Below the pieces are notes generated by a model, which was given only the letters and a program-made list of their open reading frames with translations, did no database searches and was not told the origin of the DNA. From Arenicola marina (taxonomy: Eukaryota > Annelida > Polychaeta > Arenicolidae), in contig OZ025256.1 in assembly GCA_964019135.1 (NCBI GenBank), forward strand, positions 1,736,001 through 1,800,000: a DNA stretch of 64,000 nucleotides. Direction: 5' to 3'. This document shows, piece by piece, positions 1 to 64,000 of the stretch (position 1 is the first letter of the stretch; each line of letters begins with the position of its first letter). The position numbers were made by a program, and so were the translations under genes.

Positions 1-124
1 TGTATTCGAATGTTCAACACCATTTATGAATCGGAGTTATAGCCAATGTTATAGATGGAAGCTGAATATGAATATGATAAATTGCTGTTATCATTTCAAA
101 GAACGCATGTTTACGTTCGAGCTT

Positions 125-130
125 TTTATT
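125..130 (-). terminator. polyA signal of the small discoidin-like gene
   Basis: AATAAA reads on the minus strand here, about 145 bases past the TAA stop at 275-277 of the discoidin-like gene. The position is normal for a 3' UTR, which supports that stop as the true end of the gene. The motif is common in A/T-rich DNA, so this is supportive only. Confidence 0.45.
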
Positions 131-274
131 TTTAATTAGTAAGATTGTAACGTATGACGCCTCATTATTTGATGTACTATGTATTTGATTAACATATAAA
201 TGCCCGTGAACAGCATATTGGTGTTACATATGACAAACAATGAAGGCATTGTCAGTGAAGCGTCTACAACCAAG

Positions 275-3200
275 TTAGTAAACCGCATCTGTGAACCAGT
301 TCATATTTGGTGGTATGAGTACGCCACTGTTTACTTTGTCTTCTATGCTGAGGATGAAGATCTGAATGATGCGAGGGTTCCTTGGTGAATGAATATGGTG
401 GTATTCATTTTTCTTAGTAAGACACGTCATCGGAACAATATGCCAACATAATGTGGTTCCCGTTAGCCACCGTTAGATCACCATCTATAACAATGTATTA
501 ACAGAGGTTGCACATGCTTTACAGAAGACACATACACATGACTCATTGCAGGGAACTAGAATCGCTACTGAGACGATTATTTGAGATAATAATCATTCTC
601 TTTGCCAACGCTCACCATTTGGTACGAGTCGTCCGAGAAGAGCAACTTCAGTTCACGGTTCTGCTCTTCAGGTGCGCAGGTTTGCAAGATTTCGATTCCC
701 ACGAGGACGTGGGTGACCGGGAGGTTGAGCTGGATCCATTCCCCCACCCCGTCACCGTCTGACGCCCACTCGTCCTCTCCCGGTATTACCGACCCGTCGA
801 AGGCTTTCTCAGAGGTGTAGTCTGCAAACGCGCTTGATTCGGTGCACGTGACCCCGGTCAGGTCCACAAGGGAACCTATTGAAAGACAACCAATGAGAGA
901 GTCACCATTTATTTTGCAAAATAACGCCTTTGCATGGGTGACGATAGAAAACGATTGGGCCAAATCGATATACTATCTAGATTGTTGTTATTACTGTTCC
1001 CTGTTCCGTTTGCCCTGTTTTGTTTTGATTTTGTGTGTGTGTGTTTTGTTTTTTGAGCGAATAAACCTCGGCGTCTGCTCCTTGCCAACCAGTTCTGTAT
1101 TATTTTGATTCGTGTGCTCTTCATGGCAATAAAGATTAGTAATATATTATATCAATTACAAGGTAGCGGTAGACCCTCCACCATTACAGGTGGGTGACGG
1201 TAGACACCGTCATTACACGTGGGTGACGGCAGACACCACCATTACACGAGGGTGACGGTAGACACCGCCATTACACGTGGGTGACGGTAGACACCGCCAT
1301 TACACGAGGGTGACGGTAGACACCGCCATTACACGTGGGTGACGGCAAACACCACCATTACACGTGGGTGACGGTAGACACCGTCATTACACGTGGGTGA
1401 CGGCAAACACCACCATTACACGTGGGTGACGGCAGACACCACCATTACACGTGGGTGACGGCAGACACCACCATTACAGGTGGGTGACGGCAGACACCAC
1501 CATTACACGTGGATGACGGTAGACACCGCCATTACACGAGGGTGACGGTAGACACCGCCATTACACGTGGGTGACGGCAGACACCACCATTACACGAGGG
1601 TGACGGTAGACACCGCCATTACACGTGGGTGACGGCAAACACCACCATTACACGTGGGTGACGGTAGACACCGTCATTACACGTGGGTGACGGCAAACAC
1701 CACCATTACACGTGGGTGACGGCAGACACCACCATTACACGTGGGTGACGGCAGACACCACCATTACAGGTGGGTGACGGCAGACACCACCATTACACGT
1801 GGATGACGGTAGACACCGCCATTACACGAGGGTGACGGTAGACACCGCCATTACACGTGGGTGACGGCAAACACCACCATTACACGAGGGTGACGGTAGA
1901 CACCACCATTACACGAGGGTGACGGTAGACACCATCATTACACGTGGGTGACGGAAGACACCACCATTACACGAGGGTGACGGCAGACACCACCATTACA
2001 CGTGGGTGACGGCAGACACCACCATTACACGTGGGTGACGGCAGACACCACCATTACACGTGGGTGACGGCAGACACCACCATTACACGTGGGTGACGGC
2101 AGACACCACCATTACACGAGGGTGACGGTAGACACCGTCATTACACGTGGGTGACGGATTTGATTTGATTTGATTGGGGCTTAACGGCACTTTCAGCCTG
2201 GAAGGCTATATCGTGCCATACTGGTCAATATTAGTCAATATTAAAACCCTGAAAATCAATACATGTGTTAAGAATAAAACCATGAATGCAGTCTTTGTGG
2301 AATCGATTAATAGTTTAATAAAACCCTGAAGATATCAAATAAAATGATTGAGTAGTTTGTCTTAAAACCATGAAAGTGAAGAATGGCGAAACGGTAAAGT
2401 CAAAAATTGTCAGAATATAAGACCATGAGTTGGTTTTTAAAACCAAGCCCCTGAGATTAATAATTACAGCAAAATGCACTGTTTGGCAGCAAACGCTGAA
2501 TATATCATATGCATTTGACTAGATTTATTGTAGATAAATGATCTAAAATCTTTTGCTCTGTTTGGCTGTAAACGTTGACTAGATATATCATATGCACTTG
2601 ACTAGATTTATTGCAGATAAATAATCTAAAATCTTTTGCTGTGGTATATTATTAAATAGGTCTTTTATAGTTTCTGCTCTGTAATATTGATCCCTAGTTT
2701 GTTGAAAGTCAACACACCTCAACAGAATGTGCTCCACAGTCAGGGGTTCCTGACAGGGAACACATTCGGGAGGTGGTTCTCCTTTGAGGAGGTAGCAATG
2801 GGTAAGGTACGTATGTCCAATTCGGAGTCTTTGAATGACAACGTCCCTCCGCCTACCGCGGATTCTTGGCCGTTTGGTACCCACAGTAGGCTGAAGCCGT
2901 GGGTGACGGCAAACACCACCATTACACGTGGGTGACGGTAGACACCGTCATTACACGTGGGTGACGGCAAACACCACCATTACACGTGGGTGACGGCAGA
3001 CACCACCATTACACGTGGGTGACGGCAGACACCACCATTACAGGTGGGTGACGGCAGACACCACCATTACACGTGGATGACGGTAGACACCGCCATTACA
3101 CGAGGGTGACGGTAGACACCGCCATTACACGTGGGTGACGGCAAACACCACCATTACACGAGGGTGACGGTAGACACCACCATTACACGAGGGTGACGGT

Positions 3201-3870
3201 AGACACCACCATTACACGTGGGTGACGGCAGACACCACCATTACACGTGGGTGACGGCAGACACCACCATTACACGAGGGTGACGGTGGACCCACAACCA
3301 TTACACGAGGGTGACGGCAGACACCACCATTCAACGAGGGTGACGGTAGACACCGCCATTACAGGTGGGTGACGGTAGACACCGTCATTACACGTGGGTA
3401 ACGGTAGACACCACCACTACAGGGGGTTGACGGTAGACACCACCATAATACCAGAGTGACGGTAGACACCGCGGTAGATACTGTCGGGCTACGGTAGACA
3501 CTGTCGGGCCACGGTAGACACCACCGCGCCACCGTAGACACTGTCGGGCCACGGTAGACACCACCGTGCCACCGTAGACACTGTCGTGCCACGGTAGACA
3601 CCACCGTGCCACGGTAGACACAGGCGTGCCAGGGTAGACACCACCGTGCTACGGTAGACACAGGCGTGCCACGGTAGACACCGTCGGACCACGGTAGACA
3701 CTGTCGGGCCACGGTAGACACAGTCATGTCACGTTAGACACCACCATCGCGCGTGGGTGAAGGTAGACATAGGCACTTCCTTGTGTTTTATTTGCACTCC
3801 TACCTGTTTCAGTCGCAGTCAGGGCTTGCAGCAGATAACCCGCGGTGAACCACAGTATGGCCGTTCCCAT
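275..3870 (-). CDS. Small secreted discoidin-like (F5/8 C-like) protein, 3 coding exons
   Basis: Exons on the minus strand: 3804-3870, 616-875 and 275-412, giving about 154 aa. Exon 1 encodes a signal peptide: Met, then a hydrophobic stretch (AILWFTAGYLLQALTA), with a stop codon in frame upstream, and ends at a CAG|GTAGGA donor in phase 1. Exon 2 begins after a TAG acceptor with two bases, so the phases fit. It carries the galactose-binding-like half-domain: TGVTCTESS, a KAFDG motif, EWAS, GVGEWIQLNLP and ELKLLFSDDS, ending at ATG|GTGAGC. Exon 3 (acceptor CTAAG, phase 0) encodes a weak beta-strand match (RIIQIFILSIEDKVNSG) and TAA. Exons 1 and 2 are well supported by phase and by paralogues at 10022-10088 and 17689-17948; exon 3 is less sure. 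Likely an extracellular carbohydrate- or surface-binding protein, judging from the family. Intron 1 holds the 29-bp minisatellite and a LINE piece. Confidence 0.6.
1161..2157. repeat. 29-bp minisatellite, first block
   Basis: About 34 tandem units of 29 bp with the core cacgtgggtgacggtagac. Variants alternate cacgtg with cacgag and tagac with cagac or caaac. It lies in intron 1 of the small discoidin-like gene and is broken at its right end by a LINE fragment. The same unit family forms the 5-kb array at 18025-23130. Confidence 0.95.
2158..2897 (-). mobile_element. 5'-truncated non-LTR retrotransposon (LINE) inserted in the minisatellite
   Basis: On the minus strand, 2884-2588 encodes the C-terminal end of a LINE protein (RLRIGHTYLTHCYLLKG, then a CxxC...H...C zinc knuckle with PPECVPCQEPLTVEHILLRC). 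A 3' UTR of about 430 bases follows, ending in an (ATCAA)n tail at 2158-2175. The insert is flanked by cgtgggtgacgg at 2146-2157 and 2898-2909, a possible 12-bp target duplication, though that string is also part of the minisatellite unit. Tail and protein type recall I/Nimb-like elements; I cannot fix the clade. Heavily 5' truncated. Confidence 0.8.
2898..3470. repeat. 29-bp minisatellite, second block
   Basis: Continuation of the 1161-2157 array after the LINE insertion, same 29-bp unit and variants, becoming irregular after about 3290. The LINE evidently entered an existing array. Confidence 0.93.
3470..3745. repeat. 20-bp minisatellite derived from the same motif
   Basis: About 13 units near 20 bp with core gccacggtagacaccgtcgg and variants. 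It shares the gtagacacc core of the adjoining 29-bp array, so it looks like a shortened derivative. It ends 59 bases before the signal-peptide exon boundary at 3804. Confidence 0.85.
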
Positions 3871-4228
3871 CCCTCCACGGTCTGCTCACAGCCCTCGCAG
3901 GGACTGTATTGTAGTGACTTCGCGTCTGGCGTCGAAGTAACTCGGCGCTCAAGTCCTTCGGTCAAAGTCTACCTATTGCATTCCTTTGGTTAAAAAGACC
4001 TTGGCATTGATTCTCCGCCGGATATGAAAACCCAACACATTGTATTGGACGAGTCAGCTAGCAAGTCTAAAACGTGTCACAACTGGAAAGCTGGAAGGAC
4101 GTGTCGATGAACAAAGCACCGAATAATGCCAAGTCTGTGGGTCCGAGGGCATTGTAGCAAATTGAACATAGACTTTTATGACTTGCTTCATTTTTATGTA
4201 CAGGATCCAAAGCACGATGCGAGGCATC
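3871..4228. other. 5' flank of the small discoidin-like gene
   Basis: This should hold the 5' UTR and promoter of the minus-strand gene starting at 3870. I see no TATA box or other clear element, and no second gene. Confidence 0.3.
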
Positions 4229-5790
4229 CTGGTCCCAAGGTGTGGTCTGCTGTGAAATGGACTGATAGACCTTGTCCCAATTTGTGGTCTGCAGTGAAAT
4301 GAAGTGATAGTTCTGGTCCCAATGTGCGGTCTGCAGTGAAATGAACTGATAGTCCTGGTCTCAATGTGTGGTCTGCAGTGAAATAGACTGATAGACCTTG
4401 TCCCAATTTGCGGTCTGCAGTGAAATAAACTGATAGTCCTGGTCCCAATGTGCGGTCTGCAGTGAAATGAAGTGATAGTTCTGGTCCCAATGTGTGGTCT
4501 GCAGTGAAATGAACTGATAGTCCTGGTCCCAAGGTCTGGTCTGCAGTGAAATGAACTGATAGTCCTGGTCCCAATTTGTGGTCTGAAGTGAAATGAAGTG
4601 ATAGTTCTGGTCCCAATTTGTGGTCTGCAGTGAAATGAAGTGATAATTCTGGTCCCAATGTGCGGTCTGCAGTGAAATGAACTGATAGTCCTGTTCTCAA
4701 TGTGTGGTCTGCAGTGAAATGGACTGATAGACCTTGTCCAAATGTGTGGTCTGCAGTGAAATGAACTGATAGTCCTGGTCCCAAGGTGTGGTCTGCAGTG
4801 AAATGGACTGATAGTCCTGGTCCCAATTTGCGGTCTGCAGTGAAATGAACTGATAGTCCTGTTCCCAATGTGTGGTCTGCAGTGAAATGGACTGATAGAC
4901 CTTGTCCAAATGTGTGGTCTGCAGTGAAATGAACTGATAGTCCTGTTCTCAATGTGTGGTCTGCAGTGAAACGAACTGATAGTCCTGGTCCCAATTTGCG
5001 GTCTGCAGTGAAATGAACTGATAGTCCTGGTCCCAATTTGTGGTCTGCAGTGAAATGAAGTGATAGTTCTGGTCCCAATTTGTGGTCTGCAGTGAAATGA
5101 AGTAATAGTTCTGGTCCCAATGTGCGGTCTGCAGTGAAATGAACTGATAGTCCTGGTCCCAATTTGCGGTCTGCAGTGAAATAGACTGATAGACATTGTC
5201 CCAATGTGTGGTCTGCAGTGAAATGAACTGATAGTCCTGGTCCCAACGTGTGGTCTGCAGTGAAATGGACTGATAGTCCTGGTCCCAATTTGCGGTCTGC
5301 AGTGAAATAGACTGATAGACATTGTCCCAATGTGTGGTCTGCAGTGAAATGAACTGATAGTCCTGGTCCCAACGTGTGGTCTGCAGTGAAATGGACTGAT
5401 AGTCCTGGTCCCAATTTGGGGTCTGCAGTGAAATGAACTGATAGTCCTGGTCCCAATTTGTGGTCTGCAGTGAAATGGACTAATATTCCTGGTCCCAATG
5501 TGTGGTCTGCAGTGAAATGGACTAATAGTCCTGGTCCCAATGTGCGGTCTGCAGTGAAATGAAGTGATAGTTCTGGTCCCAATGTGTGATCTGCAGTGAA
5601 ATGAAGTGATAGTTCTGGTCCCAATGTGCGGTCTGCAGTGAAATGAACTGATAGTCCTGGTCCCAATGTGCGGTCTGCAGTGAAATGAACTGATAGTCCT
5701 GGTCCCAATGTGCGGTCTGCAGTGATATGGACTAATAGTCCTGGTCCCAATGTGCGGCATGCAGTGAAATGGACTAATAGTCCGAGATCG
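4229..5790. repeat. 42-bp minisatellite, block 1
   Basis: About 37 units of 42 bp; core tgcggtctgcagtgaaatga plus a variable tail built from ctgatagtcctggtccca. The unit is a multiple of three, so frames stay open for over 500 codons on the minus strand (repeating HFTADHTLGPGLSV and GTRTISSFHCRPHI). Repetitive composition, no upstream exon logic and the identical parallel frames show these are by-products of the repeat. Each unit holds a PstI-like ctgcag. Confidence 0.95.
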
Positions 5791-5869
5791 CAATGGTACA
5801 TGGTGGATACGTATCCCATTAAACAACTATTACTGGACGCCCAAGGGTTAAGCAAAGGTGTCATGCCAC

Positions 5870-6305
5870 TTGAAAAGGTGGCCCTTCGTCAGTTGAAGAA
5901 ATGGCCTTCCGGCGGTTGAAGAGCTGGCCCTTCGGCAGTTGAACAGCTGGCCGTTTGACAGTTATACAGATGGTGGCTCGACACTTTTAGAGCCGGCCGT
6001 TCTACGGTTGTATAAGTAGCCGTTCGACAGTTGAAGAGCTGGCGGTTTGACAATTGAATAGTTGGCCGTTTGACAGTTGAAGAGATGGCCGTTCGACAGT
6101 TCCAGAGATGGCCGTTCTACTGTTGTAGAACTAGCCGTCCGACAGTTAAAGAGCTAGCCGTTGGACAGTTGAAGAGCTGGCCGTTCGACACTCTAAGAGC
6201 TGGCCGTTCTACAGTTGAACAGCTGGCCCTTCGACAGTTGAACAGCTGGCCGTTTGACAGTTGAAGAAATGGCCGTTCGACAGTTGCAGAGATGGCCGTT
6301 CTACG
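5870..6305. repeat. 23-bp minisatellite, block 1
   Basis: Degenerate units of about 23 bp with core gttgaagagctggccgttcg. It separates two blocks of the 42-bp array and recurs at 7330-7770 and 7945-8290. Confidence 0.85.
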
Positions 6306-6306
6306 G

Positions 6307-7245
6307 TAAATGGACAGATAAGCCTGGTCCCAATGTGTGGTCTGCAGTAAAATGGACTGATAGTCCTGGTCCCAATGTGTGTTCTGCAGTGAAATGAACA
6401 GGTAGTCCTGGTCCCAATGTGGGGTCTGCAGTGAAATGGACTGATAGTCCTGGTCCCAATTTGCGGTCTGCAGTGAAATGAACTGATAGTCCTGGTCCCA
6501 ATTTGTGGTCTGCAGTGAAATGAAGTGATACTTCTGGTCCCAATTTGTTGTCTTCAGTGAAATGGACTGATAGACCTTGTCCCAATGTGTGGTCTGCAGT
6601 GAAATGAACTGATAGTCCTGGTCCCAACGTGTGGTCTGCAGTGAAATGGACTGATAGTCCTGGTCCCAGTTTGGGGTCTGCAGTGAAATGAACTGATAGT
6701 CCTGGTTCCAATTTGTGGTCTGCAGTGAAATGAAGTGATAGTTCTGGTCCCAATGTGCGGTCTGCAGTGAAATGAACTGATAGTCCTCGTCTCAATTTGC
6801 GGTCTACAGTGAAATGAACTGATAGTCCTGTCCCAAATTGTGGTCTGCAGTGAAATGAACTGATAGTTCTGGTCCCAATGTGCGGTCTGCAGTGAAATGG
6901 ACTAATATTCCTGGTCCCAATGTGTGGTCTGCAGTGAAATGGACTAATAGTCCTAGTCCCAATGTGCGGTCTGCAGTGAAATGAAGTGATAGTTCTGGTC
7001 CCAATGTGCGGTCTGCAGTGAAATGAACTGATAGTCCTGGTCCCAATGTGCGGTCTGCAGTGAAATGAAGTGATAGTTCTGGTCCCAATGTGCGGTCTGC
7101 AGTGAAATGAACTGATAGTCCTGGTCCCAATGTGCGGTCTGCAGTGAAATGAACTGATAGTCCTGGTCCCAATGTGCGGTCTGCAGTGAAATGGACAGAT
7201 AATCTTGGTCGCAATGTGCGGCATGCAGTGAAATGGACTAATAGT
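6307..7245. repeat. 42-bp minisatellite, block 2
   Basis: Second block of the 42-bp array, about 22 units, ending in the same single-copy junction as block 1 (a stretch beginning tccgagatcgcaatggtac, at 5781 and 7245). Part of a 1.46-kb higher-order duplication. Confidence 0.93.
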
Positions 7246-7329
7246 CCGAGATCGCAATGGTACATGGTGGATACGTATCCCATTAAACAACTATTACTGG
7301 ACGCCCAAGGGTTAAGCAAAGGTGTCATG

Positions 7330-7770
7330 CCACTTGAAAAGGTGGCCCTTAGTCAGTTGAAGAAATGGCCTTCCGGCGGTTGAAGAGCTGGCCCTTCGGC
7401 AGTTGAACAGCTGGCCGTTTGACAGTTATACAGATGGTGGCTCGACACTTGTAGAGCCGGCCGTTGTACGGCTGTATAAGTAGCCGTTCGACAGTTGAAG
7501 AGCTAGCGGTTTGACAATGGAATAGCTGGCCGTTTGACAGTTGAAGAGATGGCCGTTCGACAGTTCCAGAAATGGCCGTTCTACTGTTGTATAACTAGCC
7601 GTCCGACAGTTAAAGAGCTGGCCGTTGGACAGTTGAAGAGCTGGCCGTTCGACACTCTGAGAGCCGGCCGTTCTACGGCTGAACAGCTGGCCGTTCTACA
7701 GTTGAACAGCTGGCCGTTTGACAGTTACATAGATGACGGTTCGACACTTGACGAGAAGGCCGTTCAACGG
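7330..7770. repeat. 23-bp minisatellite, block 2
   Basis: Second copy of the 23-bp block, close to the 5870-6305 copy in unit order. Confidence 0.85.
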
Positions 7771-7774
7771 TAAA

Positions 7775-8290
7775 TGGACAGATAGGCCTGGTCCCAATGT
7801 GTGGTCTGCAGTAAAATGGACTGATAGTCCTGGTCCCAATGTGTGTTCTGCAGTGAAATGAACAGATAGTCCTGGTCCCAATGTGTGGTCTGCAGTGAAA
7901 TGGACTGATAGTCCTGGTCCCAATGTGCGGTCTGCAGTGAAATGGACAGTTGAAGAGCTGGCCGTTCGACAGTTGAAGGGCTGGCCGTTCGAAAGTTGAA
8001 GAGCTGGCCGTTGAACACTTGAAGAGCCGACCGTTCTACGGTTGTAGCACGATCAGTCAGACAGTTGCGGAGCTGGCCCTTTGACAGTTGAAGAGCTGGC
8101 CGTTTGACCTTTCAAGAACGGGCCGTGCGACCGTTGAAAGCTGGCCGTTTGATAGTTGAAGAGCAGACCGTTTGACAGTTGAAGAGCTGGCCGTTCGACA
8201 GTTGAACGGCTGGCCGTTTGACAGTGGAAGAGCTGGCCGTTTGACAGTTGAAGAGCTGGCCGTTTGACAGTTGAAGGGCTGACCTTTCGT
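7775..8290. repeat. 42-bp block 3 followed by 23-bp block 3
   Basis: Four or so 42-bp units (7780-7945) pass directly into 23-bp units (7945-8290), a third and shorter round of the same higher-order pattern. Confidence 0.85.
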
Positions 8291-9695
8291 CGGATTTACA
8301 GGTCAATCCATGATATGAGGACAGAGCCACGCGGGCGCGGAGGCATGTGGGAGGTCTTCGGTTCAAAGCACATTATTCGGATTAAGGGATCAGATTTAAC
8401 TATAATTATCAGATATAGACTGGGATACTACTGACCGATAGGTATAACCAGACAAGACACGACACACGGATAAAAACGTATTGTGATGTAAACTATAACT
8501 TCAGCTTTAATGGCGCGAATATGACGCCCGTTCATTAGCCAAATTTCAAACAATCCTGTGACGTCATTTCCAGGTCGAATTGCACCCGCAATCGATGATC
8601 ACTCTTGAGAACCATCTTACAACACTTAATTATGTTGGTAACGTTTGAGGAAGGCACTTTTGAATTGTACGACAAAATGTGACCGTGATGATGATCGTTT
8701 TTAACACAGGAAGTTCCATAAAGAATTTTCCGCCAGCTCTGGAACCGGAAGTAAGATAGGAACATACTGTTTTTTTATGATACAAGCAAACATGAAACCT
8801 CATTTGCTACAAGGTGACGCCACTCGTAATGTTTCCGATCTTTGACGAATTTTTCAATGTACCTAAACTGACGTCATCGTGACGTCATATGGCTGATCCG
8901 AAAAATCTCAGAAATTAATCTCTTTTATATTTCTATGCACTCCTAGGACCACAATATCTTGAATCTTACTGAGTCAAGCCACAGAGAAACTGTTTAAGTC
9001 ATCTTTTGCATTTTTCATAAAACATAAAATGTCATTTCACGCGAAAATGATTACGACGAGTCAAACGAGTCAACATACACGAAATATGCATATTAAAGAG
9101 TAGCACATCCTGAACTCGCGCAACGTCTCTAGCCCTAATATGAACAGAAAAAAATCACTATGACCTTGACCCTTGACTTACATATACCATCAACGCACTT
9201 GGCCTCTTCATAGCCCATATCTATCACTTGGTGACGCATAACGTTCGTACATGGCACTGCGAGCCATTCAGCATTCGGACAAGCAAACCAACAGACACGC
9301 TGACACATTTATGAACAATATATGGCAACATACCATGCATATCATGAAGGGTGTCAATTTAAATACCAAGAATTATCTGGTAGAATTGTACAACAGTGAC
9401 TGTTCACTTGTCAACTTCTATATTTGCCAACGTGTACCGTAAATAATGTTCGATTAAAATGTCTGAGACGTATGACAGTGATTAAATGATTATTGGTATG
9501 ATTATTATTATTAGGATTTTTTGTATGTAATTATTTTACAAAGTTTCTTATGTTCACCTGTTTGCATTATTTCCACATAGCAGCATTTTTGGTATTCGTA
9601 TTGTTTACTATTTTTAGTATGTCATCAAATGTAACCTTGTTGCCACATATATTCGTTCTGGTTAAAAAATAATAAATGTATTTTGACCCTACACT
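8291..9695. other. Gene-free stretch with CRE-like sites and a possible dispersed repeat
   Basis: No supported coding region. It contains perfect TGACGTCA palindromes at 8559-8566, 8869-8876 and 8880-8887; the last two are 11 bp apart. A segment at about 9085-9330 (gtagcacatcctgaa, then tgaccttgaccc, then a cagac/caaac-rich end) resembles one at about 48860-49125, suggesting a dispersed non-autonomous element, low confidence. Confidence 0.4.
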
Positions 9696-9699
9696 CTAC

Positions 9700-9945
9700 A
9701 CCGCTAGACCATGGTATACACCGTCAGGCCATGGTATGCACCGTCATGCCATGGAATACACCATCAGGCCATGGTATACACCGTCAGGCCATGGTATACA
9801 CTTTCAGTCCATGGTGTACACCATGACATTGGTATACACCGTCAGGCCATAGTATACACCATCAGGCTATGGTATGCACCGTTTTAACATAGTATATACC
9901 GTCATACCAATGTAGCCACTTTCGTTCTCGGGCAGATACAGTCAT
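9700..9945. repeat. 20-bp degenerate minisatellite
   Basis: About 12 imperfect units near 20 bp, core caccgtcaggccatggtata. It borders the signal-peptide exon relic at 10022 much as the 20-bp array borders the intact exon at 3804. Confidence 0.85.
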
Positions 9946-10021
9946 GCCACAATAGACACCACCATTGCGCGTAGGTGAAGTTAGAGAGAGGCACTTCGTT
10001 GTGTTTTATTTGCACTCCTAC

Positions 10022-10088
10022 CTGCTTCAGTCGCAGTCAGGGCTTGCAGCAGACAACTCGCGGTGAACCACAGTATGGCTGTCCCAAT
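10022..10088 (-). pseudogene. Relic of the signal-peptide exon, start codon lost
   Basis: Aligns base for base with the intact exon at 3804-3870, and the flanking sequence is also similar. It keeps the hydrophobic run (GTAILWFTASCLLQALTA) and the CAG|GTAGGA donor in the same phase, but the initiator is ATT in place of ATG, with an in-frame TGA upstream and no other ATG. No matching domain exon was found downstream on the minus strand before 875. It looks like a partial tandem duplicate left after rearrangement; use of a near-cognate start is possible but unlikely. Confidence 0.6.
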
Positions 10089-12454
10089 TCCTTCACGGTC
10101 TGCTCACAGCTTCCTGGCTGGTATCAAGTATCTGGTTTTACTACATATTGCGATAATTGTTTGGATACTATCTACATAAAGAAATAAATGCCAAAGGAAG
10201 GAAAGTAAAGTTGAAACATGAGTTTGTTTTGTATCCCCTGTTTGTGATATTCAGCACAATCGCCGAATGCTAGATTTTGTAAAGACGAAAGAAATATTTA
10301 TCCCTTACGTATGGAAGCCCATTAGGAACAGGCAATTTTCTTGCAATGGAATTTTTTAAATTTTAATTATAATTATTTCCACTTCTAGTAAAGGATTTCC
10401 ATCCGGAATGAATTATTTAAACCGGGAATAAATGATTTAATCCTTGAATAAATGATTTAAGCGCGAATAAATGATTCAAAACTTGGATAAATTTATTTTA
10501 GTTTATTCATATGGCATACATGTGAAGAATCGACAGCGCAACACCGAATAAAGTTGTACATAGCAGGGAACATATGTGGGGTTATGGGCCAGGCGACTGC
10601 TGAGAGGGGGTTGTGGAAAGCACAAACGTACACATTTTCACAAACGTAAAAACGACCACAAACGTATCAACGCATCTGTCACAAACGTAAAAATGATTCG
10701 CTCACAAATGTAAAATATGCCTCATTACAAACATAACAAAAAATGCCTGATCATACCCCTAACAAACAAATTCTCACAGACGTAAAAATTCACTTACATC
10801 ACAAACGTAAAAACGTTTCTGCCACAAACATAAAAATTGAAGGGGAGGGAAAAAGATTTGCAAAACACTCCGTTGTGATGGAATATAATGAGTTCTTTGA
10901 TCAGGGCGGAATTCACGGAACTTTGAAATGTTCGACTGTTTAAATGGTCGACTTTGTCGAGTTTACGATCATAAGGAAATGTTGTTTTATATCTATTATG
11001 TTATTTATTATTTCACAGAATACTAGTTTTCGAGCTCAGCTTATGTCACACTGAAAATTATGGGGTTCTATATGTTTTTCGAATAACATTTTAGATATTC
11101 ATTTTCATAAGAGTTCTAGCAGTTCTAGGTGGATTCGTGATGATCCACGAATGTTCTGGCAATTATTGATTTGAGCACAAATCCTCGTGGCGTCATTGGT
11201 ATGTGATCACGTGATTCGCGCAGCGTCAACAATCATAGGACGACTATCTGTGTTCTGAACGTTGGTGAACGCCATCAAGGTCACCTTGTTTCGGTAACGT
11301 ACTTCTCACCGGTTCGCCTTGCTCTTGGCATTTGCGTCGGTGACACCACGTACCCAATTTGCCATTACTGATCAATAACTCATGTCATTCTGAACGTTTT
11401 TTTAAATCGATAGGCTGAAAGATTGAATATTAGAAATATAATGTCCATGCAAACGGTGGGCATTATTAAGAGACTATAAACTAATATTGAATTGTCGAAA
11501 AACGTCAGAGGGTGATATGTAATTACCAATGCGTTTTGGAACGAGATACAGCTGTAGACTAGATGGTCACAAACGATATGAATGAATTGAAACCGAACTA
11601 AGATAAATGTTTATTCAAGCCGGTGATAGGTGTAGCATACATCGATGGTCCCCTGTCTCTCAGTTCAATGTGCGAAGAAGGAGTAGAGGAGTACAAGGAA
11701 TTTAATTCATGTAGCCTACAGTTACTTAGCACGTTCTGAACACAATCGGTCACTGGCTAAGAAGAAATTGTCGTTAATTGTCGTCTCCATATTCGGACGA
11801 GCGGTACCCACCAGTACAGCACAAATGTAGTGCCGCCCTCCATTGAACAATTTCGTAGTTAACTGATGAATTGAGCTTCCATCTAATGCGGCAAGGGCAT
11901 TGCGACGGGCGTAAAGAGCAGATACAGTCTGTCGTAAACAGGGCTCACATAACGAGTCTTGTGACAATAACGAACCTTAAATTATAAACACTCACCGGAC
12001 CTCTACGTCATACATGGTAAATCAATATGGTTCAGTATTAAACGCGGTTCATACATGTACCTTCAGTAGTATTTATGCCCTCCAGATGACAGTTACGGCA
12101 CTGACATGTAAACAATAGTCATGATTATTCGGAAACAGTACCGCATCGTGTGTCTTGTTGAGCATATGGTGCTCCCCTGCTGCTCGCCGTTTAGAACAAG
12201 TTTTGCAGGAAGGAGATTCACAGAAAATGGAAGAAGGGAAAAGTGTAACAAAGGGGGACAGCGAGGTAAAGTCAACAGACGATGAAATATACATTCTGTT
12301 CTGAACATTGCATCAACGACTTATGTTCATGCTACAGGTCAACTACAAGTCAATACCATCACATTTCCACAGATTTATATCAGACAATAACATCATTTTT
12401 CTATGGATTTACATCACACAATGCGGTTTAAAACAAAAAATTCCTGGTTGTTAC
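10089..12454. other. Gene-free stretch with short A/T-rich tandem motifs
   Basis: No supported gene. At 10395-10510 about five copies of gaataaatgatttaa occur at intervals near 24 bp. At 10620-10850 there are about ten copies of cacaaacgtaaaaa at irregular spacing. Nothing recognisable in 10950-12450. Confidence 0.4.
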
Positions 12455-13415
12455 GCACCAGCATAGTATTTCACACCACGATCTTGTCATGGTATTGTAC
12501 TCATACACAACACTCCACACCAGGATCTCGTCATGGTATTGTACTCACACACAACACTCCACACCAAGATCTCGTCATGGCATTGTACTCACACACAACG
12601 TTCAACACCAGGATCTCGTCATGGTATTGTACTCACACACAACACTCCACACCAGGATCTCGTCATGGTATTGTACTCACACACAACGTTCAACACCAGG
12701 ATCTCGTCATGGTATTGTACTCACACACAACGTTCAACACCAGGTTCTCGTCATGGCATTGTGCTCACACACAACGTTCCACACCAGGATCTTGCCATGG
12801 CATTGTACTCACGCACAACGTTCCACACCAGGATCTCGTCATGGTATTGTACTCCCACACAACACTCCACACCAGGATCTCGTCATGGCTTTGTACTCAC
12901 ACACAACACTCCACACCAAGATCTCGTCATGGCATTGTACTCACACACAACACTCCACACCAGGATCTCGTCATGGCTTTGTACTCACACACAACACTCC
13001 ACACCAGGATCTCGTCATGGTATTGTACTCACACACAGCGTTCAACACCAGGATCTCGTCATGGTATTGTACTCACACACAACGTTCAACACCAGGTTCT
13101 CGTCATGGTATTGTGCTCACACACAACCTTCCACACCAAGATCTCGTCATGGTATTGTGCTCACACACAACCTTCCACACCGATATCTTGTCATGGTATT
13201 GTACTCACACACAACACTCCACACCAGGATCTCGTCATGGTATTGTACTCACACACAACGTTCCACACCAGGATCTCGTCATGGTATTGTACTCACACAC
13301 AACGTTCCACACCAGGATCTCGTCATGGTATTGTACTCACACACAACGTTCCACTTCAGGATCTCGTCATGGTATTGTACTCACACACAACACTCCACAC
13401 CAGGATCTCGCTGAA
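12455..13415. repeat. 44-bp minisatellite
   Basis: About 21 units of 44 bp; core ctcgtcatggtattgtactc followed by acacacaac and a variable gttcaacaccaggat. Because 44 is not a multiple of three, three units make 132 nt, and all three plus-strand frames stay open (up to about 350 codons). No gene is implied. Confidence 0.95.
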
Positions 13416-13564
13416 GCCGTTTTAGGTCATACTGCAGATGTCTATGATAGTGACCTTGATGGAGCGAGTGATGACCTCTGGGATCGGGTACTGTTGCCAC
13501 GTGTTGCTCGTAGAACAGTATCCCTCAGCCCTGGATACAAAAGAAGAACAAGTTGGTGATATCA

Positions 13565-13757
13565 TGACGGTTGGTTGGTTGTATATTCAGGAAGCTTTAA
13601 TCACTTTTGGTCATATCGCGTCAATCGGAGAAGGAAGGGAGAGTGGTGCCATGTCCCGGCGGTAAGGCGCCCCCCTCCTACCCACCCCCCCACCCTCCCG
13701 ATCCACCCGCCGTTAGGCTCTCAGTGGCCAGATCACTCTGGGCAAGCGCTCTAAATG
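13565..13757 (-). mobile_element. tRNA-derived SINE copy
   Basis: Shares its body with the better copy at 53572-53827: a gttggttggttg tail end, gtcatatcgcgtcaat, gtgccatgtccc, then the tRNA-like head with ccgttaggctctcag and agcgctcta. It has a C-rich replacement in the middle and a worn head. Confidence 0.7.
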
Positions 13758-14543
13758 ACGGTGGTGGCACTTTAAGCTCATTTCTAAATAATTCATGTAT
13801 GTATGCAAGAGAGCAAAGTTCGCAATTGATATGAATCATTGGGTCACGTGATGCAACCTAGAACTAGTGTTAGAACTGAATTGGAACATGTATTCCTAGA
13901 TAACCGATAGTGGAAGTTCACAAGATGCATCGATGTTACAAACAACACGAATCTAAGGTGTTGACAAGTAAGTGATAATTATCATACCGCTCCCAGCAGC
14001 CCATGCTTTATGCTAAATAGTTCACTTTGCAAGCCCTTGGTCTTCTTGAGACATGTTCACACTTAGCTTGTCATACAATAATAGGGCACATACAGCGAGT
14101 TAACGTGGTAGGGAATAGTAGAGATCGAAGAAATCTGAGGTGATCACAGGCTGGCATGGTACCGTTCATTTTGCTATCGACATCAAAATCAGCTTAGTAC
14201 GACAGATCTGACATGACGTCAAACCTGAAGCGCTTGCCTCATGTTTGAACTGTGACAAAAACACTCCTTTTGCCGCTGTATTTATATTTTCTGAGTTCCA
14301 TACGGGAGGTTCTCCACAGTAGTCACGTCCATTTAAGATTGGCAAGGAGTCGTACTGACTTTTTCAGAATTTGAGTTTAGTAGCGGCGCCAGGCATCATT
14401 AAATAAACATAAAGTGATGCTTGCGCTTCCGCAGACTGGCGTTGAGCTGTAGCATGCAGAGCACATTTTATGTCACACGCGGCCATGGACTGAGGGGGAA
14501 TTCAAACTGAATTGCCAGAGATACGCAGTTCGTCGTAGTTTAC
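13758..14543. other. Gene-free stretch
   Basis: Downstream (minus orientation) of the second discoidin exon at 14544. I looked for the expected second half-domain exon and found none. One perfect TGACGTCA lies at 14214-14221. Confidence 0.3.
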
Positions 14544-15524
14544 CTGCGAGACGTAGCCGCCATCAATCTCAAATTGCACTGCACTGTTTTGAGCTTCTTG
14601 ATAACAGCGGTTCACCAGATCGATCTCTATGACTGTGATGACGCGTGGAAAGTCCAGTTGGACCCATTCGCCGACAACGCAAGCGAGAGATGCCCACTCC
14701 GCTTCCAAAGTCAGGTCGTCGTCAAATATCCGCTGACACCGGAAGTCGTCACTGGACTGAGACGAGGCAGTGCAGGTGCTCGTGGAGGCCACGTCCTCCG
14801 CGTAGAGCGCTGCTCGTCACAAAACGAAAGGTAATCACTGTCAAGGAATTATTCGGAATAATTCGACACATCGCAAAGTGAAATTTTTGGTTTTGTCATG
14901 GCGACATCAATATCTCAATAACCGCTGATTTACGATAAATTCACTGGCATTATATATGTGGATGCCTAGAGATCATCATGTCGGAGTGCTTTCATGTCGC
15001 AATTAATTAGAATTGTTGTAAATATGTTTAGACGTACCTGTTGCTAAAGTTTGTGACGAAGCACATTTTTTTTCCTCCATATTAGCAATACATGTGAAGA
15101 AAGTGGTACAGTCCTGTTAAATGTGCATTGTAATATTCCAATGTAGTTGCATTTGTAACTGGCAGATTATTTGTCTAAGTAACTTTAAGACAGTGTAGAG
15201 TCATACTGATGCCAAGGTATAAGAAAACAAATTAAGTACTACGCCATAACAATATGACATCGCTGCAGCTAACAACTCTGCAACGTTGATGTTAAACGAT
15301 ATTCACTTTACCCACTCGTATTTGCGACTTCGCAAGCTCCAATGAATTACCTTCTGCGCACGTCTCACGGGCGAATTCGTCCCGACGTGCACAGCTGGTA
15401 GACTGGTCCACAATTGAACACGTGCCACCATGATGACAAGGGTTTGGTTCGCACGTGAGAGAAGTAACAATGCAGATGAAGTTGACGTGCCCATTTGGAC
15501 AATTTCAGCGCAGATTCCTGGTTA

Positions 15525-15765
15525 TCACTTATTCACCCTTACCTGGTCACCCACACAGTCAGATATTCCTGGCTATCACTTATTCACCCTTACCTGGCCA
15601 CCCACGCAGTCAGAGATTTCTGGCTATCACTTATTCACGCTTACTTGGCCACCCGGATGATAAGGAATCTTTTGGACCTAGGAGTTATCTGGCTATCACT
15701 TATTCACGCTTACTTGGCCGCCCATCAACGATAAGTTTGTCGGATCCCGTTTAGAAACCCTTACC
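15525..15765. repeat. Tandem copies of an exon-intron junction
   Basis: About four imperfect units of 45-60 bp with core cacttattcacccttacctg. On the minus strand each carries CCAGGTAAG, the donor of the second-half discoidin exon at 15765. The repeat appears to have grown from the splice donor into the intron. Confidence 0.7.
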
Positions 15766-16352
15766 TGGCCGCCCCCACAGCTTCATAGATGCCGTTGTTG
15801 TACTGTGTATACACGCTGACGATTGTAATCTTGATAAAGTCTGTCACTGCGGGACGCAGGTTGAACTCCTGGTTGTTGGCCGAAGGGTCACATCCGTTGA
15901 CCCCTGTGTCCAAGAGGACGACATGCACGTGGACAGTGCGACACGAAATATGAGATCCGTCAAGCGTACCTTGAGAAGAAAGACGAAACTCGGGGTGATA
16001 GGTGAAACTTGAAGATCGACCCGGTTATAGGTCGAAACGTCACCGCCCGTCAGTCGTTTGGCGTGTCGAGGCTATATAATGTGATTGACCATGTTAAAGC
16101 GTGATTATTTTCTAGCCTCCAAACTACGGGTTCGATTTCGATGCCATTTGGCAAACATGATGTCAGTAACATGGGTACATATTCCACCACATATGGGTCA
16201 CCTGCCTGCATTCATGTGGTCACAGCAAAGTTTGATCATCTAATAACTCGAAAACGATATCTGTGAGGTAAAATCTAAATCAACGACACGTTGCGCCTCT
16301 CTGTATATCTCTAGACCTACTATCAACGGCATAACACGGGAAAACATGTTTC

Positions 16353-16450
16353 CTGACCTTGACCTTGTTGTGACCTTGGCCTTGTTGTGACATTGAACTT
16401 GTTGTGACCTTGACCTGTTGTGACCTTGACCTTGAATGTGTGACCTTGAG
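16353..16450. promoter_or_regulatory. Cluster of nuclear-receptor half-sites (TGACCT)
   Basis: Nine or so TGACCT or close variants in about 100 bp, many as TGACCTTGACC, which on the minus strand gives TCAAGGTCA, the extended half-site bound by ERR/SF-1/FTZ-F1 receptors. It is also a short tandem repeat (gttgtgacct), so function is inferred only. Confidence 0.4.
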
Positions 16451-16559
16451 CAAAATAGTCATTTGAAGCGTGTCGTCTTAATTATTGACCTATAAACTTG
16501 ACCAGTATTGATTAACAAAAATTACCCTCTATAATATGGCATAGGTGCTATTCAATTGT

Positions 16560-16645
16560 TCGACAACTATGGCATGTCGTTACCAACAGAAACAGGCTGA
16601 ATACGCCGTTAGGACTCAATCAAATCAAATCAGCCATCAGAAACA
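16560..16645 (+). mobile_element. 3' end of a LINE with ATCAA tail
   Basis: A short piece with caggctgaatacgccgttag and an (ATCAA)n tail, matching the 3' terminus of the LINE fragment at 2158-2897 in opposite orientation. Extreme 5' truncation. Confidence 0.55.
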
Positions 16646-17688
16646 CTCTGACATAAGACGAAGTATATCGTAACGATCGTGTGCAATATGTGCGGCCAGG
16701 CTTGCTTCCCGATCATTCCTTGAACAACCGGAACAACGGTCAAAGCATCGTTCGGTCAACAGCTCACACGGTCAAATCGCGTACCAGCCGACGAATTATC
16801 ACTACATCCATCTTGCGAACATATCATTAGAGCAATCGTGCGTCATAGCGTCATGCATACAAGCCACACATAAATTCAACATTCAACATTTTTTAACTGA
16901 ATTGTCTATCTCTAAACTGTCGGATCTGAATAATTACAACACAAGACACAAGGATCTGTTAGTTACACTATGAAGCATAGGTTTGCGGAACAATGTTCGA
17001 GATATCGCGTTGCCAGATGTATAAACCAAATGCCAGATATTATATTGAATAAGATTGAGACACATGTACTGGACGGATTTTAAAAATATATCAAACATTT
17101 CTTAGTAGTGAGAGGTATTCTCTGGAATGTCATTTAGTTAATTGTTATATTTGTAAAAATGATTAGGTTATTAGAGGTCCTCCCCTGTTTTATATATGTC
17201 TAGAAATGGGCTATGTGTAAATTTTTTATTTATTTCTCGCAAGATTCCTACATTTACATACATATAAGTGCAATGTAACCCCATTTATGTTGTCCCATAC
17301 CTGTTCCATTACGATTAAGCGATGATTTTACTCTTAATATGAGTCTCCAGAGTAAGAAAGGGTTAAGTTATCACGTTGTTTTGTACTTTATGTTTGTCTG
17401 CATTCGATCTTGCTCAAATAAATTATATTAAATTGAATTGAATTGGACATTGTCATAATGCAAACACTAAAGTCAACATGATCATCTCAACGATGATTGG
17501 CTGAAATGCTCGACGCTGATTGGTTGACATTTCCCGAATAGTGACGGTGATCGAAACTTTAGAACATGCGCTCAGCTTATAATGCGTTGAAAACCGGTCC
17601 TCCAATTGATGGGTTGGTTGAAAAGTTGATTTCGTGCAATGAACTTTACAACGTATTGCATCGTGTGAAAAGGGCATTACACACTCGC
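16646..17688. other. Intronic or intergenic A/T-rich stretch
   Basis: Lies between the first and later exon segments of the discoidin-EGF locus (the LINE tail and half-site cluster are just left of it). No coding segment recognised. Confidence 0.3.
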
Positions 17689-18024
17689 TATTTGGAACGA
17701 ATCGTCAGCGAAGAACAACTGAAGCTCACGGCTCTGTTCAACACTGGAGCAACGCTGCATGATGTCGACCCCCTCCAGGACGTGGGTGACGGGGAGGTTG
17801 AGCTGGATCCACTCCCCCACTCCGCCATAGTATGAGGCCCATGCGTTGGGGCCCTGAGCATATAACCCGTCGAAGGCCTTGTCACATGTGTAATCTGGAA
17901 TCTCTCTGGATGCGGTGCAGGTCACCCCGGCCATGTCCAGACTTGCACCTAACGGCAACCAATGGATGTCATAGATATACAGAAAAGGAAATGGCGGGCA
18001 CTGTCAGACACAACTAATGCACTT

Positions 18025-21000
18025 GGGCGGTAAACACCACCATTACACGTGTGGGGGGGGGGGGGGGGATAAACACCACCATTACATATAAACACCACCA
18101 TTACATATAAACACTACCATTACACGTGTGGGGGGGGGGGATAAGCACCACCATTACATATAAACACCACCATTACACGCGGGGGGGGGGGGTAAACACC
18201 ACCATTGGTAGAAATCACCATTACACGTGGGGGACGGTAAACACCACCATTACACGTGGGGAGCGGTAAACACTACCATTACACGTGGGGGACGGTAAAC
18301 ACCACCATTACACGTGGGGGACGGTAAACACCACCATTACAGGTGGGGGACGGTAAACACTACCATTACACGTGGGGGACGGTAAACACCACCATTACAC
18401 GTGGGGGGCGGTAAACACCACCATTGTTAGAAATCACCATTACACGTGGGGGACGGTAAACACTACCATTGTTAGAAATCACCATTACACGTGGGGGACG
18501 GTAAACACCACCATTACACGTGGGGGACGGTAAACACCACCATGACACGTGGGGGACGGTAAACACCACCATTACACGTGGGGGACGGTAAACACCACCA
18601 TTGTTAGAAATCACCATTACACGTGGGGGACGGTAAACACTACCATTGTTAGAAATCACCATTACACGTGGGGGACGGTAAACACCACCATTACACGTGG
18701 GGGACGGTAAACACCACCATTACACGTGGGGGACGGTAAACACCACCATTGTTAGAAATCACCATTACACGTGGGGGACGGTAAACACTACCATTGTTAG
18801 AAATCACCATTACACGTGGGGGACGGTAAACACCACCATTACACGTGGGGGACGGTAAACACCACCATTGTTAGAAATCACCATTACACGTGGGGGACGG
18901 TAAACACTACCATTACACGTGGGGGACGGTAAACACCACCATTACACGTGGGGACGGTAAACACCACCATTGTTAGAAATCACCATTACACGTGGGGGAC
19001 GGTAAACACTACCATTGTTAGAAATCACCATTACACGTGGGGGACGGTAAACACCACCATTACGCGTGGGGGGCGGTAAACACCACCATTACACGTGGGG
19101 GACGGTAAACACCACCATTGTTAGAAATCACCATTACACGTGGGGGACGGTAAACACTACCATTACACGTGGGGGACGGTAAACACCACCATTACACGTG
19201 GGGGACGGTAAACACTACCATTACACGTGGGGGACGGTAAACACCACCATTACACGTGGGGGGCGGTAAACACCACCATTACACGTGGGGGACGGTAAAC
19301 ACTACCATTACACGTGGGGGACGGTAAACACCACCATTACACGTGGGGGACGGTAAACACTACCATTACACGTGGGGGACGGTAAACACTACCATTACAC
19401 GTGGGGGACGGTAAACACCACCATTACACGTGGGGGACGGTAAACACTACCATTACACGTGGGGGACGGTAAACACCACCATTACACGTGGGGGACGGTA
19501 AACACCACCATTGTTAGAAATCACCATTACACGTGGGGGACGGTAAACACTACCATTACACGTGGGGGACGGTAAACACCACCATTGGTAGAAATCACCA
19601 TTACACGTGGGGGACGGTAAACACCACCATTACACGTGGGGGACGGTAAACACCACCATTACACGTGGGGGACGGTAAACACTACCATTACACGTGGGGG
19701 ACGGTAAACACCACCATTACACGTGGGGGACGGTAAACACCACCATTGTTAGAAATCACCATTACACGTGGGGGACGGTAAACACTACCATTACACGTGG
19801 GGAGCGGTAAACACTACCATTACACGTGGGGGACGGTAAACACCACCATTACACGTGGGGGACGGTAAACACCACCATTACGCGTGGGGGACGGTAAACA
19901 CTACCATTGTTAGAAATCACCATTACACGTGGGGGACGGTAAACACCACCATTACACGTGGGGGGCGGTAAACACTACCATTACACGTGGGGGACGGTAA
20001 ACACTACCATTACACGTTGGGAGCGGTAAACACTACCATTACACGTGGGGGACGGTAAACACCACCATTACACGTGGGGAGCGGTAAACACTACCATTAC
20101 ACGTGGGGGACGGTAAACACCACCATTACACGTGGGGAGCGGTAAACACTACCATTAAACGTGGGGGACGGTAAACACCACCATTACACGTGGGGGACGG
20201 TAAACACTACCATTACACGTGGGGGACGGTAAACACTACCATTACACGTGGGGGGCGGTAAACACCACCATTACACGTGGGGGACGGTAAACACCACCAT
20301 TACACGTGGGGGACGGTAAACACTACCATTACACGTGGGGAGCGGTAAACACTACCATTACACGTGGGGGACGGTAAACACCACCATTACACGTGGGGAG
20401 CGGTAAATACTACCATTACACGTGGGGGACGGTAAACACCACCATTACACGTGGGGGACGGTAAACACTACCATTACACGTGGGGGACGGTAAACACCGC
20501 CATTACACGTGGGGGACGGTAAACACCACCATTACACGTGGGGGACGGTAAACACCACCATTACACGTGGGGGACGGTAAACACTACCATTACACGTGGG
20601 GAGCGGTAAACACTACCATTACACGTGGGGGACGGTAAACACCACCATTACACGTGGGGGGCGGTAAACACCACCATTACACGTGGGGGGCGGTAAACAC
20701 TACCATTACACGTGGGGGGCGGTAAACACCACCATTACACGTGGGGGGCGGTAAACACCACCATTACGCGTGGGGGGCGGTAAACACCACCATTACGCGT
20801 GGGGGACGGTAAACACCACCATTGTTAGAAATCACCATTACACGTGGGGGACGGTAAACACTACCATTACACGTGGGGGACGGTAAACACTACCATTACA
20901 CGTGGGGGGCGGTAAACACCACCATTACGCGTGGGGGACGGTAAACACCACCATTGTTAGAAATCACCATTACACGTGGGGGACGGTAAACACTACCATT

Positions 21001-23130
21001 ACACGTGGGGAGCGGTAAACACTACCATTACACGTGGGGGGCGGTAAACACTACCATTACACGTGGGGGACGGTAAACACCACCATTACACGTGGGGGAC
21101 GGTAAACACCACCATTACACGTGGGAGACGGTAAACACCACCATTACACGTGGGTGACGGTAGACACCACCATTACACGTGGGGGACGGTAGACACCACC
21201 ATTACACGTGGGGGGCGGTAAACACCACCATTACACGTGGGGGACGGTAAACACCACCATTACACGTGGGGGACGGTAAACACCACCATTGCACGTGGGG
21301 GACGGTAAACACCACCATTACACGTGGGGGACGGTAAACACCACCATTACACGTGGGGGACGGTAAACACCACCATTACACGTGGGGGACGGTAAACACC
21401 ACCATTACACGTGGGGGACGGTAAACACCACCATTACACGTGGGGGACGGTAAACACCACCATTACACGTGGGGGACGGTAAACACCACCATTACACGTG
21501 GGGGACGGTAAACACCACCATTACACGTGGGGGACGGTAAACACCACCATTACACGTGGGGGACGGTAAACACCACCATTACACGTGGGGGACGGTAAAC
21601 ACCACCATTACACGTGGGGGGCGGTAAACACCACCATTACACGTGGGGGACGGTAAACACCACCATTACACGTGGGGGACGGTAAACACCACCATTACAC
21701 GTGGGGGACGGTAAACACCACCATTACACGTGGGGGACGGTAAACACCACCATTACACGTGGGGGACGGTAAACACCACCATTACACGTGGGGGACGGTA
21801 AACACCACCATTACACGTGGGGGACGGTAAACACCACCATTACACGTGGGGGACGGTAAACACCACCATTACACGTGGGGGACGGTAAACACTACCATTG
21901 TTAGAAATCACCATTACACGTGGGGGACGGTAAACACCACCATTACACGTGGGGAGCGGTAAACACCACCATTACACGTGGGGGACGGTAAACACCACCA
22001 TTACACGTGGGGAGCGGTAAACACCACCATTACACGTGGGGGACGGTAAACACCACCACTACACGTGGGGGGCGGTAAACACCACCATTACGCGTGGGGG
22101 ACGGTAAACACCACCATTGTTAGACACCACCATTACACGTGGGGTGCGGTAAACACCACCATTGGTAGAAATCACCATTACACGTGGGGGACGGTAAACA
22201 CTACCATTACACGTGGGGGACGGTAAACACTACCATTACACGTGGGGGGCGGTAAACACCACCATTACGCGTGGGGGACGGTAAACACCACCATTGTTAG
22301 ACACCACCATTACACGTGGGGGGGGGCGTTAAACACCACCATTGGTAGACTCCATCATTACACCTGGGGGATTGTAAACACTACCATTACACGTGGCGGT
22401 GGGGGCGGTAAACACCACCATTGGTAGACACCACCATTACACGCGGGGGACGGTAAACACCACCATTACACATGTGGGGAGAGCGGTAAACACCACCATT
22501 GGTAGACACCACCATTACACGTGGGGGACGGTAAACACTACCATTACACGTGAGGGGGGCGGTAAACACCACCATTGGTAGACACCACCATTACATGTGG
22601 GGGACGGTAAACACTACTATTACACGTGGGGGACGGTAAACACTACCATTACACGTGGGGGACGGTAAACACCAGCATTACACGTGGGGGACGGTAAACA
22701 CTACTATTACACGTGAGGGGGGGGGCGGTAAACACCACCTTTGTAGACACCACCATTACACGTGGGTGGGGGCGGTAAACACCACCATCACACGTTTGTG
22801 ACGGCAAACACCACCATTACACGTGGGGGGGGGTAAACACCACCATTGGTAGACATCACCATTACACGTGGGGGACGGTAAACACCACCATTACACGTGG
22901 GGGACGGTAAACACTACCATTACACGTGGGGGACGGTAAACACCACCATTACACGTGGCGGTGGGGGCGGTAAACACCACCATTGGTAGACATCACCATT
23001 ACACGTTTGTGACGGCAAACACCACCATTACACGTTTGTGACGGTAGACACCACCATTACACGTGGGTGGGGGCGGTAAACACCACCATCACACGTTTGT
23101 GACGGTAGACACCACCATTACACGCTGGTT
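18025..23130. repeat. 5.1-kb array of the 29-bp E-box minisatellite
   Basis: Roughly 170 units of 29 bp, core cacgtgggggacggtaaac, most carrying the E-box palindrome CACGTG. A variant ending attgttagaaatcaccatta recurs every few units and builds a higher-order pattern in 18400-19600. The block 21240-21880 is nearly homogeneous; the right end after about 22100 is degenerate with G-runs. Same family as 1161-3470. It sits just upstream (minus orientation) of the exon at 17689-17948, as the other array sits upstream of the paralogous exon at 616-875. Confidence 0.97.
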
Positions 23131-23540
23131 GATTTTTGTTTCTTTCCATTCACGACTTATACATAACGTTTTTCATAACGACTCCAAAAACCCGACACAT
23201 TTAATGTCCTCATTTACGGCCTTAATGCAACGTAGATGGATACAACCGTATTCTGGGCAGACGTTGTTTCCAGAACATTTTAATTAGTATTTATTAGGAG
23301 TACGTGTCTTATTTCTTCTCATTTTGCATTTACTCATGGCAACAATCCCTAGTAGCGCTGCAAAATGTGTTCTCCCCACGGTTGTCACTTTTTGAAGAAC
23401 AATCCTTTATAATAATCTGGTATGGTGAGACTAGTGGAAAGATCCCCCCCCCTCCCCCCTCCCAACGATAGGTTGAGCCCCAGACAATAAAGAAGCCACT
23501 CCCTGTCCAGGATCAGCAAACCTGATTCTGACAAAGGACC
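23131..23540. other. Short gene-free spacer
   Basis: No gene or signal-peptide exon found on the minus strand, where one would be expected for the discoidin-EGF locus. A C-rich tract lies at 23446-23463. Confidence 0.3.
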
Positions 23541-23554
23541 AGAAACCACATATC

Positions 23555-24265
23555 ATGAAGCCCTGGGACCGTATTCATAATCGCCACTTAGCGTTGAAAC
23601 TTATAAAACAGATTATTAAGAGTTGTGGAGGTTTAGATGTTAAGCAGTGTTTTGAACTTTTTGATAAGATGATAACGCCAATATTAACTTATGGAGCAGA
23701 AATCTGGGGATATGATGTTAGAGATTGTCTTGAAAGAATTCATACTAAAGATTGTAAATATGTTCTAGGTGTACCTTGGGGTACAGTTAATGCTGCTAAT
23801 TATGGAGAATGTGGGAGACTTCCTCTAAGAATAAGATGTACCATCAGTTGTATCAAGTACTGGGTTAAACTTTTGACAATGCCTGATGATATATTAACGA
23901 AGAACGCTTACAATATGCTCTACAATCGAACAGAAGTGGGAAGGACTACATGGGCATCTAAAATAAAACAATTACTTTTGATGTATGGCTTTGGTGATGT
24001 CTGGTTGGCTCAACAATTGGGTAGCCCAGAGTTATTTATCTCTTTATTCAGCCAAAGAGTTATTGACTGTGCAGGGCAGGAATGGTGTAGTAATGTTAGT
24101 AATACATATAGACTAGGAATTTATAAGGAATATAAAAGGTCTCTCATGTGTGAAGATTATTTAATATTACTCTCTAACTTTAGACTTCGCCAGGCCTTGT
24201 CAAAATTTCGATGTGGAATGTATTTTGTTAAGAAAGCATGAGGCAAATGGTGCACATGTAAATAT
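23555..24265 (+). mobile_element. C-terminal part of a LINE reverse transcriptase protein
   Basis: An open frame of 228 codons (23555-24241) matches the region after the RT domain of marine-invertebrate LINEs: FELFDKMITPILTYGAEIWG, ERIHTKDCKYVLGVPWG, GECGRLPL, VIDCAGQEWCSN and LRQALSKFRCG. The first few codons may be unrelated. After the stop, another frame reads CTCKYCLEDY, the start of the usual terminal zinc knuckle, which is cut off by the 41-bp array. The RT core and endonuclease are absent. Codon use is A/T-rich, unlike the host genes to the right. Confidence 0.8.
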
Positions 24266-27200
24266 TGCCTGGAAGACTATTGAACTAACAGGACCCTTGT
24301 CGGACATCTCACCCCGACTATTGGACTAACAGGACCCTTGTCGGACATCTCACCCCGACTATTGGACTAACAGGACCCTTGTCGGTCATCTCACCCCGAC
24401 TATTGAACTAACAGGACCCTTGTCGGACATCTCACCCCGACTATTGGACTAACAGGACCCTTGTCGGTCATCGCACCCCGACTATTGGACTAACAGGATC
24501 CTTGTCGGTCATCGCACCCCGACTATTGGACTAACAGGACCCTTGTCGGTCATCTCACCCCGACTATTGGACTAACAGGACCCTTATCGGTCATCTCACC
24601 CCGACTATTGGACTAACAGGACCCTTGTCGGTCATCTCACCCCGACTATTGGACTAACAGGACCCTTGTCGGTCATCGCACCCCGACTATTGGACTAACA
24701 GGACCCTTGTCGGTCATCGCACCCCGACTATTGGACTAACAGGACCCTTGTCGGTCATCTCACCCCGACTATTGGACTAACAGGACCCTTGTCGGACATC
24801 TCACCCCGACTATTGGACTAACAGGACCCTTGTCGGTCATCTCACCCCGACTATTGGACTAACAGGACCCTTGTCGGACATCTCACCCCGACTATTGGAC
24901 TAACAGGACCCTTGTCGGTCATCTCACCCCGACTATTGGACTAACAGGACCCTTGTCGGACATCTCACCCCGACTATTGGACTAACAGGAGCCTTGTCGG
25001 TCATCGCACCCCGACTATTGGACTAACAGGACCCTTGTCGGTCATCTCACCCCGACTATTGGAGTAACAGGTCCTTTGTCGGACATCTCACCACACCTAT
25101 TGGACCAATAGGACCCTTATCGGTCATCTCACCCCGACTATTGGACTAACAGGACCCTTGTCGGACAGCTCACCCCGACTATTGGACTAACAGGACCCTT
25201 GTCGGTCATCTCACCCCGACTATTGGACTAACAGGACCCTTGTCGGTCATCTCACCCCGACTATTAGACTAACAGGACCCTTATCGGTCATCTCACCCCG
25301 ACTATTGGACTAACCGGACCCTTGTCGGACATCTCACCCCGACTATTGGACTAACAGGAGCCTTGTCGGTCATCGCACCCCGACTATTGGACTAACAGGA
25401 CCCTTGTCGGTCATCTCACCCCGACTATTGGACTAACAGGACCCTTGTCGGACATCTCACCCCGACTATTGGACTAACAGGAGCCTTGTCGGTCATCGCA
25501 CCCCGACTATTGGACTAACAGGACCCTTGTCGGTCATCTCACCCCGACTATTGGAGTAACAGGTCCTTTGTCGGACATCTCACCACACCTATTGGACCAA
25601 TAGGACCCTTATCGGTCATCTCACCCCGACTATTGGACTAACAGGACCCTTGTCGGACATCTCACCCCGACTATTGGACTAACAGGACCCTTATCGGTCA
25701 TCTCACCCCGACTATTGGACTAACAGGACCCTTGTCGGTCATCTCACCCCGACTATTGGACTAACAGGACCCTTGTCGGACATCTCACCCCGACTATTGG
25801 ACTAACAGGAGCCTTGTCGGTCATCGCACCCCGACTATTGGACTAACAGGACCCTTGTCGGTCATCTCACCCCGACTATTGGAGTAACAGGTCCTTTGTC
25901 GGACATCTCACCACACCTATTGGACCAATAGGACCCTTATCGGTCATCTCACCCCGACTATTGGACTAACAGGTCCTTTGCCGGACATCTCACCCCGACT
26001 ATTGGACTAACAGGACCCTTGTCGGTCATCTCACCCCGACTATTGGACTAACAGGACCCTTGTCGGTCATCTCACCCCGACTATTGGACTAACAGGACCC
26101 TTGTCGGTCATCTCACCCCGACTATTGGACTAACAGGACCCTTGTCGGTCATCTCACCCCGACTATTGGACTAACAGGACCCTTGTCGGTCATCTCACCC
26201 CGACTATTGGACTAACAGGTCCTTTGCCGGACATCTCACCACGCCTATTGGACCAATAGGACCCTTATGGTCATCTCACCCCGACTATTGGACTAACAGG
26301 ACCCTTGTCGGTCATCTCACCCCGACTATTGCACTAACATGACCCTTATCGGTCATCTCACCCCGACTATTGGACTAACAGGACCCTTGTCGGTCATCTC
26401 ACCCCGACTATTGGACTAACAGGTCCTTTGCCGGACATCTCACCCCGACTATTGGACTAACAGGACCCTTGTCGGTCATCTCACCCCGACTATTGGACTA
26501 ACAGGTCCTTTGCCGGACATCTCACCACGCCTATTGGACCAATAGGACCCTTATGGTCATCTCACCCTGACTATTGGACTAACAGGACCCTTGTCGGTCA
26601 TCTCACTCAAACTATTGGACTAACAGAACCCTTGTCGGTCATCTCACCCCGACTATTGGACTAACAGGTCCTTTGTCGGACATCTCACTCAAACTATTGG
26701 ACTAACAGAACCCTTGTCGGTCATCTCACCCCGACTATTGGACTAACAGGACCCTTGTCGGTCATCTCACCCCGACTATTGGACTAACAGGACCCTTGTC
26801 GGTAGTCTCACCCCGACTATTGGACTAACAGGTCCTTTGTCGGACATCTCACCACACCTATTAGACCAATAGGACCCTTATCGGTCATCTCACCCCGACT
26901 ATTGGACTAACAGGACCCTTATCGGTCATCTCACCCCGACTATTGGACTAACAGGACCGTTGTCGGTCATCTCACCCCGACTATTGGACTAACAGGTCCT
27001 TTGTCGGACATCTCACCACACCTATTGGACCAATAGGACCCTTATCGGTCATCTCACCCCGACTATTGGACTAACAGGACCCCTGCCGGTCATCTCACTC
27101 AAACTATTGGACTAACAGAACCCTTGTCGGTCATCTCACCCCGACTATTGGACTAACAGGACCCTTATCGGTCATCTCACCCCGACTATTGGACTAACAG

Positions 27201-28300
27201 GTCCCTTGTCGGTCATCTCACTCCAACTATTGGACTAACAGGACCCCTGCCGGTCATCTCACTCAAACTATTGGACTAACAGGACCCTTATCGGTCATCT
27301 CACCCCGACTATTGGACTAACAGGACCCTTGTCGGTCATCTCACCCTGACTATTGGACTAACAGGACCCTTGTCGGTCATCTCACTCAAACTATTGGAGT
27401 AACAGAACCATTGTCGGTCATCTCACCCCGACTATTGGACTAACAGGACCCTTGTCGGTCATCTCACTCAAACTATTGGAGTAACAGAACCATTGTCGGT
27501 CATCTCACCCTGACTATTGGACTAACAGGACCCTTGTCGGTCATCTCACTCAAACTATTGGAGTAACAGAACCATTGTCGGTCATCTCACCCCGACTATT
27601 GGACTAACAGAACCCTTGTCGGTCATCTCACCCCGACTATTGGACTAACAGGACCCTTGTCGGTCATCTCACTCAAACTATTGGAGTAACAGAACCATTG
27701 TCGGTCATCTCACCCTGACTATTGGACTAACAGGACCCTTGTCGGTCATCTCACTCAAACTATTGGAGTAACAGAACCATTGTCGGTCATCTCACCCCGA
27801 CTATTGGACTAACAGAACCCTTGTCGGTCATCTCACCCCGACTATTGGACTAACAGGACCCTTGTCTGTCATCTCACCCCGACTATTGGACTAACAGGAC
27901 CCTTATCGGTCATCTCACCCCGACTATTGGACTAACAGGACCGTTGTCGGTCATCTCACCCCGACTATTGGACTAACAGGACCCTTGTCGGTCATCTCAC
28001 ACCGACTATTGGACTAACAGGACCCTTGCCGGTCATCTCACACCGACTATTGGACTAACAGGAACCTTGCCGGTCATCTCACCCTGACTATTGGACTAAC
28101 AGGACCCTTGTCGGTCATCTCACTCAAACTATTGGAGTAACAGAACCATTGTCGGTCATCTCACCCCGACTATTGGACTAACAGGACCCTTGTCGGTCAT
28201 CTCACTCAAACTATTGGAGTAACAGAACCATTGTCGGTCATCTCACCCCGACTATTGGACTAACAGGACCCTTGCCGGTCATCGCACTCGGATTATTAGA
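24262..28300. repeat. 4-kb array of 41-bp units
   Basis: About 98 units of 41 bp, core ccccgactattggactaaca followed by ggacccttgtcggtcatctca. Variants (tcactcaaactattgg, ccacacctattggacc) recur in blocks, showing higher-order duplication. It begins directly at the broken zinc knuckle of the LINE piece. Confidence 0.97.
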
Positions 28301-28867
28301 ATAACATGACTGTAGTCGGCAATCGCCCGTTAATATATTGCGCTGAAATAGGCTGGAGAGGCGGCGTCACTAGGAGGGTCGAAGGAATATCGCCTTTATA
28401 TTGTGGCTGCATGAAACAAGTGCAACTGAGAAGCCAATATTGTTTCAATCTTGGAAATGTCAATGTTGGAAACAACTAAGCTGTTCATTATCCTATGTGC
28501 GCAAGCGGCGGTCCGTGATTGCCGATACTGTCAACTAATGTTGACGAAAAATATGTCAGCTGGAATGTCAATTTACTGTAAAACCATAACAAATATGTCA
28601 TTGCGCATTCATCTGTGGTGTCCTTTCGATATTCCTTCAAGTTTGTTGTGCTTTAATTTTTAATACTATCAATTGCACTTTGAGAGCATTTAAGTCTTTT
28701 TGCAATGCTGTCCGTAACTGAATCGTGTCAGCTCGCCGACGATGACTGTAGCTGAAAAGCACGGTTGACCGTTTGACGCAACATGTCTTTTAAATTGTAT
28801 TTTACCATATGCCATTTTTACGGGACTAATATGTCATGTCATTTTGCCGTGAGCGCGACAGCTCACG
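28301..28867. other. Gene-free stretch
   Basis: Between the 41-bp array and a SINE. A 70-codon open frame at 28451-28663 has no recognisable features. Confidence 0.3.
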
Positions 28868-29082
28868 GCAGCTAGAGCGCTCGCATTGAGTGCTCTGGTC
28901 ACATGAGAGCCAAACGGCACGTGGGTCGGTGGTTCAACCCCTGCTGTGGCCATGTCTGTGTGTTCTTCGTAAAGAGTAGGGGGTTACCCCCGGGGACATA
29001 GCCCCACTCTCCCGTCCTTCTCCCATTGACGCGACATGACCAAAAGGGGTTAAAGCGTCCTGAATAACCAACCAACCAGCAT
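28868..29082 (+). mobile_element. tRNA-derived SINE copy
   Basis: Head with gctagagcgctcgcattgag and a B-box-like GGTGGTTCAACCCC, then the family body (gggttacccccggggacata, ttgacgcgacatgacc) and a tail ccaaccaaccagc. Plus orientation, same family as 53572-53827. Confidence 0.75.
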
Positions 29083-29194
29083 GACCGTGTCACCTATCTC
29101 TGACCATAACTGGTCAGTGTGACGTCACCACTACCGCCAGTTGAGACACTTGCTACGCGGTAAGTACAGGAGCTGAAGAGCTACTTACATCAGT

Positions 29195-29690
29195 TACAGT
29201 TACGGTCGACCCCCAGTTACAGTTACGGTCAACCCCCAGTTACAGTTACGGTCGACCCCCAGTTACAGTTACGGTCAACCCCCAGTTACAGTTACGGTCA
29301 ACCCCCAGTTACAGTTGCGGTCAACCCGCAGTTACAGTTACGGTCAACCCCCAGTTACAGTTACGGTCAACCCCCAGTTACAGTTATGGTCAACCCCCAG
29401 TTACAGTTATGGTCAACCCCCAGTTACAGTTACGGTCGACCCCCAGTTACAGTTACGGTCAACCCCCAGTTACAGTTACGGTCAACCCCCAGTTACAGTT
29501 ACGGTCAACCCCCAGTTACAGTTATGGTCAACCCCCAGTTACAGTTACGGTCAAGCCCCAGTTACAGTTATGGTCAACCCCCAGTTACACTTATGGTCAA
29601 CCCCCAGTTACAGTTATGGTCAACCCCCAGTTACAGTTACGGTCAACCCCCAATTACAGTTACGGTCAACCCCCAGTTACAGTCACGGGC
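29195..29690. repeat. 23-bp minisatellite
   Basis: About 21 units of 23 bp, core cagttacagttacggtcaac. Three units make 69 nt, so all plus-strand frames read as the same Q/L/V/T-rich repeat peptide. Not a gene. Confidence 0.93.
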
Positions 29691-29699
29691 ATTTTTGAT

Positions 29700-30774
29700 T
29701 TTTTCATGACGTCACTACTATGCAGTCAGGCAATCGGTTCTTGTGTTGTTTTCACAATAGCAGCCTCATAACTTTGTTGGCGATGTAGGACATTAGTCAA
29801 GGGCCGATGTACTAAGTTAGGTTTCAAACAAATGACAGATAAAATATTCGACCGACACTACCTTCCGCCATCTTTGGTTGCCCGTATCGAGCTTGCGTAC
29901 AGTGATTGTTACTGGTTCATGATTGCCAAACAAAACACGAATAAAGAGGAAGTGAAGAGATACGGGCATTCAAACCCACGTCATATGATGTTTTTATCTG
30001 TTGCGCAATGACTGACCAATGCGATAATAACGGGCAACCATGACTACACGGTAACAATTATGGGGTTCACAAAGTAGCATAACTATGGAACGCCAATAAA
30101 TAAAATAGTTGTCCGGTTGCAATGAAATGGAATGTCAATGATTAAACTAGTGATCCTACTACAGTTACAACATAGACACGATAACTTGTCATCTTGGGTT
30201 TAAAGGGTGAGTCTACTAGAAAAGCCCATAGCGTCGTCCGCCAGTTGTGCAAGTGTACTGGATATGCAACCACAATTTTTTTTATTACGGTTTACCTTGG
30301 GGATATACCTGGGTTAGCCACGAAAGGCACTCACTACAGTTCCCGAGCCAAAAGCAGCCTGTTTAAAGACGGAGTGAGCGCGCCACGTGACGGAAGACTA
30401 CGGATGAGACTACCATTAGCCCAGGGCAGGCAGAAAAGTTCTATATTCACTACATGTACCCACGCAAGAGTGAAGAAATTAATCTTCCCCTTAAGTTGCA
30501 ACTCGGAACCGTATAATATAAGCCTAATATAATAAGATGGCCTTGTTCTATAACCCCTCCTACCTATACGACGCCCCCCCTCCTCTACACCCCCCGCCCC
30601 CCCACCCACCTACCCCGGCGCTGAAAACTGTCCTGCTACATAGTTTCTCCAGCTCCAAGGAAGTGACCACACAGCGGCAAAGTACGGCGTCGCAGTAGCA
30701 ATAGTATAAATACACGCCATTTCCCAGCAAGTTGGATCCGATACCGGATAAGCAATGCCATTTATTCAAGTCCC
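29700..30774. other. Gene-free stretch
   Basis: No supported gene. A C-rich strand at 30556-30615 makes spurious Gly-rich frames on the minus strand. One TGACGTCA lies at 29707-29714. Confidence 0.3.
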
Positions 30775-30890
30775 TTTCGCAAAGAGTAGGGACTTACCCC
30801 CAGGGACATAGATCCACTCTCCCTTCCTTCTCCCATTGACGCGATATGATCAAAGTGGTTAAAGCGTCCTGAATATACAACCAATCATTC
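30775..30890 (+). mobile_element. SINE fragment, head missing
   Basis: Contains the body and tail of the SINE family (aaagagtagggacttaccc, ttgacgcgatatgatc, cgtcctgaatatacaacc) but lacks the tRNA-like head. Confidence 0.65.
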
Positions 30891-33570
30891 ATGCCGCTGA
30901 CCTAGTTCTGCAGCCACACCGTAACCCCAACACGACGCTCTTAGCTTCAATGAGCACTGCAAGCCATGGGGCCCGGTATAAGTAATAGTCAAAGTTGGCC
31001 TCAATCGGAAATCTATTCACTGGCTCCCTGCAGGGTCCAAACCTAATTGCGCTGCGGCTATTGCCGCTATCCGCGAGGTGGCGATCCTCCATGGCCGGTC
31101 GGCCGGCAGGCATCGGCATAATGCCCGCCTACCTAACCGCCTTCACTACAACGTCACCGTCAATCGCTAGGGGGCGTCACTTTACGACGGGCAAGCATTG
31201 TCATAACGTGCGCCTATTATGTGCGCCATAACAGTTAACCTCGTCTCCGGAACAGCCAACCCTGTTTAGTCCGAACTCGTAGTAAAATTGGTGTGCCGAT
31301 TACTTCGGCATGCGTTAATAATAAACAGCTTGGACAAGCCTCTCTAAATGAGCTACCAGTGAGCTACACATGAAGATAAGAACATAAGTGCATTACACGC
31401 GTAAACAAATGCATACCTAAAAACCCAGTTAACCGTAGCAACACACTGGGGCAAAATGAGATGATGAGGCTAAATAATGAAGTGTGCATTGACCGGCCAG
31501 CAGCCGCTGACGCCGTCCTCCCAGCCCCGCGCCGAGAGTTTGTGAAGATGGAAGATGAAGTGAAGACGAGGGTCATCAGACCCTTTGGGGATGATATGAT
31601 GATTAATATAAGTCGGCGTAGATGGTGGGAATGAGACGGATGATATGACGCGGAGAGAGTTTTGGGTGCCCTCGTGAAGAGAGCGCAGGCGGAGGTGGGG
31701 AGGTTGTCGTGTCGAGAAGAAAACGTTGCCTTAGCGTAGCAAAATGGCGGGGACTCAAACCAGGCTGATCGCGTGACCTCCGTGCAAGCGCACCCAGGTC
31801 GTGTCGTAACCTTTCGGCGCGGTCTCTACCCTACACGAGTGAATCATGACTGCCGCTCACCAAACCAAATTATGTGCCATAATTTTTCATTTATTGTGAC
31901 CAGACCACAGTAATGATACATATACAATGTCACATTTATAAATAATGCTAACTCGAACGTTTTATTTCAAGTTAACAAACAATGAAAAGGCATAAAAAAG
32001 ACAAGAACATGACAAAATTTAACTAATACCCAAAAGGGAGAAACGCCGGTACAAAAAAATCACATTATATATAAGGATACATAAAATGTTACATATTCAT
32101 TGGCACACATAACAATTGATTTACATTTCAACAGTGAATTTCATATAAATCTATATGACCATGTTTTTCATAGTCGGAGTGTCTACCTTGACTATGCGTT
32201 GCGTGTCTTGTTTTTGGGATATTTGTATTGTATTTTGTCTTGTTACTTAATTAAGGCGGGTGTTTTCCTGCTTTCATTTAAAATCCTGGTCACGTGTAGT
32301 TCATTGCCAAGTTTATGATAACCTAGATATTAAATTTTTTTTTATTGGATCTTCCGAATCTCTTGCGATTTCTAAACGATCTGAAATTTAACACTGTATG
32401 TTTGCAATGTATCTCGAATTTAACAATCTCGATGTCAACTGAACCTCTTATCGGGAGGGGGGGGGGGGGGGGCAAGGGGTATTTCCGTTCCGCGGGAAAG
32501 AGCTTTAACTGCTAATGAGGATAATAAATCTTTGTGAATTGAAAAATGGGTATTAGCCGACCGCCGTGATGAAGGATTTCTAGTAATGGTGAACTGAGAA
32601 GTTTAATATTAAATGGCCGTGCATTGGGAATATAATCATGTGTCCGCCCTTCCTTTGCATGCGGAGAGTTCTCATCTTCATTCATCGGGCCTCTAAGAAA
32701 TTTATTCGTCGTGATCTGGAAACAAGACTCCCCCTGCCCCCCCCCCCCCCCCCACCCTTCTTATAGCGTGGTCGCTTAATTAGTATTATTAAGGGGAGTT
32801 TTACGGTTGCAGTTCACATTAGAACATCGCCCATGTCTTTGAATCCCGAAGCCAAGAGCGACACCACAGGTCATTAGCCGCCGGGTTTTTTCCTCCCATG
32901 CAGAGTTCGCCGGGCAAGCCGCCTGCCAATCGTTATGTGTATTGATTGGTGGCACACCGCGCAGTCTCTTGTGAGACCTCCATGACAGTGGACGGCAGCA
33001 GACTGGGATGAGGTTCCCACATTGGCAGGTGAGAACCAGCACCTTTATTTGGACGGGCACCGATTGACTCCACTGTGGGGAAACGGTAGCTTCGCGAAAC
33101 GTATTACCGCATAACCAATGTGTCTAACAAATCCTCTTTTAATTGCACATCGATCGCTATTAAAATGTATCTTTAGAGTGGTAGTAAGGCGAATAAGGAC
33201 TGCAGGGAAAAACAATAATGAAAATTGGAGTCCAATTTGTGCGCGTTTAGGTGATAATAAACCCCAGTCTTTCACAAGCATAAGGTTGCACGCAGTGTTG
33301 TTCCCGCTATGCATGACGACGCCTGCCCACTCCCGCGTCATTGACCGTCTGTGACTGCTTTGTGCCGTCTGTCCTGGGAGCTCAGACCAACGGCACAACT
33401 GTCGGACACGCTTAAACTTCCTTGCTCAACCCGGCGGGTTCTACCTCGACGACGTGAACATGAAATATCAAGACATGCGCAGCAGCTGAGCCCCAGAATT
33501 AAGGGTTTGTTTGCAAACAGCCAGGTGAGTAGCAGGTGACATGGCAGCCACATGGTGTATATAACTACAG
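30891..33570. other. Gene-free stretch with homopolymers
   Basis: No convincing coding region. Open frames at 32776-33060 and 33045-33398 (minus) lack recognisable motifs or splice logic. Homopolymer tracts: G-run at about 32456-32472 and C-run at about 32738-32753. Confidence 0.3.
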
Positions 33571-33574
33571 CCTG

Positions 33575-34780
33575 TGTACAGGCTGTACACGGGGCAGATT
33601 GTTGTAGTGTATGGTATGGAAGGCTGTACACGGGGCAGATTGTTGTAGTGTATGGTATGGAAGGATGTACACGGGGCAGATTGTTGTAGTGTATGGTGTG
33701 GAAGGCTGTACACGGGGCAGATTGTTGTAGTGTATGGTGTGGAAGTCTGTCCACAGGGCAGATTGTTGTAGTGTATGGTGTGGAAGGCTGTACACAGGGC
33801 AGATTGTTGTAGTGTATGGTGTGGAAGGCTGTACACAGGGCAGATTGTTGTAGTGTATGGTGTGGAAGGCTGTACACAGGGCAGATTGTTGTAGTGTATG
33901 GTATGGAAGGCTGTACACGGGGCAGATTGTTGTAGTGTATGGTGTGGAAGGCTGTCCACAGGACAGATTGTTGTAGTGTATGGTGTGGAAGGCTGTACAC
34001 AGGGCAGATTGTTGTAGTGTATGGTGTGAAAGGCTGTATACAGGGCAGATTGTTGTAGTGTATGGTGTGGAAGGATGTACACAGGGCAGATTGTTGTAGT
34101 GTATGGTGTGGAAGGCTGTACACAGGGCAGATTGTTGTATTGTATGGTGCGGGAGGCTGTACACAGGGCAGATTGTTGTAGTGTATGGTGTGGAAGTCTG
34201 TCCACAGGGCAGATTGTTGTAGTGTATGGTGTGGAAGGCTGTCCACAGGACAGATTGTTGTAGTGTATGGTGTGGAAGGCTGTACACATGGCAGTTTGTT
34301 GTAGTGTATGGTGTGGAAGACTGTACCCAGGGCAGATTGTTGTAGTGTATGGTGTGGAAGGCTGTACACAGGGCAGATTGTTGTAGTGTATGGTGTGGAA
34401 GGCTGTCCACAGGGCAGATTGTTGTAGTGTGTGGTGTGGAAGGCTGTACACGGAGCAGATTGTTGTAGTGTATGGTGTAGAAGGCTGTACACCGGGCAGA
34501 TTGTTGTAGTGTGTGGTGTGGAAGGCTGTACACAGGGCAGATTGTTGTAGTGTGTGGTGTGGAAGGCTGTACACAGGGCAGATTGTTGTAGTGTATGGTG
34601 TGGAAGGCTGTACACAGGGCAGATTATTGTAGTGTATGGTGTAGAAGGCTGTACACAGGCCAGATTGTTGTAGTGTGTGGTGTGGAAGGCTGTACCCAGG
34701 GCAGATTGTTGTAGTATGTGGTGTGGAAGGCTGTACACGGGGCAGATTGTTGTAATCATGGTAATGTATGGTGTGGAAGG
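33575..34780. repeat. 41-bp minisatellite, main block
   Basis: About 29 units of 41 bp, core gcagattgttgtagtgtatg followed by gtgtggaaggctgtacacagg. Three minus-strand frames stay open (up to 473 codons of the CPVYSLPHHTLQQSA type) because three units total 123 nt. Not a gene. The array resumes at 35578 after a solo LTR. Unit sequence is unrelated to the other 41-bp array. Confidence 0.95.
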
Positions 34781-34783
34781 CTG

Positions 34784-35577
34784 TGTAAAGTCCCCACCTT
34801 GTACGTATGGCCCTGGGCGTGACTAATCCGCACCCAGGAGGGAGCATTGTGTAACAACTGTAATGACTGTATTACGTAAGCCATATGCTTAGTCGTAGTT
34901 TTAGAAGGTTCCTGACACATGAGTCAGTTGCGGTCATGTGTCCTGGGATCCGCCTGGAAGTAGGTTAGGTCACTGTACCTACCAGCGATGATGCAATCGC
35001 GTGTCCCATTACTCGTGACGCTTATTAGCTATATATACATTTTTATAGAACATTCTGGATCCGTCGACCCGGAAGTCCTAGACCCTTATACAGCTCCGGA
35101 AGGGTGGCGGGCGAACGTGATATTTGCGCTCTGGAACTAAAAACACGGGAGATAAGGTGACACTCGGCGCCAGCCAGTCTGACCCGAAATCCAGACGCGC
35201 AAACTAGAGAAAGAGAGTGAAAACATCTTTCCACCAAATTCCTCCCAAATTCCTGATAAGAGCGTACACTCCCAGGGGTGTAGGAGCGTATGGGTATATA
35301 AGGGGCACGGATCCGGGAGTCCAGAGAACAACTAAGGGAGAACTAAGAGATCAGCTAGCCACTAGGCAGACAACTTACCGAAGGATCTGGAAGAACCTTA
35401 GTCCTTAGACAACACAAGGAGATGTACAACCGCTATGAATAAAGGCTTGATTGAAATGTACAAGCGACTTCCTTTGAGAATGCGAAGACCGGGAGTCTGT
35501 ATACACGCCCTGGCCGAACCGAACAGGACACACGTGAGATTGGAAACCGCAACCTAACCCAGGGGTCCGATCTTACA
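34784..35577 (+). mobile_element. Solo LTR of an LTR retrotransposon
   Basis: A 794-bp element with TGTAA...TTACA ends, a TATA-type box tatataagg at 35295-35303 and a polyA signal AATAAA at 35438-35443, in the order expected for an LTR. It is flanked by the 4-bp duplication gctg (34780-34783 and 35578-35581) and interrupts the 41-bp minisatellite. No internal coding region is attached, so it is a recombination remnant. The short duplication suggests a Ty3-like element; family is otherwise unassigned and age cannot be set from one LTR. Confidence 0.75.
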
Positions 35578-35740
35578 GCTGTGTACAGGCCAGATTGTTG
35601 TAGAGTGTGGTGTAGAAGGCTGTACACAGGGCAGATTGTTGTAGTTTATGGTGTGGGGGCTGTACACGTCGCAGATTGTTGTAGTATAGTGTGCAAAGCT
35701 TACACAGGGCAGATTGTTTAGTATATGGTGCGGCGGTGTG
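35578..35740. repeat. 41-bp minisatellite, right remnant
   Basis: Four degenerate units of the same 41-bp repeat as 33575-34780, continuing on the far side of the solo LTR. Confidence 0.85.
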
Positions 35741-37500
35741 CAAGGCACTCTTGTTCTGTGGCCCTACTAGTTCGATCTATTGTAGTATAGTGGGTTCCGT
35801 TCCGCAACCCGATGGTTACTGGACGTGTCTTGTACTTCAAACCATGTTCGGCACCAGGGGCGGATCCAGATCTGCTGGATGGCGGGACGGTTTCGAGAAA
35901 TTTCCTGGCTTTTGGTTTTCATGAGTTAAATAGTTCACTGCAATGCCGTATAAATTTCGGCCCTCAAAGGAGTGGGGTGCCGGGACCGGGTCGGCCCCCC
36001 GGCCCTTCCATGTGGGTTTGTGACTGATGAGGGTAAACTTCAACAAACGCCAGGGAGTAGGGTTAAAGACTGGCCTATAGACCACTTCGCTAATCGTAGT
36101 TCCAATTTTGCCACCGTGAGGCGCCACTGCATGTGCAATGCATTCTGGGTATTATTTTGGTCTTTGCGAGATGTCAAGATGGCGTCATCGCCTGACAACG
36201 TATTTTGTAGACATTTAAACATGAAATACTGTCATCTATGTAACGGAAAAGTTACGTAATCTGAATGCAAGTTAAATATGCTCATTAACTTTATACATGC
36301 CTTGCCAATAATGTGGAAATAGGGTATTTATCTCCATAGCCAAGTTCCAGATAACACCAAAATATTTCCCATAACTCTTTGCGCCAGTCTCGATTTTTCC
36401 AAGATGGCGTATAATTGCGAAGTCGTGTATTAGCGAGTGCAAGCGAGCTTTTAAGGTAACATGCATGCATATTCAAAGTCCATTTCAAGCATAGGCTTAG
36501 GACTTTCGTTTCGCGTAACACCCCCCATGAGACGTTTTCGGATTTGGAGTAAATATCAGCTGTACATAAATATATTCAAGCAAAGAGAGGTCGAAGCCTA
36601 TTATGTCATGTCTTTAATAATTAAATCAGCTGCCCCACAATATGACCGAGTAAATTATTCAATGTTAACACTGGATGTATGCTTAAAGTTAATTTATAAG
36701 CGACGCGCTAAATGTCTGTTGCCAGGCAGAGTGCTCTTGGTGACCGTCCATCGGCTGCTGTCACAGTGAGTATTTGTGACGTCAAAATGTTATACACATG
36801 ACGTCACAATGGGAGTTCCTAAGCAACGGAACGATATGCCACAAGCACGTGCATGGTATACGTCATCCCGCCAAAGATATTCTTTATGGCAAGCCGAAGT
36901 GAGAATAATTTTGAATATTAATCTAGATGTATCCCCTCGGAATATCTGAATTAATAAATATACGCTCGCATTTTTTAGGTAGCACCTATCCATATTATTA
37001 CCATTTTGTATTACAATTAATCAAAAAAACTAAATATAAATTGTCGTTAAAGCGTCTACCGTCGAGTCTGCACTTGGCTGGAAAAATATCCGACACTCCG
37101 AAATGAGCGCAGCACCGCTCTAGTGGGCGGGACTGCCCATAAATGTATTGAGGAAGCAGCCCACAACAGACATGTAACGCGGCCTCAGCAGAATTTATGA
37201 GTGTGTCTACAGACCGCCATTTTGCGCACCCCGCCGCGATTTGTTTCTGTCTAAAACCTGGTTCGATATGTGAATGTGACCATAATATTTTGGTGACCCA
37301 AATACCCTTTTTTTTTTTAAACATCATCTATTTCTGGAGGTTTGCAATAGCGAATACACATATTAATGCTCACCTCAACATAAAAAAAGAAAAATTAAAT
37401 CTGATGAACAGCAAAGGACGGTAATAAGTAATACTATAAATATAGTAATGTCAACAAATGAAGTGCATGATATAAGCTCAGATAAATACCAGATACATAA
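35741..37500. other. Gene-free stretch with paired CRE-like palindromes
   Basis: No supported gene. Two perfect TGACGTCA sites at 36777-36784 and 36799-36806 are 22 bp apart. Several 60-110 codon open frames show no motifs. Confidence 0.35.
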
Positions 37501-37522
37501 TTAAATGAGTTTGCCATGACCC

Positions 37523-39740
37523 TTAACTAGAAAACCTGGCTGAGTTGCGGATAAATAAATGAACTGCCCTAAATATAGCGACGCTGTCTTCAAAGCACAG
37601 CTCGGGGCTACCGAACAGCAACAATTCACAAAGGATATTAAATTCATTCCTGCTTTCTGGATATATATTGATACCATACAATTTTAAAAACGATAGATCT
37701 GACATTAGGATTTCGCGATGCATCTCATACTCTGGACATTTTAACAGATAGTGAAGTTCGTCTTCAGATTTCCCGTTACATTTGCTACAAGTAGGATCCT
37801 TAATAAAACCTATCTTTTGCGAGGTCCATTAAGTGCGCTCAGGCCTAAGCGGAGTCTGGTGTGGTAAACAGCCTCGGGTGTGTTAAAATAGTTATACAAT
37901 TCGTTGCCGGGGTAAAAAACTTCCTATACAGTGACTTAAAAAGAGATAATGACGTTGCTAGTTTAACACACTGAGGCAAGGATTTCCACTCTCTGATTGA
38001 GTTCCAAACGAATGAATTCTTGTAATAGTTTTTTCTTATATGCGGGATTCTTATGTCAGTCGAGTTCCGTAGTGAGTATACTGATGACTGGGAAACCAAA
38101 TCAGGTAATAGAGAAGACATCGGAGAGAGACTATTAACCATTTTATACAAAATGCACAGACTTAGGTATTTACGTCTGAGAGCGAGTAGTTCAATGCCAA
38201 CTTCTTTCAGCAGTTTGGTATGTGACGTACTCTTGTATGCCCCAGTAACAGACAAAAGGGCATGCCGCTGTACACTTTACAACCTCTCTCATTGGGTTTT
38301 GGTAAGATTGCCATGAAAGACAGCAGGACAGTATTCCATTTTAGGTCAAACATGTTTTATAAACATTTATTTCAGTTCTGCGTCCTATCTGTTAGGAAGA
38401 CGCCTTAGTAGAGCAACAGATTTCTCGGCCCTAATAATAGTGTTATTTATATGCAGGTCCCAGCACATTGAGTCTGATAGGGTTACACCAAGGTGACAGT
38501 GATTTCTTACTTGCCGGAGTTTAGAATTGTCCAGATATAGATCGAGCTCATTTGGTCGCGATAACTTTTTGCTAAATACCATGTATTCAGTTTTATCAGG
38601 ATTGAACGCTACCCGCCACTGTTTGGCCCACTGAGATAGTCGTTCTAGATCACGAATAATGATTTTGACATCGTTATTAAAATCTAGTACAAAAAATAGA
38701 GACGTGTCATCTGCAAATAAACAAGCCTCGCATTCAAGGCCCTCGACAATATCGTTAACGAAAATGAGAAACAGGAGCGGCCCCAGTATAGAGCCCTGAG
38801 GCACTTCGGCATTTATATATTTCCACTCTGAGGTGCAACCCTCTATGACCACTCTCTTCCGCTTACAGTACAGGTAATTTTTGAGCCACCTCAACAGATC
38901 TCCTTTGATACCCAATGATTCGACTTTATGCAATAAACCCTCGTAGTACACCTTATCAAATGCTTTTGACACATCAAGAAAAACCATAACTGAATCGCAA
39001 TTGTGCTCTAACGATTCGTAAATTTTATGAGTAATATATATCAGCTAATTTGTAGTGGAATCTGGCTTTTTAAAGCCGGCATTACGCCATGTCATGAGAT
39101 TATTACTGAGGCAAAATTCATATAACTCGTTATAAACTACCCGTTCCATAACCTTACCCACGCATGAGAGCAGAGATATGGGGCGATAATTTCTATTCGT
39201 TGCTTGTCCTTTTTCTTAAAAACTGGCGTAACATTGGCATCTTTCCATTGAGCAGGAAATGTAAAATCACACATGCTTTTGTTAAACAGGTTGGAGAGCG
39301 ACTCAGATATAACTTCCGCGGTCTCCTTTAACATCCTATTGCTAATATTGTCAGGGCCATTTGCTTTGTTTGGATCAAGTTGTCTCAAGACATCGAAAAT
39401 TTTGACAGGAGTAAAGCTTATGGTGCATAAGGTGGGCATTCTACTAAAGTTGAGTGGGGGAAGTGCGAACCCCTCTTCAACACTCGGGAGCGTGGAATTT
39501 GACGCACAATACTCATTAAAGACATTTGCCTTTGATAGTGCGTCCACATGGCTCACCCCATCATGGATGGTAGATGGTATGCCTTTATCTACCTTACCAG
39601 AGAAAAAACACTTCACAATTTTGTGATATTCTTTGCTTACCGTTGCGGGATCCTGCAGTCGCTCAGTGAGCCTACAGAAATATTGTTGTTGTTTGGCTTT
39701 GTCGATTTCCAAATTTCCCAAATACCTTGTACATCAGATC
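37523..39740 (-). mobile_element. Decayed non-LTR retrotransposon, RT to zinc knuckle
   Basis: On the minus strand: pre-RT and RT start (LDPNKANGPDNISNRMLKE, FPAQWKDANVTPVFKKKDKQ) at 39721-39137; RT core (VFLDVSKAFDKV, VPQGSILGPLLFLIFVND, FADDTSLF) at 38987-38385; thumb and C-terminal region (NSFVWNSIREWKSLP) at 38255-37845; then CxxC..H..C knuckle (CNGKSEDELHYLLKC) and end at 37523. The endonuclease domain is absent, so it is 5' truncated near 39740. The coding frame shifts at least twice (about 39140-38990 and 37845-37720, and probably near 38300), so it is dead. Features fit the CR1/Jockey group; the clade is not certain. It lies antisense to, and just upstream of, the hydrolase gene, ending about 20 bases before that gene's splice acceptor. 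Confidence 0.88.
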
Positions 39741-39761
39741 AACATATTTCATTTTACCCAC

Positions 39762-39775
39762 AGTGATTGGTGACA
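39762..39775 (+). promoter_or_regulatory. Splice acceptor and start context of the hydrolase gene
   Basis: A pyrimidine-rich tract ending acccacag lies immediately before 39763, followed by tgattggtgaca and ATG at 39776. The codon TGA at 39764 is in frame upstream, and the ATG has A at -3 and G at +4, so this start is favoured. The acceptor implies a non-coding first exon farther upstream, with the LINE lying in the 5' intron. Confidence 0.5.
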
Positions 39776-41696
39776 ATGGGCGGCCGAGTGCGCATGTCCG
39801 GTAGCCATGGCATCCACTGCGGCAAGAACTGGGCCGTGGCGGTCTGTGTGCTGGCGGCTCTATGCGCGTCTGTGGCCTTGGCCTTCACCTTGACGGCGCG
39901 GCTCTACCTACGCAACTACTACCACGCGGCGCACGTGGCAGGGGTCACGTGTTTCCTCTGCGTGTTCGTCGTCAGTCACCATTTCTTCCGGGTGTCCTAC
40001 TCGCTGGGCTGTCACCTGCGCCATTACGTGACGGTGCAGCTCCTGCTCCACCTCGCCTGGCTGGCGGGGAGCCTGGTCGCCGCCGTGGCCTACAGCTTAC
40101 TGGCCGCCTCCAGCCTACACGCCAATTACGATTACATCGGGGCGCTGACCTTCGCCTGGGCGGGCGTCCTCTTCTGCGTCTACCTGACCTCGCTGACCTT
40201 GGCGGCCCGCTGTACACAGTGGTATTCAAGCTATGACCTGGGCACCGGGTCTGCTTACACGTTGTCCCGCGCTGAGACCAATGGTAAGGGGCTACCACAC
40301 AGGCAAGCACAATTAGGTGATGCACAAGCATTTAAGGTGGTAATACATCAGTCATTAAATAATTTTATGTTTTAATTGTAGTTTTAATTGTGGGTGTATG
40401 GACGTATTTACGACGAGTGTCCTCTATTTGGCACACGGTGCTGATCATCTTCTTGCAGGAACTCATGGTGTCCAATGCAACCGCGGGTCACGTGATCACG
40501 CGTGCTGCAGCCCCGGCCGGTGTCTTCACTGCTGGAACGTCGTCTTCGGGATCGGGTACTTCCTGTTTCATGTCCTCTTTCTGCTCGTCGTCGTCCTCAC
40601 GGCGTACCACCCGTGCGCCGCCCTGGATGACGTCACGCGCCACCGCCCGGATGACGCCATGTACACGGTGACCGTGCCCGGCCACCGCGCACTGGCCCTC
40701 TACATGCGTTGTCGTGGCAACGGCTCCGAAACCCTGGTGTACGAGAACGGCCTTGGCGGGGTGGCTTACATGGAGTGGGACTTCATCCCGCGTTACCTGG
40801 GCGACCGCTACACGGTCTGTGTGTACGACCGCCGGGGGTACGGCTGGAGCGAGGCATATGAGCACGACAACCTGGGCATGGAGGAGCAATGGGCCAAGCC
40901 CAGCGCGGTCTTCCTCAGGGAGCTGGTCATACAGTCCGGACTGCACACGCCCTGCTACTTCATGGGCCACAGCTACGGCGGACACCACATCGCGTTCTTC
41001 GCGGCCATGTACCCAGATATGGTTAAAGGATTAATCTTCTTGGACTCTAGTTCCTTTGCCGTCTTAGATATACTCGAATCCATTCTGGAGGTCATCGCTA
41101 ATTTCCAGCCTCTCGGGTTGATCCGGATTGCCTTGGAGAGCGGTCTGTTCGACTATAAAACCCTCATGGACGACTTAATCTCCTTCAAGGATCTCTCACC
41201 GGAAACGGAAATGCTGACGCTTGCCGTCATGCGCAGTGGCACGTACTTCACGGCGTTCATGCGCGAGTGGCGCGTCCTCAACCGTCACGTGGAGGTCAAG
41301 ACCGACACCGTCATCAGAGCGGGAAATAATGATACGGCTTCACAGGGGCTGGAGCAAACGCCGGGGACGGTGGTGCGTCGGCGCTACCCGGCGGCCGAGC
41401 TGGCGGTCCTGCTGGCCCGCGAGGGGGACATCCCCAAGCCGGTGTTGGTGATAGACGCTGGCGGAAGGCACTGGGACTTCCCCGGGCAGCGCTTCAGTCT
41501 GTACGACGAGGACCTATTCCACATGAGTGTACCGGGCTCGTCCCACACCTCGCTGGTCATGAGTTCCCCCCACGCCACAGTGGCGGCCGACCTCATCCAC
41601 TACTTCGTAGAGCTGCAACAGGGCGGCATTACAGTGGACATGTTCAGGGACTACACCCGAGAACTGACTCAGCCACAGCCGCAGGAGCTGAACTAG
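39776..41696 (+). CDS. Multi-pass membrane protein with C-terminal alpha/beta hydrolase
   Basis: Two coding exons, 39776-40283 and 40459-41696, joined through ATG|GTAAGG and TTGCAG|GA in phase 1, giving 581 aa. Residues 1-169 (exon 1) hold four hydrophobic helices at about 19-41, 52-72, 86-112 and 118-142. A fifth lies at about 195-217 (VVFGIGYFLFHVLFLLVVVL). A hydrolase domain follows from about 237: an oxyanion-type NGLGG, the strand VCVYDRRGYGWSE, nucleophile elbow GHSYGG with Ser341, acid Asp502 in VLVIDAGG and His532 in GSSHTSLV. The full triad suggests an active hydrolase or esterase; the substrate is unknown. The membrane part would anchor the enzyme; which side the domain faces was not worked out. 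G+C content and third-position G/C are much higher than in the surrounding DNA. No membrane-helix family was recognised for the N-terminus. Confidence 0.85.
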
Positions 41697-41704
41697 CGGC
41701 AAGA

Positions 41705-42435
41705 GCGGAATCAGCGCCTTGCTAAGAGTCGGATCAGCACCTGACGAACGGTGGGATCAGCGCCTGGCCAACAGTGGGATCAGAGCGTGACCAACATTAG
41801 GATCAGCGCCTGACTAACAGTCGGATCAGCGCCTGACCAACAGTGGAATCAGCGCCTGACCAACAGTGGAATCAACGCCTGACCAACAGTGGGATCAGCG
41901 CCTGACCAACAGTGGGATCAGCGCCTGACCAACACTGGGATCAGCGCCTGACCAACAGTGGGATCAGCGCCTGACCAACAGTGGGATCAGCGCCTGACCA
42001 AAAGTGGGATCAGAGCCTGACCAACATTGGGATCAGCGCCTGACCAACAGTGGGATCAGCGCCTGATCAACAGTGGGATCAGCGCCTGACCAACAGTAGG
42101 ATCAGCCTCTCACCAACAGTGGGATCAGCGCCTGACCAACAGTTGGATCAGCGCCTGACCAACAGTGGGATCAGCGCCTGACCAACAGTGGGATCAGCGC
42201 CTCACCAACAGTGGGATCAGCGCCTGACCAACAGTGGGATCAGCGCCTGACCAACAGTGGGATCAGCCTCTCACCAACAGTGGGATCAGCCTCTCACCAA
42301 CAGTGGGATCAGCGCCTGACCAACAGTGGGATCAGCGCCTGACCAACAGTGGGATCAGCCTCTCACCAACAGTGGGATCAGCCTCTCACCAACAGTGGGA
42401 TCAGCTTCTGACCAACACTGGGATCAGCGTCGAAT
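41705..42435. repeat. 23-bp minisatellite in the 3' UTR or flank of the hydrolase gene
   Basis: About 31 units of 23 bp, core gggatcagcgcctgaccaac, starting within 10-30 bases of the hydrolase stop codon. If the polyA signal at 42724 is used, the whole array is transcribed in the 3' UTR. Confidence 0.95.
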
Positions 42436-42723
42436 AGTCGAATGTACGTGTTTTGTTCTGCAATGACATTTCGCACATTGCGACATTTCGCGCTAACTTC
42501 ATCTGATGTTGCGCGGCATGGCGACAACTCAGTGCCGTCTAACAGGACTCCTACACAACAGTCGAGTGTTCCAAGGGGTGGCATCGTCGCTGTAGTCCGA
42601 TCCGTCCAAATACGGAATGAAAACACGCACAATCGTAGCATCATAAAGTGCAAACTCTTGAAAGCTGGGTAGACCAGTCCGCACGAACGATTGAGACCCA
42701 CGCATATAGTCTAAGAGAAGAGA

Positions 42724-42729
42724 AATAAA
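42724..42729 (+). terminator. Candidate polyA signal of the hydrolase gene
   Basis: AATAAA about 1.03 kb after the stop codon, the first clear one I see past the 23-bp array. Confidence 0.4.
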
Positions 42730-43090
42730 TCAACCACGTCCTCAATCCAGTCTGTTATATAACCAGCGGGTCTGTGATTTCTGTCACCGTCTGTCAACAT
42801 CTAGATGTTTGCCTTGTGTTGTGATTATAAAATTATCTTATGGTAGGTACGTGATCCAATGTTTGTTCTCTTCCATTCGTTCTAATCACAACTACTTTGG
42901 CGGGGGAAGGTTTTCGAGAGTTCTGGCGGAAAGCGCATTCAAACGTAACCGCTCACTAGCAAGCTCAGTTAGATAAGCATTACAACAGGCGATAGTAAAT
43001 CGCTGGATCTTCCGTTCAGGTTTTCAGTTTACAGATGGCCACGATTTTCTCCTAGTAACATGAAAAATGTGGTGCTCCCCAGTCGTATAA

Positions 43091-43636
43091 TTACAAATCG
43101 GCGATCCTTAGCAGTGATTCTACCACTAATCGGCCAGGTTTACATGATTTTGTAATACTAACTAACAACATATTGAAAACTTCAGTCATTTCTGATGTGC
43201 GAACTTCCTGACCTACATAGATAAGTTTGCGGGATCCGTTTGCGGGACAACGTATAGCTATCGCATTTCTAACGTTTAGCCCGTACGCATCACCGCCCAA
43301 TGGAATCTCCTTTATATCTTTTATTTTTCTGCAAATGAATGCGTCAGTTTTTGCAGTTATCGGAAGAGGATACTTAACAGATTCATATATATTGCAGCGA
43401 ATGTATTTAGAAGAGGCAAAGCAAAAGAATTTGTCGAATATAAGTGGAACATTTTTCGGTCGTCTGCAGTGACAGTGGCCAGAGCAGTGGCCAGTGCACA
43501 ATAGGGCTATACAGTTCTCGCGATTGGGCCGCGAGACTTCAGTTTTGGGGACTAACAAACACACGTGCTCCATGTTGAAGTATAGGCAGTTACCTAGGTT
43601 CATTTTAAAGATTATGAGTACCATTTCACTAAACAT
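43091..43636 (-). CDS. Unrecognised open frame, 181 codons
   Basis: Starts at an ATG (43636) and runs to TAG without interruption outside any tandem array. The product is Cys- and basic-rich in the middle (CTGHCSGHCHCRRPKN), then a mixed alpha/beta-looking part (IRCNIYESVKYPLPI, AIRCPANGSRKLIYVG). No family is recognised. It could be an unspliced gene, a piece of a mobile element, or chance. Confidence 0.3.
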   Translation of the reverse strand: MFSEMVLIIFKMNLGNCLYFNMEHVCLLVPKTEVSRPNRENCIALLCTGHCSGHCHCRRPKNVPLIFDKFFCFASSKYIRCNIYESVKYPLPITAKTDAFICRKIKDIKEIPLGGDAYGLNVRNAIAIRCPANGSRKLIYVGQEVRTSEMTEVFNMLLVSITKSCKPGRLVVESLLRIADL

Positions 43637-45355
43637 GGCTATGGGAGATATACGTTAGAATATTTGGAGGCGATGAAGCGCATAACTTTGGGAATATGCA
43701 AGGACAAATCCGTCTTCAAAAGGCTCGAAAGCTAAAAATAACGTTCTAAATTTAGCCCTGCACCCGGGCTTTCGCAAGTTCATAAAACAACGAGTGACGT
43801 CACAGAGTTTCGCGTGCCTCCGCGGTAACAAAAATGGCGAGAGCAAGTGATCGACTTAACCATTCCGCTGTCAAAATGTGCAGTGCATGGAGTGACAACA
43901 CACTGGTGCGTCATTAAACCACATGGTAAAGATAAAATAAGACCAGTTGGATGTTTTCGTATCACTTTTGGATCACGAAAAGATCAAGTTCCTTCATTTT
44001 TGTTTTCTGTTTGAAGCGTTGCGCCAACGTTGTCACCGGAGAGAATCCGTGTCACGTCATAATGCCTCGTTTTCGTAGGAAATGCAAAAAAACGTTAGTT
44101 TCTCAGTCGTATTGTCCCGTCGTAACAAATATTCGTCATTGTGATGGCGCAAACGAATAAAAAATATGTCATCTATCCGTTTTGTTAAGCTATATTTCTT
44201 AAATATTCTTAATCATAGCGCTAGGCCTTCCGCAATGGACCCACCCCTCGGCGCCTGGCTTTTGCGCAGGTAGTCTGGTTCCCAGTCTCTCTCTTTGCGT
44301 AACATACACGTCACCCCTGCGTCACAGATAGTCAGGATACCAGTCTGCGCAGAGATTCTAAACTCGTTCCGAACACGTGCTTCGTTTGTTTGTCCCCAAA
44401 ACGAGTAAACCGGAAATCTAAGCGAACGAGACTTTATAGCCCTATGTCGCACAGACCAGTAAAACTCGACCGTCAGCGTTGTTTGAAACATACATGTGTG
44501 TTTATATTTGCGACTAAGACTAACTGCACTATATAGAAAGGGACAATCAATCGACGATGGTGAGTTGCTTATAATTTCAGCAACTCAAGTTTCGTGTAAA
44601 CATTTTCCTTACAAAGAAGCATTAACAGTTGCACTAATTAAAATTTCTTTAAAAAAAAAACATGATTAGACCTAACGATAACTAGGACTTCCTCTTTAGA
44701 TACCCAATATAAACGGCATGTGCAACTGTTAGACCCCCCCCCCCCCCACATACCCGCAATCTCCGAGCCATCCGAATGCGAAATAAACACCAGAAGCCCT
44801 TGGAAGGTGAAAAATTTTCAAACAAAAAGTTACAAGTATTGTTTCAATAAGGAGTTTCAACTTTAAATCTGTTCGTTGAGGAAATTGTTTCATGTAAAAA
44901 ACTTCTCATCAATGTAAGTGAAAAAATTAATGAAATAACCACTTTCAGAAGGTGTCTTCTGGAAATGGTTATTTCATCATCTGTTCTAATCACCGAATTA
45001 GTCCTGAACAAACTGTTCTGTTACAGTTTGTGCTTTTGGCTGATTAAGGTAAGATAGCGGAATAAAATAATATAAAGATACAAAACACTGAAACAGATAT
45101 TAACAGTTTAAACAAAACTGTTCAAACTCTTCTTTTCTAGTTGGTTTCGCGCGAGAGTGCAAAACCTAAACGTAAACATATCGGCGCTAAGTGATCGGGA
45201 TGCGTATCAGTGCCGCGGAAACGTACTGCAATAACTCTCTCTCTACCATGGATGTTCGCCATTTTAGGGTCGTTTACTATAAGTATGCCCACATCCAATA
45301 TAATCGTGAATAATGGGAAATAACCAACCTTGAGCACGATCTTGATATATATATA
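43637..45355. other. Convergent intergenic region with a hairpin
   Basis: Lies between the 3' ends of the hydrolase and exonuclease genes. A hairpin at 44932-44975 has 20-base arms (gaaataaccactttcagaag and its near-complement, two mismatches) with a four-base loop. A C-run lies near 44735-44748. No gene was seen in the short open frames at 44213-44491 or 43951-44160. Confidence 0.4.
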
Positions 45356-45361
45356 TTTAAT
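45356..45361 (-). terminator. Candidate polyA signal (ATTAAA) of the exonuclease gene
   Basis: ATTAAA on the minus strand, about 48 bases after the stop codon at 45409-45411. It is the common variant signal and lies at a short but workable distance. Confidence 0.35.
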
Positions 45362-45408
45362 GTTCACACATAAGGACAACACAACTTTCATTAAAAGTTA
45401 TACATAGG

Positions 45409-48400
45409 TCACGTAACTTTTACGAAACACACTGCGTTCTCGTCGTTGTTGGGGTTCGCACCACCACCGAACACGACGGAGACCACCACCATGTCTCTGC
45501 AGTTCTTCATCGCCTTGCGGATCCGCTTGTCTAACTTCTGTAGAGTGCGCTGCAACAACAAATCCACACATATATATATAGTAATCTGCTGCCACGACCG
45601 TAAACATTTACTTCACGACAATACAGTGACACCCACAACGACAGTGACACAGGCGACGAGTGACACTTGCGACGACAGCGACAGTGACAGCGACCTACAT
45701 AAATCGTTCTTCCAAGTAAGGGCGAACCATTGTTTCAGCATAGCTCACGTATTACTCCCGCCTAACGTTTAATACAATAATACGTTTCGTGGGTTCTTAC
45801 ATGGAAGATAGGAGCCCTACATACTACATACTAGTACACCCGATGGCTGCATTTCGCCACCATTAGCTACATATTCTTTAGGCGTGGCAGCCTGGAGCCC
45901 CGCATCTCTTGTTATGTGCCCCAAACCTAAACCGCCTTATTGTTTGTAGTGACGTCAGTACCCCCCCCCCTCCTCCTCCTCACCCCACCCTAAAGCAACA
46001 ACTCACCTTATCCGGTTTGTGGCTTGCGCTCTTGTCCCCTGCGCTCTCGCCCCCTAGTCTCGGGGTCTCCTGTAGCGTGGCCCACACCACGTGGTGACTC
46101 TCCAGGGCCAGACGACACTCCCGGCTACAGGATTTGGCGTTCTTCTGCGGCAGGTACGTGATGGAGGCGGCGACGTCATCGCTGAAGGTCGGCGTGACCT
46201 TGGGTCCGCCGCCCCAGGTTTGAAGGTCGGCCTCGGCTCCCAGCACAGCGACTGCCAAGAACATATCAACACGTTGATTGGACGAACGTCGTTACAAAGG
46301 TTAAAGGCCAAAGGTCACGGAACAGCACATAGTGTACATCGGTGTACACAAGGTTAGTATATAACTTTTTACTTTAGTGTACACACTACCTTATGTATGC
46401 AAACTTCTTTGGCTGCGAGCGCGAGCTCCATCGGTTTATATCGTAGCTCACGCATTACTTACCATTCGTGTCGTGATATTGTACAAGCGGGGACACCCTT
46501 GTATCAAGAACGATTAGGTCCTACGTCTACTCGTGACAGTGGCGACAGCTTACCGTCGCGAAAACAGTAACACAATATGGTATTCTGTATATAGACTACA
46601 TAGTAGGCCGTAGATATGCTATATAGTAAGTCATATAGTAAGCTATATAGTAAGTCATATAGTAAGCTACATAGTAAGTCATATAGTAAGCTATATAGTA
46701 AGTCATATAGTAAGCTATATAGTAAGTCATATAGTAAGCTATATAGTAAGTCATATAGTAAGCTATATAGTAAGTCATATAGTAAGCTATATAGTAAGTC
46801 ATATAGTAAGTCATATAGTAAGCTATATAGCAAGTCATATAGTAAGTCATATAGTAAGCTATATAGTAAGTCCTATAGTTAGCTATATAGTAAGTCATAT
46901 AGTAAGCTATATAGTAAGTCATATAGTAAGCTATATAGTAAGCTATATAGTAAGTCCTATAGTAAGCTATATAGTAAGTCATATAGTAAGCTATATAGTC
47001 AGTCCTATAGTAAGCTATATAGTAAGTCATATAGTAAGCTATATAGTTAGCTATATAGTAAGTCATATAGTAAGCTATATAGTAAGTCATATAGTAAGCT
47101 ATATAGTAAGTCCTATAGTAAGCTATATAGTAAGTCATATAGTAAGCTATATAGTAAGTCCTATAGTAAGCTATATAGTAAGTCATATAGTAAGCTATAT
47201 AGTAAGCTATATAGCAAGTCATATAGGAAGTTATATTGTAAGTCATATAGTAAGCTATATAGTAAGTCATATAGTAAGCTGTATATCATATCATGGTTCA
47301 TGTTCACAAAGACGGATCCTTAGTGGTAATCGGTAAAAAAAAAATGACGAAAATCGCGAAAATCGATTTTCGGCCAAAGAGCGTGTCTTTCTGAACGTGC
47401 TGAGCCAAACCGCGACGTTTTACGATGGGTATTAATTGAAACTATGGCTATTTTTTTTTATTTCAGTAGCTTGACTATGGCATATGCTGAGTCCCTTGGT
47501 TTGAACTTCAAACTGAACAACAAAAGCGTCGCTATGGCGTCAAGACGTGGCCTAGAAATTAGATCAGCCCAGGTGAACGGCGTTACTAATGTCTCTTTCT
47601 GTTTTATTGCACCTACTGTTGAACTCATAGTAAGGTTAGCGGTGGCCTAAGTAGGTGAACATGAATTAACTGCACTATTTGCTCCAGTCACGTTAACAAC
47701 TTCGACGTAATTTGACGCCCACATGCCCCTCTGCGCAAAAAAAAGGCACCCACGCCAGTTGTCACTTGATATACCGTATAACCGGAAGTCACGCTAACGT
47801 ATAATAACAGAACAAATAGCCTACACATAACTGGGATGTCCTACAATGCGCAATCAGCGGGCAATATGCACGCTGTAGGAGCTATGTATGGTTAGCGTTA
47901 GGGTTAGAGCTAGCTAGGGTAAGCATCGGTTAGGGTTATGGGTCATGTGCGCGCTACTGGCCCTATTTTGAGTAACTGCAAACTGTTTTCACCGATGAGA
48001 ACGGAATTAGAGGTCAACCCGTGGTTTGGGCCCGTACCGTCACGATGACGTCGCGTGACGGATCTATTGCCCGCCAATTTAATGCCAGATTAGAGCCTAA
48101 GTGTACATGCACTTTTTGAAGAGCGATTGTTTTGACTCAATATTAATGAAGCTATGAATATTGCCTTTTATTTAATAAGACATTTATTGTGACGTCACAT
48201 GACGTCGTTCACAAAAATGCTTAAGATGGCTTTTATTTCTTTAATATACCTACTTATGTATTCGGGTCATGATTGCTATTGTCAAAGTTACTGAAAATGA
48301 ATCAAGCCCAACGTTTCGTAAGAGCACGTTAGATAAGACATCATTTTTGACGCATACTTAAAACAGTTACGCACCCCACAAGTTGTCCCTGAACACGACG

Positions 48401-51400
48401 TGTAACATCATATAAACCAGTCACCATACCTTATAATAGCTGAGTAATAGCCTACGTAAGTTGTGCGATGTCAAGACGTCATGGTGACGTCATGGCGTGA
48501 CCCACGACAACGTCCAAGTAGCAATGCAACAAAGTTTACTGTCACAACACATTGGATTAATACAGATAAACCTTCCCCAATCTGTGTCCAATCTGTTACT
48601 CGTGTGCCACCATGCATGGTCGATTGGTTTATCTGTATTATAGTAGAATTACACCGTCACCTGTTATACACTCAGATGTCTCTGCATATAGGTGATCCTT
48701 AGCAAGTTGTGAGTAGTATAATAGAACATCATACCGATAGCTTGATGTTAAATGTGTCAAAAAGTGACAGGGGTCATTTAGCGCGTTTTTTCCAAAACCT
48801 ATAACCTCATTTCGCTCGGAAAGTATTAGGCATCAAAAAATTATCAATACCCCAAACTGCGCCTCAAAAGGTAGCACATTCTGAAACTTATTCGAGATCT
48901 TCAACGCCAATATTAACGGAGATATAAGCGTTGTTAATTTTTTTGTTCTAACAAAATCTATGTGATCATGACCTTTGACCTTTCGACTTGCGTGACGAGT
49001 ATGTTGTAGCCTTACTGCGTAGCTATTAGATACTAAAGACCAGAAACCGATGTATGCAGCCGTTAGGCCACAAGGAGACTGACATACGAACCAGCAAACA
49101 AGACCGACCGACATATGACGAAAATTGTACAATTTTCGTCATAACAACCGTGTTGGTGAGTACGGGAATGGGATCAGTCCCAGGACCACGACTCTACCTT
49201 TCTTGTCCGCCTCTGCCGGGAGGCTCAACAAGTTACGGAACATGTTGACCCCCGGCCGTTGGAAGAAGAATGCTTTCTGCTTCTTATGGGCTTCCGGCGT
49301 CGTCTCGGCTTTAACCGCGCCGCTCTTGGCGCCCGCATCCTGCTTGGGAGGAGTGGAATCCGGTTTCAGTCTCTTCTGCTGCGGCTCATCAGATTCTTCC
49401 TCTGACGACGACGCGGAGTCACTTGAGCTGTCGACTGGTCTCTTGTTTCCGGTGTTTGGACGCTCCTCTGGGCTCTCCTCGCCGCTCGCCTCGCCGCTCG
49501 TGACGTCACAAGAGTCCCCTGCTGCCTTGATCTCGCGCGCCGTGTCGTGCACCTGTTTGTAACCTCCCAGGATGACGTCACCAAACGTGGGACCTGTACA
49601 GACACAACAAAAACCAGCTGTCATACAATAAGCCCACTCACAATATCGAAGTGGTATCCCTGAGACATTAACATCTTTATTATCCAATAGCCATCGCTCG
49701 TTGTTACCACGTGGTCTCCAGACGAGTTAGTATATAATACTCGTGTGCCGGCCTTCATGCTGTACCAACCACGCACGATCATACATGTTATGTAACGGAG
49801 ACCTGATCCATAGGCATTCACCAGATCCAGATCGACACTCACGAGATCCAGATAGACACTCACCAGATCCAGATACACACTCACAAGATCCAGACAGAGA
49901 CTCACAAGATTCAGATAGACACTCACCAGATCCAGATAGACACTCACCAGATCCAGATAGGCACTCACCAGATCCATATATATATTCACAAGATGCAGAT
50001 ACATAATCACCAGATCCAGGTATACATAATATGTATAAGATCCAGATAGATCCTGACCAGATCCAACTATACATTCACCAAAATGGACAAGAAAAAAACC
50101 CGTTTTTCCCGAGATAACACTCACTGGATTCACACGATCCACCTTTCCGATCCAGACACAACCCCTCACGAGTTCCATACAGGACACAGACCAGATCCAC
50201 AGTAGACGCCTCAGATCCAGGAATTACCGTTTTTGAGTTTGAGCAGGACGAGTTCCATAGTGGCCTCCGCGTCTTCCAAGGGACTGTGACCTTGTCTTCC
50301 CTGCTGGATGTGTTTTCTGTAATACAACCGTCTCGCCGTTATAGAGTGTCCTTTTTATATTAATTTCCCACGATGCAGTTGTTATCCCAAGCAGTCGTTT
50401 TCTCAGTCTGGAATCACCGGGGTCACTAGTCACCGGGGTCAGTGTGCTCACTGTGGTCACCGTGGTCACTGGGGTCAGTGGGGTCACTGGGGTCAGTGAG
50501 GTAACTGGGGTCAGTGAGGTCACTGGGTTGCCGGGGTCACTGGGGGTCATTATAGTCACTGGAATCACCGGGGTCACTGGGGTCACTAGTCACCGGGGTC
50601 ACCGAGGTCACTGGAATCACCGGGGTCACCGGGGTCACTAGAGTCACTGAAATTACCGGGGTCACTGAGATCACTAGTCACCGTGGGGTCACTGGGGTCA
50701 CTAGTCACTGGGGTCACTGGAATCACCGGGGTCACCGAGGTCACTGGAATCACCGGGGTCACCGGGGTCACTAGAGTCACTGGAATCACCGGGGTCACTG
50801 AGATCACTAGTCACCGGGGTCACTGGGGTCACTAGTCACTGGGGTCACTAGTCACCGGGGTCACTAGTCACTGGGGTCAATGAAATCACCGGGGTCACTA
50901 GTCACCGGGGTCACCGAGGTCACTGGAATCACCGGGGTCACCGAGGTCACTAGTCACCGGGGTCACCGAGATCACTGGAATCACCGGGGTCACCGGGGTC
51001 ACTAGTTACCGGGGTCACCGAGGTCACCGGGGTCACTAGTTACCGGGGTCACCGAGGTCACTGGAATCACCGGGGTCACTGGAATCACCGGGGTCACTGA
51101 GGTCACTAGTCACCGGGGTCACCCGTTACCGGGGTCATCGAGTCATTGGAATTGAAAATGAACATCTATCTATTTTTTCGACCAACGAGATGGGAGTATT
51201 CCAGGTTACGGCGCTCCGCCATATTGGATGGTACCCACGGGTATTCCGTGTTACGGCGCTCCGCCATATTGGATGGTGCCCACGGATATTCCTAGTTACG
51301 GCGCTCCGCCATGTTGGATGGTGCCCACGGGTATTCCTAGTTACGGCGCTCCGCCATGTTGGATGGTACCCACGGGTATTCCGTGTTACGGCGCTCCGCA

Positions 51401-54400
51401 ACATTGGATAGTGCCCACGGGTATTCCGTGTTACGGCGCTCCGCCATATTGGATGGTACCCACGAGTATTCCGTGTTACGGCGCTCCGCCATATTGGATA
51501 GTACCCACGGGTATTCCGTGTTACGGCGTTCCGCCATATTGGATGGTGCCCACGGGTATTCTGTGTTACGGCGTTCCGCCATATTGGATGGTGCCCACGG
51601 GTATTCCGTGTTACGGCGCTCCGCCATATTGGATAGTACCCACGGGTATTCCGTGTTACGGCGCTCCGCCATATTGGATGGTGCCCACGGGTAATCCTAG
51701 TTACGGCGCTCCGCCATATTGGATGGTGCCCACGGGTAATCCTAGTTACGGCGCTCCGCCATATTGGATGGTGCCCACGGGTATTCCGTGTTACGGCGCT
51801 CCGCCATATTGGATAGTACCCACGGGTATTCCTAGTTACGGCGCTCCGCCATATTGGATGGTGCCCACGGGTAATCCTAGTTACGGCGCTCCGCCATATT
51901 GGATGGTGCCCACGGGTAATCCTAGTTACGGCGCTCCGCCATATTGGATGGTGCCCACGGGTATTCCGTGTTACGGCGCTCCGCCATATTGGATAGTACC
52001 CACGGGTATTCCTAGTTACGGCGCTCCGCCATATTGGATGGTGCCCACGGGTAATCCTAGTTACGGCGCTCCGCCATATTGGATGGTGCCCACGGGTATT
52101 CCTAGTTACGGCGCTCCGTCATGTTGGATGGTGCCCACGGGTATTCCTAGTTACGGCGTTCCGCCATATTGGATGGTGCCCACGGGTATTCCGTGTTACG
52201 GCGTTCCGCCATATTGGATGGTGCCCACAGGTATTCCGTGTTACGGCGCTCCGCCATATTGGATAGTACCCACGGGTATTCCGTGTTACGGCGTTCCGCC
52301 ATATTGGATGGTGCCCACGGGTATTCCGTGTTACGGCGCTCCGCCATATTGGATGGTGCCCACGGGTATTCCTAGTTACGGCGTTCCGCCATATTGGATG
52401 GTGCCCACGGGTATTCCGTGTTACGGCGCTCCGCCATATTGGATGGTGCCCACGGGTAATCCTAGTTACGGCGCTCCGCCATATTGGATGGTGCCCACGG
52501 GTAATCCTAGTTACGGCGCTCCGCCATATTGGATGGTGCCCACGGGTATTCCTAGTTACGGCGCTCCGCCATGTTGGACAGTACCCACGAGTTAGTTGCA
52601 CGGTGGCGTGTGACCAACAATGAGTCGACAGTGCTAGACATACTACACGTTCAATCGTCTCATTCATCGCCATTACCTTTCCCTCAGTACCTGCCGCTGA
52701 TATATAAATTAAACAGACAATGCTATTTCACTTCCATTAGAGAATTCCACGGACGAACAATACTACTCCAAGACGTTGCAGGACAGGTTATCACGTGACA
52801 GACAAAGGGAAGCAACGCCGTGGCCTGTCTTTCAGCAGCGTACGTTCACAAAACTTGTCCCAGAATAAAAGCCTCACCCGAGTAATTCAGCGGCCAGTTT
52901 CCTCAGACCGGGTTTGTGTTGCCTGTTGCCAGTTAAGTTGAAGATGACGCTGGTGTCAATGACATAAGGGTGGAACATCTGCGAGAGAGAGGGAGAGAGA
53001 GTGAGAGGGGTGACTGGTAGCATTGAGAGGCGTGGATAGAGACAGCAACGTTGCATGGCTTAGTTATCTTTGGGGCTGTAAGGCAAACAACAAGCCTGCA
53101 CAGCGCTTTAAGATATCAAAGTAAGATTCTTTTAACGGGTGTCGATCAATTCAAGTGATATCTGGTTGGTAGCATTGTCAACAGGACAAAGCACACTGTC
53201 AATTATTATATTTAAGAAATATGGATAAAAAACATCAGTAACATATCAGATATTGTAAAGTAAGGCAATATAGAATGAAAAAAAATATTCCGATCTCAAT
53301 AACTCTCTCATAAAAAATGTCTAGTATCTTACCATAATGGCATTCAAGGTTTATAATGTGTTTGAGGCTGGCTCACCTTGAGGGCTCGCAGGTCGGAGTT
53401 GAGGGACTGCCCACAGAGGATGGAGTCCGGGGTCAGGATGTCCCGGAGCGCCGCTTGCACGTCCTGGAGCCGGGTTGTCACGTTCTGGAGCCGCTTGGCG
53501 GTCACTCCGCTGTATCTGGATACCACGCGAAAAAAACGTAAACACCACTGATTCTTGTACCCCTATGGTTGGCTGGTCGGTTGTCTATTTAGGACGCTTT
53601 AACCACTTCTCGTCGTATGGCGATAATGGGAGGAGGGGGGAATGGAGCCATGTCCCAGGGGGGTATCCCCCTAAACTTTGCGAAGAAGGACATGGGATCT
53701 GTATCCTGTGGCAACATAGACATGGCCACAGCGGGGCGCGAACCACCGATCCACGCGCCGTTAGGCTCTCAGGTGGCCAGAGCACGCAAGGCGAGCGCTC
53801 TAACCCACTGAGCTAGCGCGGCGGCCCGTACCCCTATGGTTGTCAGGCCCAGCATAACCCCCTCCCAGTACGTCCAACATTCGACTATCTGTAACCCCTC
53901 GGGGTCAAATTTACTACGGTTCGTGCCTGATATGGCATTGTTTCTGGATGGATCTCTCTGCACAACTCTCTCATATTCTGTTCAGGTCTCTAGTGATCAT
54001 GACAGGAACTTTTAGTGAAAGCATAGTTTTCTTAATATTTTTAATTGGTAATTTATCCTATAACAATGAATTGGGGACGTAGAAGTTGACACTTAATTGA
54101 TGACATACAAGTCACTACATTTTATAATAATCTTACTTAATTGACGACTACGCAAATAACGTCTAACAACATCTCCCACTCACTTTGTGACGTAATCCTT
54201 GATCTTCTCTGTCGGTTTGACGAGCGATTGGAAAACAGTTTCCAACTTTTCGTCGATTACGGCCACCCACGTCAACAGTTGCCTCCCACTCACCCCGATA
54301 CACTGCAACAAACAGAAAGTGTCACTCAGAGACTGACCACACAACCTCAGGCAGAGAGTATACACGACTATAACTTATTGATTAAATAAAATAGAAATTA

Positions 54401-57400
54401 GCCACTTCGATATAGGGGTATATGATCCATCTTTATTCACAGCGTCCTAATCACGCTGGTCCATCTTTATCCATCAGTGTCCTAATCACGCTGGTCCATC
54501 TTTATTCACAGCGTCCTAATCACGCTGGTCCATCTTTATTCACAGCGTCCAAATCACGCTGGTCTATTTTTATTCAGCGTCCAATCACGCTGGTCCATCT
54601 TTATTCACAGCGTCCAAATCACGCTGGTCCATCTTTATTCACAGCGTCCTATTCACGCTGGTCCATCTTTATTCACAGCGTCCTAATCACGCTGGTCCAT
54701 CTTTATTCACAGCGTCCTAATCACGCTGGTCCATCTTTATTCACAGCGTCCTAACCACGCTGGTCTATTTTTATTCACAGCGTCCAATCACGCTGGTCCA
54801 TCTTTATTCACAGCGTCCTAATCAGGCTGGTCCATCTTTATTCACAGCGTCCTAATCACGCTGGTCCATCTTTATTCACAGCGTCCTAATCACGCTGGTC
54901 TATTTTTATTCACAGCGTCCAATCACGCTGGTCCATCTTTATTCACAGCGTCCAAATCACGCTGGTCCATCTTTATTCACAGCGTCCTTTTCACGCTGGT
55001 CCATCTTTATTCACAGCGTCCTAATCACGCTGGTCCATCTTTATTCACAGCGTCCTAATCACGCTGGTCCATCTTTATCCACAGCGTCCTAATCACGCTG
55101 GTCCATCTTTATTCACAGCGTCCTAATCACGCTGGTCCATCTTTATTCACAGCGTCCTAATCACGCTGGTCTATTTTTATTCACAGCGTCCAATCATGCT
55201 GGTCCATCTTTATTCACAGCGTCCAAATCACGCTGGTCCATCTTTATTCACAGCGTCCTATTCACGCTGGTCCATCTTTATTCACAGCGTCCTAATCACG
55301 CTGGTCCATCTTTATTCACAGCGTCCTAATCACGCTGGTCCATCTTTATAAACAGCGTCCTAATCACGCTGGTCCATCTTTATTCACAGCGTCCTAATCA
55401 CGCTGGTACATCTTTATCCATCAGCGTCCTAACCACGCTGGTCTATTTTTATTCACAGCGTCCAATCACGCTGGTCCATCTTTATTCACAGCGTCCTAAT
55501 CACGCTGGTCCATCTTTATTCACAGCGTCCTAATCACGCTGGTCCATCTTTATCCACAGCGTCCTAACCACGCTGGTCTATTTTTATTCACAGCGTCCAA
55601 TCACGCTGGTCCATCTTTATTCACAGCGTCCTAATCACGCTGGTCCATCTTTATTCACAGCGTCCTAATCACGCTGGCCCATCTTTATCCACAGCGTCCT
55701 AATCACGCTGGTCCATCTTTATTCACAGCGTCCTAATCACGCTGGTCCATCTTTATTCACAGCGTCCAATCACGCTGGTCCATCTTTATTCACAGCGTCC
55801 TAATCACGCTGGTCCATCTTTATTCACAGCGTCCTAATCACGCTGGTCCATCTTTATCCATCAGCGTCCTAACCACGCTGGTCTATTTTTATTCACAGCG
55901 TCCAATCACGCTGGTCCATCTTTATTCACAGCGTCCTAATCACGCTGGTCCATCTTTATTCACAGCGTCCTAATCACGCTGGTACATCTTTATTCACAGC
56001 GTCCTAATCACGCTGGTCCATCTTTATTCACAGCGTCCTAATCACGCTGGTCCATCTTTATTCACAGCGTCCAATCACGCTGGTCCATCTTTATTCACAG
56101 CGTCCTAATCACGCTGGTCCATCTTTATTCACAGCGTCCTAATCACGCTGGTCCATCTTTATCCACAGCGTCCTAATCACGCTGGTCCATCTTTATTCAC
56201 AGCGTCCTAATCACGCTGGTCCATCTTTATTCACAGCGTCCTAATCACGCTGGTCCATCTTTATTCACAGCGTCCTAATCACGCTGGTCCATCTTTATTC
56301 AGAGCGTCCTAATCACGCTGGTCCATCTTTATCCACAGCGTCCTAATCACGCTGGTCCATCTTTATTCACAGCGTCCTAATCACGCTGGTCCATCTTTAT
56401 TCACAGCGTCCTAATCACGCTGGTCCATCTTTATTCACAGCGTCCTAATCACGCTGGTCCATCTTTATCCATCAGCGTCCTAACCACGCTGGTCTATTTT
56501 TATTCACAGCGTCCAATCACGCTGGTCCATCTTTATTCACAGCGTCCTAATCACGCTGGTCCATCTTTATTCACAGCGTCCTAATCACGCTGGTCCATCT
56601 TTATCCACAGCGTCCTAACCACGCTGGTCTATTTTATTCACAGCGTCCAATCACGCTGGTCCATCTTTATTCACAGCGTCCTAATCACGCTGGTCCATCT
56701 TTATTCACAGCGTCCTAATCACGCTGGTCCATCTTTATTCACAGCGTCCTAATCACGCTGGTCCATCTTTATTCACAGCGTCCTAATCACGCTGGTCCAT
56801 CTTTATTCACAGCGTCCAATCACGCTGGTCCATCTTTATTCACAGCGTCCTAATCACGCTGGTCCATCTTTATTCACAGCGTCCTAATCACGCTGGTCCA
56901 TCTTTATCCACAGCGTCCTAATCACGCTGGTCCATCTTTATCCACAGCGTCCTAATCACGCTGGTCCATCTTTATCCACAGCGTCCTAATCACGCTGGTC
57001 CATCTTTATTCACAGCGTCCTAATCACGCTGGTCCATCATTATTCACAGCGTCCAATCACGCTGGTCCATCTTTATTCACAGCGTCCTAATCACGCTGGT
57101 CCATCTTTATTCACAGCGTCCTATTCACGCTGGTCCATCTTTATCCACAGCGTCCTAATCACGCTGGTCCATCTTTATTCACAGCGTCCTAATCACGCTG
57201 GTCCATCTTTATTCACAGCGTCCTAATCACCATCGTTAAATCCAGTCTTATTGCCTTACCATTTCACAGTCGACGGCGAACAAGGGGCTGACAGGAGTCA
57301 GCTCTGTGTACTTGTCTTGACTGTAGACGAAATCAGGATCCGTCTCTGGGGAGAACATACGAGATATTGGGTAAGTTTATATCGTATATCAGCCCATCAG

Positions 57401-60400
57401 GCCTATAGCACAAAAAAACGTTACATAAATATATCGGTGTAACAGGGTATATACACCTTTAAGTTTTGCCGTTTGTTTGGTGCAACCTTTCCGCCTTATA
57501 TAAATAAAGCGATATATTCAGAAGGTCTTGGGTTTTTTGGGACGCTTGCTCAATTTGGCGAACATTAAGTATTTGAAGCCATTCAATTGCAATTCGCGCA
57601 GTGTGCCAGACAAAAATAATGCTAAAATTCAACATGCCACTATAGTTCCCTTAACTATAATATTACTTAGTGCGTGTACTCAAAACGTCGACTCTTTATT
57701 AGTATAGAAACACCTACAATGAAAACTTCAATGAGAGTCACCACTACCACTATACCACTCACCGACATGGGTGGGAAGCGGACATCGCTCCTGTACCAAT
57801 TGGTATAGCTAAAGCTACACTGTGAGATGTCACCCCTACCCCTCTCCCTCCCACTCACCGACATGGATGGGGAGCGGACATCGCTCCTGTACCAGCTGCT
57901 GCATGTTGAGGACCAGGTCTACACGACTGAAGCCCTCAGGAGCAGTGTCCTCCGCCTCGTCCTCCACCTCCCTGGTAAGTACCATCGTGTTCTTCTCTAA
58001 CTTCATGTTTTCTACACTCGCAGAAAACAACAATAGCAGCATTAACATGTACTACAGAATTATAAAGATATAAAAATGTTATTAATATAAAAATAGTAGG
58101 TAATATTAATACCAATAGTAAAAATTAATAAATTAAATAGACGTAGAATAAAATAATACAAACCATTAATCATACAAACATAACATAGTTACTATCTCAA
58201 CGGTAAAGTGTGTATTCACAAACTCTTAATAATAGTCTTAATAATACTACAACTTCGATCCGGTTGTCCTTGGAGCAAGACCTTCAACGCAGTTTCTTTT
58301 CGAATTCCGTTGCTGTAAGCTTTGATGCATCTCTGGCCGAAAGGTTTATAGCAGACGGAATGAATTATCCTTCACGTACAAATCGTGTATCGTGATCATT
58401 CCAATAACCAACACGCCACCATTGCAAGTATATCTATATGATACGGGAGATTGCTGTTCCACTTACTATTTGGTCTCATCATTGCGAAACTGTAAGGAAC
58501 TTGCAGGAGTTCTTCCCTCATGGAACTACCGTACTGCAAGGGGCTGACCATGTCCACACACTGTAAGCCAGAACAAACTAATTCAATAATCATAGTTACA
58601 ATTTCTCAAGCAGCGACTTGCCAGCTACAATACGACTTCCAAAATAAATTGGAGAATGTAAATATTAACTCCATTCGAAATCCTAAAAGGCAAAAGGCAG
58701 TGGCGATGTCCGAATTTTAGTGATGAAGTACACATGAAAGTCACACTTTCCCACACAATACGCACCAGTATGTCCATTAACATGGCAAACCCAACATACC
58801 TAGTTGTGTATTGGGGACAATATGTGTTCGTATACCCAAAAAACTTAGCACATCATTTAGATTCAAAATACTTTTTATAATACTGCTATGAACCGAGAAT
58901 GGAAGACAAACATATAGATAACTGGGACACAAAATGCGAGTCGTCGCAACCACGTGACGTAATAGTGTTCAAATGTTGTGGATACTAATCAATGACATTT
59001 TCTTACCATGTCAAAGTTTTTTCGCAGGAACTGGAAGCAGTCTGGGTTGTCGACAAAGTCCTTCTGAGTGACTCCCGGGAGTTCAATGACCAGTACACCG
59101 TGTATCTTGCCGACTCTGAGCAGCTTGCACCACCTGTATGGGTGAATCGGAAGCAAGAGCTACAGCCTGGACACCGCTTCATCGGTCTCACCACGCTACA
59201 TACATACTCATGTACACCATGTATCTTGCCGACTCTGAGCAGCTTGCACCACCTGTATGGGTGAATGCTAGATACATAATTATGTATCTTGCAGACTCTG
59301 AGCAGCTTGCACCACCTGTATGGGTGAATGCTAGATACATACTCATGTACACCTTTAGCTGACAATTTTGTAACGTACAACTGCAGCTTTTATAGGCTCG
59401 TGTATATCGCATAATGCAAGTTAATTAAGGCATGTATATATAATAAATAACGGTTCTGCAATAAACCTAGACATTTTAATGATCGGTTCAGCCTTTCCTG
59501 TCAGTTTGTGTTCTGCCTGTCTGCAGTGAGGTACGATAAGACCTCGTTTCAGAGAGATATTGTTGGTGTCGGTCATTTTGCTAACATCTGAGGCTATATA
59601 CCACAGGGTCAAGAAACCAATTGGAATTATGAGAGAAATGTTGAAACAAAAAACCTAAACGTCACTTTTTATCATCAAACCAAGCAATCACTTGGTATTG
59701 GAGGGTGACGCATTTGCATATCACAAAGTGGCTTTCGATGGACAAGAATAACGGAAATCATGTAATATTTAGCTGAAAAATGTCCAAATAATCATAATAG
59801 CGCATTACACACAGCTTATGACATTTAAATTTACTATTAAGGTAGGTTACAAATGTGAGAATTGGTGTTATAGTTCCGACATGTTATAGGCTTGTGATTG
59901 ATTCTGCACTATTACGGTAGTTTACAGATGTGAGAATTGGTGTTATAGTTCGGACATGTTATAGACTTGATTGATTCTGCACAAATGAGTAGGGATAAAA
60001 TAGGGAAAGGTAGAGACCCCAGGAAAAAAAGTAGGGCATATCTGAAGAAAATTAGCATCGCCTTCTTTGCATATTTACTTAGCGAGATGACGTTCACCAT
60101 TACCACAGGATTATCACCTCACCAGGCCAGATAACATGCATTCCGGTACCCACTGTCGTAGGTCATCGGGCACCAGTCACACTTGTGGCGTGATCCTGAT
60201 GTACCCGATTTCCTTCAAACAATAGATGCCTTGCATGTCAACTGGTAAAATTCTAAAAACTTGAGAAATATATTGTGAAATTGTAGAGACAAAATAAAAA
60301 AATGTAGTGACAAAATAAAAAAATGTAGTGACAAAAGTAGACAAGTAGGGAGAACCTAAATAAATTAGTGACAAACTAGGAATCAGCGTCAGGCCAGATG

Positions 60401-63400
60401 TTACAACAGAGTTAGATCCGTGCATGTAGTGTGTGTTGTCTACAGCTAGCCACCATTCTGCACACATGTCGCGCAAGAAGTAAGTTTACCTGGGTTTGAA
60501 AGTGGACACATTGCCCTGAATGGCATATAGCAGAAGATGCTGCAGGTCTAACGCAAACAAAGGGCTGGCATTCTCCAACTGAAAGGGGTGGTCAACGTGT
60601 GCGCTACTTCCTTCGCCTTGAGCGGCCCCGGATTTGACCCAGTCTCTGAGCTCACCAACAACTGACATACCAGGAACCTTCAGAAACAACTTGGGTCGTT
60701 GCTGAAATGGAAGAAAGTAGAACAATACAACTGCATAGAACACTATGTAATGGGGTGTAATGTAACTTTTTTGTAGTGAAATAAATAACAAAGCAATGTC
60801 AGGATGTTTCCCAGTGTCATATATTCCTACTCTAACATGCATCAGCAGCACATGCCATGGAATAATGCATTATGTCATCTAGGTACTTTTGTATGTAACT
60901 TGTTTGATCTGACTAACCAACAGACAAATTTACTTCATACTCAGTGACAAGACTTCCACGACAACAAAACCTATAACATTTTCCAGGTTTTAGTCGAAGA
61001 CATGTTCTTACATGGCAAAAAGTCATTGGAAATTCAATTTTAACATAAATTCTGGTATAATTACAGTGTCAGTAATGTACCTCACTTCCCATGGCAAGGT
61101 GATTGCTTACCATGCTGGCCTTTTGCCTTGCCATTAGTTTGGCCCTGAGGCTGGCCACTTTCTCTTCTATGGTAGCATCATCCATTACTTTTGTTGCAGC
61201 CTGATCTTGTACAGACATACCTGATGTACAATCACCATCAGATTTTATCTTGCTTTTCTTCCTTTTGTCCTGCAAAATAAAGTTAATCAAACATAATCAG
61301 TTGTTATTGTTGATTTTTATTTTTAACAATATCAGTTGCCTCTGTTTAGTTTTCTTAATTTGTTATGCATATATATAAACCGAATGACCATAACTGTTGA
61401 ACTCCTAGAGCTATCTTTATCAGACTTCATCAACAAATTCTCACTGAGTCAGTTTTTGTTGTTAGGCGAAATCATAATCATATCAGTTGTCCAAGACATA
61501 TTATTGGGCCTGACAGTCAAATACACTGGGCTCCCATAGCATATTGGTGGGTTAAGTTATACGATATATACAGCTTGTCAGGTAGTAACGGATCCCAGGC
61601 AGTAGCAGATCATTTGCTTTGGTGAATATCTTGTGGGCTGATGAATTCATGAGTAGCGCTTGGGGCGTATGTGTATGGCTATTTATAAATGCATCCTAGA
61701 CATGCATGTGACATATGTGTGGCATCTTCATCACATTTTCTGGAATTCAAAAAATCTTCATCACCACACCCTGCCCTCTGATGGATTTTTCAACGCAAGC
61801 AGTGATTGCGATAGGTAGGCCAGTATGTGGGTCCCAGTATCCCAGAGCTCCTTAAAATTATGGGACATCCCCTTAATAATGGGACATTCATTTAAACAAA
61901 ATATTGCATAGTCTGCTCACTAAATATTTACCATGCGTCACTATGCCCCCTCACAGCTCAATGAAATGTGTCATTTGAAATTTGTATGCGACAAATGATG
62001 CAGGACGCATAGGTATCAAAATCACTACACCATGCAATCTTGGCGCAAGAATCAACAGGAATCGACTGTAGCTTTTATCACAATGTGTACGCATGCAATC
62101 TTAGCATTTACATATTTTATATACCTTGTTCTATCTTCTGACATCAAGAACGTGTGTCAACACTAGGTTGTTTCGGTTATATTTTCGTGAAGAAATGTTG
62201 AAGCATAGTCTTTTCCCGACCAATATGCAATTTTGACACAAGTGCCCCCAGGCAAGCCTGCTTCTCTAGGGGCACAACAGTGTCTATGCTAAATTCTTTA
62301 GATACCAGTCAGGAATCGACTGTATTTTTTATCATAATGCTTGCACGTTTCTGTATTCTAAATACCTTGTTCTATCTTCTGACATCAAGAAATGTATCAA
62401 CACTAGGTTGTTTCGGTTTTATTTTGGAGAAGAAATGTTGTAGCACACAACTTTTCCTGACCAACCGTGAGATTTGTTTTTGGCGCATACTGGTACCTGT
62501 GAATGCAGCTTGGTTCCTGTTCTATTAGCATATGACTTTCCACTAGAGGGCATTGTCAGTCGCTCACTTTAAACTTAAGGACAACAGCACCGCCCTCTGT
62601 CATAGGTAATTCACGGCGGTTGGTTGGCAAAAGAAGTATGCTCCAACATTTTTTGCGAACATATAACCAAAACAACCTAGTGTTGACACACTTTCTTGAT
62701 GTCTGAACATAGAACAAGGTATATAGAATATGTAAACACTATGATTGTATACATACAAATTATGATAAAAGTTTGTTGATTCCCATCTGATGTCTATAGA
62801 ATTTAACATGGATACTGTTGTGCCTCTAGAGAGGTGGGCTTGCCTGCCCTGGGGGGCACTTGCGCCAACATGCAATCATGCTATTCTGATCTGATGATTC
62901 CAATTCAAAGCTCTCCCCCCACACTATATATGGTAAAAGGGGTGGGAAGACCATACAACCGTTGGAAGTACGGCTGTCCTATCTATACTATGTGAGTATG
63001 TCTATACTATACACTGCTATAGGCCTAGTAGATATAGTCATAGACATAGATCAAGGTACCTAATATAACGTAGAAGTAACTGTAGAAGTCTGAGGAAATT
63101 GGAGGAAGTATTTCGGTGGTAAAGACAGTGACAAATACATATATATAATCAATGTGAGCTGAAAGACTTACTTGTTTGAAAGCTACATACGAAAATCCAA
63201 CTTATTTAGTATCCATTTAACTGAGATATATCTACTTCTGTCGAGGGCTATTATTCAAATGACCAATAATATCGCTGGTTACATTCTGTTACATATTGGA
63301 TACCATAGATCTAAGAGCGCTCGACTCCATAATATATTCAAAGACCCCGCCGGCCATTCAAATTAGATTGTATAGCAGGCGGAGTCCTCGAATATATTAT

Positions 63401-63781
63401 GGAGTCGAGCGCTTCATGTCCACCCCCCCCGCCCCCCTCCCTCTGGCGCTTGGGGTTCCTGTGTCTCATGCATAGATCAACGTTTTAGGCCTAATTCAGT
63501 AATTGCCACAGGCACAGTAAATCAGAGGAGGGGGGGGGGGGGTAGGGTACGTTGTGGGGCCCCCTACCCCCCCCCCCCCACCTCTACTGATTTACTGTGC
63601 CTGTGACGGTGCAGGCTGTGGTAATTGCCCTAAACAAATAAGGGAGCCCAAATAAGACTTCGTCTTTTCGACTTACCGCGTCATTTAATTCTGCCACATC
63701 AAGGAAAGCTTCGATTTTCTTCTTTTTCTTTTCAAGTCTACTTCGACGTTTTTCAGCCAACATTTCTCCCCCTTCATTCAT
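45409..63781 (-). CDS. REXO5: REXO5-type DEDDh RNA exonuclease, 14 coding exons, 721 aa
   Basis: Minus-strand exons: 63677-63781, 61111-61269, 60490-60701, 59007-59133, 58467-58560, 57859-58011, 57260-57345, 54184-54302, 53377-53515, 52878-52978, 50228-50316, 49198-49593, 46007-46251, 45409-45549. All have GT-AG borders and chain in phase (2166 nt). The N-terminus is basic ([20 protein letters not shown]), likely nuclear or nucleolar targeting. The [12 protein letters not shown] and [20 protein letters not shown] segments match the N-terminal region typical of REXO5/NEF-sp. Exonuclease motifs: Exo[11 protein letters not shown] (Asp309, Glu311), Exo[14 protein letters not shown] (Asp393; Gln388 replaces the usual His), HPYVIDTS (401-408), Exo[13 protein letters not shown] (His442, Asp447). 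A Ser/Glu-rich linker ([15 protein letters not shown]) and a small C-terminal domain ([16 protein letters not shown]) follow. Length is near the 774 aa of human REXO5, a 3'-5' RNA exonuclease linked to rRNA and snoRNA trimming. I did not see clear RRM motifs. Confidence 0.9.
46615..47285. repeat. 24-bp (2 x 12) A/T-rich minisatellite in intron 12
   Basis: About 28 units of 24 bp made of two 12-bp halves, gctatatagtaa and gtcatatagtaa. The unit is a multiple of three and the minus frame (YIAYYMTY) is open for 224 codons by repetition only. It can fold locally because catatag and ctatat are near-palindromic. Confidence 0.95.
47286..49197. other. Rest of exonuclease intron 12
   Basis: No exon recognised. 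It contains telomere-like gttagggttag strings at 47895-47935, a perfect DR1 nuclear-receptor site (aggtcaaaggtca on the minus strand) at about 48969-48981, TGACGTCA at 48190 and 48485, and at 48860-49125 a possible copy of the dispersed repeat seen at 9085-9330. Confidence 0.4.
49805..50040. repeat. 21-bp minisatellite in intron 11
   Basis: About 11 units of 21 bp, core gatccagatagacactcacc. On the minus (transcribed) strand each unit contains GTGAGTG, a good donor-site match. Confidence 0.88.
50228..50316 (-). CDS. REXO5: Exonuclease exon 11 with ExoIII motif
   Basis: Encodes [18 protein letters not shown] with His442 and Asp447, five residues apart as in DEDDh enzymes. It is an island between a 21-bp array on one side and two larger arrays on the other. 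Confidence 0.9.
50400..51130. repeat. G-rich short-period array in intron 10
   Basis: A degenerate array with 9-bp sub-units of the form ggggtcacy, mixed with actagtcac and ggaatcacc. The plus strand has very frequent GGGG runs at 9-bp intervals. Confidence 0.9.
51195..52590. repeat. 45-bp minisatellite in intron 10
   Basis: About 31 units of 45 bp, core gttacggcgctccgccatat then tggatggtgcccacgggtatt. The unit is a multiple of three, so a 455-codon plus frame ([15 protein letters not shown]) and several others are open. It lies antisense in a spliced-out intron; not a gene. Confidence 0.95.
53377..53515 (-). CDS. REXO5: Exonuclease exon 9 with ExoII motif
   Basis: Encodes [14 protein letters not shown] through [10 protein letters not shown] with catalytic Asp393. 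The preceding intron contains a full SINE. Confidence 0.9.
53572..53827 (-). mobile_element. Full-length tRNA-derived SINE in intron 8
   Basis: On the minus strand a tRNA-like head has an A box (TAGCTCAGTGGG) and a B box (GGTTCGCGCCCC), then an unrelated body and a caaccagccaacc tail. It is flanked by a perfect 15-bp target duplication, gtacccctatggttg, at 53557-53571 and 53828-53842. Three more copies in the window are at 13565, 28868 and 30775. Confidence 0.9.
54420..57235. repeat. 34-bp minisatellite filling intron 7
   Basis: About 83 units of 34 bp, core tttattcacagcgtcctaat then cacgctggtccatc. Short variants lack a base or two (tccaatcacgctgg). The array occupies almost the whole intron between the ExoI exon and the next exon. 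Confidence 0.96.
57260..57345 (-). CDS. REXO5: Exonuclease exon 7 with ExoI motif (DxE)
   Basis: Acceptor CCCCAG|AG and donor ATG|GTAAGG. It ends in FAVDCEM, giving catalytic Asp309 and Glu311, the metal ligands of the DEDD fold. A 2.8-kb minisatellite starts about 25 bases into the following intron. Confidence 0.9.
57755..57894. repeat. Tandem duplication of the exon 6 donor edge
   Basis: A 44-base block including the last bases of exon 6 and its GTGAGT donor (57851-57894) is repeated 96 bases farther into the intron (57755-57798) with few changes. The intron copy keeps a GTGAGT donor. Using it would add 96 nt but meets an in-frame TAG. Confidence 0.8.
59101..59329. repeat. Triplicated exon 4 acceptor edge
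   Basis: Three copies of a 46-base block, starting near 59102, 59221 and 59284, each hold on the minus strand the acceptor cacccatacag and the first 30 or so bases of exon 4. The true exon uses the innermost copy (59133). The outer acceptors are 119 and 182 bases upstream; the first of these shifts frame. Confidence 0.85.
59845..59983. repeat. Two-copy tandem repeat, intron 3
   Basis: A unit of about 72 bp containing gtgagaattggtgttatagt occurs twice with minor changes. Confidence 0.8.
62030..62880. repeat. Three related repeat copies, two direct and one inverted, intron 1
   Basis: Copies at about 62030-62240 and 62260-62480 are direct; 62625-62880 is the inverse. Shared strings include tcaacactaggttgtttcgg, cttgttctatcttctgacat and a gggcacaac boundary. 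They make a foldback structure and may be a MITE-like family. Short open frames in two of them encode similar peptides (VSTLGCFG), which simply reflects the shared DNA. Confidence 0.75.
63317..63412. repeat. Perfect 23-bp inverted repeat
   Basis: The arm at 63317-63339 (gcgctcgactccataatat plus four bases) is perfectly complementary to 63390-63412. Between them is a 50-base spacer with partial further pairing. It looks like a small foldback element about 265 bases from the exon 1 donor. Confidence 0.85.
63505..63627. repeat. Large imperfect hairpin with G/C homopolymer stem
   Basis: The arm gccacaggcacagtaaatca (63505-63524) pairs with tgatttactgtgcctgtg (63588-63605); inside, a G-run (63530-63542) faces a C-run (63567-63579). 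It lies 50 bases from the exon 1 donor of the exonuclease gene. Confidence 0.8.
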
Positions 63782-64000
63782 GTATCAGTTTATAGCGAGC
63801 GTAGTGAGCTCTTTAGATAACACACACGTAAAAAACTGACAAAATCTGTATCTCAATCCCATACTGTAAAGCGCGAAAAAAAATCAACCGGTAGTCGACC
63901 CCCAGTGGTGTGACATGCGCATGCGTTTAAATGCATTCCGGGAAAGTTCATGTTTATTTTTTTGTCAAAAACTTATATGCAGCCCAAACCCGCACATTCA
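63782..64000 (-). promoter_or_regulatory. REXO5: Probable promoter of the exonuclease gene
   Basis: Upstream of the ATG at 63781, the palindromic NRF1-type motif TGCGCATGCG lies at 63916-63925 and an ETS-type CCCGGAATG (minus strand) at 63934-63942. Both are common at TATA-less housekeeping promoters. The start site is not visible; the gene's upstream end may lie beyond the window. Confidence 0.45.

Follow-up and report, generated by a model that had tools for sequence, protein, structure and literature searches.

The window analysed here, a stretch of 64,000 nucleotides from the annelid Arenicola marina (C9:1736001-1800000), contains what is probably an animal gene, of which the genome yielded no second copy, for a serine hydrolase that would cross the membrane five times and hydrolyse hydrophobic esters near it. 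The predicted protein joins four hydrophobic helices, encoded by a first exon, to a fifth helix and an alpha/beta-hydrolase, encoded by a second exon (Table 1).

Table 1. Features of the predicted gene, in window coordinates
Feature	Position	Strand	Remarks
Exon 1	39776..40283	+	Codons 1-169 and base 1 of codon 170; encodes hydrophobic helices 1-4
Intron	40284..40458	+	175 bases, GT-AG, phase 1
Exon 2	40459..41696	+	Remainder of codon 170, residues 171-581, and stop codon; encodes predicted helix 5 and the alpha/beta-hydrolase
Fifth membrane helix (predicted)	40533..40607	+	Approximately residues 195-219; pairs with the anchor at the N terminus of bacterial relatives
Hydrolase core	40731..41588	+	Residues 261-546; Pfam Abhydrolase_1 and Abhydrolase_6
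Ser341, putative nucleophile in GHSYGG	40971..40973	+	Identical in 11 of 11 aligned relatives
Asp365 in LIFLD, rival candidate for catalytic acid	41043..41045	+	Read as end of strand beta-6
Asp502 after VLVI, proposed catalytic acid	41454..41456	+	Read as strand beta-7; 30 residues before His532
His532, putative catalytic base	41544..41546	+	Identical in 11 of 11 aligned relatives
AATAAA/ATTAAA, possible polyadenylation signal	42724..42729	+	Only one between the stop codon and 43500

Gene model and genomic surroundings

The initial annotation proposed two exons joined in frame in phase 1, and its coordinates proved exact: splice signals are present and the joined frame gives 581 amino acids without an internal stop. 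The start ATG at 39776 lies in the context ACAATGG and is preceded by an in-frame stop at 39764-39766, and the stop codon TAG occupies 41694-41696. The donor (ATG/GTAAGG, with the intron starting at 40284) and the acceptor (CTTGCAG, ending at 40458) have matching phases, the phase-1 junction falling after codon 169. By eye, the intron contains CTGAT, which resembles a branch motif, and is rich in pyrimidines ahead of the AG; its GC content is 39%, versus mostly 50-80% in the exons when read in 30-base steps. On these signals, the fusion of exon 1 to exon 2 by predicted splicing is plausible.

With regard to exon 1, no Pfam family is above its cut-off (best E = 0.76), so its coding status rests on composition. 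The open frame alone is weak coding evidence: stops are likewise absent from 42 of 2000 base-shuffled versions of exon 1. When exon 2 is used to train a codon model, exon 1 scores +0.275 nats per codon in its own frame and -0.17 to -0.57 nats per codon in the other five frames. This score is reached by one of the 720 control frames taken from the rest of the window, and that frame lies within a repeat array (46618-47278). The codon bias changes close to both predicted splice sites. In the frame of exon 1, GC3 starts at 0.80-0.90 (39776-40225), falls to 0.57 across the donor, and is down to 0.30 at 40316-40405. In the frame of exon 2, it is 0.30 in 40371-40460, 0.70 in 40461-40550, and 0.80-0.90 up to 41000, with a later drop to 0.53 at 41001-41090.

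The gene is adjoined by a remnant of a LINE-type reverse transcriptase (38385-39714, minus strand; RVT_1 E = 1.1e-23). When 39551-39850 was used as a query, at least 36 other places in the genome matched; none of these matches passes 39714 and 29 stop exactly there, which sets the boundary of the repeat 61 bases before the ATG. The repeat is apparently young, judging from 25 of the 36 other places matched, which are 96-97% alike. Beyond the repeat there may be a first exon of the 5' UTR; by eye, TTTTACCCACAG, ending at 39763, is acceptor-like. Downstream, beginning 14 bases past the stop codon, a 23-base unit is repeated in tandem about 31 times (41710-42429), and the possible polyadenylation signal at 42724 would put this array in the 3' UTR. 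Many long minisatellites with units of 20-45 bases occur between 1178 and 57230 (e.g. 4227-5783, 19129-21899, 24275-28310, and 54426-57230). The window also holds a 195-aa open frame with an acidic, Ser-rich middle (49142-49726, minus strand), which could be an exon of another gene, and a 254-aa open frame (23477-24238, plus strand), which by eye resembles the C terminus of a LINE reverse transcriptase; neither has a Pfam match at E up to 1.

The 867-Mb assembly of 762 contigs was searched for copies of the gene. The full protein returned two candidates, both the gene itself, and neither a second copy nor an intronless retrocopy; the N-terminal 235 aa returned, at E up to 10, three candidates and two matches, both again the gene itself. 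At least 19 matches to PF00561 were obtained, one being the gene itself (18 of 195 candidates scored), and none of the other PF00561 loci found matches the protein better than E = 0.055. Within this partial PF00561 list, no close paralogue was found. A 400-aa open frame elsewhere in the genome (L010, 1405-2607, minus strand) is a hydrolase with, by eye, a resemblance to ABHD1/3 and is not closely related to the window protein.

A 15,942-base contig (C762; L033, L034) carries COX1 (Pfam E = 5.9e-127) with 13 TGA codons inside. Its gene order, read from translations and for protein genes only, is cox1, cox2, atp8, cox3, nad6, cob, atp6, a long gap, nad5, nad4L, nad4, a long gap, nad1, nad3, and nad2, all on one strand. 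This order shows all four changes given for annelids in PMC2639372: nad6/cob after cox3, atp6 between cob and nad5, nad5 before nad4L/nad4, and nad3 between nad1 and nad2. The presence of all mitochondrial genes on one strand is common among annelids, according to PMC8245539. The gene order makes an annelid host very probable.

Hydrolase domain and its relatives

The initial proposal of an alpha/beta-hydrolase behind a multi-pass N terminus was supported, the hydrolase by Pfam matches. Abhydrolase_1 (PF00561) matches residues 261-375 with E = 3.2e-14 (53.6 bits versus a cut-off of 25.8) and Abhydrolase_6 matches residues 273-546 with E = 1e-10, both within exon 2, and a nucleophile elbow of the G-x-Ser-x-G type is present at 339-344. 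An alignment, A3, was made of 12 of the 15 sequences, L004, L028, and L042 being set aside by our choice as more distant; the identity of the protein to the relatives in A3 is 16-22%. Ser341 and His532 are invariant across all 12 rows, and their assignment as putative nucleophile and base is well supported. His532, read as the His after beta-8, follows a strand that is not seen in a reliable model.

The triad of the initial annotation stood in part: Ser341, Asp502, and His532 are where they were claimed to be, but the role of Asp502 as the acid is rivalled by the conserved Asp365. Asp502 has a normal spacing but corresponds to a gap in 11 of 11 relatives of A3, in a poorly aligned region, and its assignment as the catalytic acid is uncertain. 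An Asp or Glu is found 25-33 residues before the His in 12 of the 14 relatives, but 69% of all 9-residue windows in these proteins contain one as well; at this distance an acid is absent in L028 and L043. At the column of Asp365, Asp is present in 11 of 11 relatives of A3 and in 13 of 14 sequences of the wider set, L028 having Glu. A comparative study of the fold (PMC7034887) distinguishes group A, in which the catalytic acid follows beta-7, from group B, in which it is found where beta-6 ends. By this division, Asp365 would be a group-B acid, and Asp502 would have the group-A spacing. Asp is also present at the place equivalent to Asp365 in solved sequences aligned by the A3 profile search, and we take the enzymes concerned to belong to group A.

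The architecture was compared with that of 14 bacterial relatives. Seven of them have one N-terminal helix (L025, L026, L027, L030, L031, L043, and L045), and the anchor helix is absent in the other seven by the same hydropathy measure. None of the 14 has more than one N-terminal peak at a hydropathy of 1.5; L043 has a second peak at 183-201, which lies inside its hydrolase. The bacterial anchor pairs with helix 5, and the sequence downstream pairs with the juxtamembrane stretch and the hydrolase. As helix 5 aligns with the bacterial anchor, the unusual part is limited to the four helices of exon 1. The description of the whole N terminus as unfamiliar therefore holds for these four helices, which stay below the Pfam cut-offs, but not for helix 5. 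Judging from these alignments, helix 5 and the hydrolase together form an arrangement already known, and only exon 1 is unusual.

Relatives were also found on plasmids, where 47 of 72,556 records match a 325-aa hydrolase query and none covers 80% of it; 40 of the 47 were listed and 11 were fetched. The scan of genome contigs gave one relative (L004) from 18 stretches. Among 392 genomes sampled from the phylum of L004, two match at E <= 1e-8, a limit at which the genome that holds L004 gives no match. An alignment that included L004 looked misaligned at its C-terminal end and was not used. No match was found in phages, and no viral contig was confirmed with window-based or bacterial-relative queries. 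In NCBIfam, 15 families were found at E <= 1, none near its cut-off, the best scoring 35 bits versus 430.

The A3 profile matched 308 sequences of solved structures at E <= 1e-5. The best 60 of these include ABHD6 (7OTS, E = 3.7e-16) and 6I8W (E = 9.7e-12), which we take to be PlaF and whose match spans profile positions 18-165, including part of the anchor region; these 60 also hold many soluble hydrolases with equal or better scores. The functions of the solved relatives are mixed, comprising esterases, epoxide hydrolases, C-C bond hydrolases, and KAI2-type proteins from plants, a range too wide to define the substrate class. ABHD6, like the window protein, is a membrane-anchored animal serine hydrolase of the same fold, as indicated by the profile match, and it has one N-terminal helix; it is absent among the solved matches listed for the single-sequence search.

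PlaF (PA2949) of Pseudomonas aeruginosa resembles the window protein in having an N-terminal membrane helix leading into an alpha/beta-hydrolase, a Ser nucleophile, and a C-terminal His. In contrast to the five helices of the window protein, of which only the fifth corresponds, PlaF has one membrane helix and lacks a bundle like that of exon 1. In the PlaF paper, which mentions 6I8W three times, the enzyme is a phospholipase A with a transmembrane and a juxtamembrane helix joined to the alpha/beta-hydrolase, with fatty-acid ligands and the triad S137/D258/H286 (PMC9132575). D258 lies 28 residues before its His and is equivalent to Asp502 by spacing, not by alignment. Among the 40 plasmid matches listed, the lowest E (tblastn E = 2e-14) is that of a Gloeothece protein (WP_041934163.1, L025), which is 35% identical over 36% of the 325-aa hydrolase query. 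It shares with the window protein VCxYDRxGYGWS, GHSxGG, and the conserved Asp after them, and its anchor aligns with helix 5. This protein has 334 aa and one helix; the window protein has four further helices and an insertion ahead of the last strands.

Membrane helices and topology

Four helices in exon 1 and a fifth in exon 2 had been claimed, and Kyte-Doolittle hydropathy with a 19-residue window gives five peaks in the places expected: 21-39, 53-71, 93-111, and 126-144 in exon 1 and 197-215 in exon 2, with scores of 1.65-2.67. A sixth peak at 361-379, the weakest (1.60), was rejected as a membrane helix, as it sits in the hydrolase core. With limits set by hand, the helices of exon 1 span residues of about 20-42, 50-71, 85-112, and 120-145. 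The two exons were also folded separately with AlphaFold2, each without an alignment, and both models are too poor for testing anything: the model of exon 1 has helices at 11-44, 48-76, 82-110, and 117-168 with low confidence (mean pLDDT 56), and the model of exon 2 has a mean pLDDT of 36, its best-predicted part being helix 5 (blocks at pLDDT 74 and 91 within residues 191-210).

Nine Lys/Arg residues are found in the N terminus and in loops 2-3 and 4-5, versus three on the opposite side, in a count that uses hand-set helix limits and takes only the first 20 residues after helix 5 for the opposite side; three of the nine charges come from long loop 4-5 together with the N-terminal tail. Under the positive-inside rule, such a distribution would place the N terminus in the cytosol, and we infer that the C-terminal enzyme is exposed on the lumenal or extracellular face. 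The sequons at N257 and N460, within the hydrolase, agree with this topology, under which the sequon at N169 is on the cytosolic side. Five Cys are located between residues 176 and 194, in the predicted cytosolic loop ahead of helix 5, and could be candidates for acylation. Helix 1 could alternatively serve as a signal peptide.

A transmembrane N-terminal domain fused to an alpha/beta hydrolase is described for Abhydrolase_9 and Abhydrolase_9_N in PMC11878206. The window protein is similar in having a transmembrane N-terminal part and an alpha/beta hydrolase but, unlike these proteins, has no match to PF10081 or PF15420 at E up to 10 with filters on. A search of open-licence literature with narrow terms, covering titles and the starts of abstracts, did not find the architecture of the window protein, which is no evidence of its being unpublished. 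We would not be surprised if orthologues were already deposited as unnamed 'AB hydrolase-1 domain-containing' proteins.

Proposed function and alternative readings

Because of the fold and the active-site residues, the chemistry would be that of a usual acyl-enzyme mechanism, as in one-helix relatives such as the bacterial PlaF and the animal ABHD6. The substrates would most likely be carboxylesters of lipids or of other hydrophobic compounds, at the outer or lumenal leaflet. Helix 5 would be the old anchor, to which exon 1 would add a four-helix bundle that may hold, position, or regulate the enzyme and may also contribute to its stability. The lipid- or signal-processing role suggested at the outset may apply by analogy with the relatives. 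It is also possible, although we propose it only tentatively, that exon 1 encodes a four-helix membrane domain of its own, not described before, which in the animal lineage became fused to an old esterase with one helix. This domain would control the enzyme, for example by delivering lipid to the active site or by regulating it in response to a membrane signal, and the fusion would then represent a new architecture among animal membrane hydrolases.

The orientation of the protein could be reversed, with the N terminus outside and the hydrolase in the cytosol, as for a depalmitoylase or monoacylglycerol lipase at the inner leaflet, comparable to DAGL. DAGL alpha and beta, which belong to the Lipase_3 family, have four membrane helices followed by a cytosolic serine lipase domain and provide a precedent for a multi-helix N terminus before a cytosolic hydrolase, and the five Cys between residues 176 and 194 would fit either side. 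The excess of positive charges, nine versus three, favours the hydrolase-out orientation and makes the reversed one rather doubtful. Unlike DAGL, the window protein has no match to Lipase_3 (PF01764) at E up to 10 with the HMMER filters on; the bacterial relative L025 has a sub-threshold Lipase_3 match (E = 0.01).

Two readings that we regard as improbable concern the unity of the gene and the function of the fold. The locus could comprise two adjacent genes or alternative transcripts, exon 1 being a separate four-helix protein that ends in the intron (stop at 40373-40375) and the hydrolase starting separately upstream of 40459. The open frames of both halves do extend into the intron (39767-40375 and 40359-41696), which also contains an ATTAAA at 40354 and, where the second frame runs through it, an ATG at 40398 that is in frame. 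Against this, both frames have a low GC3 from one splice site to the other, the phases of donor and acceptor match, and the genome of the worm yielded no separate homologue for either half. The protein could likewise be a receptor or binding protein, in which the hydrolase fold is kept for ligand binding and the multi-pass part passes the signal on. Its multi-pass N terminus and uncertain catalytic acid are consistent with such a role, as are the plant KAI2-type proteins, which are karrikin/strigolactone receptors, among the best solved matches of the single-sequence search. Against this reading, these matches are generic to the fold, the KAI2-type receptors are themselves hydrolases, and Ser341, His532, and a conserved Asp are all present.

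The membrane serine hydrolase encoded by joined exons thus remains our preferred reading. A fusion that is both real and conserved would extend the membrane serine hydrolases of animals by a multi-pass architecture whose enzyme probably faces outward. Its chemistry would be nothing unusual, and the four-helix domain would be the part with a role to test.
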